Assembly (NCBI GenBank): GCA_022925895.1
Contig: JAKSYS010000354.1
Span: 1-62,388 of the forward strand
DNA: 62,388 bases
Source of the DNA: Fragilaria crotonensis
Taxonomy: Eukaryota > Bacillariophyta > Fragilariophyceae > Fragilariales > Fragilariaceae
Direction: 5' to 3'
The notes beneath the pieces are model-generated. The model was not told where the DNA came from, did no database searches, and worked only from the letters and a program-made list of their open reading frames with translations. Shown piece by piece: positions 1 through 62,388 of this stretch. Position 1 is the stretch's first letter; the number at the start of each line of letters is the position of its first letter. The position numbers were made by a program, and so were the translations under genes.

Positions 1-615
1 CAGTAATGTCTATCCCCGCTCGCAACCTGTCTCTCTTCTCGTATAAATCTGTGATCTCATATAATTCGGTGTCCCTTATCTGACGAGTCTCCATAGTCTG
101 GGTGTTGTGTAGGGTGTGATTCCGAGCCTTCCATACCGTCTGGTGGTAAGTGTAAAGCCTTGAATATTACTTGGAGGCGTTGGTAGCCGAGGCGGGATTG
201 AGGAGTATCTGTATCGAATAGACCTTCTTCAGCCATGTTCCTCCACTCGACACTCAAGTATCCCTTGATTGCATTTTCCCAGCCGATTTCCTGTTGGTCA
301 GTAAGAGCCGCACGGATTCTGTCGTGAAACTTGACTGGAAATTCCTTCGCATTCACTGCATCATCGCTATCACCTCTATACTCAAGCCAGTCAAGTACCT
401 TCCTTTATAAGGTGAAAAACCGGATGAGACCCTGCCGATGACAGGGATGTCCGCAACCGAAGCAGGCCGTTGTCGTGTTCAGTATTCATGTGACATCGGA
501 GGACATGATTGGTGGTCTCGAGTTGTGTTTTGCAGCAGGGACATAGACTTAGGTTGGGATCGCTAACTTTTGCGTTGCGGCATCGAACTTTTCCTGTGTT
601 CCATTGGTCAAACAT
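1..615 (-). pseudogene. LINE ORF2, C-terminal Cys/His motif and tail
   Basis: A frame at 615-391 contains a CPCC..TTNHVLRCH segment, a CxxC..HxxxxC zinc-binding motif of the kind found near the C-terminus of ORF2 in related elements. A second frame (356-57) reads an IGWENAIKGYLSVEW segment. A third frame from about 140 to base 1 continues with VWKARNHTLHNTQT. The three pieces are in different frames, so two more indels lie between them. The last frame is still open at the window edge, showing that the element continues outside. Confidence 0.7.
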
Positions 616-1710
616 GAATTTCGTTTGTGCGACTTGTGCTGATGGAGAGAGCCGTCGATGGAATCGGCCGTAAGCTTCAACATCGATGCGATTCCAGATG
701 CTGTTTGTCCACTTGTGTTTGGACTGAACATACGATCGAAGATGGTATCCGTTGATGTGGAAGCGCAGCAGGATTCCATCTGCGATACTAGTCTGACACC
801 GTTGACTGAGATGGTGATCTTTGCTTCGGGAGTATGATCAGTTTTCTCGATGGACTGTCGTTTGTGTGAGTGCTCGCGATACCATGTGGCGAGTTGATCC
901 ACGTGCGAATTACGTGACACATCTTTCTTATGTGTGCCGCTTGATATTTGAGATGTATCAAGTTGATGTCCTTTGACCCAGACGTGCGAGATCTTTCGTC
1001 GAATGAATTTGCTTTCGTGCTTTATGATGCTCATATAATCAGGGTTGGATGGCTGTCGTTCCTTGATCTGCCGTTGCGTGTGATTCTGGACGTTGCGTAT
1101 CGCCGATTTGCTGTCCGTAACCCATCGGAATGTGCATTGATGTCGTTTACCCCAGGAGCGTTGAAGGAGTGAGATCAGAAGCAGAGCTGCCGCGTATCCT
1201 CCGAGTTCACAACGAGTCGAGTTGGCCGTGTCAAAGGTCCGTCTACAGGTCCCGCCCCTTCGCACAGAATTGTGTTCTGAGGAGTGGTGAGACTCAGCCG
1301 AATGTCCCTTGGCGGCCTTTCAAACCGCCGTCGGATGCGATGGTCAGTGTCTGTTTACGTTGACATTCTCTCCAGATGCGATCTTCATGCTCTGGAAATT
1401 GAATGTGAGTCAGCAACCTTTTCTTGTTCCGCGGGAGTCCTTTGAGATACGACATTAACGGCCTCGATTGTTGGGAATTAATTGGCTGAATCGGGTCGGG
1501 CGTATCTCGTCCTGTCGATATAAGAGTTGGTATTGCCTCATTTCCGATCATATCGTAGGAATTGAGACGATATATATCGTTTCCAAAGTCGTTGTTGGTG
1601 TCTACTGGAGGTAATTGACGGGGCCATGCATCCTTAGAGACAAAGTCGGCAGGCCGTTCGCCTTGTAGAGCCCACAGTGATATGTTGGCTGGGGATGTGC
1701 GATCCGACAT
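549..1710 (-). pseudogene. LINE ORF2, RNase H part
   Basis: Two frames carry an RNase H fold. The first ends with LTIASDGGLKGRQGTFG, which has the first catalytic Asp. The second holds FDTANSTRCELGGYAA (catalytic Glu), WVTDSKSAI (second Asp) and VWVKGHQLD. Between them the expected Trp codon after Thr-Phe-Gly is TGA (about 1,294-1,296), and the intervening 30 codons lie in other frames, so at least one nonsense change and two indels separate the halves. A further shift near 1,700 separates the fragment from the reverse transcriptase. RNase H degrades the RNA strand of the cDNA hybrid in elements that keep it. The fragment cannot make a contiguous protein as sequenced. Confidence 0.8.
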
Positions 1711-3900
1711 CTCGGCTAACGTCGTTATCTGCAGATAAATCCGTAAGATTGATGTCCAGCTGTTGTCTTGGACTGTAGCCTTTGAGTCGGTCTAGATTCA
1801 TGACGTACTGATCATTGGGACTCTGTAGTGGTAGAAGAATGGTATCCGTGATTGTGATCTTGACGTTGTGGTTGGACATAAATTGTCGCATAGATAGGAT
1901 CCATGTCGGAGTAAGGTACGGGATAATGATACTTGGTTCCTCGAGCAATGGGGTTGGAATACCTGCTTCAATTTGGGAGGCCTGAAGTTGTAGCAGAAGT
2001 AAACGTCCGACCTCCGTATTGCCGTATACTTCGTGACGGAAGTATTTCAGCATTTCGATGCCTCCTTCGGTCCTGAGATCAATTAGTCCAAGTCCTCCCA
2101 TTGATTCTGGTCCATGTCGAATTGCAGTCGGCAATCGACTGGATAGACCGAGCTTCTGGACGATGGATGGAATAATTTTTGCTTGAACCTTTTCGAACTC
2201 TTCTTCGTCCACCGCGATCGCTGGTAATGAATATCTCATAGCCGGAGCGTATATCGTTCGGTGAAAAACACGGATGTCCGATGGCGATAATCGGGGCGAC
2301 CGAATATAGCCAGCATATTGGTCCGCCTTGGATTTCAGTACGTGGAGATGGTGCGAGAAGTCGCCTGTCGGAGTTTGGTGAACTCCAAGGATCCGAGCTG
2401 ATGTGTGTATGCCTTGCCGGTCGATTTGAACGGTGGAATCTGTATCCGACGAGCCCTGATAAAGTTTGATTGTTGGGTCTTCATCTGAAAGTTCTCTGAG
2501 CTGTGGTCGTCCTTGTCGCCAATCCCAGTAGAGTGCATACCACGAACATTTCTTTAAGTTCAAGGCACCTCCTGAAAAATGCAGTAGTTGTTCCCATGTC
2601 TGAGCAGCATTTTCCAACGCTTGAACTAATTTCGGAACGTCTTGGTACCATCATCAGTGATGCCGATAGCTGTGTCATCCACGAAAGCGTCCACGAGGCG
2701 TTGGTGAGTGATAGTACCGTCAACCGATCGAAAACTGATACGATCTGGAACGACCTTCTCTAGTGTGTTCAGGAGAACTACTACTAAGGACAACCATACC
2801 GCTGGAGATGCGCCGCTATTCTGCCCAGTGCCAAACAATGGTTCCAGAGTGGTCCCTTTGTATGACGTATTTGAAACACCGTATACCGTTTTCACCATAT
2901 ATTGCATCAGCTCCAGGGATTTAGCGTGTGTTCGGACGGCTTCGTTGGGCATACCACAACGGCGCGCAGCCAACATTCCCAACGCCACGATGATGCGATC
3001 GAAACATGCTGAGGCATCATTATCAAACCGGACGTAGTTCACCTTCAGGAGTCGACATAGATCGGTAGTGAGTTGATTCAACATAACTGGGTCCATTGTT
3101 GTTCGTCCTGGCACCGAGCCGTGTTGTCTGTCGTTGAGTAAGCTAAGTTGTACTGACCGGCGAACTAAACGAGACCCCCACATAATTTTTAGAAACAGAT
3201 TGTAGTCGGCCTCAAACAAATGGATAATGCGGAGACGATTGATTTTGGGGCTCCCTTTGTCTTTTTCGATCATCACATTCACCGCCTTGCACCATCGTGG
3301 TATGGCTATGCCTCGGGAGATTGCGATGTTAAGAAACTTGCGGAGGCAGTCCAAGAGTATTGGATCCTGTATCAGTGCTTTATAATGCCCGAGATGACGT
3401 CCAGACGGTGACGTCGTAGTCGTTTCCTTCCAGGATTTAAATCCTTTAACGATGTCGTCCGCTGTGATAGTCATTGGAATCGGATCTCCCTCTAGTACTG
3501 AACCTGGTATCTGAAAGGATGCTAGAAACTCGCGCAGGAGATATCGGTCGCCGTGCCATTCTGGTGGAATTTCGCCTGCAAGCAATGACTCTGCCTCCGG
3601 TGATAGACTTGAGAACGTTAAGGCGTCATGTATCAACCCATGCCCACAAGGCGATTCTGCTGCAGCTCTAAAGGCGTCTCGATTGAAGCGGAGGAGATGG
3701 TCTTCAATGTCCTCTCGCGTGATCACTGTATCCCATATCAGATTTTCAGGAGCTGTAAACTTCAGGATATTGTGGACTTGACCTGGCACCGTGGCTGTTG
3801 TCGTGTCAACGTGTCTTGGTACAAGCAATTGTTGCAGTGCGGATACCTCGCTGGGTTTCACGATCTGTCTTATTTTGCCATATAACTGGCGACTGTTCAC
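1634..3900 (-). pseudogene. LINE ORF2, reverse transcriptase part
   Basis: Two consecutive frames (3,900-2,626 and 2,617-1,634) form one reverse transcriptase domain. Motif A is seen in VRFDNDASACFDR, motif B in GTGQNSGASPAVW, and the catalytic motif C in AFVDDTAI. Just after motif C the frame closes at TTCCGAAATTAG; one base of shift restores a frame reading PKLVQALENAAQTW, followed by the thumb-like segment with GGALNLKKCSWY. The break is therefore a one-base indel around 2,640-2,650. The polymerase would copy element RNA at the nicked target. All catalytic aspartates are still present, so the damage is indel-type rather than gradual loss of the active site. Confidence 0.88.
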
Positions 3901-4000
3901 CTGGCCATTGTTCGTCTGACAATTACGGCTTTACGTTGAGATTCGGCTTGCGTGTTGGGATTCATGTCAGATTCGTATGAATCCAGTAACTCTTCGTAGC

Positions 4001-6025
4001 TTAAATTGTGTAGAGCCGTTGCTTCCGTTGAGTCTTCCGAAGGGTCCTGTTGGCTTGGTTGAGATGGGATCGAACTTCGTCGATTGACAACTCTTGGGTT
4101 CTATGCGGCAGTGCAAACGATGAATCGAATTGTTGAATCTTTCGCTCCCACCTTGCGAATGTCGCAGAATAATCCTCAACATGTGTGAGTTCGCGGAGTC
4201 GCAATTTCCAGTAACGTAACAGGACGCCGGCATTCCGCAAACGAGGAGACCATTTATACATTTTTGGTTGCGTTCGTAGAACACTTTCCGCATGTTCCAT
4301 AGCTCTTCCTTGGTCATCGTCCCACGCAATAAGTAGACGGCGCACTTGAGTTTGCGTCAGGCTGGAATGTGTTTTGAACAAATCGTCGATCCTGTCTTGC
4401 ATCCGATGATCTGCATAATATTGTTTGATCGTCCTGGTGTACAGTGTGATCAGCTCAGGATTTCCGCTCCTGAGTGCCCGGCGTTGAAGGCTAGGAAGAC
4501 GGTCCTCTGGCATTGATCCGAACAGATGGGATAAATTTAAATCTACATATAAGGCTCTGTGATCTGATTGTGGACCCTCAAAGTATGAGAGGGTACCCTG
4601 TCTACTCATTGCCGCTTCAGTTCTAGGACATCCGAAGATGTAATCGATTCTTCTGTGTGCTGAACCAATGTATGTAGATGGAGCTGGATGGGATTTGTGA
4701 AGATCTACGAGATCGTGGGACCGAAGCATATCGCTCAACTTGGTGTCTTTGGAGAAGACGGCATTAGCATCCATCATAACCACGAGTGCATGGTTTTCCT
4801 CTCTGAGTAACCGGATTGTCGAGGATAGGTCATCCACGAATTGAGTCCTGGGTTGCGGTTGACGGAATCCTTGCGCTTGGAAATACTCGTATTCCCGATG
4901 AAACGTGCCGAGAGGTGCTGTTGTTATCGAGCTCGAGCAGGTGCGGTACCCAGTGATTATGCTACATTTTTGTCCCCCAGATCCGTTAATGGTAAACCCA
5001 CACCATCGACCGAGACCAGAGGGATCAACGATGGGAGAACCGAATACAGTTGTCGTGATATCGCCGCGGATTACCTGAAGAACCCCTCCTGCCTGGAACG
5101 TTTCGTTCGCTCTAAGAGGGTCGATTTGTGCAGAAGGTGATCCGAATACCGTTTTCCCATTTTGAAACTGACGTCGAACGCATTGCTGAAATGACGATTG
5201 AAGGTGAGTATGTTGCCATCCGGAATTTGTCTCCGCCATCCCAAAAAGATCGACTGAATACGAACGCATTGCCGATAGGAAATACCGATAGTCGTCCGCG
5301 GTTGAGGAGAACGTAAGACCTTTGACATTCTGAAACATGAGACGGATGGTACCAGGGTCTTTATAGACGATCGCGTCACCGAATGTCTGATCGGCAACGG
5401 ATCTCCTGACCGGCGAATCGTCAATCTGCCGGGACGCTCTCGTTGGAATAATAGTACCTGTGACGGGGGGATGGGATGGTGTCTGTCGATGCCTCGTGAC
5501 ATGTATCGGCGCTTGGGAGCTCGATGGGAATCTGCTGCTGGTGTGAACATGGTGCTGTGTGATCGAGTAGGTTCGCCCTCCATTGTCTCTATAATCGGTC
5601 TTGGAGTGGTGACTCTGGATGTTTCGCCCATCATCATTTCCGTTCGCCTCCCTCTGGATCACTATGTAAATTGTATTGAGTGTCCAGATCGGGCATAACG
5701 TCAGTGGTAGTGGAGAATTCATCCGAAGTATCGTCCAAAAGGGATACTCCAACTTGAACGTGTTCGTTGTGTGGTTGCGCAGTCGCGGAGTGATCCATGC
5801 CGGAGTGATGGTCGTCATCCTGTTCATTATCATCTGTGGATCCCAGAGACATTTCCTCGAGTTCTGAATGAAGTGTGTAATTGGACTTATCCAGATTTGC
5901 TTGACGAGACTTCTTCTTGATCGGAGATGTAGATTTCTCTGAATGCACGCGTGTATTAACGGCGTGTAGAACCCGGACAGCATCTCGTCGTATCGAGTGG
6001 GTTTCCATGTGGAGATGTTGTACAC
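4001..6025 (-). pseudogene. LINE ORF2, endonuclease (EEP) part
   Basis: This 674-codon frame contains an endonuclease/exonuclease/phosphatase fold. Visible motifs in order are the Asn of FQNVKGL (about residue 230), the Glu of GMAETNSGW (about 260), the Asp-x-Asn of MMDANAVF (about 430), and the closing Ser-Asp-His of GPQSDHRALYVD (about 500). These are the metal-binding and catalytic positions of LINE endonucleases that nick the target DNA to prime reverse transcription. The first 130 codons overlap ORF1 and are probably not translated. After the endonuclease comes a basic linker leading to the reverse transcriptase, which continues in another frame after about 4,000, so ORF2 is broken here. 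All endonuclease key residues that I can check are present. Confidence 0.85.
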
Positions 6026-8582
6026 TCTCCTGGGCTTCTAAGATGGACAAATTTTCGATGGTACGTCTGCGAGTTGTTCCTTCTGTCACCTGCTCTTGCT
6101 GGGTTGTTGTGGTTTGAGCACTGAGCGTGATTTTGGTCAACGCATCCATTTGAGAGGCAATCCTGTCCATGACGTCTGTCAGTCGAGCTACCCTTGTGCT
6201 GAGCTCTACAAGTTGAACGTGGGAGTCCTGTTGTCGTTCCATGGTTAGCACCAGTTTGTCGCTGTTCTCTTGCAGGGTCGCGATAGTTTGCTGTAGCGTC
6301 TTGTCGGTTTCCTTACTCAGTTGGGAGTTTTCCGTTATTGCTTGTTGCTGATTGCGAAAAAGAGCTTCGAGTTCGTTGAGTCGCCGAGTAGTAGCCTGGG
6401 ATAGTAGAGACGGAGTCATAACGGACTGGGTGGCGGACTTCGTCGATGTCGTTTGATCATCATGTCCGGGATCTGGGTCTGATGCCTGGTACGGGGTAGC
6501 CTGTTTTTCGCCGAGAGTCAACAGTTTGGACATGTTCCTACTCTTTTTGTTGCCTGTTTGTTGGTTTGTTGCACCTTCTTGCCTTTGATAGGAGTCGGCA
6601 GTTTTGGGCGAAGGGCACGTAAGTCCCGCCTCATTTCGTACCGACGATGGAGCTCGCTGCCATACTTCTGCAGACGTAAGATGTTCTAGAAAATCCAGAT
6701 TGTGTTGGGTCGATGTGTCTATGTGGATCTCCGACGGAAGTCCTGGTAGACTATCTCGAAATCTGGCTTCTCTGCGGCTGATGGGATTGACGCGAAGACG
6801 GTATTGACGCAGGTGTTCCTGGGCCTCTAAGAAGTGTGATTTTGGTACCAGAAGATATGCTTTCTGATCGTAGCCGCCATTTACCACTTCACATCGAGCG
6901 CTTGCTTCAGTACGTCCTCGAAACAGGGTTGCCGACCACTCCCTAGTAGATCTTTCCACGATAGTGCCATCCTCAAAGTGTTCCTTACGGGGTTTGTCGA
7001 GATTTGTCAAAGTGGGAAACAGAGCTAACGACTTGAGAGATTTCGAATACTGATCTTGCATTTCGAAATAGGAACTGATTTGTGTTGGTGTCAAGTTTGC
7101 CAAAGCGAGTCGGGGCAGATACAACGAGGAGTTTCTTCCCGATAGCAACTCCGACAATGCTTTTGATAACGTGGAGACATGATTTTCCCCGCACTGGACC
7201 GCTAAATGGGTAATCTTTTTGATCAGCTGGGGTTTGATGGAACTGGAGGATGTCAAAGAACGGAGTTTCCGGGGGGGGAGCAGTATGCGGAGACTTTGAA
7301 GAAATCTGGTTCGATGGGTTGTTCGAGCTGCTTTCAGCAAAATGTACCCTGCGATAACATCTTTCCCGCTCTTGGTGGTAGAGTTGGAGATGTTAACCGA
7401 TGTCTGATGAATCTTCAAGGTCTCCTTAGTCCTTTCCTTGTTCTTCCATTGTCCGGGAAACTTTGCCGCAAAACATATGCGGGCACCAAAAATTATTTGG
7501 GATGTCGATGGAAGGAAAACGATATTTGGAGACAGAAATTCGCGTAATTCACCTGGAGATAGCTCGGACATCACCTTTGACATTGTGAGATCGGTGCTTT
7601 CCCAGCGAAACAGTGAACAGTCATCGTCTGTGAACAAATCGGTCATCAAGGTGTGTGCTTCTGTCAACCAAGTTGTCGAATGCTCATTGTAGTTTTTGAA
7701 ATCGCCACCTGGTTTCCATCGAAAAGTAACTCGGTGTGTGCCGTCGTTGGTGGGAACGTTGAGATATTGTTGCATCGCTGACTGTTTACCGATAGAGGAA
7801 GCCTCGGTCGTCATAGATCGGGAGGAGGAGAAGTTCTTGGGACTTGTGCGTTGCTGGGCGTCATCAGATATCACACCAGAGGATTGCCCGAGGGACTTGT
7901 TGGGAATGATGTTGGCCGCGGCAGTCGGGATTGGAGAAGGTGGGACAGTTGTCGTTGGATTGTCGAGGCGATTAGCTGCGGCTGGTGGTGATCGACTTCG
8001 AGAGTGTTTTTTCTTTGAGCCGACTGTGGTCCATTTGGTCGAGTCAATATCCATTACGTCATGGTCGCCGCGTACATAGTCGTTCCATGTGTACTCCAAC
8101 GAATTGATCGCGAGGTATTGAGGAGCATGACGTTGAAGATACGGTTGGGAGACTTCGGTAGCCCATGCCGACAGTGTAGCAGGAATGTCGAGTTTCCTGT
8201 CAACGTGGAAGAGAAAGTTGTACCATACCATTCTATGACAGATGATTGGGTCGTCGCTATACTTCATCCAAAGCGAGTCGAATTTAGTACAATCGTCGTA
8301 GACAAAAAGACCGAGAGTCAGGTAACGGAGCCAGTTCTGCGGAGTACCGATCTGACGATAGGCATGAGCATTTGCTTCTCTGCGATAACGTTCCTCGGTA
8401 GAAAACCAGTCTGTTCCGTTGATTGGCCTTGGCATGTCATGCCACTCTTCAGTATGAAATCCATACTTCGGATGGTGAGGATCATGGTAGGCCGTTGGAT
8501 CCGGAGGGGACGGGAGCGCCGCTTGGGCGGTCATGGTCATGGTGGTGGTGCTACGCGACAACTTCCTATTCGGGATACGCAA
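5634..8582 (-). CDS. LINE ORF1 (gag-like) protein with coiled coil
   Basis: An uninterrupted 982-codon frame. The N-terminal 170 residues look globular and are rich in Trp and Tyr. Then comes a Ser/Pro-rich linker with a basic patch (KKKHSRSRS near residue 190) and a second globular block around residues 280-660. A heptad-rich stretch around residues 725-830 is a likely coiled coil, followed by an acidic C-terminus. In LINE elements such proteins bind element RNA and self-assemble; here that is inferred from position and architecture, not from a recognised domain. The first ATG is used; a second Met near codon 15 is equally possible. Its end overlaps the open frame of the endonuclease ORF by about 390 nt, but recognisable endonuclease sequence starts beyond the overlap. 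It is striking that this ORF is intact while ORF2 is badly broken. Confidence 0.7.
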   Translation of the reverse strand: MRIPNRKLSRSTTTMTMTAQAALPSPPDPTAYHDPHHPKYGFHTEEWHDMPRPINGTDWFSTEERYRREANAHAYRQIGTPQNWLRYLTLGLFVYDDCTKFDSLWMKYSDDPIICHRMVWYNFLFHVDRKLDIPATLSAWATEVSQPYLQRHAPQYLAINSLEYTWNDYVRGDHDVMDIDSTKWTTVGSKKKHSRSRSPPAAANRLDNPTTTVPPSPIPTAAANIIPNKSLGQSSGVISDDAQQRTSPKNFSSSRSMTTEASSIGKQSAMQQYLNVPTNDGTHRVTFRWKPGGDFKNYNEHSTTWLTEAHTLMTDLFTDDDCSLFRWESTDLTMSKVMSELSPGELREFLSPNIVFLPSTSQIIFGARICFAAKFPGQWKNKERTKETLKIHQTSVNISNSTTKSGKDVIAGYILLKAARTTHRTRFLQSLRILLPPRKLRSLTSSSSIKPQLIKKITHLAVQCGENHVSTLSKALSELLSGRNSSLYLPRLALANLTPTQISSYFEMQDQYSKSLKSLALFPTLTNLDKPRKEHFEDGTIVERSTREWSATLFRGRTEASARCEVVNGGYDQKAYLLVPKSHFLEAQEHLRQYRLRVNPISRREARFRDSLPGLPSEIHIDTSTQHNLDFLEHLTSAEVWQRAPSSVRNEAGLTCPSPKTADSYQRQEGATNQQTGNKKSRNMSKLLTLGEKQATPYQASDPDPGHDDQTTSTKSATQSVMTPSLLSQATTRRLNELEALFRNQQQAITENSQLSKETDKTLQQTIATLQENSDKLVLTMERQQDSHVQLVELSTRVARLTDVMDRIASQMDALTKITLSAQTTTTQQEQVTEGTTRRRTIENLSILEAQESVQHLHMETHSIRRDAVRVLHAVNTRVHSEKSTSPIKKKSRQANLDKSNYTLHSELEEMSLGSTDDNEQDDDHHSGMDHSATAQPHNEHVQVGVSLLDDTSDEFSTTTDVMPDLDTQYNLHSDPEGGERK

Positions 8583-8650
8583 TTACGAACGACGGGCAGA
8601 ACGTACTTGCGAAAAACTGAACTAGAAAATTGTGTCTGGTCGATGTGATG

Positions 8651-9449
8651 AGGTGTCATTACAACATCAGAGTGTTCACTTCTGTGTAGCTGATTACATA
8701 CCAATAAACATGGTTTGCGTTACTTTGTATAGGATTGCGTGCAGTCTTCATGCTGGGGGAAGGCGATTCGAGCCCAGCCAAGTCTTTTGTCGCAATTCAG
8801 TGGCAATGTACAACTGTACAAGTTCTTTTAACATTTAAAGATATCATGAAATGGAATTAACTATATTGGTTGCACTCTGAGTATTTCTAACCGCAACTAC
8901 AGTAGCGCTCTGTGCATCTGCTAACTCGTAGTGATGATTCCTGAACTCGTAGATATCGGACGACTTAGATTAATCTACACACACCTGACAACAACAAAAA
9001 CATGCAATTTCGGCACCCCCATTCCCAATCACATATACGCCTGACACCCCTCGCACGGGATATCGCGGTGTCCTAATGCCTACGTTATGTGGGAGTGCTT
9101 GCACGACATACACAGTATACAACGTACTATACCGTACAATACACATTCGCTGAACGAATTCGTATGGAGTTTATGCGATCAGTCTGGAACACCGACGATC
9201 CTCTGACCTTCGAACCTTCGAACCCTGAAACGCATATCATACCGTGGCGGGTATGGAGAGCTGCAGTACTCCGGTAGACATACGATGGTGTTTAGAATTT
9301 CGACAGTACAACAGTATTAGCGGACTGGGCATCACAAACCAATCATACCACTTGTTGCCACAACAACTACTTTCGTCCTTTGACAACTCGAAGTGGCAAA
9401 GGGCCACTCGATTACTCGTATTTTACCTTGATTCTCAACATCAACGCTC
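8651..9449. other. Intergenic DNA between LINE and NMD3
   Basis: No convincing coding frame. The stretch from about 9,090 to 9,150 is rich in GTAC-type words, as are other host intergenic regions in this window. It should contain the NMD3 promoter, but no specific element can be assigned. Confidence 0.5.
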
Positions 9450-11150
9450 ATGTCAACTGCAATAGAGATCCCATGTTGTGTCTGTGGCACAATGATTCTC
9501 CCGAACGCTGCCAATCAATGTTCATCTTGTCTGGCGCAAGAGGTGGACCTGAAAGGTATCCTCCGAAAGGGTCCAGGAGGAGGAAATTTGGTGATTCATC
9601 AGTGTCGTCAATGTCGGTTGTTTGAGAAGACTCCTGGTAACTTCCAAGACGTGGCGCTGGAAAGTCCCGAACTCATGGCCATTTGTTTGAAGCACATTCC
9701 TGCACTGACAGCCCACAATGCTGCAAGTCCCAAGTTATCGCTGGTCGATGCCATGTTTGTCTGGACAGAACCCAATTCCATGAGAATTAGACTCCGTCTG
9801 ACAGTCAGAACGGAAGTTTACAACGTTCGAATCCAACAGCGGTGTGTCGTTGAGTTTGTCATACAATGGAAACAGTGTCCCACCTGCAATCGCGAATACA
9901 CCAATCGACAGTGGCAGGCCTTGGTACAGTTGCGACAGCGACGTGCCACCAGCAATGGTACGGACGATGCAGACTCGGGACGAAGAGGACTGGCAGTCTT
10001 GAAATGGCCCTGGCACGCAATGCCACCATTCGAAAACATGTCCTGTCGGTCGACACGTGCAAACAGGGATTTGATTTTTACTTTTGGGATTGTCGGAAGC
10101 ACAACAATTTAGCAACTATTTGGCGCGAGTAGCGCCTCTCAAGATCAAGACCACCAAAAAGTTGGTCAGTACTGATGTCAAGAGCAATACGGCCAATATG
10201 AAGTATACTGTCGCATGCGATATGGTACCGTTGTGCCGAGACGATATGGTGCTGGTCCACAAGTCGGCCAAAGGCAAAATTGCGGGCAGACTGGCTCGTC
10301 ACAAAAATGAGTTCCGTCGTACATTTGGTCGACGCATCGCCACGGCGAGATCGTTCCATGACCGAGTCCATGGGAGAAGTGGCACCGAAACGTATTACAA
10401 GAGCGGAGCGGAAAATGTGTACAAGGTTCTGTCCAGTACAAGACGATTGATCAGATTCATTGTTTTGGATACTGAACTGCTGCAGAGTACTTCTGATGGT
10501 GTTGGGGAGATTCGGGCAGAGAATCCAACATGTATCAAGGCCCACGCAGTGGAGTCGATAAGTATGCCCTTGCGGATGTGGAAGTCGCGCGTGAGTCGGA
10601 TTTCGGGGAGAATGATGAAACACTGCGATGCGTCACACACCTCGGGAATCTCCTTCAAGTTGGCGATGTCGTACTGGGCTATGATTTAACTACGTCTGTC
10701 ATGAGTGGAGGAGTCGAATGGTCGATGGAGCATAAATGCCTGAACGCAAGTTTTGTAATGCCCGATGTCGTTCTGGTGAAGAAGGTCCAGGGAACTGAGA
10801 AAGATGACGCAGGCCCTGAAAAAGTGCTTGGAAAAGCTAAATCTGGGCGAGCCAAGAAGAGAGAGAAGCGGAATAAGCGAGACGAAAAGAAGGCCCGCGA
10901 ATTAGAAGAAGCGGCTGGACGAATGGGATTTCTGGATCAAGGCGTTGTTAACAAGGATCAATTTGAGGAGGAGCTGATCAACGATCCCGATCTTGCAGAA
11001 GAACTGTTAGCGGCGGAGCGCGAATTGGCAGCGATAGACGAATATCCAATGGACCCTGAAGTTACTCTCGACAACAATCGGCAGCGCCACGAGGAAATTG
11101 TTGATCACATTACGGGCGACGAGGATGACACTACGGTTGACGACCTTTGA
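9450..11150 (+). CDS. NMD3: 60S ribosomal export protein NMD3 (frameshifted as sequenced)
   Basis: NMD3 is the adaptor that binds late pre-60S ribosomal subunits and recruits the CRM1 exportin for nuclear export. The N-terminus has the zinc-binding cysteine pairs (PCCVCG, CSSC, CRQC) and the family block LVDAMFVWTEPNSMRIRLRL, followed by WKQCPTCNREYTNRQW. The middle (LARVAPLKIKTTKKLVSTD) and C-terminus (ALADVEVARESDFGEND, LGNLLQVGDVVLGYDL, PDVVLVKKV) match family blocks in order, and a basic then acidic tail closes the protein. The coding frame shifts near 10,000 (TTGAAATG, where a G appears missing), 10,083 (T run), 10,295, between about 10,375 and 10,395, and near 10,515 (GGGG run). No GT..AG intron explains these. 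It is either a recent pseudogene or carries assembly indels; the preserved length favours the latter. Confidence 0.92.
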
Positions 11151-11470
11151 ACAATAATCCAATATGACAGATGACCATTTATTGCTACCGCGTCCGCCTT
11201 AATCTAGAGATTGCAACAAGCTTCTTAGTCTTGCGGAAGGAGGATTCCATATACCAGACAGTAACCATCGCCGATTTCTTCTGTTTCGTTTATCCGTGTA
11301 TCTAACAGGAGGTACGTGAGAAACACATCGCATAAATGATAGGTGCATCGACACTTTTGATTCTCATACAAATGCCCTCAGAAAATTCGTCCTCCAGTGG
11401 CTTTTTCGCGTGTACTTCAGCATGTCTCGTGTCTCGGCACACGACATCGAGTACGGGGTTCGTAGTGACT
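11151..11470. other. Short spacer between convergent NMD3 and PLOD-like genes
   Basis: About 320 bases holding the 3' ends of two convergent genes. No coding frame or repeat was recognised; the transcripts probably end close together or overlap. Confidence 0.5.
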
Positions 11471-12569
11471 CTAGGCGTCTTCTTTTTTCGACTTGAGGTA
11501 TCTCCGCTGACTAAGGCCGCCCACCTCATCGATCAAAAGATCAAGACAACTGTAGAACTTTCCAGGAGTGTGGATAATCAACGGGGAAGTCTTCGTCACA
11601 CTGTGAATCAAAACGTTGTCGATGTCTTTGAAGAAGATGCAGCCTTGTTCTAACCCTTTCACGTTCGGCGACTCCAAACAATTCGTTTTCATAGTCCAGA
11701 ACCAGCGCCTCGGGGTCGTGGTAGAGGAACCCTGACATCACCGCTTGGTCGTCTTCGGTCGGACCGATCTTCACGCGGTCCAAAAGTCTGATAATGTTTC
11801 TTGCCGTCCCTGCAAATATACCAGCATTCAAGAAAGAACTCTCGTGGTACCGTCCCGTTTTTTTATACGCGAGCTCACTCATGAATGTCTTCCAGGCGTT
11901 GATATCAAATCCACCCTCGTATGGACAGCTGCTTTCTCCAGAGTTGCAGGCTCTCCCAATTCGTTCCCCACTGATGGGATCGAAATAATCCAGCGGACTA
12001 GCATGGCTCATGGCCGAAACGCAGCACTGAGATTCGGCTGACATTACCACCGCATCACCAACGTTCTCCGTCATTGTCTTGAAGGTGGAAACAAAATGAG
12101 AAACAACATTTGCAGCCTCCACATTGTCAGGGATGTTAAGGAGGACGTCTCTCGAGTCCGAAACCACAATTAGAGCGTCGTCGCTCATGGTTTGTAACAT
12201 ATCACGAATGTGCACGTATTTGTCACCCCATCCCGTGAAATGCACTCCTGCTCCAAATGTAGTGGTCTCTATTGGAGCCTGCTTTGAAGCCTTTTCACTT
12301 GTCATGAGGAAATATTCAAGCGTGGAATTCTCTTGATGCACTACTGCCTCGTCTGTCTCAATGATGATGATGTGAACCTTGTTAAATGCGAGGTTGTTCG
12401 GCCGCAGCGACCTGGATATCTCAGCGGGGAAATGGATTTTTTTGAGTTCCAAGCCGAACTCAAGGATGCTATAGTCCACTTCGTAGTACTGTTCCAAAGA
12501 CGATTCGATACGGGGCGTGAAGACCTTCGACATGAGATCCCAAGATCCATAAATATCGTTGGCGGTCAT
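11471..12569 (-). CDS. PLOD-type glycosyltransferase domain protein (one frameshift)
   Basis: The protein resembles the glycosyltransferase domain of procollagen lysyl hydroxylase/glucosyltransferases (PLOD family), which transfer sugar to hydroxylysine in the secretory pathway. Visible family features are HFTGWGDKYVHIRDML, the Asp-x-x-Asp metal site in VVSDSRDVLLN, paired cysteines in SAESQCC, an acceptor-loop-like SSFLNAGIFAG, and TEDDQAVMSGFLY followed by LDYENELFG. No hydroxylase domain follows. The frame shifts near 11,660 in GTGAAAGGGTTAG; after the shift a proper C-terminus, including the segment PLIIHTPGKFY, ends at 11,471. The N-terminus is uncertain: the ATG at 12,569 gives about 60 residues of weak similarity and no clear signal peptide, so a 5' exon may be missing. 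The acceptor substrate in this alga is unknown. Confidence 0.7.
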
Positions 12570-14279
12570 GTCAGTAAGTTGTTTATCTTTCGTCGCGAAT
12601 ATCGTTTCATTACCGTACTCGCCCCAACCTCATTTTCCAAACGACTCCCAGGCTCCGATTTTTTCGAGCATTAATCTTGCAGTCTCGAGGTGTCAGACGA
12701 AGTTGAGCGTTGACACGACTTTTTGATCAATCCAAGCTGCTCATTGGAGTCCAATGCTTGTCTTCACAGATCCGAATGAGGGATGCGAAGCCTCTCATGG
12801 TCTGGTAAATGTGGAGGCATTTTTCGCCTCGGGGCAGCACCATTGTTCGATCGATGCATCATTACTCATCACCTTGTCGACAAAGGTGGACAGGAAGATC
12901 CTTCGTCGCGAACAAAGGTGGCTCTGTGTATTCTTCCCGTTGATGGTAATTATATGTGCCAAAATAATCATTGATTGGCTCAAGATGCCAACACCAGCAA
13001 TATTACAGATTCCTTCTTGATTATATCTAACGGCACCAAAGGGATTCTCCAAGGAAACATTGCAACATCAGGTGGATTGCCTCTTACTTTTGCTGGTGAA
13101 GCTAAGGCGACGCAAAAGAAGCAGGAAGGCTTTAGATGAGATTGGAAGCTGTTAACCAAGAGAGTGGTGTATTTCAATCCTGTGAGAATGTTTGGGCATA
13201 ATTACTAGGGAAAAGAGAAGAAAATTGTGGTGGTGTTGCTTGCTAATGCAGCCCAATATAATCTGACTTGGCTATTCTCAAACAAAATCATTATGCAAAG
13301 AAAGCATAACATTGTAGAGTCTGTCTATTTGGTAGACTAATTAATTTTTTCAGAAAGAAAAGATTTGTTTTTGGTACTAAAACAAGTCTTCAAAACCTGA
13401 ATTTTGCTTTTTTCTGTTTAATTTACACGAAACAGGCAGGCCTGCTCGTCGCGAATTGCTTACGATTGCAACGACTGCGTTTTGGTTTGGACACAGTAAG
13501 AAAAACTGTGTAAATATAGTCAAAATGCTGTCGAGATCGCAACGACACAGTAAGAAAGCACGATATTTGTGTCGCGTTTATGTCCTGCTATGGTATGAGG
13601 AACGACGTTTTCTGAAAAATAGATATAACAATTTGTCGTTGTGTTGACGCAAAGGGCCGGTCTAACAATGACTACCAACAGTTTTGCGATTTGGTATTCA
13701 TATTTCCTGCAGAACAGTCACATGTTTAAAATCACAGTGTTCTTATAGATATTGAAATTATACATCCATGTGAACTCTTGCAGGTATTGTTTCCTCAATA
13801 CATTCCAGGACTTTGACAGAAACTTGTTATCATAGCTTAATGAGCATGATCATCATTATCACCATTCTCACGGATACAGTATCCGCCAAGGTGGTCCAAT
13901 TCTTGACAGAGAAAAACAATTTGGATGCTTGTCCTCATGTTGATTGTCGTCAGGCATCAAACTTTGAAGTCTTTAGTAGCTTCACCTTGGAGAAGCTTTC
14001 ATTTAACAGAGGACAGCATCTAAGTGTGCCAAAACTAAGTACCATAGTTGATACAAGAATTTTTTATCATAGTTACTGGAAAAATTTCAGGATTCCCATA
14101 TTTAGCTCAGGATTCCTGAAGTATTGTTCAGGTTTATTTATTTAGTTCAGGATTCCGAAGTTTGCTGTTTCCTCATTTTTATGAAGAATTTTTTTTGCTC
14201 CTGAACTACTGCAGTATTATTCCTGAGCTTTTTCTTCATAATTTCGACACATAAAACACCGAGTACTGTATTGTTTTGT
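12570..14279. other. Non-coding AT-rich DNA with CAGGATTCC-like repeats
   Basis: No gene recognised; the frames present are short and have no family features. From about 14,080 to 14,235 the sequence repeats TCAGGATTCC on the plus strand and TTCCTGA-type words in the reverse sense. Similar TTCAGGAAT words are clustered at the right end of the Plavaka/KDZ copy at 22.4-22.6 kb, so this may be a decayed left end of that element. Confidence 0.4.
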
Positions 14280-14432
14280 ACGACATACTGGAGTATGTCG
14301 TATGTGGGTGGGCTAGTGTTTGTGCCGTACAGTGTACAGTATAGCGTTTTACACCGTCTGCTGGGATACCGTACTAGCGCATGGTTTGTACGCTGTACAT
14401 TCATTGTACGTTGTACAAGTGTATCATAGCTA

Positions 14433-14463
<31 letters not shown>

Positions 14464-15011
14464 GTCTGTGTCTGGTGCATGGTATGGTGCATGGTGTTCG
14501 GTGCGTGGTACAGTACGTTTATGGTGCGGCTGGTGGTGTACAGTGTCTATTATGCTTGTGAGGTTAATGACGTAGTACGCTATCGAGTACGAAAGTACCG
14601 TTACTCAGTTCAGTTAGAATGCTGGTACAAGCCAGTATGCTATTGCGTGCTTATGTATGGTATGTGTTGTACGTACCGTCGTGAAACATACAGAGTATCT
14701 TACACGACGGTGTATTGTGTATTGTACGGTGGTGTAGTATTGTATTGTGTGTGCTGCAGTGTCATGTACGCAGAGTACTACCAGGTAGCTACACCGGTAG
14801 TCGTATGAGCACAATGCCGTCATACGTGTCCTTTTGTGCGTTGCGAGATCAATTTGTACATTTGTACGGGATAAACATACTGACCTATTTTGGCACCTGC
14901 AGTACCAGTGTTTTCCGTACATTTACAAGGAATGCTATCTTATAAAGCCATCGTATTGTTTTATGTAGAAACTTACCTGCGAATTTTGCGGGAAGCATGT
15001 CACCTCAATTC
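14280..15011. repeat. GT-rich, GTAC-word-rich low-complexity DNA
   Basis: The segment contains four tandem TGGTGTC units at about 14,432-14,463, then irregular TGGTGCATGG and GTAC repeats. It has no coding potential that I trust. Confidence 0.6.
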
Positions 15012-15830
15012 TTCATTTGTGCGAACTGCACTTCGTGTCAGACCCAACACCGCAGTGAATGTTCCATTCTCTGCCACCTTCGCCCCACTCTTCGTTTTCG
15101 AACGAACCACACTCCTCTCCTGTCTTTGTTGGTGAGTTGTGAATGTTGTGTGCTGTTTGAGTGTTGATTGATTCGTTTGATCAATCAACAGGATTGATGA
15201 TGAGTTTTTCATGCGATTTTCAAGGTGCTGCGGTCGTGCGTGTACTGTCTCCTACGTACAGTAGCGCGGTACTGTCTCCTACGTACAGTAGTTGGGGTGC
15301 TGTCAAATACAGTACCGCGGAACTGTCAAGTACGGTACCACGGTACTGTATTTGACAGCACCCAAGTACTGTGCGTAGGAGACAAAAATCGCTACTATAT
15401 AGGCAACGTAGACCAGTACTACTACTGATCTACCATCCACTCCACTTTGACACTGGAGCCATCGTACTATTGTTTTACATACAACGCTATTCATTTGCCA
15501 ACTGCACTTCGTGTCAGACCCAACACCCAACACTGCAGTGAATGTTCCATTCTCTGCCACGTTTGCCCCCCTCTTCATTTTCAAACGAACCACACTCTTC
15601 TGCCTTTGTTGGTGAGTTCTTGTGAATGGCGTTTGTTTGAGTGTTGATTGATTGATCAATCAACACGATGATGACTTTCCTCATGGATTTTCAAGGTGCT
15701 GCGGTTGTGCTGTACTGTCGCCTATGTATGGTAGCCGTGGTGCTGTCAAGTATCAGTGTATTGTGGAGGCAATGGTCGACCAGTACTACTACTACTGATC
15801 TACCATCCACTCCACTATGACACTGCAGCA
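15012..15830. repeat. Tandem duplication of a ~340-450 bp unit
   Basis: Unit 1 (15,012-15,460) and unit 2 (15,490-15,830) share a start (TTCATTTG..CTTCGTGTCAGACCCAACAC), a middle (GTGTTGATTGATT..GATCAATCAA) and an end (GACCAGTACTAC..CTACCATCCACTCCACT). Unit 1 is about 100 bp longer because it contains the hairpin at 15,273-15,385. Neither unit encodes a recognisable protein. Confidence 0.8.
15273..15385. repeat. Long near-perfect inverted repeat (hairpin)
   Basis: The left arm (about 15,273-15,320) and right arm (about 15,338-15,385) are reverse complements over nearly 50 bases with few mismatches, around a loop of about 17 bases. Arms include CTGTCTCCTACG and GGTGCTGTCAAATACAGTAC. The outer part of the arm also appears once more directly upstream, at 15,245-15,263. 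Confidence 0.8.
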
Positions 15831-16269
15831 GCCCTTGTACAGTACTACTGTGTCAATTTCATCGTTCACCAGCACTTGTGTGACTTTGAGTTGAAGACTA
15901 AGATACCACTTTGTACATGCTGGCTCGTTCTTCATGCTTGTTGTACTAATCTCCTTCCACTCTCCTTCCTTTTATGCTATTCCTTTGAAAACTTCTAGGA
16001 GCGTGGTGACGACAAGTGTTGTGCTTCATTTTGTTGTTAATTGAGGGAATAAGTACTTCGTCTTGTGTGCGTGTTTCTGATTGAGTTTGTAAGGCAATCT
16101 GTCATCTAGAATCCAATATTCGGTCATCTGCAGAGATTCTCATTGATTTGAGTGAATCAAACCAGATTGATCTACCGGTATTGGTTCTTTTGTCAGTTGT
16201 CTGTTCGCATGCTCAAGAGTTGTATACACGCACACCAGTTGGAGGATTATTCATATTTCAACCAACAAA
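15831..16269. other. Intergenic DNA left of the deleted transposon copy
   Basis: No coding frame with family features. It leads into the ATG at 16,270, which sits in a good eukaryotic start context (ACAAAATGGC). A promoter is likely but cannot be delimited. Confidence 0.35.
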
Positions 16270-17196
16270 ATGGCAGAGGTTCCATCACTGTCCCCTGTCT
16301 CTCGTCAGCAAGGAGGAGTCCCTATGGATAAGGCGACCTGTTCCGTGATGGTATGGATGAATTCACACCACCTCCAGGAACAAAGGTCAATAGACAATTC
16401 AGATCGCAAGTTCGAAGTCTTTTATCATCACCCGCGTGCTGTTTCAGAGTTTCCACTACACATGTTCAGCTCTTGGTTTCAAGACCTCCGTCCAAGATTA
16501 TGACTCAGAACGAAGAGAGGACTCCAATGAAATTTGGCAATTCAAGGTAGTTACGTTGTACCCCACACGTGTCCAAACAAACAAAGCTGAGGCGACAAGG
16601 TTTAAGTGGCGACAGAAGCTGCAAGGCAATTCTACAGCACATCATTCAATTTACAGAAGCTGATTTGAGCTCTATCGATCGTGCTGTGAATTCTGATCCA
16701 TCAATAATGATTGTGGGACGTCCTCTTGAAAAGAAGATGACCCCAAGAAATCTGTCATAGGGTGCCAAGACTCTGTTGTTATTGCATGCATTACATTTCA
16801 AGTGGAATTGGAGATGAAGTTGGTGCGTCGTTGGTGCTTTGGCTGTTGATTGCAGAATCTGAATCAATGGAAGCCATCCGGTCTTACATCCTGGAGACGG
16901 CAAGGGTTTGGACGTCTGATGTTAGTAATGCTCATCAAGCATTCAACTTTTTATTATTGTCTCACCGTGAGCTGTCACAATGTCAGGAGAGCCTACATGG
17001 TGTGGACATCTACTTGCAGTGTCCCCATGACGAGCCAAAGGAATTTACTGCCTGTGGGTTCCGTCAAATCAATCTCCAAGACACAACTGGCATTGAGTTT
17101 CTTCCCAAGACAATTGCCGACACCTTAATGGACGAGACCACAGGTGGATTTGCATGGATTGTACCAGAGTCTGAGGAGCACTGCATTATCCTCTGA
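16270..17196 (+). pseudogene. Broken gene fragment upstream of the protease-gene remnant
   Basis: Overlapping plus-strand frames (starting at 16,270, 16,353, 16,569 and 16,762) look like one coding region interrupted by indels: MAEVPSLSPVSRQQGG, then MDEFTPPPGTKVNRQF, then FTEADLSSIDRAV, then a 144-codon frame ending in WIVPESEEHCIIL. I recognise no family. The fragment lies directly upstream of, and on the same strand as, the region homologous to the protease gene of the second transposon copy. It may therefore be the 5' part of that gene, which is absent from the second copy. Confidence 0.35.
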
Positions 17197-17234
17197 TGAA
17201 ACTTTCTTCCGGTTCCTTTGAACAGTGCTGCTAA

Positions 17235-17770
17235 CAGTGCTGCTGCTGTCGAGGTTGTTGAAAGCAACAGTGATGTGGATCAGTGCAACAAATGATGGTT
17301 CCCCGCTGTTGTTGAGTCAGAGGAAGAAAGCAAGATCAATATAGTCGCAAAATCGAGTGGTGGTTCCCTTCCTCGTGAGCAGTGATGTTTTGAGATTGTG
17401 CAGAGCAACAATGAGACAGTCAGTGCACGGAATGATGGTAGCAACACCAGAAAACATTTGTATGGTGCCAATACCCTTCATCAACAATCGATCTCCAAGA
17501 TGATGTTGCAAGTGGAGCATTGCTGACAAATGCAGATCTGGAAGAGGCATTTACCGGTCTGGACTATTTGAACAACCTTCTTCCACCACCATTTGGTGAC
17601 CTGGTTCTGCCTGACCAGCCAGTTGCGTGGTTTTGGAGAAATGGGATCACAGGAAAGGCTTGATCATAGCAAAAGTGGTGGGAAAACTTGGAAGGCCACC
17701 CGTGAGCTGCAAATGATGACTTCACTCCTCGTGAGGGATGGCAGGTATCACACATCAGTTGCAATCCTGT
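17235..17770 (+). pseudogene. Remnant of transposon protease gene (5' part only)
   Basis: It matches the first about 530 bases of the protease gene in copy 2 (41,341-41,875), including the segments AAVEVVESNSDV and ALLTNADLEEAFTGLDY, but is broken by small indels. It ends at the deletion junction, where CCTGT joins GTGTGGACATC across a 2-bp microhomology. The protease domains are gone. Confidence 0.7.
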
Positions 17771-20483
17771 GTGGACATCTCGTTTGTATTCAGTACAAAA
17801 GGTTATTGAGTCGGATTCCTTAAAGGAATCAAAAAGAAACTCAATCAACTCCAGGGGAAGAGCAAGTAAATCACGGTGAGTTCTGGTGTCCCATTCAATT
17901 TTGTACTGAATTTGTTTACTCGATTTGAATCGATAAACACAGCCAAATGTTGCTTGTCCGGTGCTCTGAAAGATTCCATTCCTTGTTGTTTCATCATCAT
18001 GGTGGCTGTCGGGTACATCAGCATCACCATCTGGTTGCTCCCATGCGCGTGTGTATGGTGTCGATCATGAAGGAGTACATTAAACGTTGGGCTGCCTGAA
18101 GTTCATATGCAGAACCCTCAATTCGCTTCTGTGCCCGTCTCCCAGGGTGCTTTGCAGCAGGAATTAGAAGTGATTCTGACGCTGTGCACAAAAGTTCACT
18201 GGAGAGCCAAACCGAGACATATCATCCACAATGTGTAACAACTCATGGAATTTCGGAAACTTCCATGCATCCTCGGCATTGCTTTTCTGTCCTTCCTTCC
18301 TTATGATGGTTCCCTTTTTCTTACCCTTTTTCTTGTCATCCTCCTTTCCTCAACTTTCAAGGGAATGGACTGTTTGCACATATCCATGAAATTGCGAATG
18401 GAATCCTGATGTTTCTTCATTTCATTTGCAACATGTGCTGGATTTGTAGTCTCCCAGTAATGACTCTGGTTTAGCCAAGCATCAAACAAAGGAGAGATTC
18501 AAGTACTTCAAGGACCTCAGGAACCTTCTTAGTTGTTCTTTCTCAAGACATGTTTGGATCATTTGCCATCCTGCTTCATATTGGAAGAGGATGACAAACA
18601 AAAAACGAGGCCAACGCGTTCTGATGCAGTTATCTTTGTCAAATTTGTTACCCCATTGCTGAAATCTGTTGATGGATACTCCTTTCGGTAGGTTTGGCGA
18701 TGAGACTTGTGAAATGCTATTGCAAGGTCATCAAAGGCAGCCTTCTTGGATGCTGGAAGACTGTCCAATATAAGTTTTGTTACTTTCTCGATGACACCTT
18801 TCGAAATGCATGCATTGTCTCCACAGGAGTGGCCCCAAAGATTCCACGCTCAGGGTCAGCAAAGGCAATGTGTTCAAATGCATTTTCAAGTTTATGTTGA
18901 GACCATCGTTTCCTGAGATCATCATCATTACTCCTGGCAATGAAACCCATATCCGAGGCTACCAGGTATTTGCAATGGACATCACAGTTCTTCAGATCAT
19001 CATAATTGACATCACAGCACCGATGAGGGCGTTGATTCCACTGGTGTGAACACCATACCGACCACACAGCATATCTCCTTCTTGCATATCTTGAATGATG
19101 AACAACACACATGTGACAATGTCGACACAGATTCTACCCTTTGGACCAATTGGCAAATGAACACCACACAGTTGTGGTGAACATTTCGAAGGTCTCCAAT
19201 ACAGCATCCAGCTCCTTATGATAGATACGAATGGCATCGCCCATACGAAGTGTCTGCTTCTGAGCTGATGAGGACTTCCTCTTTGGGAGAAAGCCATGAT
19301 AGCCCCATGCCTTGATACTCCTTCTGAATTTTTCTGTAAAATGGCTGGAGTGAACATGTAGGGTTTAAGTGAAAAGATCATTCCCTGTTACAGAGGTACG
19401 ATCAATCCATTGGATGATTGGAACAAACAATTGCTTCTGAGGATCTGTGATTAATCGATCATACGCCTTGCGATAGACACTCCCGGACAGTGCCTCACCC
19501 AAAACATTGCTGCCTTTCAATTTGTGGTAGGGCTTCAGGGGATCATTGATATCGATGGCAAGGTTTTCTGCAGTCATAATGCTTGGATTTTGCAGCAAAC
19601 TTAGCAACTGTGAAGCGAAGTCAAAACAAATCACATCTGATGGAGAGCCATGATGTACATCCACTCTTCGTACAAAGGGAAGCAGTCTTTTCCCATTACG
19701 AACTGAGTTGATCAGGGCATCAACATTTTTGGCACGCGAGAGTCCACCCACTGGGTTGTAAGAATAATTATCAGCAGATGCAGAGCGTGCCCACTCCAGG
19801 ACTTGACCAAAAGTGTAGTCGGGTGCATTGGCATGGTCCAGGATTTTGAGGAGAGAAACAGTCCACTTCTGATCGGTAGTATACATGAAGTTTGAACGAA
19901 ATGATGGGGCTTCCACATCTTCATCAAGTGCAGAATTCGTACAGGTAAGAATGTTTGGGTCATCACTTAACACGGACAAATCATCACTTTTGTTGCAGTC
20001 CTCGATGTCCTCACAAGAAGTGCTTTCAACTTCCACACCATTGCCAGCCGGAAACTGCAGAAGGTTGTCTGTGCCATCAAAATCCATGTGGGGATCATTC
20101 ACCATATGTCGCCTTAAAAGGGCAGGCCTCTTGTTACTTGTGCATGTGATATTCCCATCCTCATGAAGACGGCGACGGTGTGAAGCAGAAGCCCCATGTG
20201 TTGCTGCATGGTGTGATTTCTTCACAATGAAATTATAACACCCGATGTTTCTATCAATATGCTGTGTATATGCTGCTTGATTGGAAAAGGGTTTCTTGTT
20301 GAAATTCAGGCAGAAGGGGTTTTGACAGAAGAGCAGGGGTGCCTTTGAGGAAGCAGACGAGGACAACATTTTGAAGAGAAGGTTTTGAAGAAAGGGTTTT
20401 GAAGAGGACGAGTGAAGTGAAAATGAGGTGTTGAAATTGACAGGACACAGATTCACTAAACAGAAGTTCGGGAAAGCGTGCAT
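17771..20483 (-). pseudogene. Plavaka/KDZ-type transposase, copy 1
   Basis: The best preserved part is a 372-codon frame (20,483-19,365). It begins with a Cys/His N-terminus (FCQNPFCLNFNKKPFS..AAYTQHIDRNIGCYNF), a zinc-finger-like DNA-binding region. It then has YDRLITDPQKQLFVPIIQW followed by IDRTSVTG, which resembles the first catalytic-Asp block of Plavaka transposases (usually PIILYxDxTxLS). The following frames contain KRSSSAQK-like basic sequence, VDIVTCVLFIIQDMQEGDM, RKRWSQHKLENAFEHIAFAD, GIFGATPVETMHAFRK, and SNGVTNLTKITASERVGLVF. They are separated by one-base shifts, and the C-terminus is cut by the deletion. The family call rests on my recognition of these blocks. Confidence 0.55.
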
Positions 20484-20721
20484 TCAAATTGTACATTTAC
20501 TTTCGTACATTTTTGGTGTATGTAAAAATGAAGGGGGTGTGGTATGAATTCAAAATTTGAAAACCCTGCATGAATGTAGAACCTACATACCAACTCGGTA
20601 CTTGGTATGAAATTCAAATGGTGGCAAAAAGACTATCCCACAAACAGGATTTTCAGTGTTCAAAATTTGGCGCACAATCGGAAAGTTTTTCACACAACAA
20701 GGAAGCACCACAAATACAACC
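20484..20721. promoter_or_regulatory. Shared spacer between divergent transposon genes
   Basis: About 240 bases separate the transposase start (minus) from the ATG of the accessory gene (plus, 20,722). The same arrangement recurs at 47,745-47,969. A bidirectional promoter is the simplest reading; no specific motif was identified. Confidence 0.4.
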
Positions 20722-22224
20722 ATGGCATCAATGGCACACCAAACAGCAGCAGGCATGACTGCCTTAAAGCCCAGCTCTAGGAAACAAAGGAGAGACTTCA
20801 TAAGAGGCGTGAACAGTGACCACAGATCCCAATGATCTGATTCAAAGTGACAACGAGGAGGAGGAGGAGGAAGAAGTGCCACGGAAAATGGATGCAAAAC
20901 TAGGACAGAAGCATGCATACGGAAATCCACCATCCCTACCTTCAACTATTAAAGTCGGGAAATCAAGTGACAGCCAACTAACATCATCGGTTCCAGGGCT
21001 AAGCAGCATAGTGGACATGAGCATGACGGAAAATACAGAAGAGAATCAAATCAGTGTGATCAAGACTTGCATCAAAAACACGTGTTCTCTATTTGGAAGT
21101 TCTATCAAAAGACTATCATTCTCATTTCAGTGAAGATGAGAAAACACTTTGTGGCTTTATCATGAAGCACACAAACATTCGAGGAACCGAAAACTGGTGG
21201 CTTGGGATGCGGAGAATAGTTGTAAAACACACACTGATCTTCGAACAATGCAATAAAAAACATGCAAACGAAATTCAAAGGTGAGGAATTGAAGTGAGTG
21301 TACTTTGCCAAAGCCCGAGCATACTCACACTCACTTGCATTCAACATCAAACACCTTGCATCCAGAGGGATTCACTTCCAATTTAGGAACGTATGAACAC
21401 AGCCTATACAGTGGAAGCGAGGAAGAAACCAGTTACCTCCTCAAGATGAGGGATAATATCTGCTACTATGCCCAAATCATAGACACCTATGCCCCATGCA
21501 TTGTCGGCAGCAGCAAGTGGAATAACACTATCAACATGGAGAACCACTGTGCAACAACTGACAGAAAAGTATGGAGCAAGAAAATCCTGTCCATAAGTGA
21601 TGAAGCATTCATTTTGCTGTGCCTGATCAACTATGGGAAGAGGTGGTTCGCGGAATTAGTTAAGACAGAGAAAATGGTAAGTTTATCCGAATGGTTTGTC
21701 ACAGAACAAACAACAAGAAACTGACTTGTTTTGTTATCACTTGTTGGAAACAGCGAATTGGTACATGGACTGATGAGGACAACAACAACCTACCCGTAAG
21801 TTACACTATGATACTAAATGAAATGAAAAAACCACATCCTAACTTCTGACCAATCTTTGCAATACCATGTTCGCAGCCACCACTTTACACATTCTCCAGG
21901 AACAAGGGTGCTCATGATAATGGGGAGGCTGTGGTTGGTCACAGGTGGGAATGAGGAAATACGATGAATTATACATGGCCATCAAGAATGATAGAAAGAA
22001 ATCAACCACCCCAACATTCAACCAGGAACTACTTAAAATGTTTCTGTCCAGAAGGAAAAAGGAGTCTGGCCGGGGTCAGGAAACAATTTGATGACAAGGG
22101 TAAGAAACGCCCACACAAGTGCATTGATGTATTTGACGAGGACTCTGATGAGGAGGATGATAACTACTCCAGTCATCTTGCTCCTGAACTTGTCTACAGT
22201 GAATTGAAAGTGGAGGCAGTTTAG
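20722..22224 (+). pseudogene. Transposon accessory gene, spliced, copy 1
   Basis: The likely start is the ATG at 20,722 (MASMAHQTAAGMTALKPSSR), leading after a shift into SDNEEEEEEEVPRKMDAK. The next recognisable block is DEKTLCGFIMKHTNIRG..ENWWLGMRRIVVKHTLIFEQC, then MRDNICYYAQIIDTYAPCIVG and ISDEAFILLCLINYGKRW. Two probable introns follow (GTAAGT near 21,680 to AACAG near 21,753, and GTAAGT near 21,797 to CGCAG near 21,877). The 3' exon gives DELYMAIKNDRKKSTTPTFN and an acidic end DEDSDEEDDNYSSHLAPE. I cannot name the family. The basic and charged composition and linkage suggest a DNA-binding partner of the transposase. Small indels break the frame. Confidence 0.5.
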
Positions 22225-22414
22225 AATAGATCAGACACTTAGTAATGAATAGTAGAATGGTTCATCAAAGCCACACGAATAGGCACAATTAAAACTAATC
22301 TCCAACAAAAGTTAAAATGAGCGACAATAACATCTATTATATGAACAATGTCAGCTCAGAACTACTGAGGTGATTACTTCATACACACTACACAGCAAAC
22401 TTCTTCTTTCGAAT

Positions 22415-22640
22415 ATCTAATTCAGGAATTGAAATTCATGATCACAAATGAAGAAGTGGTATAGTTCATATATTTAGAGTCCAAGAGTTCAGGAATCCCA
22501 CCCGAGTGTTAGTAAAATGAGTCAGTGAAATTCAGGAATTGAAATTTTGGAGCTCAGGAATGCAAAGTATGAGCTCCTATGCAAGAGATGAAAAAGTTCA
22601 GGAAAAATAAATTTCAGAGTTCAGGAATACGAGGAAACCC
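22415..22640. repeat. Subterminal TTCAGGAAT repeats of copy 1
   Basis: At least six TTCAGGAA or CTCAGGAA words occur in about 220 bases near the right limit of the element. The same cluster is present at about 49,660-49,880 in copy 2. Clusters of short subterminal repeats are typical transposase-binding regions of cut-and-paste elements. Confidence 0.6.
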
Positions 22641-22783
22641 GCTTCATACACATGATGTACAAGCTCTTTAGTCCTAAGTTTTTACCTATATTTTAGGTAA
22701 AAATTATGAACAAAAAATTATCATATCAAAGATAATTGGTTTTTCATATCCAAGAGCCGACTTGGTTTTGGCACCCTTAGATG

Positions 22784-24694
22784 AGGAGGAAGAATTCCTC
22801 GCATCAATTGCCATTGAATGCATCACACAGCCATGTCAGCAGAAGTCCGCCATGTGCTATCACTGACCAAACGTTTATGCCACTTGGCCGCTTGTGACCA
22901 TCACTGCACTTTGTTGTTTGATGATAAGTTGGTTACAATTAATCCACTGAGTCATAGTTGACTGGTCCCCAATTTTCAGCATACTGTCAGCCGTGGCATC
23001 TGGTGATCATGGAGAATGTAGTACTCTGCAAGTGCAAGCTTTGCATTCACCTTTGCTCTGATGCCAGCACAAACTTACGGCCTTCAAAACCAGCAAAAGA
23101 ATACGCCTACTGTACTATGTCCTCTTTATTTATTCTATAAGGTTTTGCCAATCTGTTAAGGAGCGGAAGAATGTTTCAAAAGAGGCAGAGTAGTAGTTGC
23201 TTGAATAACTTAAGACTGATCGTAGTAAATGTCTGATAAAAAATGACATCATCCTTCTTGTTGGAGTTGAGTTAATCATTGCGCTGTTCAAGATAATGCA
23301 TAAATAATCAAGCATTTCACATGACATTGACAGCACAGCATGCTACTACTGTGTGATACCTGGTGATGATGCCCCCAATCCTCTATTTTGGACACAGTAT
23401 AGCAAACTACTAAGGAGGACAAACTGAAGGTCATGCTTCAGTTGATGGGACACCAAAGTGCAGGACAAAGGTTTGAGGCTGTCTGCCTACTTGTGATGAA
23501 AAGAACCAGCAAACAGCCCTGAAGAATTCCTTTGTCTTATGGGATGAAGCCATAGCCACACTAGTCTCTGATGAGAACACAATGCTTGGTTCTTCAGAAG
23601 AAAGACAAAAGCAAGCTGTATTACTAGTACATGGTCTTACATTTTCACATCTATTAATTTTTATCATTTATGATCATATGGTCACTATGGTGCCACACCG
23701 GCTTGATGGCAGGCGGCTTTTGTTTTCATAAATGCTACCTTCTTGCATACCACTCCAGAAATTGATTTCAAGCAACATGGGGAAAAGGTTGTAACTTCAG
23801 AATTGAAATTCCACCACTTTTTCACCATCACTTTGACTGTCAAGGATTGACCACCATTTTTAATACTGCGTTGTGTAGGGGTGGAAAAGTGCCACGCCAC
23901 CGTTGTTTTCGGTAGTTTCTCAGCCCTTAAATTCGGGAATATTCCAGAAATTGAGAAAAAACCGGAAAATCTGCACTTCACCCATCGAAGCATGAAGAAC
24001 ACACCGATGTCCTCCAAGTACTGTAATCGAGTACATTAGAAGGCACACGAGGATGAAAATGTCTTGGTCGTGCATCTTGATTCTTGATTCATGCGTTATT
24101 TAAGTTTTCGGAGTACTGGTACTCCGAGTACGACGAAACAGGTACAGGAGAATACCGTTTAATTAAAGACCACCAGGCCAAAAGGAACACATATAAAATG
24201 GCGTTCTGTTGTTCTGTTCGCATCCGTCGCAAAGCTTGTAGAGAAGTTCTACGTACAGTTCAGTACTTTTTTACTGTGTACTAGTAGCCGAGACATTCTT
24301 GTAGTACGATAGGTATGACAGTGGACTACACATCAACGATGACACGATGACCAATGAGGTGTATTGTCCGAAGTAAATAAATCCATGCCTGTTGGCTGTT
24401 GGCAACATAGAATCTAGTAGCATTGCGGATTAGGAAATGACCAATGACCAATGACACATAATTGTGACGCGAACCCAAAGGAAGACAATCCCGTTTCACT
24501 GGTCACAAGACTGAACGGCTCTATAGGTCATTTCAACATTTCAACTGTTTCGCCTTCAGCGAACCAGTCACGTTTTTTTCCTACTCTGAGCTCTGAGTAC
24601 GATGTTTTGCACTTCGCACTGCATCACACAGAACATTATTACACAATGAACACGCAAAATGACGGCCTTCTGAGCCCTTCCTACGAATACCAGA
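22784..24694. other. Intergenic DNA, no gene recognised
   Basis: Several frames of 60-110 codons on both strands show no family feature and are treated as chance. Host-type GTAC words appear from about 24,100 to 24,320. Confidence 0.4.
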
Positions 24695-25288
24695 ATGAGA
24701 TCAGATTTTTCTCTGATGCAACGATTATGTGGCACAAGCAGAACACCAAGAACGAAGAGACGTGTACCTGTTCTTGACACCAACAACGTTGACAGATTCC
24801 AGAGATCCATGTCCACGAATTTGAATGATTCAACGACAAGCTTCGCAGAAATGGAGGCTTACAGCATCAGAATCAACACCAGTGACAATGATGATGTCAT
24901 GGGCGCACAGGATGCTTTGGATGACTCTTCCAAATCAGGTTTCGATCCTATTTCGGTGGCAAGCGTCGTTGGTGATAAAGAAGAATTCAGGAGACTGCAA
25001 GAAGATTTGCGAAACAGTCGCATGATTACTGGTATTGGAACTCAACAAATTTTGAATAAGTACATCGAATCAAGGCGACTGGTTGTTGAGGAGAAACGTC
25101 AGAACGATGAAGAGTTAAGTAAAGTAAAGTGTTTTGAGGATCCTCGACAATCAAAAATTACGATGGGTGATACTTGGAAGAAGAGAATGAGCAGCTTGCG
25201 TGCATTGCCTTTGGGAAATGATTCTAACGAAATGGGCGTGATCGCAACATTGAATCGGAGAGTCAATTCCCTTCGTTTCGATCGATGA
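24695..25288 (+). CDS. Hypothetical protein, 197 codons
   Basis: An intact frame rich in Ser, Asp, Asn and Arg. The N-terminus is basic, the middle is acidic and Ser-rich, and the C-terminus has a likely helix around ESRRLVVEEKRQNDEEL and ends RVNSLRFDR. There is no signal peptide, membrane segment or recognised domain. The first ATG is used; the Met at MSTNLNDSTTSF (codon 39) is an alternative start. I do not recognise the gene; the low-complexity but uninterrupted frame and codon use like its neighbours support a real host protein. Confidence 0.5.
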   Translation: MRSDFSLMQRLCGTSRTPRTKRRVPVLDTNNVDRFQRSMSTNLNDSTTSFAEMEAYSIRINTSDNDDVMGAQDALDDSSKSGFDPISVASVVGDKEEFRRLQEDLRNSRMITGIGTQQILNKYIESRRLVVEEKRQNDEELSKVKCFEDPRQSKITMGDTWKKRMSSLRALPLGNDSNEMGVIATLNRRVNSLRFDR

Positions 25289-26106
25289 ATGAACGACTTC
25301 CCCACATTTTTCAGTCTTAAGTCAAATGTAAGAACTACCACTGTATGTTAGGTTCATTTTTGCCTTGCACCAAGCTTGTCATACCGTCTTCCTCGGAATA
25401 GACAAGAGCAGATTACAAGGACCTTCGAGTCGAATCGCAATCGCATGTATTCTCTCTCGAATCAGCAATCCCCCTGTTGCCGCGTGAACATCTCTTAAAG
25501 AGAAAACTCAAAAAGGATGAAATTCTACCGTTTGTATTCAGTGTCAACAATAGAGTCGTACTCGGAGCACAGCGTTCTTGCGTCTTTTTCAAAGGTAGCT
25601 ATGCGCATTGCTATCTTCGTTGAATTTACAGCCATGTGCCTACTTGCACGACACCTCTTCCTTGCGCCCAGCAGATCATACTGTATACTGTATACCCTGG
25701 TACTTGTACTCTACACTCCAGTACACGTGAATGCCACAAGCCTCAAGCATCACACTTGCTACTTTATGCACTACTGTATTACATACAACCAACGCGTATA
25801 GTCTACCGAAGCTGCGAATGTTGTGGAAGTAAGCCTTGTCGTGCCTCGCGCTACTGGCTACTACTAGTAGCGAAATGTCACGAGAATTGCCTATGAATAT
25901 ATGCTTGCTATGCAAGAGCAGTACAAGTACTTCTACTGGTACCGGTACTCTACTCGCAAACGGAGTTCTGGAGTACTCGAGTACTGTACTCAGTACGACG
26001 TACAGTACATGATTATCATCATCCTACCGGTAGTCTACTCCGAGTAGACTATTACCAAAAACACAACGCGCCACCAATCCATCATACTGAACACTAATGA
26101 TGGACA
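25289..26106. other. Intergenic DNA upstream of PGAM5
   Basis: No gene seen. From 25,675 to 26,050 the sequence is dense in GTAC, AGTACT and CCGGTA palindromic words, the strongest example of this signal in the window, and it ends about 60 bases before the PGAM5 ATG. Confidence 0.5.
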
Positions 26107-27267
26107 ATGGCATTCTCAGCATCTCTTCTCCGACATGCCCGTCATGCTACCATCTTGTCAGGAGGAACAAGTTTCCTTTTTTATTGCAGTTCAATGGAAA
26201 TGACGACAAAGTGCGAACAACAAGAACAACAACGTGTCGTTTCTGTGAAAGGTAATGTCAGCAAGGATGCCAATGGCCATGCTACCAATGGCGCCAGCAG
26301 GGTGAAGGACGACAATTCCGACGACGCAAGGATTGAGGAATGGTATGCCAATATTTTCCCCAAGCGTCAATTGTACGTTCCTACCAAGGAGTATCCACTT
26401 TGGGATGCCAATTGGGATCACAAACAGCCAACGCCACTTGCCGATAAGGAGGAAGAACGGAAGAAGCAGCGAGACATTCGAAAGTATGGCACCACTCGTC
26501 ACATTATTCTCGTCCGACATGGCCAGTACGACGAAACACACAAGGAAGATGAAAAACGAATCTTGACGTCGTTGGGTAGAGAACAGGCTGATCTGACGGG
26601 GAAACGGATTGCCGAAATGATTCGAGGTGAAATGCAGAGTCATGATAAAACAACAACAACAGCTACTACTGGTGCTACATCGGAACATCATGGAGCCGAG
26701 TGTACTAGTAGTCCCTGTCGCGTCAAGATATTACGCGTCAGTAATCTGGCAAGGGCGAAAGAAACGGCCGATATCATTGCACGGCATCTGGATGACAGTG
26801 TGGATATTGGATCACCAGATCCGCTCTTGAATGAAGCACGACCATGCCATACAATACCAGGATCCAGAGCATCACCGTCCGCAATTCAGAAAACAGATGA
26901 AGGCCATGCACAAGTGGAAGCGGCGTTTCGAAAGTATTTCTATCGATCTGATTATTCTGACCCAAAAGACAACGAACAACATTTGGATTCGACGACAACG
27001 CCTGTCGACAGCAATGACAGTCCTCAACCAACTGAAACCCACGAATTCGAAATTGTCGTTTGTCATGCCAATGTAATTCGATATTTCTTGTGTCGCGCTT
27101 TGCAGTTGCCACCGGAAGCATGGTTGCGATTTTGCAATTTCAATTGCAGCTTGACCTACTTGACGATTCGTCCCACGGGGTCCGTCAGCTGTCGCATGTT
27201 TGGTGATGTGGGTCATTTGCCCTATTCCAAATGCACCTTCTCCCAACATCACGGATTCAATTGGTAA
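26107..27267 (+). CDS. PGAM5: PGAM5-like mitochondrial Ser/Thr phosphatase
   Basis: A member of the histidine phosphatase (phosphoglycerate mutase) superfamily, PGAM5 branch. These proteins are mitochondrial protein phosphatases rather than glycolytic mutases. The catalytic RHG motif is at residues 137-139 (HIILVRHGQYDE), followed by LTSLGREQADLTGKRI, the Arg of SNLARAKETADII, the Glu of LLNEARPC (243), and the second catalytic His in VVCHANVIRYF (320). The PGAM5-specific block WDANWDHKQP precedes the domain, and FCNFNCSLTYLTI plus GDVGHLP follow it. The N-terminus is short, basic and weakly hydrophobic (MAFSASLLRHARHATIL), as expected of a mitochondrial leader. A Thr/Glu-rich insert lies at about 180-205. 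Intact, 386 codons, no intron seen. Confidence 0.93.
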   Translation: MAFSASLLRHARHATILSGGTSFLFYCSSMEMTTKCEQQEQQRVVSVKGNVSKDANGHATNGASRVKDDNSDDARIEEWYANIFPKRQLYVPTKEYPLWDANWDHKQPTPLADKEEERKKQRDIRKYGTTRHIILVRHGQYDETHKEDEKRILTSLGREQADLTGKRIAEMIRGEMQSHDKTTTTATTGATSEHHGAECTSSPCRVKILRVSNLARAKETADIIARHLDDSVDIGSPDPLLNEARPCHTIPGSRASPSAIQKTDEGHAQVEAAFRKYFYRSDYSDPKDNEQHLDSTTTPVDSNDSPQPTETHEFEIVVCHANVIRYFLCRALQLPPEAWLRFCNFNCSLTYLTIRPTGSVSCRMFGDVGHLPYSKCTFSQHHGFNW

Positions 27268-28219
27268 CTTGGCACCGTTAGGATCATGACTTGGATTGTG
27301 AATTGTGAGCCTGCCAACTGTTAGACTACTTGTACCTGGCACCGGTATTCGAGGCAATACATGTACAGTAGCATGAGGAGTTGAAAGTTGGAATTTTACA
27401 TGCACTGAAAAAAAGGGGGTGGCAGTACTGTAGTATTGTGTACTAGAGTACCTGGTACCGGATACAGGGGCAGTATTTGAAGTTGCGATGCAAAATGCAA
27501 ATTGATTCGCCAGAATTGGAAATCGTGCCCGTAAATTTCCGTTAAATATCCACAATACCATAAACTTTTTTCAAACGAGCGATCGGACAAAGGTTCGGGA
27601 AGATTCGGATTCATCCAATATGGGAGAATATTTTTTGGGGCATCTGGAATCTCTCCATGTCATGGTCTGAATGAAAGACGTTGAAAATCGAAAAAGAACC
27701 CGATCCTCCCGTATAGAAAACGGTCCAACGGAAACGACCGAAGCATATGGAAAAAATCACTCTTTTCTCACTCGCAAAAACACACACTTTCTTGCACGCA
27801 TTTCAATCTCATCCACTCTTTTGGTCATATCATTTATCTCGATTGTCCTCTTTAATACCTCTTCTGAGAATCGATTCTAAATATGTGTGAGTTCGATTCT
27901 GATTCAAGCATGCAGGGTTTGACATTTGACATCCAAACTTGGTGCAAAGGGAACATAACTCCAATTCATATATCTGTTGATGTCAGTGGGGTTCGTTTGT
28001 GACTTGTGACTCTAATGCCAAGATAGATGATGCGTTTTGCTTTCCTGTTGAGCATATCATTTCATGTATTGACTCTCACGTTTTAATCTTTGCATTCGAT
28101 TCATCACATTCCACATTCATCCATCTTTTGTTGTACAATTCATTCACTGACACGTTGTTCTGTCATGATTGCCATTTCATGTACCGTCTCACTGATGGGG
28201 ATGTCACATTTGTATTGAT
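27268..28219. other. Intergenic DNA between PGAM5 and the three-exon gene
   Basis: No convincing gene. A 69-codon frame at 27,671 (MKDVENRKRTRSSRIENG) might be an upstream exon of the following gene, but I see no well supported splice junction linking them. Confidence 0.4.
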
Positions 28220-29440
28220 ATGTACAATGATACAGCTACTGCTGGTGTGCCGTTGCTAGGTACTGGTGACACTTGGCTCTCTCGATTGCAAGAGGCAATT
28301 GGACCCTCAGGGTATGATAGCAGTCATCGCCGTTCGGTTCAAACAGTGGTTCTCTATGAAGCTGTAAGTGAAATACAACTAATCCGAGTATACTCTAGGG
28401 AGGTAGATATTTCCACTGTCGGTGTCGTGTGTCTTGTGTTACTCTACCTCACACCAGTGTCAAACTTCGTGTCAATGTCTCACATTTCTTACTCTTGCTT
28501 GTCCATACCTTCATCCTTCCTACGAAATACTATTCGATTCACCATACACCAAATACAGAATCGATGCATCGCTGATGCCTTGCCACACTTGAGGCCATTT
28601 CAGCGCAAGGTGGCATACATTGACATGGCGAATGCCTTGCTCGATTCCATCAATTTCATCCCACCTCATCAAAGACTCGAAATCTTTTGGCGCACGGGAA
28701 CCAGCAAGGAACCCATGAATGCCGACACAGCATGGAAGAGACGCAAGTTATTGACCAAGGATATTGAACGAATCAAGGATGCAGTCACCGACCGTGCGGC
28801 GACCTCTGGACTTTCCCACGAAGATGCTATTGATAGCTACCTTCAGAATGAGCTTGTAAGTACATTCTGTTCACTTGGTGGTGTTGCAACATGGTGAAAC
28901 GACTCACATTTTCATGTACAGGAAACATCCCCCGGCGGAAGCGTTACTGCCACAATCAAGGCATGGAGTCAAGCTCACAACAATGCCATTATGTGTTATC
29001 GCATGTACTACCGTGGTGCCACCCTCGATCCGACCTTTCCACCTCCCAATCCACCCAAACCAATTCGGATCGTGACAGATAAACACCTTGGTTCACCCAC
29101 AGCTCCGTATTATTATCCTCAGGGACAGTCGCAACCACTACCAACTACGAGTGCCCCTCCTCCTCCTGTCCCCGTGCATCCAGCGGCTGCGGCTGTAGCT
29201 GCTACAGCAGCAGCTGCAGCCACTACTGCCAAGGCACAACCAGCAATTCTTGATATTCATGATCGAGGTCGGTTGTTGGAAGAAGTCAAGGAACATTTGG
29301 AATTGCTCAAGCAATTTGAGGGGATTATTCCAGATGAAGAAATTGCATCACGCAAGAGAGAACTCTTTCTGGCCCTACCACTTCCACCTCCACCAGCTGC
29401 AAAGCGTTCCAAGAAGGATGACGAGTTGTTGACTCTTTAA
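28220..29440 (+). CDS. Hypothetical three-exon protein with Ala/Pro-rich linker
   Basis: Exon 1 (28,220-28,363) ends before GTAAGT; exon 2 (28,559-28,855) is bounded by AATACAG and GTAAGT; exon 3 (28,922-29,440) follows TGTACAG. All junctions are phase 0, and introns are 195 and 66 nt. The product has about 319 residues: a helical N-terminal half (DALPHLRPFQRKVAYIDMAN, LLTKDIERIKDAVTDRAAT), then ATIKAWSQAHNNAIMCYRMY, an Ala/Pro-rich linker, a helix (RLLEEVKEHLELLKQFEG) and a basic end (AAKRSKKDDELL) that could be a nuclear signal. I do not recognise the family. The start at 28,220 is provisional, because GATACAG just after it could instead be an acceptor for an upstream exon. Confidence 0.65.
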
Positions 29441-29990
29441 GAGTGTGTTGTTGTTCGAGAGCAATTTCTTTTTTGTTGGCAAGTTTGGATTTGTCAAGAG
29501 AGAGAGAGAGAGAGAGAGCGAACGGTTGAATGGGGAGAGGCATATTACTACTAGTAAATTGAATGTATAGGCGTAACAGATTATCATTGGATACCGTGAA
29601 TTGTTTTACGAATGGCATGGTGCGAGTACTCCTCACCTCACATGCCCTCACTTTGGATTGCAGTCGAATGGACTTGTCAAACAGATACAGACGTTGTTGT
29701 TGCTTCTACGGTACACAACACGTAGTTGGAAACCATTTGACAGGCTCACTTGGTACAGGCGACCCAAAGATACAGCAGGAATAGTCAATCGATTGAAAAA
29801 ATACTCAAAGAGTGAAGTTGCACGAACGGAAGTTTCGAGACGACAAAGTCTACCCCCTTTTTCCGCTCGTGCCTTTGTTGATGATCTAAAAATCTGTTCA
29901 AGGCTTCCACTTCGTCTGAATTGGATGTAATGGCAAGCAGAATTAATCTCTTTTGGGAAAAAAATAAATATTGTTATATGGCAGCTATAT
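29441..29990. other. Spacer between convergent genes
   Basis: About 550 bases between the convergent three-exon gene and phosphoglucomutase gene. It contains only an (AG)n tract and no gene that I can support. Confidence 0.5.
29497..29518. repeat. (AG)11 microsatellite
   Basis: Eleven uninterrupted AG dinucleotides in the 3' flank of the three-exon gene. Confidence 0.9.
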
Positions 29991-32121
29991 TCAATACTTG
30001 CTCAAGACAGACAAATCGAGGCTGTTCGCGATGCGTTCATCAGATTGCAACAATTGCAAAAGGGGCCGAACGACAGTGTCACGAACTTGAGTCGCAGATT
30101 CACCCTCAACTTGCATGCTCACGAGTGGATCATGCAGCGACTTTCGCAACATGAAGAAACCACCATCATTGACCTTCTCGTTGTTGTCAGTTGTGGTGGA
30201 GGTACGAACCCGAAGACCTTCCAGATTTGCAGTATCGACGGTCCAAGTTTGTTGCAACTCGCACGATGATTCCACAGTTTGAATGAGTTGTTCAAACACG
30301 GTAGATGTTGTTGCCAGTGTTCCATCCATGACAGCGAGACGAAATTCTTGTGTTTCGGGCATTTCCTTGAGCTCAGCGATAAGTTGCAACAAATCAGCAC
30401 CCTCTTGCTGTTGTTGCTTGACCTTGGCCAAGAGTCCAAGGACCTTGACGGCAGTGTAGGTTCCATCATCAAGATAATCATTCTCACGCATAGCACAATG
30501 ACCAGACGTTTCGATGGCAACTTCCGCATTGGCTGTCCCACTTTCAGTGATTTCCTTCGCTTTGGAAATGACATTGGCGTATCCCTTGAGGTATCGTACG
30601 TGTGTCAGTCCCAAGTGCCCTTCCAAGAAATCTTGCAATCCCTCGCTCGTGACCGAATCTGTCACAAACGTACAACCAGGAGACGCTTGACTGAAGATCA
30701 CACCCAACAAGGCAATGAGACGATTGCGATTCAATGGCTCGTAATTGCCATTTGCCTTGTTATTGTTTCCTCCTCCAGGAACAATGAACCCACTGCGATC
30801 GGCATCGGTATCGAGCATAATGCCGAGATCTGCCTTGGTTTCTTGACAGATGCGGATCGTGTCATCGACCATGGCCTTGGATTCGGGATTGGGAACACCA
30901 CGCAAAAAGGCAGCATCGTGCTCGACACCAATCGATGCGGACATGTCGGCACCGAGGTCTTGGAGGACAGTATGAAAGAACCCACCAGAGCCATTTCCAG
31001 AATTCAATACAATTTTGAGTCCCTCCAGAGGCTTGTCGGTGGATGATGTTTCTTTTTGAATCGCCTTGGACAAGTTTGCACCGTATAATGGCATGTAGTC
31101 AACCTGAGTGGGATGAAAAAAAGGCGAAAAGTGTGAGACGCTGGAAATGAAATGACATAATCGTAAAAACAAAAAGATGACAAGAACGTACATGCTGAGC
31201 ACAAAACACACCACCCTCACCCGACGACGGCGGAATCATCCCCGATGATTGTTGCAACAAGGAATTGGCATGTTCCTTGGCCAAGGAAATTAATTCTTGT
31301 ACATCAGTTTTAGTAAATCCACCTTGGCCGGCAACAAAGAATTTCATTCCATTGCGATCCACAGGAAGATGCGATGCTGTCAACATGACGGCGGCATCGC
31401 ACAGGTCCGTGCGACAAAAGTCCATCATGCTGGGAGTAGTGGCGATTCCAGTATAGACCACTTCAATTTTGTATTTGTTTTTGTTGACGTTGTTGCTCAT
31501 GGTGGTTGAACTATCGGAACAGGAAGAACAACCTCTTGAAAAGGCATCCGCCAATCGTGGTCCATGAGATCTGGGATCTGTTCCAATACAAATTCGAATC
31601 GTATTTTCCTCGTCATTGCTAGTGGTCTTTGTGCTCTGGAATCGTTCTTTCATCATTTCAGCAAATGCATAGCCCAAACAATGCGCGGCCAATGGGGTCA
31701 GCGGTACTGCCTTGTTATTGTTATCAAAATTGGAAGCAGTAATGGCTTGTGCGACAGCGGCAAAATTTCCAACTCGTGGATGATCCACAAACTTTCCACG
31801 AATATCACTTCCATTGGCAAGTCCATCTAAACTCTTGAGTACAATGGATAGCGACGGAGGTGTATTGACCGAATCCACATCGGAAGCCAAAAATGCATGA
31901 CTTGTTGTTGAAGTCAAGTACAGTCGGGACTGTGACTGCTGTGGAGTTAACGATGATGGTGATGACTGGCGTCGAACCCTTTGCTTTGTTGTTGTTTTTA
32001 TTGCCACCGTCGTCGTTGTGAGCTTGTGTATAGGTAGTGGTTGCAGGTGAAAGCTGACTGTTGTTGTTGCGAACGTTGATAGCAAGAGAGCAACGGGGAG
32101 ACAAATGTGACGACGCATCAT
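29991..32121 (-). CDS. Phosphoglucomutase/phosphomannomutase, probably plastid-targeted
   Basis: An alpha-D-phosphohexomutase that interconverts hexose 1- and 6-phosphates. Two exons: 32,121-31,192 and 31,103-29,991, split by an 88-nt phase-0 intron (GTACGT..CACTCAG). The product has 680 residues. The phosphoserine loop is TASHLPVDRNG (Ser about 250), the metal loop is DTDADRSG (about 408-413), the sugar-binding loop is ETSGHCAMREN (about 508), and GSDIRG (about 104) marks domain 1. The N-terminus has a hydrophobic signal (ICLPVALLLSTFATTT) followed by VSF at 22-24, resembling the diatom cleavage site with Phe that precedes a Ser/Thr/Arg-rich plastid transit peptide, here seen to residue 70. 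Whether glucose or mannose phosphate is preferred cannot be told. Its 5' side faces the composite transposon 680 bases away. Confidence 0.92.
31104..31191 (-). other. Phosphoglucomutase intron
   Basis: An 88-nt GT..AG intron in phase 0 with a T-rich stretch before the acceptor (TTTTTTTCATCCCACTCAG). It is supported by the two flanking frames, which join into one protein. Confidence 0.85.
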
Positions 32122-32789
32122 ATTGCAGACTGCAGATTATACACCTGATGATGATGGATGACTACAATGTCAGTATTGATTGTTGCTATTCCGATGTTGT
32201 CGCTGATGGCTGATGGCTGATGGGTTGAAAGTTGAAAATAGTGTATTTTCTAGAAACGCACAATAGGTGCACAGCATGCAGATTCGCTGAAAACAGAAGA
32301 ATCTGTGTCGGCCAGTTTTTTATGTGGCTGGCTGGGTGACAACTTAAAATAGAGAGGGGGTTGCACTTGTGACAGAGAGGGTTCGCATCTGTCCCCTCTA
32401 AAAGTCTAAAAAACAGAATACAAGGCGTATAGTGATGTTCAGTAGAAGGTGTCCAGTACCAGGACTGTATCATACCAGGTAGGTCTGTAACCTTGTGAGT
32501 CACAGTACACAACAGCTTACAGTTAAATTATACTGGCTTCTACTGTAGTACTACCGTATGCATGAAAGGTACCTCTGTACTGTGGTGCTGTCGTCTCATA
32601 AATTAGGGGGGGGGAAATCCGTACAGTACATGGAGACACTAAAGTACCGGTACTCAGTGTATGGTACAAGTACCTTTCTAGCCTACGACATATACCGGTA
32701 CTAGTACCAGTAGCCTCCGTGGGCGGGGCCTCCCATCGATCATCGTCGTGTATGATGCGTCATTGCATCATAAAATACCATCCAAGCAC
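32122..32789. other. Intergenic DNA upstream of phosphoglucomutase
   Basis: It holds the phosphoglucomutase promoter region and, from about 32,440 to 32,720, the GTAC-word signal. No gene seen. It ends at the target duplication of the composite transposon. Confidence 0.5.
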
Positions 32790-32798
32790 GACACAAAC
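32790..32798. other. Left target site duplication (GACACAAAC)
   Basis: The 9 bases GACACAAAC directly precede the left terminal repeat and recur directly after the right terminal repeat at 50,283-50,291. Nine bases is the usual duplication length of Mutator-like elements. Confidence 0.93.
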
Positions 32799-32875
32799 GG
32801 GAGTGCCTAATGCGCTTAGAATTAATGCGCTTATAAAGCACTAGCACCAATCAAAATCGTCCGAAACGTCATCAT
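32799..32875 (+). repeat. Left terminal inverted repeat, 77 bp
   Basis: It matches the reverse complement of 50,206-50,282 and of 40,722-40,798 at 76 of 77 positions (A instead of T in CACTAGCACC). It contains a 10-bp direct repeat, AATGCGCTTA, twice, 19 bases apart start to start, a plausible transposase-binding pair. Confidence 0.93.
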
Positions 32876-33116
32876 CGCAGTTTAATTTTGTGCGACCCCC
32901 TGCTAGTTTTAAGTCATGTGGGTCACATTGATTCTGCCGTTGGCCCAATGTGCGAAATCATTAGCGTACTGCAGATCACGTGTTGGAGTACACACGATCA
33001 AAACCTCCAGAATTACATATTACACATATATCTGCAGTATACATTATAGTACATAGCATACTCGGAGTTCGGAGTCTTCTCGGAGTGCAAAATTTAATTC
33101 GACCGACAGTGTGAAT

Positions 33117-33855
33117 CAGGGTTGGGAAAAACCACTACTCATTATTTTGCCGAAAGTGGTTTTTGCAAAAACCACCCAAAAACCACCGAAAAACCACCCA
33201 AAAACCACTAAAACCACTTGAAAAACAACTTTACGTGTTAAAATCACGTAGTAACGACTTCCCACGTAGAGAAGGTACCGTCGTTGTCGTAGCAGTGACA
33301 GCAAAAATCACCGGCATACTAGTTGATGATTTGCATTCAACACAGCCACCATAACTCCATACATTATCATGCTGTGAATCATGAGATTGGCAACCACTGT
33401 CAATTCCATCAATATCAATGGATTGGGCAAGATTTCTTATCAAATCATGCGGTAATTTGCAACTAAATGCTGCCATCATGACGGTTCATCATTGCCAGGC
33501 TTCATCTTCACTCTATTGGCAGCATTTGAATGGACAAGTGTTGGAGGTTGTGTGAAAACACGTGAACACAATGATGCAAGAAATGTGATCAGTTAAACTC
33601 TCTGTGGCGCGTGGTCATTGAACAGGTGAGTTACAATGTCTACGTACAATGTACTATGTATTTGTACTGACACTACTGGTACTGTGTGTCAGTATGACGG
33701 TATGGGCCTCACTTTACGTACGAGGTCTGCTATTTAATTAGCAAAAACCACTTTTTAGCTCGAACAAGAAAAACCACTTAAATTTTGGGAAAGTTGTTTT
33801 TGGGGGTTTAAACCCAAAAACCACTTCGAGCAAAAACCACACCTTGCCAACCCTG
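33117..33855. mobile_element. hAT-like non-autonomous element (MITE), 739 bp
   Basis: The ends are CAGGGTTGG..CCAACCCTG, flanked by the 8-bp direct duplication GTGTGAAT (33,109-33,116 and 33,856-33,863). An 8-bp duplication with CAGGGTTGGC-like ends is the hAT pattern. Both subterminal regions are packed with AAAAACCAC words in direct and inverted sense. It encodes no transposase. It lies inside the composite MULE, so it inserted there or was carried in. Confidence 0.88.
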
Positions 33856-34026
33856 GTGTGAATACATCAAGGTCTGTAAATGTAGTATATGTTCCACTGT
33901 GCGTTGTGAATTTTTGGAATGTGTGCTCTGCTTCGAGTACAAATTATTTATGTTCCATAAATTTGTTTGCATGCTGTACTTCTTGGTCCTCATTGTTGTT
34001 GCTGCTTTTGCTCATCCTTTTGGTAC

Positions 34027-34620
34027 CTGATTTTCTGGCAATAGCAGCTTCTTGCTGTTTTGTTGGCAAGGGGTGGTTGCGCTGACGAGGGCGGGCGACG
34101 AGGAATTCCAGTCGACAATTAGACAGTAGACTTGTGCCGGAAAGTGGTGGTTCTTGTGCTCAGGCCGGGCAATAAGGAATTGCAGTCGAGGACTGTCAAC
34201 TACCTGACGTGGCGATAGCTGCTTGTTGCCATACAGCGACAAGCGGTGGTTGCGCTCAGGCCAGGCGACAAGGACTCGGCACTGGAGCCAGCGGTAGAGG
34301 AATCACAGTCGAGGACTGTCAACTACCTGACGTGGCGATAGCTGCTTGTTGCCATACAGCGACAAGCGGTGGTTGCGCTCAGGCCAGGCGACAAGGACTC
34401 GGCACTGGAGCCAGCGGTGGAGGAATCACAGTTGAGGATAGTCAACTAGTACCTGACGTGGCGATAGCTGCTTGTTGCCGTACAGCGACAACCGGTGGTT
34501 GCGCTCAGGCCAGGTGACAAGGACTCGACTCTTGACTTGTTCCGTAAGTGGTGGTTGTGCTAAGGCCAGAGGGGCGGCGACAAGGAATTGCATCAAGTAC
34601 CTGACGTAGTGCTAGCTGAT
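34027..34620. repeat. Tandem array, ~123-126 bp unit
   Basis: Units start at 34,211, 34,334 and 34,460 (GGCGATAGCTGCTTGTTGCC), with degenerate units before (from about 34,040) and after (to about 34,620). Spacings of 123 and 126 are multiples of three, and a plus-strand frame (34,209-34,517) stays open through three units, giving a peptide repeat IAACCHTATSGGCAQARRQG. A C-to-T change (CGA to TGA) closes it in the last full unit. It lies directly upstream of the cargo gene. Confidence 0.85.
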
Positions 34621-34682
34621 TGCCAGAAGTGGCAAGTGGTGGTGTCTTCTTGTTAGCCGTGGGTGGTTGTGGTGTTCTTGCA

Positions 34683-36958
34683 ATGATGAATCCCAACCCA
34701 CCACATGACCGTGCTTTGATTGGTGCCAAGAGGAAGACCTCTTCAAGTAGAACTGCGGTTCTCAACCTGGGGCAATCCCCAAGGGTTTATCCTGTGGGAG
34801 CTGCCTCAAAGAGTAGGAGAAGTGTCGGGAGGGACAGTTGTGGCATTGGTTGCGATGATGTTTACAACAATTCTGGCCGGGGAAGCGATGTGGATATGCA
34901 TATTGCAAATGCTGGGGAGGAGAAGCAAGAACCGCAACAACGGAGCACCAGGGGTAAGAAACGCCGTGCTAGGAAGAAGAGGATCAGGGCTGCCAGGAGT
35001 GGCAACAATTTGGAAAGCCAATGTAATGATAGTGATGGTTACACTCCTGATGTGGAAAATGTCGACAAGAAGAAACCGAAGGAGGACAGCAGCATCGAGA
35101 ATGCCAACAAACTTCCTGATCGCTCGCCCCGTGAATTCCTCCCATCACAGGAACAAATGCTGGCACTGCTTGTTAAAGGCTTGGCATTTGTGCCTGGCTC
35201 TCCTGATGAAATACTATTCCGGAAGACGTTCCACCTGGATGTTGAGAATGATTGTCGTTACCCTGGTGACGTGAAGCTTTGTGGCACTCCGATGTCCTTC
35301 ATTCTGAATTCACTTAATACTGTTTACCAACATGATTATGATGTCTTGCAACTCTCTTCAATTTCGGATATGTTCACGGAACACGATGCTAATGCTGGAA
35401 CATCTGTCGATTTTGTGCAGAAGGTGTACCTCATGGATGTGATTTTGAACCGATCGATGAGCCCCTCCTCATCCCCTGCACCATTGGCTGGAGAAGGTGT
35501 TCTTGTTGATCCAGACATTGTGGCTGTGATGAGGTGCTTTGAGGACGATGACTTGATGGACAGTGTTGACTTCAAGTTCCGGACGTGCTTGGCTTTCATT
35601 CCCGATGCTGGGATTTTTTACTGTGCAAGGGAAAGACATCACCCTGATTCGGGTGTCGATAATACTTTGATCCCCCTGGATATGAGTTGGCTTCGTCTCC
35701 ACCATTGCCATGATTGCAATGGGTCGGGAGTTTACACTTTTGGGACGGTTATGTGAAGAAGTTGTTCATGGATGACGGTCAGCTGGTTTCCATCTGGAGA
35801 ATTGGTTTGAGGTCCACTTGCCATAATGGCCATGCACGAAAGACATACCGTGCGCAGCAATGTTCCGATCGGATGGGTCCGAAGATGGCCCCAGATGTAT
35901 TCTCTGGTGAGGATGCTGGGACATGGCCACAGGCAGAGCTTGCAGCTCTGTACAATTGCAAGTTAGCATCGGCCACCTCAGCCAGGGAAGGGGGGCGCCA
36001 CTATGCACTCGGTTGCCATCATTTCAACATGCCGCCAACATGTTGGATCCTTGACCCGACTTGTGATCCCATCATTGATGTGATTATTGCCATTGACGAT
36101 GAGGGGAATTGTAAGGACCAACAGACTGTCCTTCGCATTCGGCATGTCCAAACCCTCATCCCAGGGGCTGGAAGATGGTTAGACACCATAACAACCTGCA
36201 ATTCAGCGATCCACTGTGGAGTTCAGACCTCTAACGCACGTGCTGGAAAGGGTGATGTTGGTTCCATGCATGCCCTTGGCACAAATATCACTAAGGGCAA
36301 CATGAAGCCGGTCCCATATGCTACCAATCGCAGTGTTCCTCCGGAGATGCTTTGTGATATGATTGTGTCGTTGCATGCAATTGGGAAGGCATGTTTCCCT
36401 GATGTCCTTGGTGTGATCCTGGGTCTCGAAGCGGACTCTGGATTGGAACCTATTCCACCCATGAACGGAGATGGTGTTGAACGTGTTGGATTCACGATTG
36501 ACATGAGCGTCAATCTGGGGAATGCTTCACACTACGATGTCCACGACGCTTCCCAGGGTTATGCAGTTTGGACAGAAGACAAACCATCAGTAGGTTTTAA
36601 TTGGTTCTTTATTCTGCCAAATGTCCATGGTCTCAAACCTGATGGGGCAACCTTTTCAGGCCTTGCGGTTCGTCTTTGCCATGGAGCGGCAATATGCTGG
36701 GATGGGAGAGTATTACGCCACTGTACTTCCATTTCTATGCCTGATGGTCCAAATGGTGAGCGAGTGAGTAAGGGGGCGCGACAGCATTTCCAGAACAATC
36801 TCTATGGAACTTTCACTGCTGCCAAAGAGAAGGTTGTAAGTGCTGGTAGGGATTTGTGTGCTAAGAAGCAGCTTCTCGAGGGTGCTCAGCTCAATGTGCT
36901 TCCTGCTGCTGATGGTAAGGACGAGGAGCATGAAGTGGCTCCTTCAGGTAGACAATGA
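34683..36958 (+). CDS. MULE cargo gene; C-terminal half resembles a 2OG/Fe(II) oxygenase fold
   Basis: Two frames (ATG at 34,683 to 35,756, then about 35,714 to 36,958) join into one protein of about 755 residues if a one-base indel near 35,720-35,745 is allowed. The N-terminus is disordered with a basic stretch (RGKKRRARKKRIRAA), a likely nuclear signal. The middle has LLVKGLAFVPGSPDEILFRK and a Cys/His cluster (HHCHDC, then CHNGHARK). The C-terminal half reads VNLGNASHYDVHDASQGYAV, then WFFILPNVHGL and ICWDGRVLRHCTSI: an H-x-D pair followed by beta strands and a distal His, the layout of double-stranded beta-helix dioxygenases including the TET/JBP group. The family call is inference. Hydroxylation of DNA bases would fit a mobile-element protein but is not shown. 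Confidence 0.5.
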
Positions 36959-37185
36959 TAAGGATGGCCCTATAATTTGTGTATGAAAATGTGTGTATGA
37001 TAATCGTTGTCCTCTGCCTGTTGAAAGGATCATTTTCGTACCAACAATTACAGTTGAGATAGAAAGTGCTACCAGCCATTCCACAGTAGTATTCGTTAGA
37101 GAGAATGCCACTATTGTTATCGCTCCATAGCACATGAACCTTCAAATAACCTGACAACATGTGTACATCTTGCTGCATTCCTAGT
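36959..37185. other. Spacer between convergent MULE genes
   Basis: About 230 bases between the stop of the cargo gene (+) and the stop of the transposase (-). No gene; probable 3' untranslated regions of both. Confidence 0.5.
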
Positions 37186-40100
37186 TTACAGTTCTTTTTG
37201 TTTGACATAGACAAATAGTTGCGAGTCTCCAAATGCCTTTTCCATCCACTTTTGGACGGTTCTTGCTCGTACATATAATGTGGTGTTTACATCACTCCTT
37301 TCATTGTCTTTCCTCCAAAAGTTTCCGCCTCGCTCAATCAGCTGAACTCCCACAATATTGTTGTCTGGGGATGGAATCCGCGAGTGCTCGGTACTCCTGT
37401 GTCTGTAAATGCTGGTTGGACGTGACATATACTCCACAGCCTCATTGGAGAAGTGGACCGACCTTATAGAAAGATGACGAATGATATGAGAAGGAGGTGG
37501 AAGGTTGTCTCGTAGCTCTCGAGTGAGATTCAAGGCACTACCAGCATTTGGCAACACAACCTCATGACAATTTTGATTGCCCAAGGTTCGATACCATTGA
37601 TTCCACCCAACACTATTCTTTTTCCCAACAAAAGCTGCCTTGTCCATAACAGGACATCGCTTAATGGTATGCTGAGTCGAACTGCAAAATGAGCATTGGG
37701 AAGGCCTGTTACGGGCATCTGCTATCTTTGATGCCAGTGCATTTCTCTCATTCAAGGAGGTCAAGCGCTTGTGCCGCACCTTTCCAAAATTGTGTCGCTG
37801 CATTTCAAAGTTGTTTCCAGGGTCACCACCAGCAAGAGGCGCAAAGATACCTTCCCTCCTTGACTCTGCATTCGGACCAAACGCTGCCAAGAATGCGTCG
37901 GCGGAGGACATGAAGCCAATCAATGGCACAGAGGGCTCGTTACCAGAAGATGCGGACATACTCAGGGCATCTCGCATGCGAACGAGGACCCCTAAGCATT
38001 CGCGGCGCAAGTCTTCGCTGGGAAGACTTAGTGCAAGGTTTGCAACACTATTTGCCACATCTGTGAAGTCGCGATAGGTAACATTCCTCGTCGTTGACTT
38101 CGAATTGCTAGTCATGCCTCCCACTACCCTTTCCCGTGCTGTGTCACTGTTACTCTCTTCTCCAGAGTCAACATCATTTTCCTTATCTGCATCGTATACC
38201 TCATTGCTGATTGAATGCTCTGTTGCACCTGTGTTGTTAACGTCGTTGCTAATCAAATGCTCTGTTGCACCACTTTCGTCAACCACATTGCTGATCAAAT
38301 GCTCTGTAGCACCACTTTCAGCACTGTTCAAGATTGCACCGCCCTCGCGATGTCCAAGTACGCCGAGGAGTTCTACCTTATCACCAATACTACCAATATA
38401 TGTATCCCTGTCGATAACCCAGGTTGAAAGAATATTGGTAAACTCTGGATTTGGGGCTGCAACAGACAGTGGCTGTGCATGAAACTTTGGATGGACGAGG
38501 TGCAACTGAAATGATTGCTTGTGATATGCAAAGAGATGCCTGCATTGCACTTGGTAGGCAATGAATACATTACAGGAACACTTACATCCATCAATGATTC
38601 GAGAAGGTTTTGATGATTTGCCATGCCATATGACTTCCACCATTTCTGAATCACGATCATGTTTGCTACTAGTACCGGTGGTGGGGAGTACACAGTAGTA
38701 CTCTGAAGACTTTCTGTACTGCTCCTCGCAGATTTTGAAACCGCGTTTTGATAGTTTGAGGAGCATAGTTTTGATTTGTTCATCTGATGCTGTATGACTG
38801 TTTGCAGCACTTTGTCGCCTGTACTGATCTCGAAGCCCTGCCCTTTTATTTGAAAGCTCTGACATCCTCTGGATACAGTCTTTTACTTGTGTTGCAGGGT
38901 CATCCCAACTGCCGCCACCAATGCGAGCAACATAGGAAGCGTTGTTGGACTCAGCAACTGATGATCCAAAGTTCCTCATTACAGGGTGTTGCACAAACTG
39001 AATAACGTGCAAATCTATGCCTTCCCGCATGTATAACATTGTTGAAGTAGTTGTTCAAGCTTTGGGGCTCATCCCGACTTTCCATTGTTGTGAGAATCAT
39101 TTGCCTCGTCTTTTCGTAGTCTTCCAAAGTGTATGACTCGTGCACCAGTGCTCTTAGCATTCCACCATAATAATTCCACTTCTCAACTCCAAAATGTTTA
39201 TACCATGAACCACAGTCTGCTGACAAAAGATGGTGCACATCATCGAGGAGTGAACAAGAACCTTTAATGCCAAGGGATACTAGCAGACTCTCGCAAGTTA
39301 CTAGCCCGTCACCGTAGATAACTTGAAGGCCATCCAATTTTCGGTTGCAGGAGAAGTTGTTGCAGCACCGGAGCAGCCATGCGTATGCCTCAACCCTCTC
39401 AGAGATGACAATGGCTTCAGCACATACGACCATATTGCCGTAGCCATCCAAAGAGGTAACCGCAATGTACGGGTAAGAGAAATGGTTAAGTTGACGTTTC
39501 ATCCCATCCAACGAAATGCATGATGCACATGAGTCCCAGTCAAACCTCATTGTGGCTGTTTGCCAACAAATGCCAACAATTGTGTCATTTTCATCGCGCT
39601 GAATGTCAAAGAGAAATGATGGATCCTTTCTGTGTAGTTGACATAGGAATTGAATGACTAAGCACTTAGTTCCTGGGTCAGACAGTGCATCTTTCAAGGT
39701 ATCGTTGGCAATTTCTTCAGCAATAGAGAGGTACTCTGGGGGTAGGTCATCACCTAAAATGAAATCAGCTTCTTCATTCGACACAGTTCCTTGAGAAAGG
39801 AGTGTATCAAACTCTCCAGCAGAGATCTTTGCCCTGACCTTGGCTTTCATGTTGTTGATGAACTTGCTTGATACGTCAAAACCTTTTGGTAGCATATCAC
39901 AAAGCATCGCCCTCATTTGTTTTGTACTCGGCTTTTGACCACTTGCCAGCAGCTGAACAATAGTGTGCAGCTTTAAATTTTTTGTACGAGCTACATACTT
40001 TGATGCATGTCCACCACTCCTCCATGCAGCCTTGTATTGCTCCCCTGAAGGCTTGCACCCTTTTCCATGCATGTATTGCACCTTAGAGATCCTGAATTCA

Positions 40101-40516
40101 TCCTGCGTAGCACCAGTGCCTCTCTTTTGAACAAATGAGGCCTTAAATTCACATCCACACTTGGATTTTGCAACTTTTCGTGGTATATAGATTTTGCCAT
40201 TCTCTCTTGAGAGTTCTTCACGAGCTTTCTGTCGTCTAGTATTCTCTACGTCTCGTGCTGTTGTTTCAAAGCACAGAACAGAGAAGCCGCGGTCAATCAC
40301 AAAGAACCCAAACTGTGATGCCTTTTCGCGCATGGCATCAATAAGTTGCCTTCGTGTTGGGAACAGAGTCCCTACTGGAAACTCTCTCTCAAACTCACTC
40401 TTGATGTGGAGCAAATTTCCCATCTCTGCATCAGAGTAGAAGAGGTCAATAGCATCATGGTCAGTGGTAACGTCTTCCATGGTGCTGAAAGCCAAACAGG
40501 AGTCGCTTTTGTGCAA
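37186..40516 (-). CDS. MULE/FAR1-type transposase with SWIM finger (one frameshift)
   Basis: Two frames (40,516-38,951 and 39,039-37,186) make one Mutator-like transposase of about 1,100 residues; the shift lies within 38,951-39,040. The N-terminal part has a FAR1/WRKY-GCM-like zinc region (SKCGCEFKASFV..YMHGKGC). The catalytic core shows ISLDGMKRQL, YIAVTSLDGYGN, ERVEAYAWLL and VIYGDGLVTCESLL, then DDVHHLLS (DxxH). The second frame begins near VMRNFGSSVAESNNASYVAR, followed by a SWIM finger (GCKCSCN..QCRHLF), three repeats of SGATEHLISN-type sequence, and a zinc knuckle (CSFCSSTQHTIKRC). Such proteins bind the terminal repeats and cut and paste the element. The ATG lies 22 bases from the 260-bp right-end module, which thus contains its promoter. 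Met 13 is an alternative start. Confidence 0.85.
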
Positions 40517-40538
40517 GTTGGTTGGTGAATTGCACTGC

Positions 40539-40798
40539 TACTCGGAATGCAAATTTGGGTTTCAAAATTTTATAAACAAATCAATATAGCAATATACTCC
40601 GAGTATAGGTGAGCATGCTCGTGGGCTGGTGGGAAATTTGAATCCAACCTGATTTGAATCTGTTGATATATTTTTCGATGAGGTCAAATGACTCTTTTTT
40701 TAAAGACAACCCCTCCCCAAAATGATGACGTTTCGGACGATTTTGATTGGTGCAAGTGCTTTATAAGCGCATTAATTCTAAGCGCATTAGGCACTCCC
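40539..40798. repeat. Internal copy of the MULE right end, 260 bp
   Basis: It is identical to 50,023-50,282 except for one base (CTCCCC versus TTCCCC context). The last 77 bases are the terminal inverted repeat. The following bases (GTTGGCAAG) do not match the left flank, so this end was not used in the present insertion. It lies directly upstream of the transposase start and probably drives it. Confidence 0.92.
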
Positions 40799-41340
40799 GT
40801 TGGCAAGGGGTGATCGGGTGATCAAGGAAAAAGCTCGATCCAACGTCGTACAGTAGCAGTACTCCGATAAACTTCCAGCACTCCAGTAGATATTTTGTAC
40901 ATGGTAGTAGAGTAGTGATTCAACAGTACGGCTGCGAAGTTACCGTAGTATGAATATATGTCATACATACTTAGAGTACACGCCAAAAAGGTACCAGGTA
41001 CTACAAGCACTAAGAGTATAATCCAATTTCAGCTGAAAACTGACTGGACACGTTGTTGTGTTTTCACTTTACTGGCACTTCCTTCCCTCTTGATCGTCAA
41101 TACACTGGTATCATAGACCACAATGGCATCCTCGTCGTCGATTAAGGCTGTTGTGGGTCGAGCTCTACGAGAAGCAGGAGTCGCACTCAAGCAAAATGTT
41201 GGAGTTGAGGTGAGATTGCCCATGACGTCATTCTAGCGCAGTTGTACCAGCATCCTACATGAGAAAATATTGAAAGATTAATCGATGAGGATCTGGAATA
41301 AGTTTGGTCGATTTTCGAACAATCGAGTAGCGAGTGGCCT
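40799..41340. other. Host-like sequence captured inside the composite transposon
   Basis: This segment lies between the internal MULE end and the start of homology to the other Plavaka/KDZ copy, and matches neither. From 40,845 to 41,025 it shows the GTAC/AGTACT words typical of host intergenic DNA in this window and rare in the transposon bodies. It then runs into an ATG with a good start context and a short exon-like frame. I read it as a captured host promoter and first exon. Confidence 0.5.
41123..41209 (+). pseudogene. Captured first exon, possibly gamma-carbonic anhydrase-like
   Basis: A start in good context (ACAATGGCA) opens a 29-codon frame containing SSSIKAVVGRALREAGVAL, which ends exactly before a GTGAGA donor. 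The GRAxREAGxAL pattern resembles the N-terminus of gamma-type carbonic anhydrase subunits of mitochondrial complex I (GRAIRETGQAL in plants). No second exon follows, so this is a gene fragment. The product call is tentative, since 29 residues cannot prove a family. Confidence 0.35.
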
Positions 41341-44300
41341 CAGTGCTGCTGTCGAGGTTGTTGAAAGCAACAGTGATGTGATCAGTGCAACAAATGATGG
41401 TTCCCCGCGTGCTGTTGTTGAGTCAGAGGAAGAAAGCAAGATCAATATAGTCGCAAAATCGAGTGGTGGTTCCCCTTCCCTCGTGAGCAGTGATGTTTTG
41501 GAGATTGTGCAGAGCAACAATGAGACAGTCAGTGCACGGAATGATGGTAGCAACACCAGAAAAACATTTGTATGGTGCCAATACCCTTCATCAACAATCG
41601 ATCTCAAGATGATGTTGCAAGTGGAGCATTGCTGACAAATGCAGATCTGGAAGAGGCATTTACCGGTCTGGACTATTTGAACAACCTTCTTCCACCACCA
41701 TTTGGTGACCTGGTTCTGCCTGACCAGTTGCGTGGTTTTGGAGAAATGGGATCACAGGAAAGGCTTGATCATAGCAAAAGTGGTGGGAAAACTTGGATGG
41801 CCACCCGTGAGCTGCAAATGATGACTTCACTCCTCATGAGGGATGGCAGGTATCACACATCAGTTGCAATCCTGTCTTTTGACGACATGCAGGTAATTCA
41901 AAGGTTGCTTTGGACGTCTTCAACGTCATCTATCTGCAAAGAAGTGCAACGACTTGATGGTAGCCAATGGAGCCGATCATGCAGAATGTCTTGCCCTTGT
42001 GAAAAAAGGTATGGAAGTTCTAAGGAAGAACTTTACCAGAAGTATGATGACCAAATGAATCGTGTTGTGAAGGAAGTCCTGTTGTTCTATCCAGGGCTTC
42101 TGCAGAAAAGGTTGATTGTGTTTCCTCTGAATCTCAGCGGCGATCATTGGGGGCAACATTTGTTTTCAATGCTGGAGACGTTGTGGCTGCCACGGATGAT
42201 GTATCATGCCTCGGACATTTTTTTCTTTATTGCAGTCTTCATCCCTCCGGCACGAGAAAAATTCCAAACAATGTCGGTGTTGTCTGGTTCCTGAACCTTG
42301 CCTTCAGTTACCAGGAGCAAAGGAAAAACAGTGCAAATGATAGCAGCACTCAAACAAGATGAAGTGGCTCAGTCCGTTCGGACGAACCTTTTGGGCAAAT
42401 GAAGGGCACCAATACATTCCCTGCATTGGGGTGTTGGATAATGATGTTCTTCCCCTGCAAGAAGATGGCCATAGCTGTGGGATTGGGATTATAGCTGCAA
42501 TTGCAATAATTCTCCGAGATATCATTGGGACTCAAGATGGAGTTGCCTACAACGAAATGTTTAGACGCGATCGCATGGAAATCCAGATGTCAACTGATGT
42601 GAAATCGAAGGAGCACATTTGCTGTTTTCCACAGGGAATATTCACAAAACTGTTTAAAAGGGTTGATTCGGCTTCCATTTCCTACTTGCATGCGATGAAA
42701 GCACAGTGGTTTTTGCTGTTTGATCGCATTGCAGAATTTCAACACGTCACAGTGCCAAAACGTCAGAATTCAAATCATTTGATGGATCCCTGTTACGGAA
42801 GTCTGAAGTTGGAACTTCAGACTTTCACGTGGCCCTGGATGCCAGTACCATCCAATGCCGCAGAGGAAGACTGTGTGACCTCACAGGACGACAGTGTTAC
42901 GTTGGAGGATGTTTCTTCCAGGGAGGATGTTTGCGAAATGCCAATGAACGGAGTTTGCCATCAGAGGAGGATGTTGCCGATTTCAAACCATCTGGATCTG
43001 CTGATGGACCTGAACAACAGGAAGAAGATATTGATCTCAGAAGCCTGGTGGAATGATCCTGCTAAGCTTCCCCGAGCAAGCAGGGTATGGAAAGGTGGGC
43101 CTCCTTGTACGTATGGTTATGGAGACATTCATGTACCTGATGAATGCCCGAAATTACCTTTTGGAGAAAGTAGGTACAAAACATTGGTATCAGACAATGA
43201 AATTGAGAAATTTAGAAAAAAGTGGCGAAAGAAAGGAGATGAGAAAGATCAGTCAGTGCTTCTGAGGGATGAAGAGGCAATGAACAAATTTGTGGAGGAC
43301 AGATTTTTGTACTGGGGTTGGAGCTCTACCAAAGATCACCTGAAGAATGTGGAAAAGAAGCGGGCCGAGATGCAAAGAAAAATTGATGGATGTAAGAAGA
43401 AAAAGACAAAGGATGATTACAGAGAGCAGTACACGAAAGAAATAAAGTTTATGAAGAAGGAAAGGAAGAAATTCAAAAGGGCATTTGAATTGGAATGGAC
43501 ATTTGGCACTGAGGCCATGGTGCATGGCCTCAAGTACAACCCACGTGAAGATACCTTTGTTGCACTTTTGGTTTACAATGTTAAGACAAAAGAAGGAAAG
43601 TTGGAAATGAAGGAAGAAAAAAATTGCTGTTTCCAAAGACTGGATCAAGGATGCCGATTATGCAAAAGGGGTAATCCAACATGTCATTAACCTTGGAAAC
43701 ACGGATGGATTTGTACCTGTTCCTGAAGGGGAAACCATCCTCATTCATACTAAAAAGGTACATAAGCTGCAATACGTTCACCCACAGACACAATGGGTGT
43801 TTGATCCTCAGTCGAAAAGGTCCTTAAGGAGCAACAGTGACTCACCAGGGGGTAAACATATGAAGCAGATACAGGCCCCTGGTTACTGGGAGGTCATCTT
43901 TCATGGAGAAACACAGCCCATTCGAACTGATGAAGACTTTGTGAAACAATTTAAGACAGGATTCTTGGAGGAGGTCAAGCGTATGAGGTGTGGATTTGTT
44001 GACATACCAGTGGGCGATTTCAAAGAATCACATTTGCATGAATATCCCAAGCTGCAGGTTCCTGAAGCACCCCAGGTGCACTTTGTACAATCCGAAGGTG
44101 AAGATCTTTGTGTTTCAAAGTCATTGGCCAGTGCTTTATATGCAATTGGCTTTGATAATGCTGCCAAATCCATTAACCATTTTGGTGAAAGTCACCTAAG
44201 AGGAGGTACTGTTGATGCCATTCGAAAGGTGGGACAGTTTGCTGAAACTCAGCTGCCTACATGGATCACCCGAAAAGTTCTGAAGAGACCACACATGTTT

Positions 44301-44681
44301 GATTGGCAACTCCTTCAAGAACAAATGAAGGACACAATGGTATTGGCTGTGCTCAATGAATCCGATGGAAATGGTTCACATGCAGTTACCATTCACAGTG
44401 GGTATGTGTATGATGCAAATGAAGTGGTTGCAATTCCTCTCTGCAAGGAGGCCTTGATTATTGCTGCTCAACCTCAACTGTGAAGAATGAGTTTGTGAGC
44501 TTGGAAGGCAACTCTCTTTTTTTATGATGGCCCAGACATCAACAGGAAGGCAAGTTTTACTCTTTGGGTAGATTCAAACAAGCGAAAGCGAGCCGATGGT
44601 GATGGTCCAAAGATTGTGAGGGCTCGAACAGACGATGGCAACATGTTTCCTTTAGGTACTTTGATGCAACAAGCTAGCTAA
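41285..44681 (+). CDS. Transposon protein with Ulp1 (C48) and papain-like protease domains (frameshifted)
   Basis: Frames at 41,285, 41,572, 42,359, 43,797 and the tail to 44,681 join into one long protein if about five one-base indels are allowed. A Ulp1/SENP-like SUMO protease domain is visible: the catalytic His in RLIVFPLNLSGDHWG, and LPLQEDGHSCGIGIIAA with the Gln-x5-Cys pair of family C48. A Lys/Glu-rich coiled stretch follows (about 43,200-43,500). A second possible protease domain has a Cys in EDLCVSKSLASALYAIG and a His/Asp pair in GSHAVTIHSGYVYDANE, a papain-like order. Ulp1 proteases are common partners of KDZ, Plavaka and some MULE elements. The tail reads NEFVSLEGNSLF..KRKRADGDG. 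The 5' end is truncated relative to copy 1. Confidence 0.65.
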
Positions 44682-47600
44682 GCAAATTTGGATGCCCACT
44701 CTGTATATGGTTTTGTCTCAAGAACTGTGGAACTGTTGTGTGAGATGGATATAACAAAACAGGGGGCCACGACAGTGTTTCCAGAGACAAGGTGGTATGT
44801 TGGAGACCACTTCCACTCTCTCAACAGGGTTGACTCGTGTTCTTTAATTTCTTCTGTTGTGGATTGAACAACCAGTTGGTATCTCTCGTCCGGATCCTCG
44901 GGTGAGTCAACAACAACTACAAGAGCCAAACGACAGGGAAACTTCCCATGTTCCCCAAAGTCAATTATCATCCAGTCATGTATGGGACCATCGGACTGAT
45001 AGCAGGGATGACATCGAAAGGTGTGGACATCTCGTTTGTATTCAGTACAAAAGGTTATTGAGTCGGATTCCTTAAAGGAATCAAAAAGAAACTCAATCAA
45101 CTCCAGGGGAAGAGCAAGTAAATCACGGTGAGTTCTGGTGTCCCATTCAATTTTGTACTGAATTTGTTTACTCGATTTGAATCGATAAACACAGCCAAAT
45201 GTTGCTTGTCCGGTGCTCTGAAAGATTCCATTCCTTGTTGTTTCATCATCATGGTGGCTGTCGGGTACATCAGCATCACCATCTGGTTGCTCCCATATGC
45301 GCGTGTGTATGGTGTCGATCATGAAGGAGTACATTAAACGTTGGGCTGCCTGAAGTTCATATGCAGAACCCTCAATTCGCTTCTGTGCCCGTCTCCCAGG
45401 GTGCTTTGCAGCAGGAATTAGAAGTGATTCTGGACGCTGTGCACAAAGTTCACTGGAGAGCCAAACCGAGACATATCATCCACAATGTGTAACAACTCAT
45501 GGAATTTCGAAACTTCCATGCATCCTCGGCATTGCTTTTCTGTCCTTCCTTCCTTATGATGGTTCCCTTTTCTTACCCTTTTTCTTGTCATCCTCCTTTC
45601 CTCAACTTTCAAGGGAATGGACTGTTTGCACATATCCATGAAATTGCGAATGGAATCCTGATGTTTCTTCATTTCATTTGCAACATGTGCTGGATTTGTA
45701 GTCTCCCAGTAATGACTCTGGTTTAGCCAAGCATCGAAACAAAGGAGAGATTCAAGTACTTCAAGGACCTCAGGAACCTTCTTAGTTGTTCTTTCTCAAG
45801 ACATGTTTGGATCATTTGCCATCCTGCTTCATATTGGAAGAGGATGACAAACAAAAAACGAGGCCAACGCGTTCTGATGCAGTTATCTTTGTCAAATTTG
45901 TTACCCCATTGCTGAAATCTGTTGATGGATACTCCTTTCGGTAGGTTTGGCGATGAGACTTGTGAAATGCTATTGCAAGGTCATCAAAGGCAGCCTTCTT
46001 GGATGCTGGAAGACTGTCCAATATAAGTTTTGTTACTTTCTCGATGACACCTTTCGAAATGCATGCATTGTCTCCACAGGAGTGGCCCCAAAGATTCCAC
46101 GCTCAGGGTCAGCAAAGGCAATGTGTTCAAATGCATTTTCAAGTTTATGTTGAGACCATCGTTTCCTGAGATCATCATCATTACTCCTGGCAATGAAACC
46201 CATATCCGAGGCTACCAGGTATTTGCAATGGACATCACAGTTCTTCAGATCATCATAATTGACATCACAGCACCGATGAGGGCGTTGATTCCACTGGTGT
46301 GAACACCATACCGACCACACAGCATATCTCCTTCTTGCATATCTTGAATGATGAACAACACACATGTGACAATGTCGACACAGATTCTACCCTTTGGACC
46401 AATTGGCAAATGAACACCACACAGTTGTGGTGAACATTTCAAAGGTCTCCATACAGCATCCAGCTCCTTATGATAGATACGAATGGCATCGCCCATACGA
46501 AGTGTCTGCTTCTGAGCTGATGAGGACTTCCTCTTTGGGAGAAAGCCATGATAGCCCCATGCCTTGATACTCCTTCTGAATTTTTCTGTAAAAATGGCTG
46601 GAGTGAACATGTAGGGTTTAAGTGAAAAGCGATCATTCCTGTTACAGAGGTACGATCAATCCATTGGATGATTGGAACAAACAATTGCTTCTGAGGATCT
46701 GTGATTAATCGATCATACGCCTTGCGATAGACACTCCCGGACAGTGCCTCACCCAAAACATTGCTGCCTTTCAATTTGTGGTAGGGCTTCAGGGATCATT
46801 GATATCGATGGCAAGGTTTTCTGCAGTCATAATGCTTGGATTTTGCAGCAAACTTAGCAACTGTGAAGCGAAGTCAAAACAAATCACATCTGATGGAGAG
46901 CCATGATGTACATCCACTCTTCGTACAAAGGGAAGCAGTCTTTTCCCATTACGAACTGAGTTGATCAGGGCATCAACATTTTGGCACGCGAGAGTCCACC
47001 CACTGGGTTGTAAGAATAATTATCAGCAGATGCAGAGCGTGCCTCCAGGACTTGACCAAAAGTGTAGTCGGGTGCATTGGCATGGTCCAGGATTTTGAGG
47101 AGAGAAACAGTCCACTTCTGATCGGTAGTATACATGAAGTTTGAACGAAATGATGGGGCTTCCACATCTTCATCAAGTGCAGAATTCGTACAGGTAAGAA
47201 TGTTTGGGTCATCACTTAACATGGACAAATCATCACTTTTGTTGCAGTCCTCGATGTCCTCACAAGAAGTGCTTTCAACTTCCACACCATTGCCAGCCGG
47301 AAACTGCAGAAGGTTGTCTGTGCCATCAAAATCCATGTGGGGATCATTCACCATATGTCGCCTTAAAAGGGCAGGCCTCTTGTTACTTGTGCATGTGATA
47401 TTCCCATCCTCATGAAGACGGCGACGGTGTGAAGCAGAAGCCCCATGTGTTGCTGCATGGTGTGATTTCTTCACAATGAAATTATAACACCCGATGTTTC
47501 TATCAATATGCTGTGTATATGCTGCTTGATTGGAAAAGGGTTTCTTGTTGAAATTCAGGCAGAAGGGGTTTTGACAGAAGAGCAGGGGTGCCTTTGAGGA

Positions 47601-47744
47601 AGCAGACGAGACAACATTTTGAAGAGAAGGTTTTGAAGAAAGGGTTTTGAAGAGGACGAGTGAAGTGAAAATGAGGTGTTGAAATTGACAGGACACAGAT
47701 TCACTAAACAGAAGTTCGGGAAAGCGTGCATTCAAATTGTACAT
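44678..47744 (-). CDS. Plavaka/KDZ-type transposase, copy 2 (frameshifted)
   Basis: This is the same protein as the copy 1 transposase but with its C-terminus preserved (44,678-45,334: MIDTIHTRIWEQPDGDADVP, then WDTRTHRDLLALPLELIEFL and IHDWMIIDFGEHG). The N-terminal Cys/His region, the PIIQWIDRT block (about 46,660-46,690), VDIVTCVLFIIQDMQEGD, GIFGATPVETMHAFRK and TNLTKITASERVGLV are all present, split by one-base shifts at roughly 46,980, 46,800, 46,620, 46,450 and 45,700. Some shifts are absent from copy 1 and the reverse, so an intact ancestral frame of roughly 1,000 codons is likely. Its TAG stop overlaps the TAA stop of the protease gene on the other strand. Confidence 0.55.
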
Positions 47745-47969
47745 TTACTTTGTACATTTTTGGTGTATGTAAAAAATGAAGGGGGTGTGGTATGAATTCA
47801 AAATTTGAAAACCCTGCATGAATGTAGAACCTACATACCAACTCGGTACTTGGTATGAAATTCAAATGGTGGCAAAAAGACTATCCCACAAACAGGATTT
47901 TCAGTGTTCAAAATTTGGCGCACAATCGGAAAGTTTTTCACACAACAAGGAAGCACCACAAATACAACC

Positions 47970-49462
47970 ATGGCATCAATGGCACACCAAACAGCAGCAG
48001 GCATGACTGCCTTAAAGCCCAGCTCTAGGAAACAAAGGAGAGACTTCATAAGAGGCGTGAACGAGTGACCACAGATCCCAATGATCTGATTCAAAGTGAC
48101 AACGAGGAGGAGGAGGAGGAAGAAGTGCCACGGAAAATGGATGCAAAACTAGGACAGAAGCATGCATACGAAATCCACCATCCCTACCTTCAACTATTAA
48201 AGTCGGGAAATCAAGTGACAGCCAACTAACATCATCGGTTCCAGGGCTAAGCAGCATAGTGGACATGAGCATGACGGAAAATACAGAAGAGAATCAAATC
48301 AGTGTGATCAAGACTTGCATCAAAAAACACGTGTTCTCTATTTGGAAGTTCTATCAAAAGACTATCATTCTCATTTCAGTGAAGATGAGAAAACACTTTG
48401 TGGCTTTATCATGAAGCACACAAACATTCGAGGAACCGAAAACTGGTGGCTTGGGATGCGGAGAATAGTTGTAAAACACACACTGATCTTCGAACAATGC
48501 AATAAAAACATGCAAACGAAATTCAAAGGTGAGGAATTGAAGTGAGTGTACTTTGCCAAAGCCCGAGCATACTCACACTCACTTGCATTCAACATCAAAC
48601 ACCTTGCATCCAGAGGGATTCACTTCCAATTTAGGAACGTATGAACACAGCCTATACAGTGGAAGAGGAAGAAACCAGTTACCTCCTCAAGATGAGGGAT
48701 AATATCTGCTACTATGCCCAAATCATAGACACCTATGCCCCATGCATTGTCGGCAGCAGCAAGTGGAATAACACTATCAACATGGAGAACCACTGTGCAA
48801 CAACTGACAGAAAAGTATGGAGCAAGAAAATCCTGTCCATAAGTGATGAAGCATTCATTTTGCTGTGCCTGATCAACTATGGGAAGAGGTGGTTCATGGA
48901 ATTAGTTAAGACAGAGAAAATGGTAAGTTTATCCGAATGGTTTGTCACAGAACAAACAACAAGAAACTGACTTGTTTTGTTATCACTTGTTGGAAACAGC
49001 GAATTGGTACATGGACTGATGAGGACAACAACAACCTACCCGTAAGTTACACTATGATACTAAATGAAATGAAAAAACCACATCCTAACTTCTGACCAAT
49101 CTTTGCAATACCATGTTCGCAGCCACCACTTTACACATTCTCCAGGAACAAGGGTGCTCATGATAATGGGGAGGCTGTGGTTGGTCACAGGTGGAATGAG
49201 GAAATACGATGAATTATACATGGCCATCAAGAATGATAGAAAGAAATCAACCACCCCAACATTCAACCAGGAACTACTTAAAATGTTTCTGTCCAGAAGG
49301 AAAAAGGTCTGGCCGGGGTCAGGAAACAATTTGATGACAAGGGTAAGCCCACACAAGTGCATTGATGTATTTGACGAGGACTCTGATGAGGAGGATGATA
49401 ACTACTCCAGTCATCTTGCTCCTGAACTTGTCTACAGTGAAGTGAAAGTGGAGGCAGTTTAG
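47970..49462 (+). CDS. Transposon accessory gene, spliced, copy 2
   Basis: The counterpart of 20,722-22,224 in copy 1. It starts at MASMAHQTAAGMTALKPSSR, passes through an acidic run, then CGFIMKHTNIRGTENWW, MRDNICYYAQIIDTYAPCIVG and LLCLINYGKRWFMELVKTEKM. It then has two probable introns (GTAAGT at about 48,923 to AACAG near 49,000, and GTAAGT near 49,042 to CGCAG near 49,121). The last exon gives MRKYDELYMAIKNDRKKSTT and ends with an acidic tail. The frame is broken by several one-base indels. The family is unknown to me; linkage suggests a DNA- or nucleoprotein-binding helper. Confidence 0.5.
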
Positions 49463-49654
49463 AATAGATCAGACACTTAGTAATGAATAGTAGAATGGTT
49501 CATCAAAGCCACACGAATAGGCACAATTAAAACTAATCTCCAACAAAAGTTAAAATGAGCGACAATAACATCTATTATATGAACAATGTCAGCTCAGAAC
49601 TACTGAGGTGATTACTTCATACACACACACAGCAAACTTCTTCTTTTCGAATAT

Positions 49655-49885
49655 CTAATTCAGGAATTGAAATTCATGATCACAAATGAAGAAGTGGTAT
49701 AGTTCATATATTTAGAGTCCAAGAGTTCAGGAATCCCACCCGAGTGTTAGTAAAAATGAGTCAGTGAAATTCAGGAATTGAAATTTTGGAGCTCAGGAAT
49801 GCAAAGTATGAGCTCCTATGCAAGAGATGAAAAAGTTCAGGAAAAATAAATTTCAGAGTTCAGGAATACGAGGAAACCCGCTTCA
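49655..49885. repeat. Subterminal TTCAGGAAT repeats of copy 2
   Basis: The same six-word cluster as in copy 1, followed by a short palindrome (TTTTTACCTATATTTTAGGTAAAAA) about 100 bases before the right limit. Confidence 0.6.
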
Positions 49886-50022
49886 TACACATGATGTACA
49901 AGCTCTTTAGTCCTAAGTTTTTACCTATATTTTAGGTAAAAATTATGAACATAAAATTATCATATCAAAGATAATTGGTTTTTCATATCCAAGAGCCGAC
50001 TTGGTTTTGGCACCCTTAGATG

Positions 50023-50282
50023 TACTCGGAATGCAAATTTGGGTTTCAAAATTTTATAAACAAATCAATATAGCAATATACTCCGAGTATAGGTGAGCAT
50101 GCTCGTGGGCTGGTGGGAAATTTGAATCCAACCTGATTTGAATCTGTTGATATATTTTTCGATGAGGTCAAATGACTCTTTTTTTAAAGACAACCCCTTC
50201 CCAAAATGATGACGTTTCGGACGATTTTGATTGGTGCAAGTGCTTTATAAGCGCATTAATTCTAAGCGCATTAGGCACTCCC
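50023..50282. repeat. Outer MULE right end, 260 bp
   Basis: The active right terminus of the composite: 183 bp of subterminal sequence plus the 77-bp inverted repeat, followed by the target duplication. It contains the same putative transposase promoter as 40,539-40,798 but here no transposase follows it. Confidence 0.92.
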
Positions 50283-50291
50283 GACACAAAC
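50283..50291. other. Right target site duplication (GACACAAAC)
   Basis: An exact copy of the 9 bases at 32,790-32,798. Removing the element and one copy would leave a gap of only about 760 bases between the phosphoglucomutase start and the next gene. Confidence 0.93.
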
Positions 50292-50381
50292 TACAGCACT
50301 GGCTGCTTGCATGTCATCATCATCATCATCAGATAAATGTCAAAATCACAACTTTCAATAAACGTCTGATGTTATTGAATA

Positions 50382-51074
50382 ATGCAATGGAAACAACAAC
50401 CAAAACTTCTGATTGTACTTGCAATCATACTCTGCGTTGTGGTGGTGTTTCCTCTTCCTCTTCGTCATCGTCTTGGCAACAATATAATTGCTTTCTTTAC
50501 AAAGAACAACGATGATGCTAATTTTTGTGACAATGATACAACAGCTGGAATTCTTGAATATGAAAAGGATTCGTTTTGTCACAAGTTGCAGCAGCAGCAG
50601 GAGCAACAAAAACAATTACAACTGTCAGATATTGACAATGGGAATAATCATCTACAAGAACGACTGTCCTTGTCACCATCATTATCATTGCCACTGGATG
50701 CCACGTACGAAACATCGTTGTCCATTCCATGGATTGGAGACTATACAGTCCAAATGATGGTCCTTAGTGATCGTCATGCAACGTTGACTGTTGGTGGTGA
50801 CTACTCTCTTCAAGATGTCTTTCAATATCAGCTCCTGACTGTTGTCGAGAGCATTACAACTGCCGCCGCCCAGTCGCTCCAGGATAGCATGAAGCATCGC
50901 GCAAAGGATATTCAATTCTCAGTGGAGTTGTCAGAGTATCTCACGGGTATTTTGAAACACTTTACAGTTTCATTAGCTACAATACGATACAATCCAAGAG
51001 ACGAAATTGTTTCGGTCATGGTTTCGATGCTACACATCATTACATTTCCAGTTAAGCTATGGCGAACAAACTAA
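50382..51074 (+). CDS. Hypothetical signal-anchor protein, 230 codons
   Basis: An intact frame starting 91 bases after the transposon's target duplication. Residues 9-27 (LLIVLAIILCVVVVFPLPL) form a strong signal-anchor or uncleaved signal peptide. They are followed by a Gln-rich stretch (about 67-80) and a C-terminal region of amphipathic character (DYSLQDVFQYQLLTVVES, YLTGILKHFTVSLATIRY). I recognise no family. The arrangement suggests a type II membrane or secretory-pathway protein. The composite transposon now sits in its promoter, so expression may be altered. Confidence 0.6.
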   Translation: MQWKQQPKLLIVLAIILCVVVVFPLPLRHRLGNNIIAFFTKNNDDANFCDNDTTAGILEYEKDSFCHKLQQQQEQQKQLQLSDIDNGNNHLQERLSLSPSLSLPLDATYETSLSIPWIGDYTVQMMVLSDRHATLTVGGDYSLQDVFQYQLLTVVESITTAAAQSLQDSMKHRAKDIQFSVELSEYLTGILKHFTVSLATIRYNPRDEIVSVMVSMLHIITFPVKLWRTN

Positions 51075-51264
51075 ATAGTTGCAAGTAGTTATAGTTGTCA
51101 TGATATTACGATCATGAAGCCTCGTTTGGCCCTGTGTCATGTAGGTCTTCCTATGCATACCATGACCGTAAATCATGGAATACACCTGGCAGGTTTTCGT
51201 TCCCAAAGGCACATCGCGTATATGCATATATCTATATGCACATGGAATACACAACACCACACAC

Positions 51265-51672
51265 TTATCCATTTCCAGCGGCACTGACCCGAGGAATATC
51301 ATTGTGTTCTGTCAATTGACTCAATTTTTCATTGTACGCTTCGACACGTTCTCGGTGACTCTGTTTCGCAATCATTTCGAGTTCCTTGAGTTCACGTTCT
51401 TGTTTCTTTTTGTACGCAGCTCGCTCTGCCTGTGTCATTTCATCATATTCATCATCATCAGAAGTTTTGTTGTTATTGTTATTGTCGTGTTTGGGAATAC
51501 CGGCAGAATGCAGTGGTTCTACAGATGATTTTGAGGAATTTACGCCAGTACTACCAGATGAAACTTCGTGCTTGACCTTGTTCTTCTTGGCTGCCTTCTT
51601 CGTCTTCTTCTTCTTATCCCCCTTGAATGATAGAGCACCTCCTATAAAGGCTGCCGATGATGATGACACCAT
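51265..51672 (-). CDS. FAM32A: FAM32A-like spliceosomal protein
   Basis: A small basic protein of the FAM32A (DUF1754) family. In animals FAM32A is a step II splicing factor that reaches into the spliceosome catalytic centre, and its conserved C-terminus does the work. Here the N-terminus reads FIGGALSFKGDKKKKTKKAA, matching the family GG-LKLKGDKKKKKKK pattern; the middle is a charged, poorly conserved linker; and the C-terminus SHRERVEAYNEKLSQLTEHN then DIPRVS matches the family end almost position for position. The start at 51,672 (MVSSSSAAFIGG) puts the conserved N-terminus at the usual place; an upstream ATG at 51,705 would add 11 residues. Length about 135, slightly above the animal protein. 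No intron seen. Confidence 0.88.
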   Translation of the reverse strand: MVSSSSAAFIGGALSFKGDKKKKTKKAAKKNKVKHEVSSGSTGVNSSKSSVEPLHSAGIPKHDNNNNNKTSDDDEYDEMTQAERAAYKKKQERELKELEMIAKQSHRERVEAYNEKLSQLTEHNDIPRVSAAGNG

Positions 51673-52214
51673 GATATTTGTTGTGATGGACTGCTGATTC
51701 TGCACACAAGCACACTCACTGTGGTCGGAGCGTCGGAGGATGATGATGATGATGTAATAATGACAGAGTGTGGTAGTGTGGCATCAGTGGGAGTGTGGGA
51801 GTGCGAGAGAATTCTGAATCGAATGGGTCGTACCACTACTCCGAGTGCTTGTACAACTTCTCTACCTACCGGTAGTACGGAGTACGGGAGTACATTACAT
51901 GTACAGGTACCTGCATCCCGGTATACCGTAGTAAAGCACCTTGCGCAGAAATCATCTTCCCCTTCAAGTTACATATTCAACATTGTCGTCAGTCGTTCGT
52001 CGTCCATCTTGGAATTTGGATCCATTCCTTTGAAGAATGTGTCTATTATAAAATCATTGCATCGTTCCATATCGTTGACAAAGACGCCACACTAGACTAC
52101 ACACCTCAATAATCGATTGCACAATCAGGACAGGACGCGGGCACAATCCCAGATATATATACACACACTTCAAGTACTACTACTACTACTACTACAAGGA
52201 CAAGGCAAATAATA
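51673..52214. other. Divergent promoter region of FAM32A and TrmO
   Basis: About 540 bases between two divergently transcribed genes. It has GTAC words at 51,830-51,935 and a (TAC)7 tract at about 52,175-52,195 just before the TrmO ATG. No separate gene. Confidence 0.5.
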
Positions 52215-53894
52215 ATGTACATTTCATCTCATCGTTCCAATGTGATTACTCATCATACCATAACTCTTGTCGTTACGGCAACGACAGTTGCAGCAACAGC
52301 CATGACAGCGGCAGCTGTGGTGTATGCATCACATGTGAACCGCAAAATGTCAACACAATTGTCCACAACAACGATTTTACAAAAGGCACTGCGAGAATTG
52401 TGGAATCATGCAAGACAAGGGATTGTCCATCAACTTTATCAAATCATACGTGTACTGGATGGTACTATTGACACGGACTCGGGTACAGTTGGTGCTTCCA
52501 AAAGGAAGACGAAGAATGATCATGATGAACAACAGAACATTGTATCATTCCCCATTGGTGTGGTCCGGAGTATCTATCGATTATGTGTTGGAACACCTCG
52601 TCAAGGATTGTTGGCACCCCATGCCCGGGGAAGGATTGAATTGACATGTGAGAATGCGAATGACATGGTTGATGGATTGGAGGGATTCAGTCATATTTGG
52701 ATTGTCTTTTGGTTTCATTTGAATACCAACACCAAAAGTACATCCAGTTCGTCTAGTACGAACACAAACAACAGCAATAGCACGGCAAGACCACCGGCTG
52801 CGCCGTCGAAAATTGCACCGCCGGCGTTGGGAGGAAAAAAGGTGGGAGTTCTGGCCACGAGGTCGCCTCATCGGAGTAATCCAATCGGTATTACATTGTG
52901 CAAATTAGATTCCATCATGACAATTGGTGGTGGTCCCAAGGGAAAAGGTCAAACAACAACAAAGTCGGGTCAAAGGGTGATTTTGAATATTTCAGGACTG
53001 GATCTAGTGGATGGAACACCCGTGCTGGACATTAAACCGTATGTGCCAAACTACGATTCCATTGGTGATGAAGAATTGCGACTTCCACCTTGGGTCAGTG
53101 GTGGTCTTGAAACGAAACGACCAGTTCATATATCCAACGTTGCGAAACAAAATTTGATTGACATTTTGACGCAAGATCCGTTTTCCTTGGATTTTTATGG
53201 ACCCCACCGTGGTGATGGGTGCATTATGGACACTGCGACACGCGTCCAACTTTGCATCGAACAAGTCTTGGCCATGGATGTGCGATCGGCCTGGCAAACG
53301 AGCAAGGCTCGAAGTGGCAAGTCTCAAGCAGAACGAGCGCAACGTGTACGCAGCATCATGTCAACAGAATCCACTACATCGTATGCTACTGTCAGCAGCA
53401 AAGAGTCCGAAAGTGACAGCCATTTATGTTCTCAACAACTGGACAATTTGTTGATTCACTACAGTGTAGATCCACCAGAAGAAACGACACGGCAGACCTC
53501 GGAAGGCAGTGGTGCTGAAGATTCCGTGACTGTTCACTCCCTTCAATTGATATTGAAACCACGCGCCACCAATCGGGAGGAGCAACAGGCGGCTCGGCAA
53601 GCTGAAATAAGTTCCCCCACTTACAACTCCCCACACTCACGTTCCATGGCGACTTCTGCTTACATCAACAAAACACCATTGCCAAACAAAATTGACGGAG
53701 ACGCGCCTGCTTCGGTCGTTAATACACCATCAGCAGTGTCTCCATCACGTCGTCGCAACCTTCCGATTCCACGAGAATTAGGACTCATGCAGTCTTGTCT
53801 TGTGGTGGATGAAACTGATGCCCAGGAAAGTCCACAAAGCAATTCCGATTCCATGCCCGAAAGTGACACGGATGATATGGTCATTGTATCCTAG
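52215..53894 (+). CDS. TRMO: TrmO-like tRNA N6-methyltransferase with N-terminal membrane segment
   Basis: TrmO (TsaA/UPF0066) methylates N6 of threonylcarbamoyl-adenosine at position 37 of certain tRNAs using S-adenosylmethionine. The beta-barrel domain spans about residues 111-290: FPIGVVRSIYRL, PRQGLLAPHARGRIEL, LEGFSHIWIVFWFHLN, the signature SPHRSNPIGITLCKL, and LVDGTPVLDIKPYVPNYDS. A Ser/Asn/Pro insert (about 172-200) interrupts it. After the domain comes a second, less conserved block (PHRGDGCIMDTATRVQLCIE) and a long disordered tail. Residues 14-38 (HTITLVVTATTVAATAMTAA onward) are hydrophobic and could be a signal anchor or organelle leader, which is unusual for this enzyme. The frame is intact over 559 codons. 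A start at Met 45 would remove the membrane segment. Confidence 0.9.
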   Translation: MYISSHRSNVITHHTITLVVTATTVAATAMTAAAVVYASHVNRKMSTQLSTTTILQKALRELWNHARQGIVHQLYQIIRVLDGTIDTDSGTVGASKRKTKNDHDEQQNIVSFPIGVVRSIYRLCVGTPRQGLLAPHARGRIELTCENANDMVDGLEGFSHIWIVFWFHLNTNTKSTSSSSSTNTNNSNSTARPPAAPSKIAPPALGGKKVGVLATRSPHRSNPIGITLCKLDSIMTIGGGPKGKGQTTTKSGQRVILNISGLDLVDGTPVLDIKPYVPNYDSIGDEELRLPPWVSGGLETKRPVHISNVAKQNLIDILTQDPFSLDFYGPHRGDGCIMDTATRVQLCIEQVLAMDVRSAWQTSKARSGKSQAERAQRVRSIMSTESTTSYATVSSKESESDSHLCSQQLDNLLIHYSVDPPEETTRQTSEGSGAEDSVTVHSLQLILKPRATNREEQQAARQAEISSPTYNSPHSRSMATSAYINKTPLPNKIDGDAPASVVNTPSAVSPSRRRNLPIPRELGLMQSCLVVDETDAQESPQSNSDSMPESDTDDMVIVS

Positions 53895-54499
53895 ATCCTA
53901 GACAACCCATTTGTGTCAAAAAGTCTCAATTATCTACACAGAGATGCTCTGGATCGAGCGAGATATATGCACCTGCACCCTTTATCCCTCCCACAGATGT
54001 TCATGTATAAGAGATACGCGTTAAAATGTCCTTTTGGCTTTAGATTCCGGCAATGACGGATACACTTTTGTGGAGTCCGGTGAGAGTCCTGGTGTCGCGA
54101 CGAAGGCGTCACTGCATATCACACATACGGTACTTGTAACAGTTTATTGCAAGCCTCGTTTCTGTTCAAATATCTCAGAATATGTATGCAAAATCTGCGA
54201 TTGGGTGGAAGTGTTGCTCTGGCGAGCAGACGTCGGTAGAACGTCAACGACATCGATGTATGTCGACAAGGGATTCACAAAGTGTGTAAGAACGTATTCT
54301 TCTAACAGCAAGGCTTGGAAAAATGGAATGAAATAGTTATGCCGTACCAAAACAGATCCCAAGTTTTCCTTGTAGTGCGGAGAACATTTTTGGCAATCCA
54401 ACTTGCAAACAAGCATCGAGAGTTAACCTACACAAACGTTTATCACATCCACTTTTTAAGTGAACGAGTATCGATGTCATCTTTACATCAACTTATACC
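53895..54499. other. Spacer between convergent TrmO and DUF1399 genes
   Basis: No gene recognised in about 600 bases. It probably contains the two 3' untranslated regions. Confidence 0.45.
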
Positions 54500-56267
54500 T
54501 TAATCTCCACCACATCCGCCACATCCACCTCCTCCATCTCCTCCATCGCCTCCATCTCCTCCACCTCCTCCACCTCCTCCACCTCCTCCACCTCCTCCAC
54601 CTCCTCCACCTCCTCCAAATCCGCCTCCTCCAAATCCGCCTCCTCCAAATCCGCCTCCTCCAAATCCGCCTCCTCCAAATCCGCCTCCTCCACATTGTGC
54701 TCCTCCACATTCGGCTAATGAAAAGACACAACATCATGAGTCATTAAAAGATTCAAAGCTGTCATAAAAACTCGGTACATACCTGCACATGTCGATCCAC
54801 GGGCCGAAGGTCCACACGGCACAGTTCCACCACAAGCTCCTCCTGCACAATCAAACAAAAGTGGGGAGTACAGCATTGCTCCGTCACGATCGGAAAAAAA
54901 TGGGGACGTTTCGCGTCCAACACCTGGATGGGCGGCTGCTATGCGCCTTGAAAGAAAATTGTGAGCGTCGGTCAACACTTGCATTTCATCCTCTAGTGCC
55001 TGTAACCGTTTAGATTTTCGAAGACAACATCCCTGAGTCATGACTATCTGTGATTCCAATCGTTGAATCTGTCGTTCAACTCGCATACGAAGTATTCGAT
55101 GAGCTTCTTTTTGTTTCCAAGTGATAGTAGCCTTTCCCGTACGTCGTCTTTCCTAGGACGTAATCCTCCTTGAGCGCAAATGTGTTCAAGATGGTAAGGG
55201 GAGTGACCGTCACCGGAATAAAGGCCGGCTGCCCGTCTGACGTAGATTCCCCTGGCTTTATCCATTTGTCCGGAGGTATTGTCGATGAAGCTCCCATCAG
55301 GCCAACCAAATGCAGATTCGCTCCAGAACTAACGTCAGAGGTGCTTTTCCAATCTCTAGAAAAGAAATCTTTGGGAGGCTCACCACGATACATGCCGCCA
55401 CAAACCTTGTACTCGGAGTGATACTCCTCCTTCCAGAGATGAGCCGTGGCTTTGTAAGCAACATCAAGAACTCCGCCGTCGCTGCGATCGGTGAGCGAAT
55501 CATCATGGTGCAACGTTCGCCCCATCAGGGCGATACAGTCTTTGTTGTAGTCACCAATTGACGATAAGATATGTGTATGCCACATCAAGTCAATCTGGTA
55601 CGTCGGAACTAGGACAGTTCGCAATTTCCCAGCTTTCGGTTTGAGCTTAAGAAACTTGATGTAGTTCTCAACGCCCTCGGCAAGAAAGTCGTCATCGCGA
55701 TATCTCTCTCCTGAGATTTGCCAAAGAAAGGTGGCTTGTCGCTTCGTTGAAGCCAGCAAGTTAAACCCGCTCAACAGTTTGGCATTTTCGCCTCGAATGC
55801 GATTGGGTAAAACTTCGTATGGTAAAAGCGGAGATTCATCCTTGTTTATCTCTGACACGAAGAAGGGCTCATTCGGGTACATACTATTCCAAAAATCTTT
55901 GAGTAGCATCCTCGGTTGAACTATCATCACAAGTAATCTTGGGAGTCTGAAACGCGAAGGGCGGTTTGGCCTCCACTGTGGCGCCCTCTCCAAACGTGCT
56001 CTTAATGAAGTTTGTGTAATTCAATGGGGACAGTCGATGACAATGCCACAACCAAGCAACATCTGGTGGTGGGATCAAGTCTTCGTTCGAGTGCTTGTGC
56101 ACAAGGGGAAGCCATAGACTATGGTATCGGAAGAGAGATTGCAACGAGTAATGTTGTTCTCTGTCTCCCGTGGCGATGGTGACACCAAGTTCATGGAGCC
56201 GTTCCAAGAACTGCATGTGTTTTCTCGCATTTTGGACAAGATCGCATGACAATGACATGATCCGCAA
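54500..56267 (-). CDS. Glycine-rich domain-containing (DUF1399/GRDP-like) protein
   Basis: GRDP-like proteins carry two DUF1399 repeats and a Gly-rich tail; plant members are linked to stress and development. Repeat 1 is seen in LIPPPDVAWLWHCHRLSPLNY, and repeat 2 in LVPTYQIDLMWHTHILSSIGDY followed by LMGRTLHHDDSLTDR. A helix (RQIQRLESQIVM) and a Cys-rich block lead to the tail. A 68-nt intron (54,782-54,715, GTATGT..TTTTCATTAG) joins TCAG to CCGAATGTGG, opening a tail of five GGGGF units, then poly-Gly and GGDGGDGG, ending CGGCGGD-stop at 54,500. Two frameshifts occur, near 55,900 (ATTTTTGG run) and near 55,110 (CAAAAAG run). Both are in homopolymers, so errors are possible. The start at 56,267 is provisional. 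Confidence 0.82.
54520..54715. repeat. Coding minisatellite for the Gly-rich tail
   Basis: It consists of a 9-bp unit (CCTCCTCCA, about seven copies) and a 15-bp unit (AAATCCGCCTCCTCC, five copies). On the minus strand, in the frame set by the intron junction, these read Gly runs and GGGGF repeats. The other two frames give WRRRI and EEADL repeats, which are shadows. Confidence 0.85.
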
Positions 56268-57504
56268 ACTGAAGGTTCCTTAACCGCTACTCTGGAGTCC
56301 TTTTTGAAAGAAAGAAATGAGATGCCTGCAGATACAAATTCGATGATTCCGGTTTCATCGCTCGAGACTCGAGAGTCGAGACGTGCATGAGGTGTTTGGT
56401 GGTGAATCGTCTTCCGCTGCACCTGACTGCAGTACCTACTGCTGTACCGTAGTACAGTACTCTATGGAATCTGGACGGATCTTATATCTTATCATATGTC
56501 TTATGTACTACAAGTACTAGGTAATACTCGTACTAGTACGACAACCTCCATGAAGAAGCTCACCATGCCGTTTTCCATCAAGGAAAATCTGGCTGGTAGA
56601 ACTCTATAGTAGCTCTTCCCGTACTTCTACAGAAGCTCAAATCCGTGTGCAATGTGCGTTTTTGTCATAACACGAACTATGAACTATGACGTACTAGAAG
56701 TACAGACGTTGCAACAAGTGCAACAAGGAGTGACGAATGCGAACCCAACAGCTCAATGGCCCTGTTCGAGCGTCGGCGTTCCCTTTGGGCAGTATGACAT
56801 ACGTACTCATTCACGCGTCGCATATCTCGTATTCCTCCGTTGTCATCCATCATGATCATTCGCATCGTGAAAGTCCCATCATGACTACACATACGAATCG
56901 GTGTATGCTTGTGATCCACAATGTGTGTTGAATTGGTTGCAGCAGCATTCCTATGTTTCCACAATTTGAATCACGTTCTCAAGGTAGTAACGATGTAGGA
57001 TAGTCATCGTACTTGTCTGCAGTCGCGTCGGGATTGAGATCGGGAATCTCTCAACTCCATCCTCGGAGTGTTTTGTAGTACTACGCATTACACATTCAAC
57101 AACACCAATACTACTGTACCGTTTAGACATGACTCGCCGCCGAGTAGATTGATACACATATTCTGTAGTTTGTGAGCATGGGATGGATGCCTTGCAACTT
57201 GCCGAGTTTTACTATCCCCGTCGTGTTTCATACGAAGCAGCGTTGCGATGAACGGTCCTGTGATGTTCAAAACGAATCATCAATTTGATCATGGTGATCT
57301 GCTGCAGATAAAGACTCTTCAAGAAGAGAAAGACAAGTATGTTACTCGGTTGCACCCTGAAGATTCAGGAGGGACACGTTGATTTTGGATAAACAGGAGA
57401 GAGACGTCGTAGCCCATCAAATGAAATAATCCAGTACAGTGTAGGAGTACATGGTAATGCCAAGGCTTAAATTGTTATTATATGTACAGGAAAGCTAGCA
57501 TTTT
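56268..57504. other. Intergenic DNA, no gene recognised
   Basis: It contains GTAC-word-rich stretches at 56,430-56,545 and 57,060-57,125. Short frames on both strands have no family features. It should include the promoter of the DUF1399 gene. Confidence 0.45.
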
Positions 57505-58131
57505 TCATTCCGAAGAACCGGCAGCCGCAGTAGCAACGGGCTGCTTCACTGGTTCCTTCTTGGAAAGGAGCTCCTCATCGGAGGAGAAAAACATATTTTT
57601 GGCCCGTCCCGAGCATCGTCGTTCCTTGTGCAACTTTCGCTGCACGCGACGCAAATCACCTTCCGGCATATCCGAAAGCAACGCATGGCGATCATCCACG
57701 GACAGAATCATTTCCGGACGAGAACGACGACGTTCTCGAGTGGCTTCGTACGCCTCCAAGTCCACGGATAGTTCACTTTCAACAGTCCAATCCAGAGTAA
57801 TTGGAAGGCCGACAGTGCAGCATGGATGATCACCAAGAATCACAGAGTGATTACGAATGTGCAAGGCGGCGAACGAGACATGCTTTTTTGATGACGAGGT
57901 GGTAGAACTACTCACAGATTCAGAAGAGCTGACCAGAGCACGATCCTCCTCCTCCGCGCAAGGATTTTGATCTTCCATTTCCAGAAAGACTTCTCGCGGA
58001 AGAACCTCAAAGGCAACGAGCCCACGTATCGGTTCTGTCATTTGTGAATGATCGATTTCAGTTACTCCCATCTCGAGAGCGAAGTATGGAGGCATAGAAG
58101 GCAAATGCGAACGAAAGGAAAGAAACAACAC
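57505..58131 (-). CDS. Conserved protein of a probable diatom-specific family
   Basis: An intact 208-codon frame. After an acidic Ser-rich region (SSSESVSSSTTSSSKK) comes the block VSFAALHIRNHSVILGDHP, then GLPITLDWTVESE, then a basic helix-rich region (LEAYEATRERRRSRPEMILS, DLRRVQRKLHKERR). From general knowledge, a VRxxxxxLGDHPxxxxGPPxxLxW pattern followed by a charged helical tail recurs in many diatom proteins of unknown function; I cannot assign an activity. Several in-frame Met codons exist (MPPYFALEMG, MEDQNPCAEE), so the start is uncertain. No signal peptide or membrane segment. Confidence 0.65.
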   Translation of the reverse strand: MLFLSFRSHLPSMPPYFALEMGVTEIDHSQMTEPIRGLVAFEVLPREVFLEMEDQNPCAEEEDRALVSSSESVSSSTTSSSKKHVSFAALHIRNHSVILGDHPCCTVGLPITLDWTVESELSVDLEAYEATRERRRSRPEMILSVDDRHALLSDMPEGDLRRVQRKLHKERRCSGRAKNMFFSSDEELLSKKEPVKQPVATAAAGSSE

Positions 58132-61100
58132 TTGTTGTTCGACGGCGTTCGCTTTTTGTGATGCGGCAGTTCTTCAAATCCGCAAGGTGAGATGTTGAAC
58201 TTGAAACCCGGTTAAAAGGTGAGACCGAAGAATAGGAAGATACAATGGAACGTATGCGGGTTGTATCTCAACTGACGAAATCTAGCGACGACTCAGATTC
58301 GAATGTTGTGAGCTAATTGGGAGGTGCTCCACCGAATTGTTTTTGTGAAAGCAACTGTGCAGTTTCGTGTTTTTGAAAATGCCTGCTGGCTGCTGGTGTA
58401 CGTTGGATTTGTACTTCTGGTCACGACCAATCCAGGACTTTCCGGACTCTAGTAGGAGAAGGGTTGGCGCTCTCTGGTTGGGTGTTCAAAGACACTTGAG
58501 TAGTGCTTAGTCGCCCGTGGGATTTATACCAATCACAACCACGACAGAGGACGTCCGTGAACATCTGGAGCAGTTGGAACGGAGAAAATCGCTCCGTTTA
58601 GCCGGCATAAAATGCACACCGACTACAAGTACGTAGTGGCGAGGCTTGCGTCACTCTGCAGAAATCGAAAGCGAAAAATATTCCGTTGGCGAAATTTCGA
58701 AGTCCTTCGGTCTTCGGTTTCTGATTTCTGCTACTACTCGTACCACGTGCGAAATACAATTTCGGTTAAACTTGTGCATGGCATCCACACACAAGAGGTC
58801 TACGTAAGAGGTCAGTACTACCTGGTACTCGGTGTACTGCAAGGTGCAATCCCTACAACAATTGTTGCTGCATTCAAGAACAGGCCGCCTTTCATTGGTC
58901 GAGGTTCCCAGTTTTGGTACCGAACTACAACTACCTGGTACTTGTACATAGTTACTCCACAAGTCATGTGGTCATGTGGTACACTAAGAATATAGAGAAA
59001 ACGTGTGCGTTCGACACATGCATACTGCGTACTGCAAACATACAATGACGATGAAATTCCGTGAAGTGAAAACAGAATCTGCTCAAGCTTGTGCAGAAGT
59101 TTTGTGGATCCGCACGAAATTTGCATGTGGGCTCATGTGTATCCATGTATGAAACGTCGACCAGCACCAATGCATACCAAAGCGCAACTCCGAGCGTTGT
59201 AGTCACGAGGTCGTTTTTCAAAGGGACACACCGGTCACCGGTCACTTTTTTATGAATAGGTGCGTGTACCAAGTCAACAACGGGTAGTCTACTACTGTAG
59301 ATCAACGTACTCAGTACCTCTTACTCCAAGTATCGGGTATCACTCCGTACTACAGTACGTGTAATTCGAGTGGCAACGCCGCAACGTGGCTGTTGCAATT
59401 TAAGAAGATACTGGTACCAATACGACCATTCTCGCGTATGCACAGGATGACTGATTGGGGAAGGGGAGTACGTCGTACTACAGACAACAGTACAAGAGAA
59501 GAATGATAGGTGTACCAGGTACTACTAGTTAGTACTGATTTGCCCAGCGCCGTTTGACAATAATCTTGCCAATACGAAATACTCGAGTATATTTCACTTT
59601 GGAATATGCCATTCGATAAATCTGGTTAAAGTTTCAAATAATAAAAATAAACAAGCAGATTCCGCTACTAACTTGAGTACGGTGAAGTTCCCAATTTAGG
59701 GCCACATTGGCCATGCGCCATGCTGAATCAATTGTTCCGTTGGCCCACGACGACTTCGCAGTAAAATGTCACAAGTTGTCCTCCAATTTTCATACATCAT
59801 TGCATTTTTGGTTACGCCAACAACCCAGCATGCTCTGCAACAAAGCGGGCTGGATGTGAATCATCAATTAAAATCATATTATGTAATAGCCGACTGGATC
59901 TATTGACATTTCATAATTTTGCTTTTTCTGAGCACTTTATGGTCAAGATGTGAAGGACTGAAGTCAATATGATTTTTCTCTCTGCTGACCAAAACGATCG
60001 TGTTAAATCAAAGCAAGCAAGCACCTTAGTGTAGATGTTGTGACAACAATGCATACCAACATGCTTATTTAGCTTGTACGTTATATAATACAAAACAAAG
60101 GCAACCATCTTGTGAATTTCAATCAACACAGTCTTAAATGGGAAAGGTTTATTAGTAAGCAAGAAAGGTTGTTTGAATACTAAACCTTGATTTTATCATG
60201 ATGAGACCCAACAACTTTGGTGTTAAGGTTATATAGATAGTACTCACCAAGGTGACTCCTATTTCCAGCATCGCTGTTCATTGCAGCACGAAGAAACAGC
60301 AAAAGGAATGGCAGATGACGGCTACTAGCAATTGTGATGCTGGTCGTGTTGCTGGTTGCATCCCAGTGTGAATTCATAGATTCTGAAACAATTGCAGTGC
60401 TAGATCATTGGTGACCAAATGAAGTGTTCAATTATTGAAAAGGATAGGCTTTGTACACACCAAAGGAGGATCTGCTTGGCGCCTCACCACACAGTCAAGA
60501 AGCTAATCTTCATCAAGTTTTGAATACTATGGTGCATTTGCAGATAGCCTTTTTTCTCAGCCAGTGACCATGGCAGAATGTGTTTATCAGATGAGGAGGG
60601 GGCATGTGACAACAATGATGTGGGAGAGCATGATGCTGATTGATTTGGCATTAATCTTATGCTCCTGGTAGTAGGTTTGTTGCTTGTTATGACGCATGTC
60701 CTCATCAGAAGTGTGAATTGAAGGGAAGATACCCAGATAGCTGTGCAAGAGCCCAACGGTCTTGACCTGAATCTCAAGTTTGCATACATGTCTGACTTCA
60801 CCGATTTAAGCTCATGATGAGAAAGTAACGCCTTATCGAGCTCAGTCTCTTTTTACGCCAGACAAGATCTTAAATACTTCATTTGACAAAACGTTGCTTC
60901 AAAGTCGTGTAAACTGACAGCACTGTCTGCAAAGCATACTAAAGTTGTCCCCCAATTTGGCGTCAGTGCACAAAGTACTGAGTAAATTGTACAACCACCA
61001 ATACAGTCTCATGTAAGGCTCAGTTAGCCTCAATCGCTTTAATTCTCAAACCTTAAACCCTATCCGAGACAAACAAAAATTAAGCCACACTTAATTTGCA

Positions 61101-62388
61101 CCGCAAATAGTTCATTATCATGAAGAAGTGCCCTTGTAATTGACAAACACTCTGATAAGATTCGATTTTTATGAGTGCTTCATAAGTGGTGCTGCATTTA
61201 TTCTTAGCACAATCTGGCTGATCTTGATTGACCACACTTCTTTAAGGAAACTGGAAACACACAAATTTGGGATTGTCATGAAAGTTCCCAAGATCCAATC
61301 CTCCTGATTGTATTCTTACTCAAGGTGTTCACAACAGCACCGTTATGACTATGTGCCAAGCTTTGCCTTTATCAATGGAATCATTGAGCTCCCAAAGAAT
61401 TGTTTTTACAACCTCTGAGGACTGCACTTTTGCCGGTTGGCTTTGGAGGGACGAAGACGTGGCAGGGTAGACGTAGCCTTGTCCATTGCGGCGACAGTTT
61501 TGGAAAACAAGAACGATATCCACCTATTCTTGAAAGAAATCCATGGTGATGAATAATCATCAAGAGGTATCAATCTGAAGGCCATGAAGTGTCGGAGAAC
61601 AGTCAGGTGTCGTTGCCGCAGAAACGAATAATGTGTGAATGGAGAAATACTAGGCTGGGCTGGGTCAGTCATCGGCCACTGTCTCTGTTTCACGTGCATC
61701 AGGCTCGGTGGAGATAGCTGTGAGAAATGGACTACTGCACGCGAATGCATGAATCCTATACCAACCTAAAAATTAAACAACGTATTGCCATCATAACAAT
61801 TCCAGACCAAGTGGCATTGACACCCTAGCATAGTAATCTGTGTAAACGGAGTTAGTGCTAGCCCTTCCATCACAACTACCGGTGGGAAAACAAGTTGCGC
61901 TCAGAGCGAAAATCATTCCTGAAGATTTCTGCTGCCGCTGGTATCCTTCTGTTCGAGTCGGTAATGACACCGCATGTCCGCATCACTGCTCTAGCAACCA
62001 GAGCCGGGATTGTCATTGCCATAACGTACGGACGAGTACGATAAGTACAGACATTGACCTCTTAACTAGCATATCCACGAACGGCATTGCTTCATAAGAG
62101 ATGCTGGTATGTTTCGAGCGTGCATTTAGCTGCCGCCTTGGTCCCTTCCCTGCCGCCCCATTCTTCTTCTTGGTATACCTGTTTGCATGAAATTCCCGAA
62201 AGCTTGACAGCAAAGCTTGCGTAGTACCCGATTCCGTACGTCACGCAGCGGGCATTGACAGCCAACAAAAAGTCAACAAAAGTACCATAATAGGCAGGTG
62301 GCTCACGCCCCTTTGTCGGTCGATATGAGCATCTCCTCTTTGAGGCATCTCGAGCAATCAGTCGAACTCCATCTAATCGATTTCAAGG
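58132..62388. other. Right-hand region without recognised genes
   Basis: The first half (58,600-59,560) is host-like with many GTAC words. From about 59,640 the sequence is more AT-rich and lacks them. Frames of 60-127 codons are scattered over both strands, but none shows a domain, signal peptide or splice-linked partner that I trust. Old transposon remains are possible in 59,900-61,700. Confidence 0.4.

Follow-up and report, generated by a model that had tools for sequence, protein, structure and literature searches.

Organization of the locus

The 62.1-Mb assembly in which other copies were sought comprises 881 contigs of the pennate diatom Fragilaria crotonensis; the window, the whole 62,388-nt stretch of DNA that was analysed, is its contig C286. 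The window contains a Mutator-like (MULE) transposon whose body is followed by a piece of host-like sequence, a Plavaka-type element and a further copy of the MULE right end (Table 1). The outer MULE termini start at 32799 and stop at 50282 and are each flanked by the 9-bp GACACAAAC, a target-site duplication (TSD) of the Mutator/MULE length that is also found, as GTTGGCAAG and TGTTGCTGC, around MULE copies on contigs C723 and C193. The terminal inverted repeats are 78-80 bp long and 99% complementary, as in long-TIR MULEs. Contig C174, which we take to be the other haplotype of the window locus, matches both window flanks at 95-96% and carries one GACACAAAC where the MULE sits in the window, and the duplication around the outer ends is therefore not due to chance. 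Both the claim of the first-pass annotation that the outer ends had been used and its expectation of an empty site with a single target copy were thus borne out. The site still exists in an empty version, and the two outer ends entered it jointly, which by itself does not reveal what lay between them at that time.

Table 1. Features of the 17.5-kb structure and its target-site copies (positions in the window)
Feature	Position	Strand	Description
MULE target-site copy, left	32790..32798		TSD GACACAAAC; single at the C174 empty site
MULE body up to the inner right end	32799..40798		8.0 kb including the 739-bp insert
Non-autonomous insert	33117..33855		ends CAGGGTTGG..CCAACCCTG, 8-bp TSD GTGTGAAT
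TET/JBP-like dioxygenase gene in MULE	34620..36958	+	frame split: ORFs 34620-35756 and 35714-36958
MULE transposase	37186..40537	-	two overlapping ORFs, 37186-39054 and 38951-40537
Inner MULE right end	40539..40798		second right end
TSD of the C723 insertion, probably copied	40799..40807		GTTGGCAAG
Host flank of the C723/C96 site	40808..41340		private differences from C723 and C96
Microhomology, host flank/Plavaka	41341..41342		CA common to both sides
Plavaka-type element	41343..50022		left ~3.2 kb absent; right terminus ..CTTAGATG intact
Papain-like-fold cysteine peptidase of Plavaka element	43611..44483	+	modest fold match
Outer MULE right end	50023..50282		first bases are the TA under the Plavaka-type element
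MULE target-site copy, right	50283..50291		TSD GACACAAAC

The MULE transposase resembles PF10551 (E 0.012, 16.4 bits) and SWIM (E 0.021) at scores below the Pfam cut-offs, which for PF10551 is 27.6, and its relatives likewise stay below the PF10551 cut-off, at 17.2 bits and, on C232, C776 and C782, at 24.7, 23.9 and 23.8 bits. The 739-bp insert near the left end, which is missing from the MULE copies on C723 and C193 and has further copies elsewhere (e.g. on C76, C275 and C574), is presumably hAT-like, a label that we take from the length of its 8-bp TSD. Two tandem arrays were also seen, a ~123-bp unit present three times at 34175-34546, upstream of the TET-like gene, and a 42-bp repeat present three times within the transposase reading frame (38187-38312).

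The inner right end and its counterpart on another contig

The second right end that had been reported inside the structure was confirmed: the inner (40539-40798) and outer (50023-50282) copies differ at one position. Solo copies of about 8 kb ending at this point had been proposed as a search target, and two near-identical solo MULEs were indeed found, on C723 (7209 bp, TSD GTTGGCAAG at both ends) and on C193 (7218 bp, TSD TGTTGCTGC), but at 7.2 kb, without the 739-bp insert. Past its inner right end the window continues with GTTGGCAAG and then with ~0.53 kb that resemble the right flank of the C723 MULE (536 of 549 alignment columns). Contig C96 has the flanks of the C723 MULE but not the MULE itself and is an allele or close paralogue of the C723 site, and empty sites are thereby seen for both the GACACAAAC insertion (C174) and the GTTGGCAAG insertion (C96). 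The segment at 40799-41340 is accordingly host DNA, as had been claimed, but it corresponds to the right flank, including the TSD copy, that borders a MULE inserted elsewhere. We consider that the inner right end is best read as the ordinary boundary between a MULE and host DNA, copied in from a different place.

Over its first 189 bp the window flank is identical to C723 but not to C96, and beyond this point it has private differences from both. Because six substitutions in 543 bp of the flank are absent from both C723 and C96, as against two private substitutions in ~7.2 kb of the MULE body, the template was probably a further allele, unseen in the assembly; it would have been a MULE-bearing allele of the C723 locus. 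Beyond the position corresponding to the 41341 junction of the window, C723 continues as ordinary flank common to C96. Past ~220 bp of right flank, C723 and C96 are near-identical to each other, with 3 mismatches across a more distal 1793 bp, while 9 of 744 positions distinguish their left flanks, and this near-identity may represent a loss-of-heterozygosity tract.

The Plavaka-type element

The Plavaka-type stretch of the window is ~8.7 kb long, and the interval 41341-50022 has at least 11 other near-complete matches at 98-99% identity, plus several partial ones. Four of these copies were traced leftward and possess 3.15-3.28 kb more, with CATCTAAGGGTGCC inverted repeats at the ends and a full length of 11.8-12.0 kb. 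Plavaka elements are recognized by a 2-bp (or 3-bp) TSD, and a 2-bp TSD was found in 9 of the 11 other copies whose two termini were both read, the exceptions being those on C55 and C69 and the chance expectation being 1 in 16 for each copy. The PF18759 profile scored above the Pfam cut-off within six of the 11 near-complete copies (C361, C95, C136, C69, C642 and C701) and in a partial copy on C80; the same search returned no row for the remaining five or for the window copy. The PF18759 transposase in other copies, the 2-bp TSD and ends that start with CATC are shared with fungal Plavaka transposons (in the available parts of PMC12730594 and Pfam PF18759), whereas the diatom host and the presence of a papain-like-fold protein in the family of the window element set it apart from what PMC12730594, in its accessible portion, describes. 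Since the termini are CATCT..AGATG rather than the CATCA..TGATG given there for PlavakaB, the family was filed as Plavaka-type and not as PlavakaB.

In the window the right terminus of the element is exact and is followed by the TA that corresponds to MULE position 40539-40540, 260 bp from the outer MULE end, and the outer 260 bp are therefore the end of the MULE that hosted the Plavaka insertion. On the left the element has no terminus, and CA is the only sequence common to it and the C723-type flank at their junction. Thus, of the complete Plavaka/KDZ-type element that had been described, the assignment to Plavaka holds through PF18759 in the other copies, but the element is not complete, its left 3.15-3.28 kb being gone by comparison with the four full copies; of two proteases named in the same description, one has a papain-like fold on a modest match. 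A second Plavaka-type copy lies in the same orientation at 14016-22783 of the window and has an internal deletion at 17770, with AG on both sides.

Origin of the 17.5-kb structure

We propose that the structure originated by insertion of the MULE, nested insertion of the Plavaka-type element and subsequent ectopic repair of a break, with the second right end being a repair patch, and we place the probability of this reading at about 0.7. The MULE entered the site and generated the 9-bp GACACAAAC duplication, as the TSD together with the empty site shows, after which the Plavaka-type element would have inserted at a TA located 260 bp from the MULE right end, as the exact right terminus and the 2-bp TSD of the family suggest. 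A double-strand break at or close to the left end of the Plavaka element would then have allowed the MULE arm to invade the near-identical MULE carried by a C723-locus allele and to copy from 40541 on the rest of the right end, GTTGGCAAG and ~0.53 kb of flank, ~0.8 kb in total, before being released and joined by the 2-bp microhomology to a Plavaka element from which ~3.2 kb had been resected. The pathway that we infer is synthesis-dependent strand annealing with microhomology joining, and the order of the events is reconstructed in the same manner. A single ectopic repair event would therefore account in one step for both the foreign TSD and flank at the inner end and the loss of the Plavaka left end. 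Against this proposal, no MULE harboring an uninterrupted Plavaka element, which would be the intermediate, was found, and the private substitutions of the flank call for a template allele that the assembly does not contain. The three MULE copies are distinguished by singleton differences, mostly single-base indels, except at one three-way site, and for this reason no conversion-tract boundary can be drawn and the MULE SNPs do not help to choose between readings.

The structure had originally been interpreted as a composite that jumped as a 17.5-kb unit, which would mean that an allele of the C723 locus with the MULE and an extra right end downstream was mobilized when transposase used the left end together with the more distant of the two right ends. 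Such a jump is compatible with the outer GACACAAAC TSD and the empty site, and the existence of ~0.6-0.9-kb relatives with paired ends, for which terminal sequence seems to be enough for mobility, as well as of plant MULEs in which additional ends occur and the outer ones bear TSDs (PMC3310237, as far as that source was available), speaks in its favor. However, it requires that a cut Plavaka element and a 260-bp MULE end were already placed ~0.54 kb past the C723 MULE, which is itself a rearrangement of the same kind, and neither C723 nor C96 shows this arrangement in the portion that was read. The annotation had further proposed a search for other copies with both outer ends; among the matches listed no copy besides the window spans either internal junction, in searches that scored the best 18 of 135, 40 of 119 and 40 of 105 candidates and whose results are lower bounds. 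Because simple insertion of a MULE, nesting of a Plavaka element in its right end and one ectopic repair give the same structure, the 17.5-kb jump was not borne out; it is unnecessary and less likely than nested insertion with repair, and we regard it as unlikely overall.

Insertion of a second, Plavaka-carrying MULE beside the first, with a deletion that fused the flank of the first MULE to the Plavaka interior, would yield identical junctions, including the 2-bp microhomology, but a later composite jump would still be needed to place GACACAAAC at both outer ends, and with more events than nested insertion and repair this course is most improbable. Mis-assembly of unrelated reads could be suspected from the many single-base indels between MULE copies, which are of the kind that read errors produce; it is nonetheless improbable, given the identical TSD on both sides with its matching empty site on C174, the overlap of just 2 bp at the 41341 junction, and a flank that differs from both the C723 and the C96 sequence, whose six private substitutions in 543 bp disfavor a mis-assembly or collapse of reads from C723 or C96.

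Repair following nested insertion may be compared with two situations described in plants. MULEs with multiple TIRs are known from tomato, rice, maize and Arabidopsis, and the origin of their extra ends is left open in the available part of that report (PMC3310237). As in those elements, an extra MULE end lies inside the element and the outermost ends bear the TSD; in the portion of the report at hand, however, the inner end has no recognizable TSD, whereas here GTTGGCAAG follows the inner end together with the flank of an identified locus. The presence of this TSD and flank indicates recombination or repair, and because the inner end is traceable to a second locus, itself also seen empty, such a route becomes testable. 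Excision repair with filler DNA and deletion of flanks has been documented for rice DNA transposons (PMC4423477, partially available), where, as here, a foreign segment is copied in and neighboring sequence is lost at a transposon boundary. In the rice cases covered by the accessible text, fillers measure 1-123 bp and the largest deletion is 2,479 bp, so the patch of ~0.8 kb and the loss of ~3.2 kb are both larger, a point against the repair reading, and, unlike in rice filler repair, the Plavaka element was not removed.

A TET/JBP-like dioxygenase gene carried by the MULE

The cargo of the MULE is the more surprising part of the structure. The possible oxygenase of the first-pass annotation proved to have a TET-type fold, a double-stranded beta-helix most like that of TET enzymes. 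Seventy-six of 107 relatives were chosen, and the HxD..H iron triad is present in 74 of these 76 rows, while 45 of the 76 have no Arg 8-17 residues after the distal His, the position of the 2OG-binding Arg. Pfam searches gave no family at E<=1 for P0001 and none at E<=0.1 for the ORFs of the window, a genome search with the PF12851 (Tet_JBP) profile gave no match, with the control profiles silent too, and comparison with solved structures gave no credible sequence match. With a fold match and no PF12851 match, the protein is therefore named TET/JBP-like by fold and is not filed as a member of that family. The TET-like family occupies at least 52 loci genome-wide, 36 of which have a MULE or Plavaka transposase no more than 8 kb away, as against ~3 expected; the 11 near-complete copies of the Plavaka family of the window contain no TET rows.

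Fungal DNA transposons carry TET genes, and Plavaka is among the carriers whereas Mutator does not appear in the list of the abstract; in the part of the main text available, the terms 'mule', 'diatom' and 'stramenopil' are absent and MuDR is named twice, for other cargo genes (PMC12730594). The F. crotonensis element is like these fungal transposons in that a TET/JBP-fold dioxygenase resides in a DNA transposon, and, against the accessible text of PMC12730594, differs from them in its diatom host and Mutator-type carrier. TET genes in diatom or Mutator transposons were not found among titles and abstract openings of the literature searched, a scope that mostly excludes subscription journals. 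We lean towards the view that two unrelated transposon superfamilies of this diatom, Mutator-like and Plavaka-like, carry the TET/JBP-fold dioxygenase as an anti-silencing gene multiplied to at least 50 loci. Such a situation would parallel that of fungi and, within the reach of the searched literature, would be new both for Mutator and for diatoms. Loss of DNMT5a in a second diatom is correlated with a depletion of methylation and with young transposons being overexpressed (PMC9998398, in the part available), and a TET-type countermeasure would therefore have a target. The occurrence of a TET-like gene in a MULE and near many Plavaka transposases suggests that anti-silencing oxidation of DNA bases arose or spread outside the fungi, and, if such carriage is real, repair-patched nested transposons would offer one route by which these genes change carrier.

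Shorter relatives of the MULE were also observed. Those of ~0.6-0.9 kb on C851, C679, C468, C327 and other contigs have facing matches to the MULE ends and are likely to be short non-autonomous elements. MULE derivatives of ~5 kb at C614:34106-39169 and C520:19189-24542 match the TET region while the transposase region is almost absent, and their TET frames are interrupted by stops.
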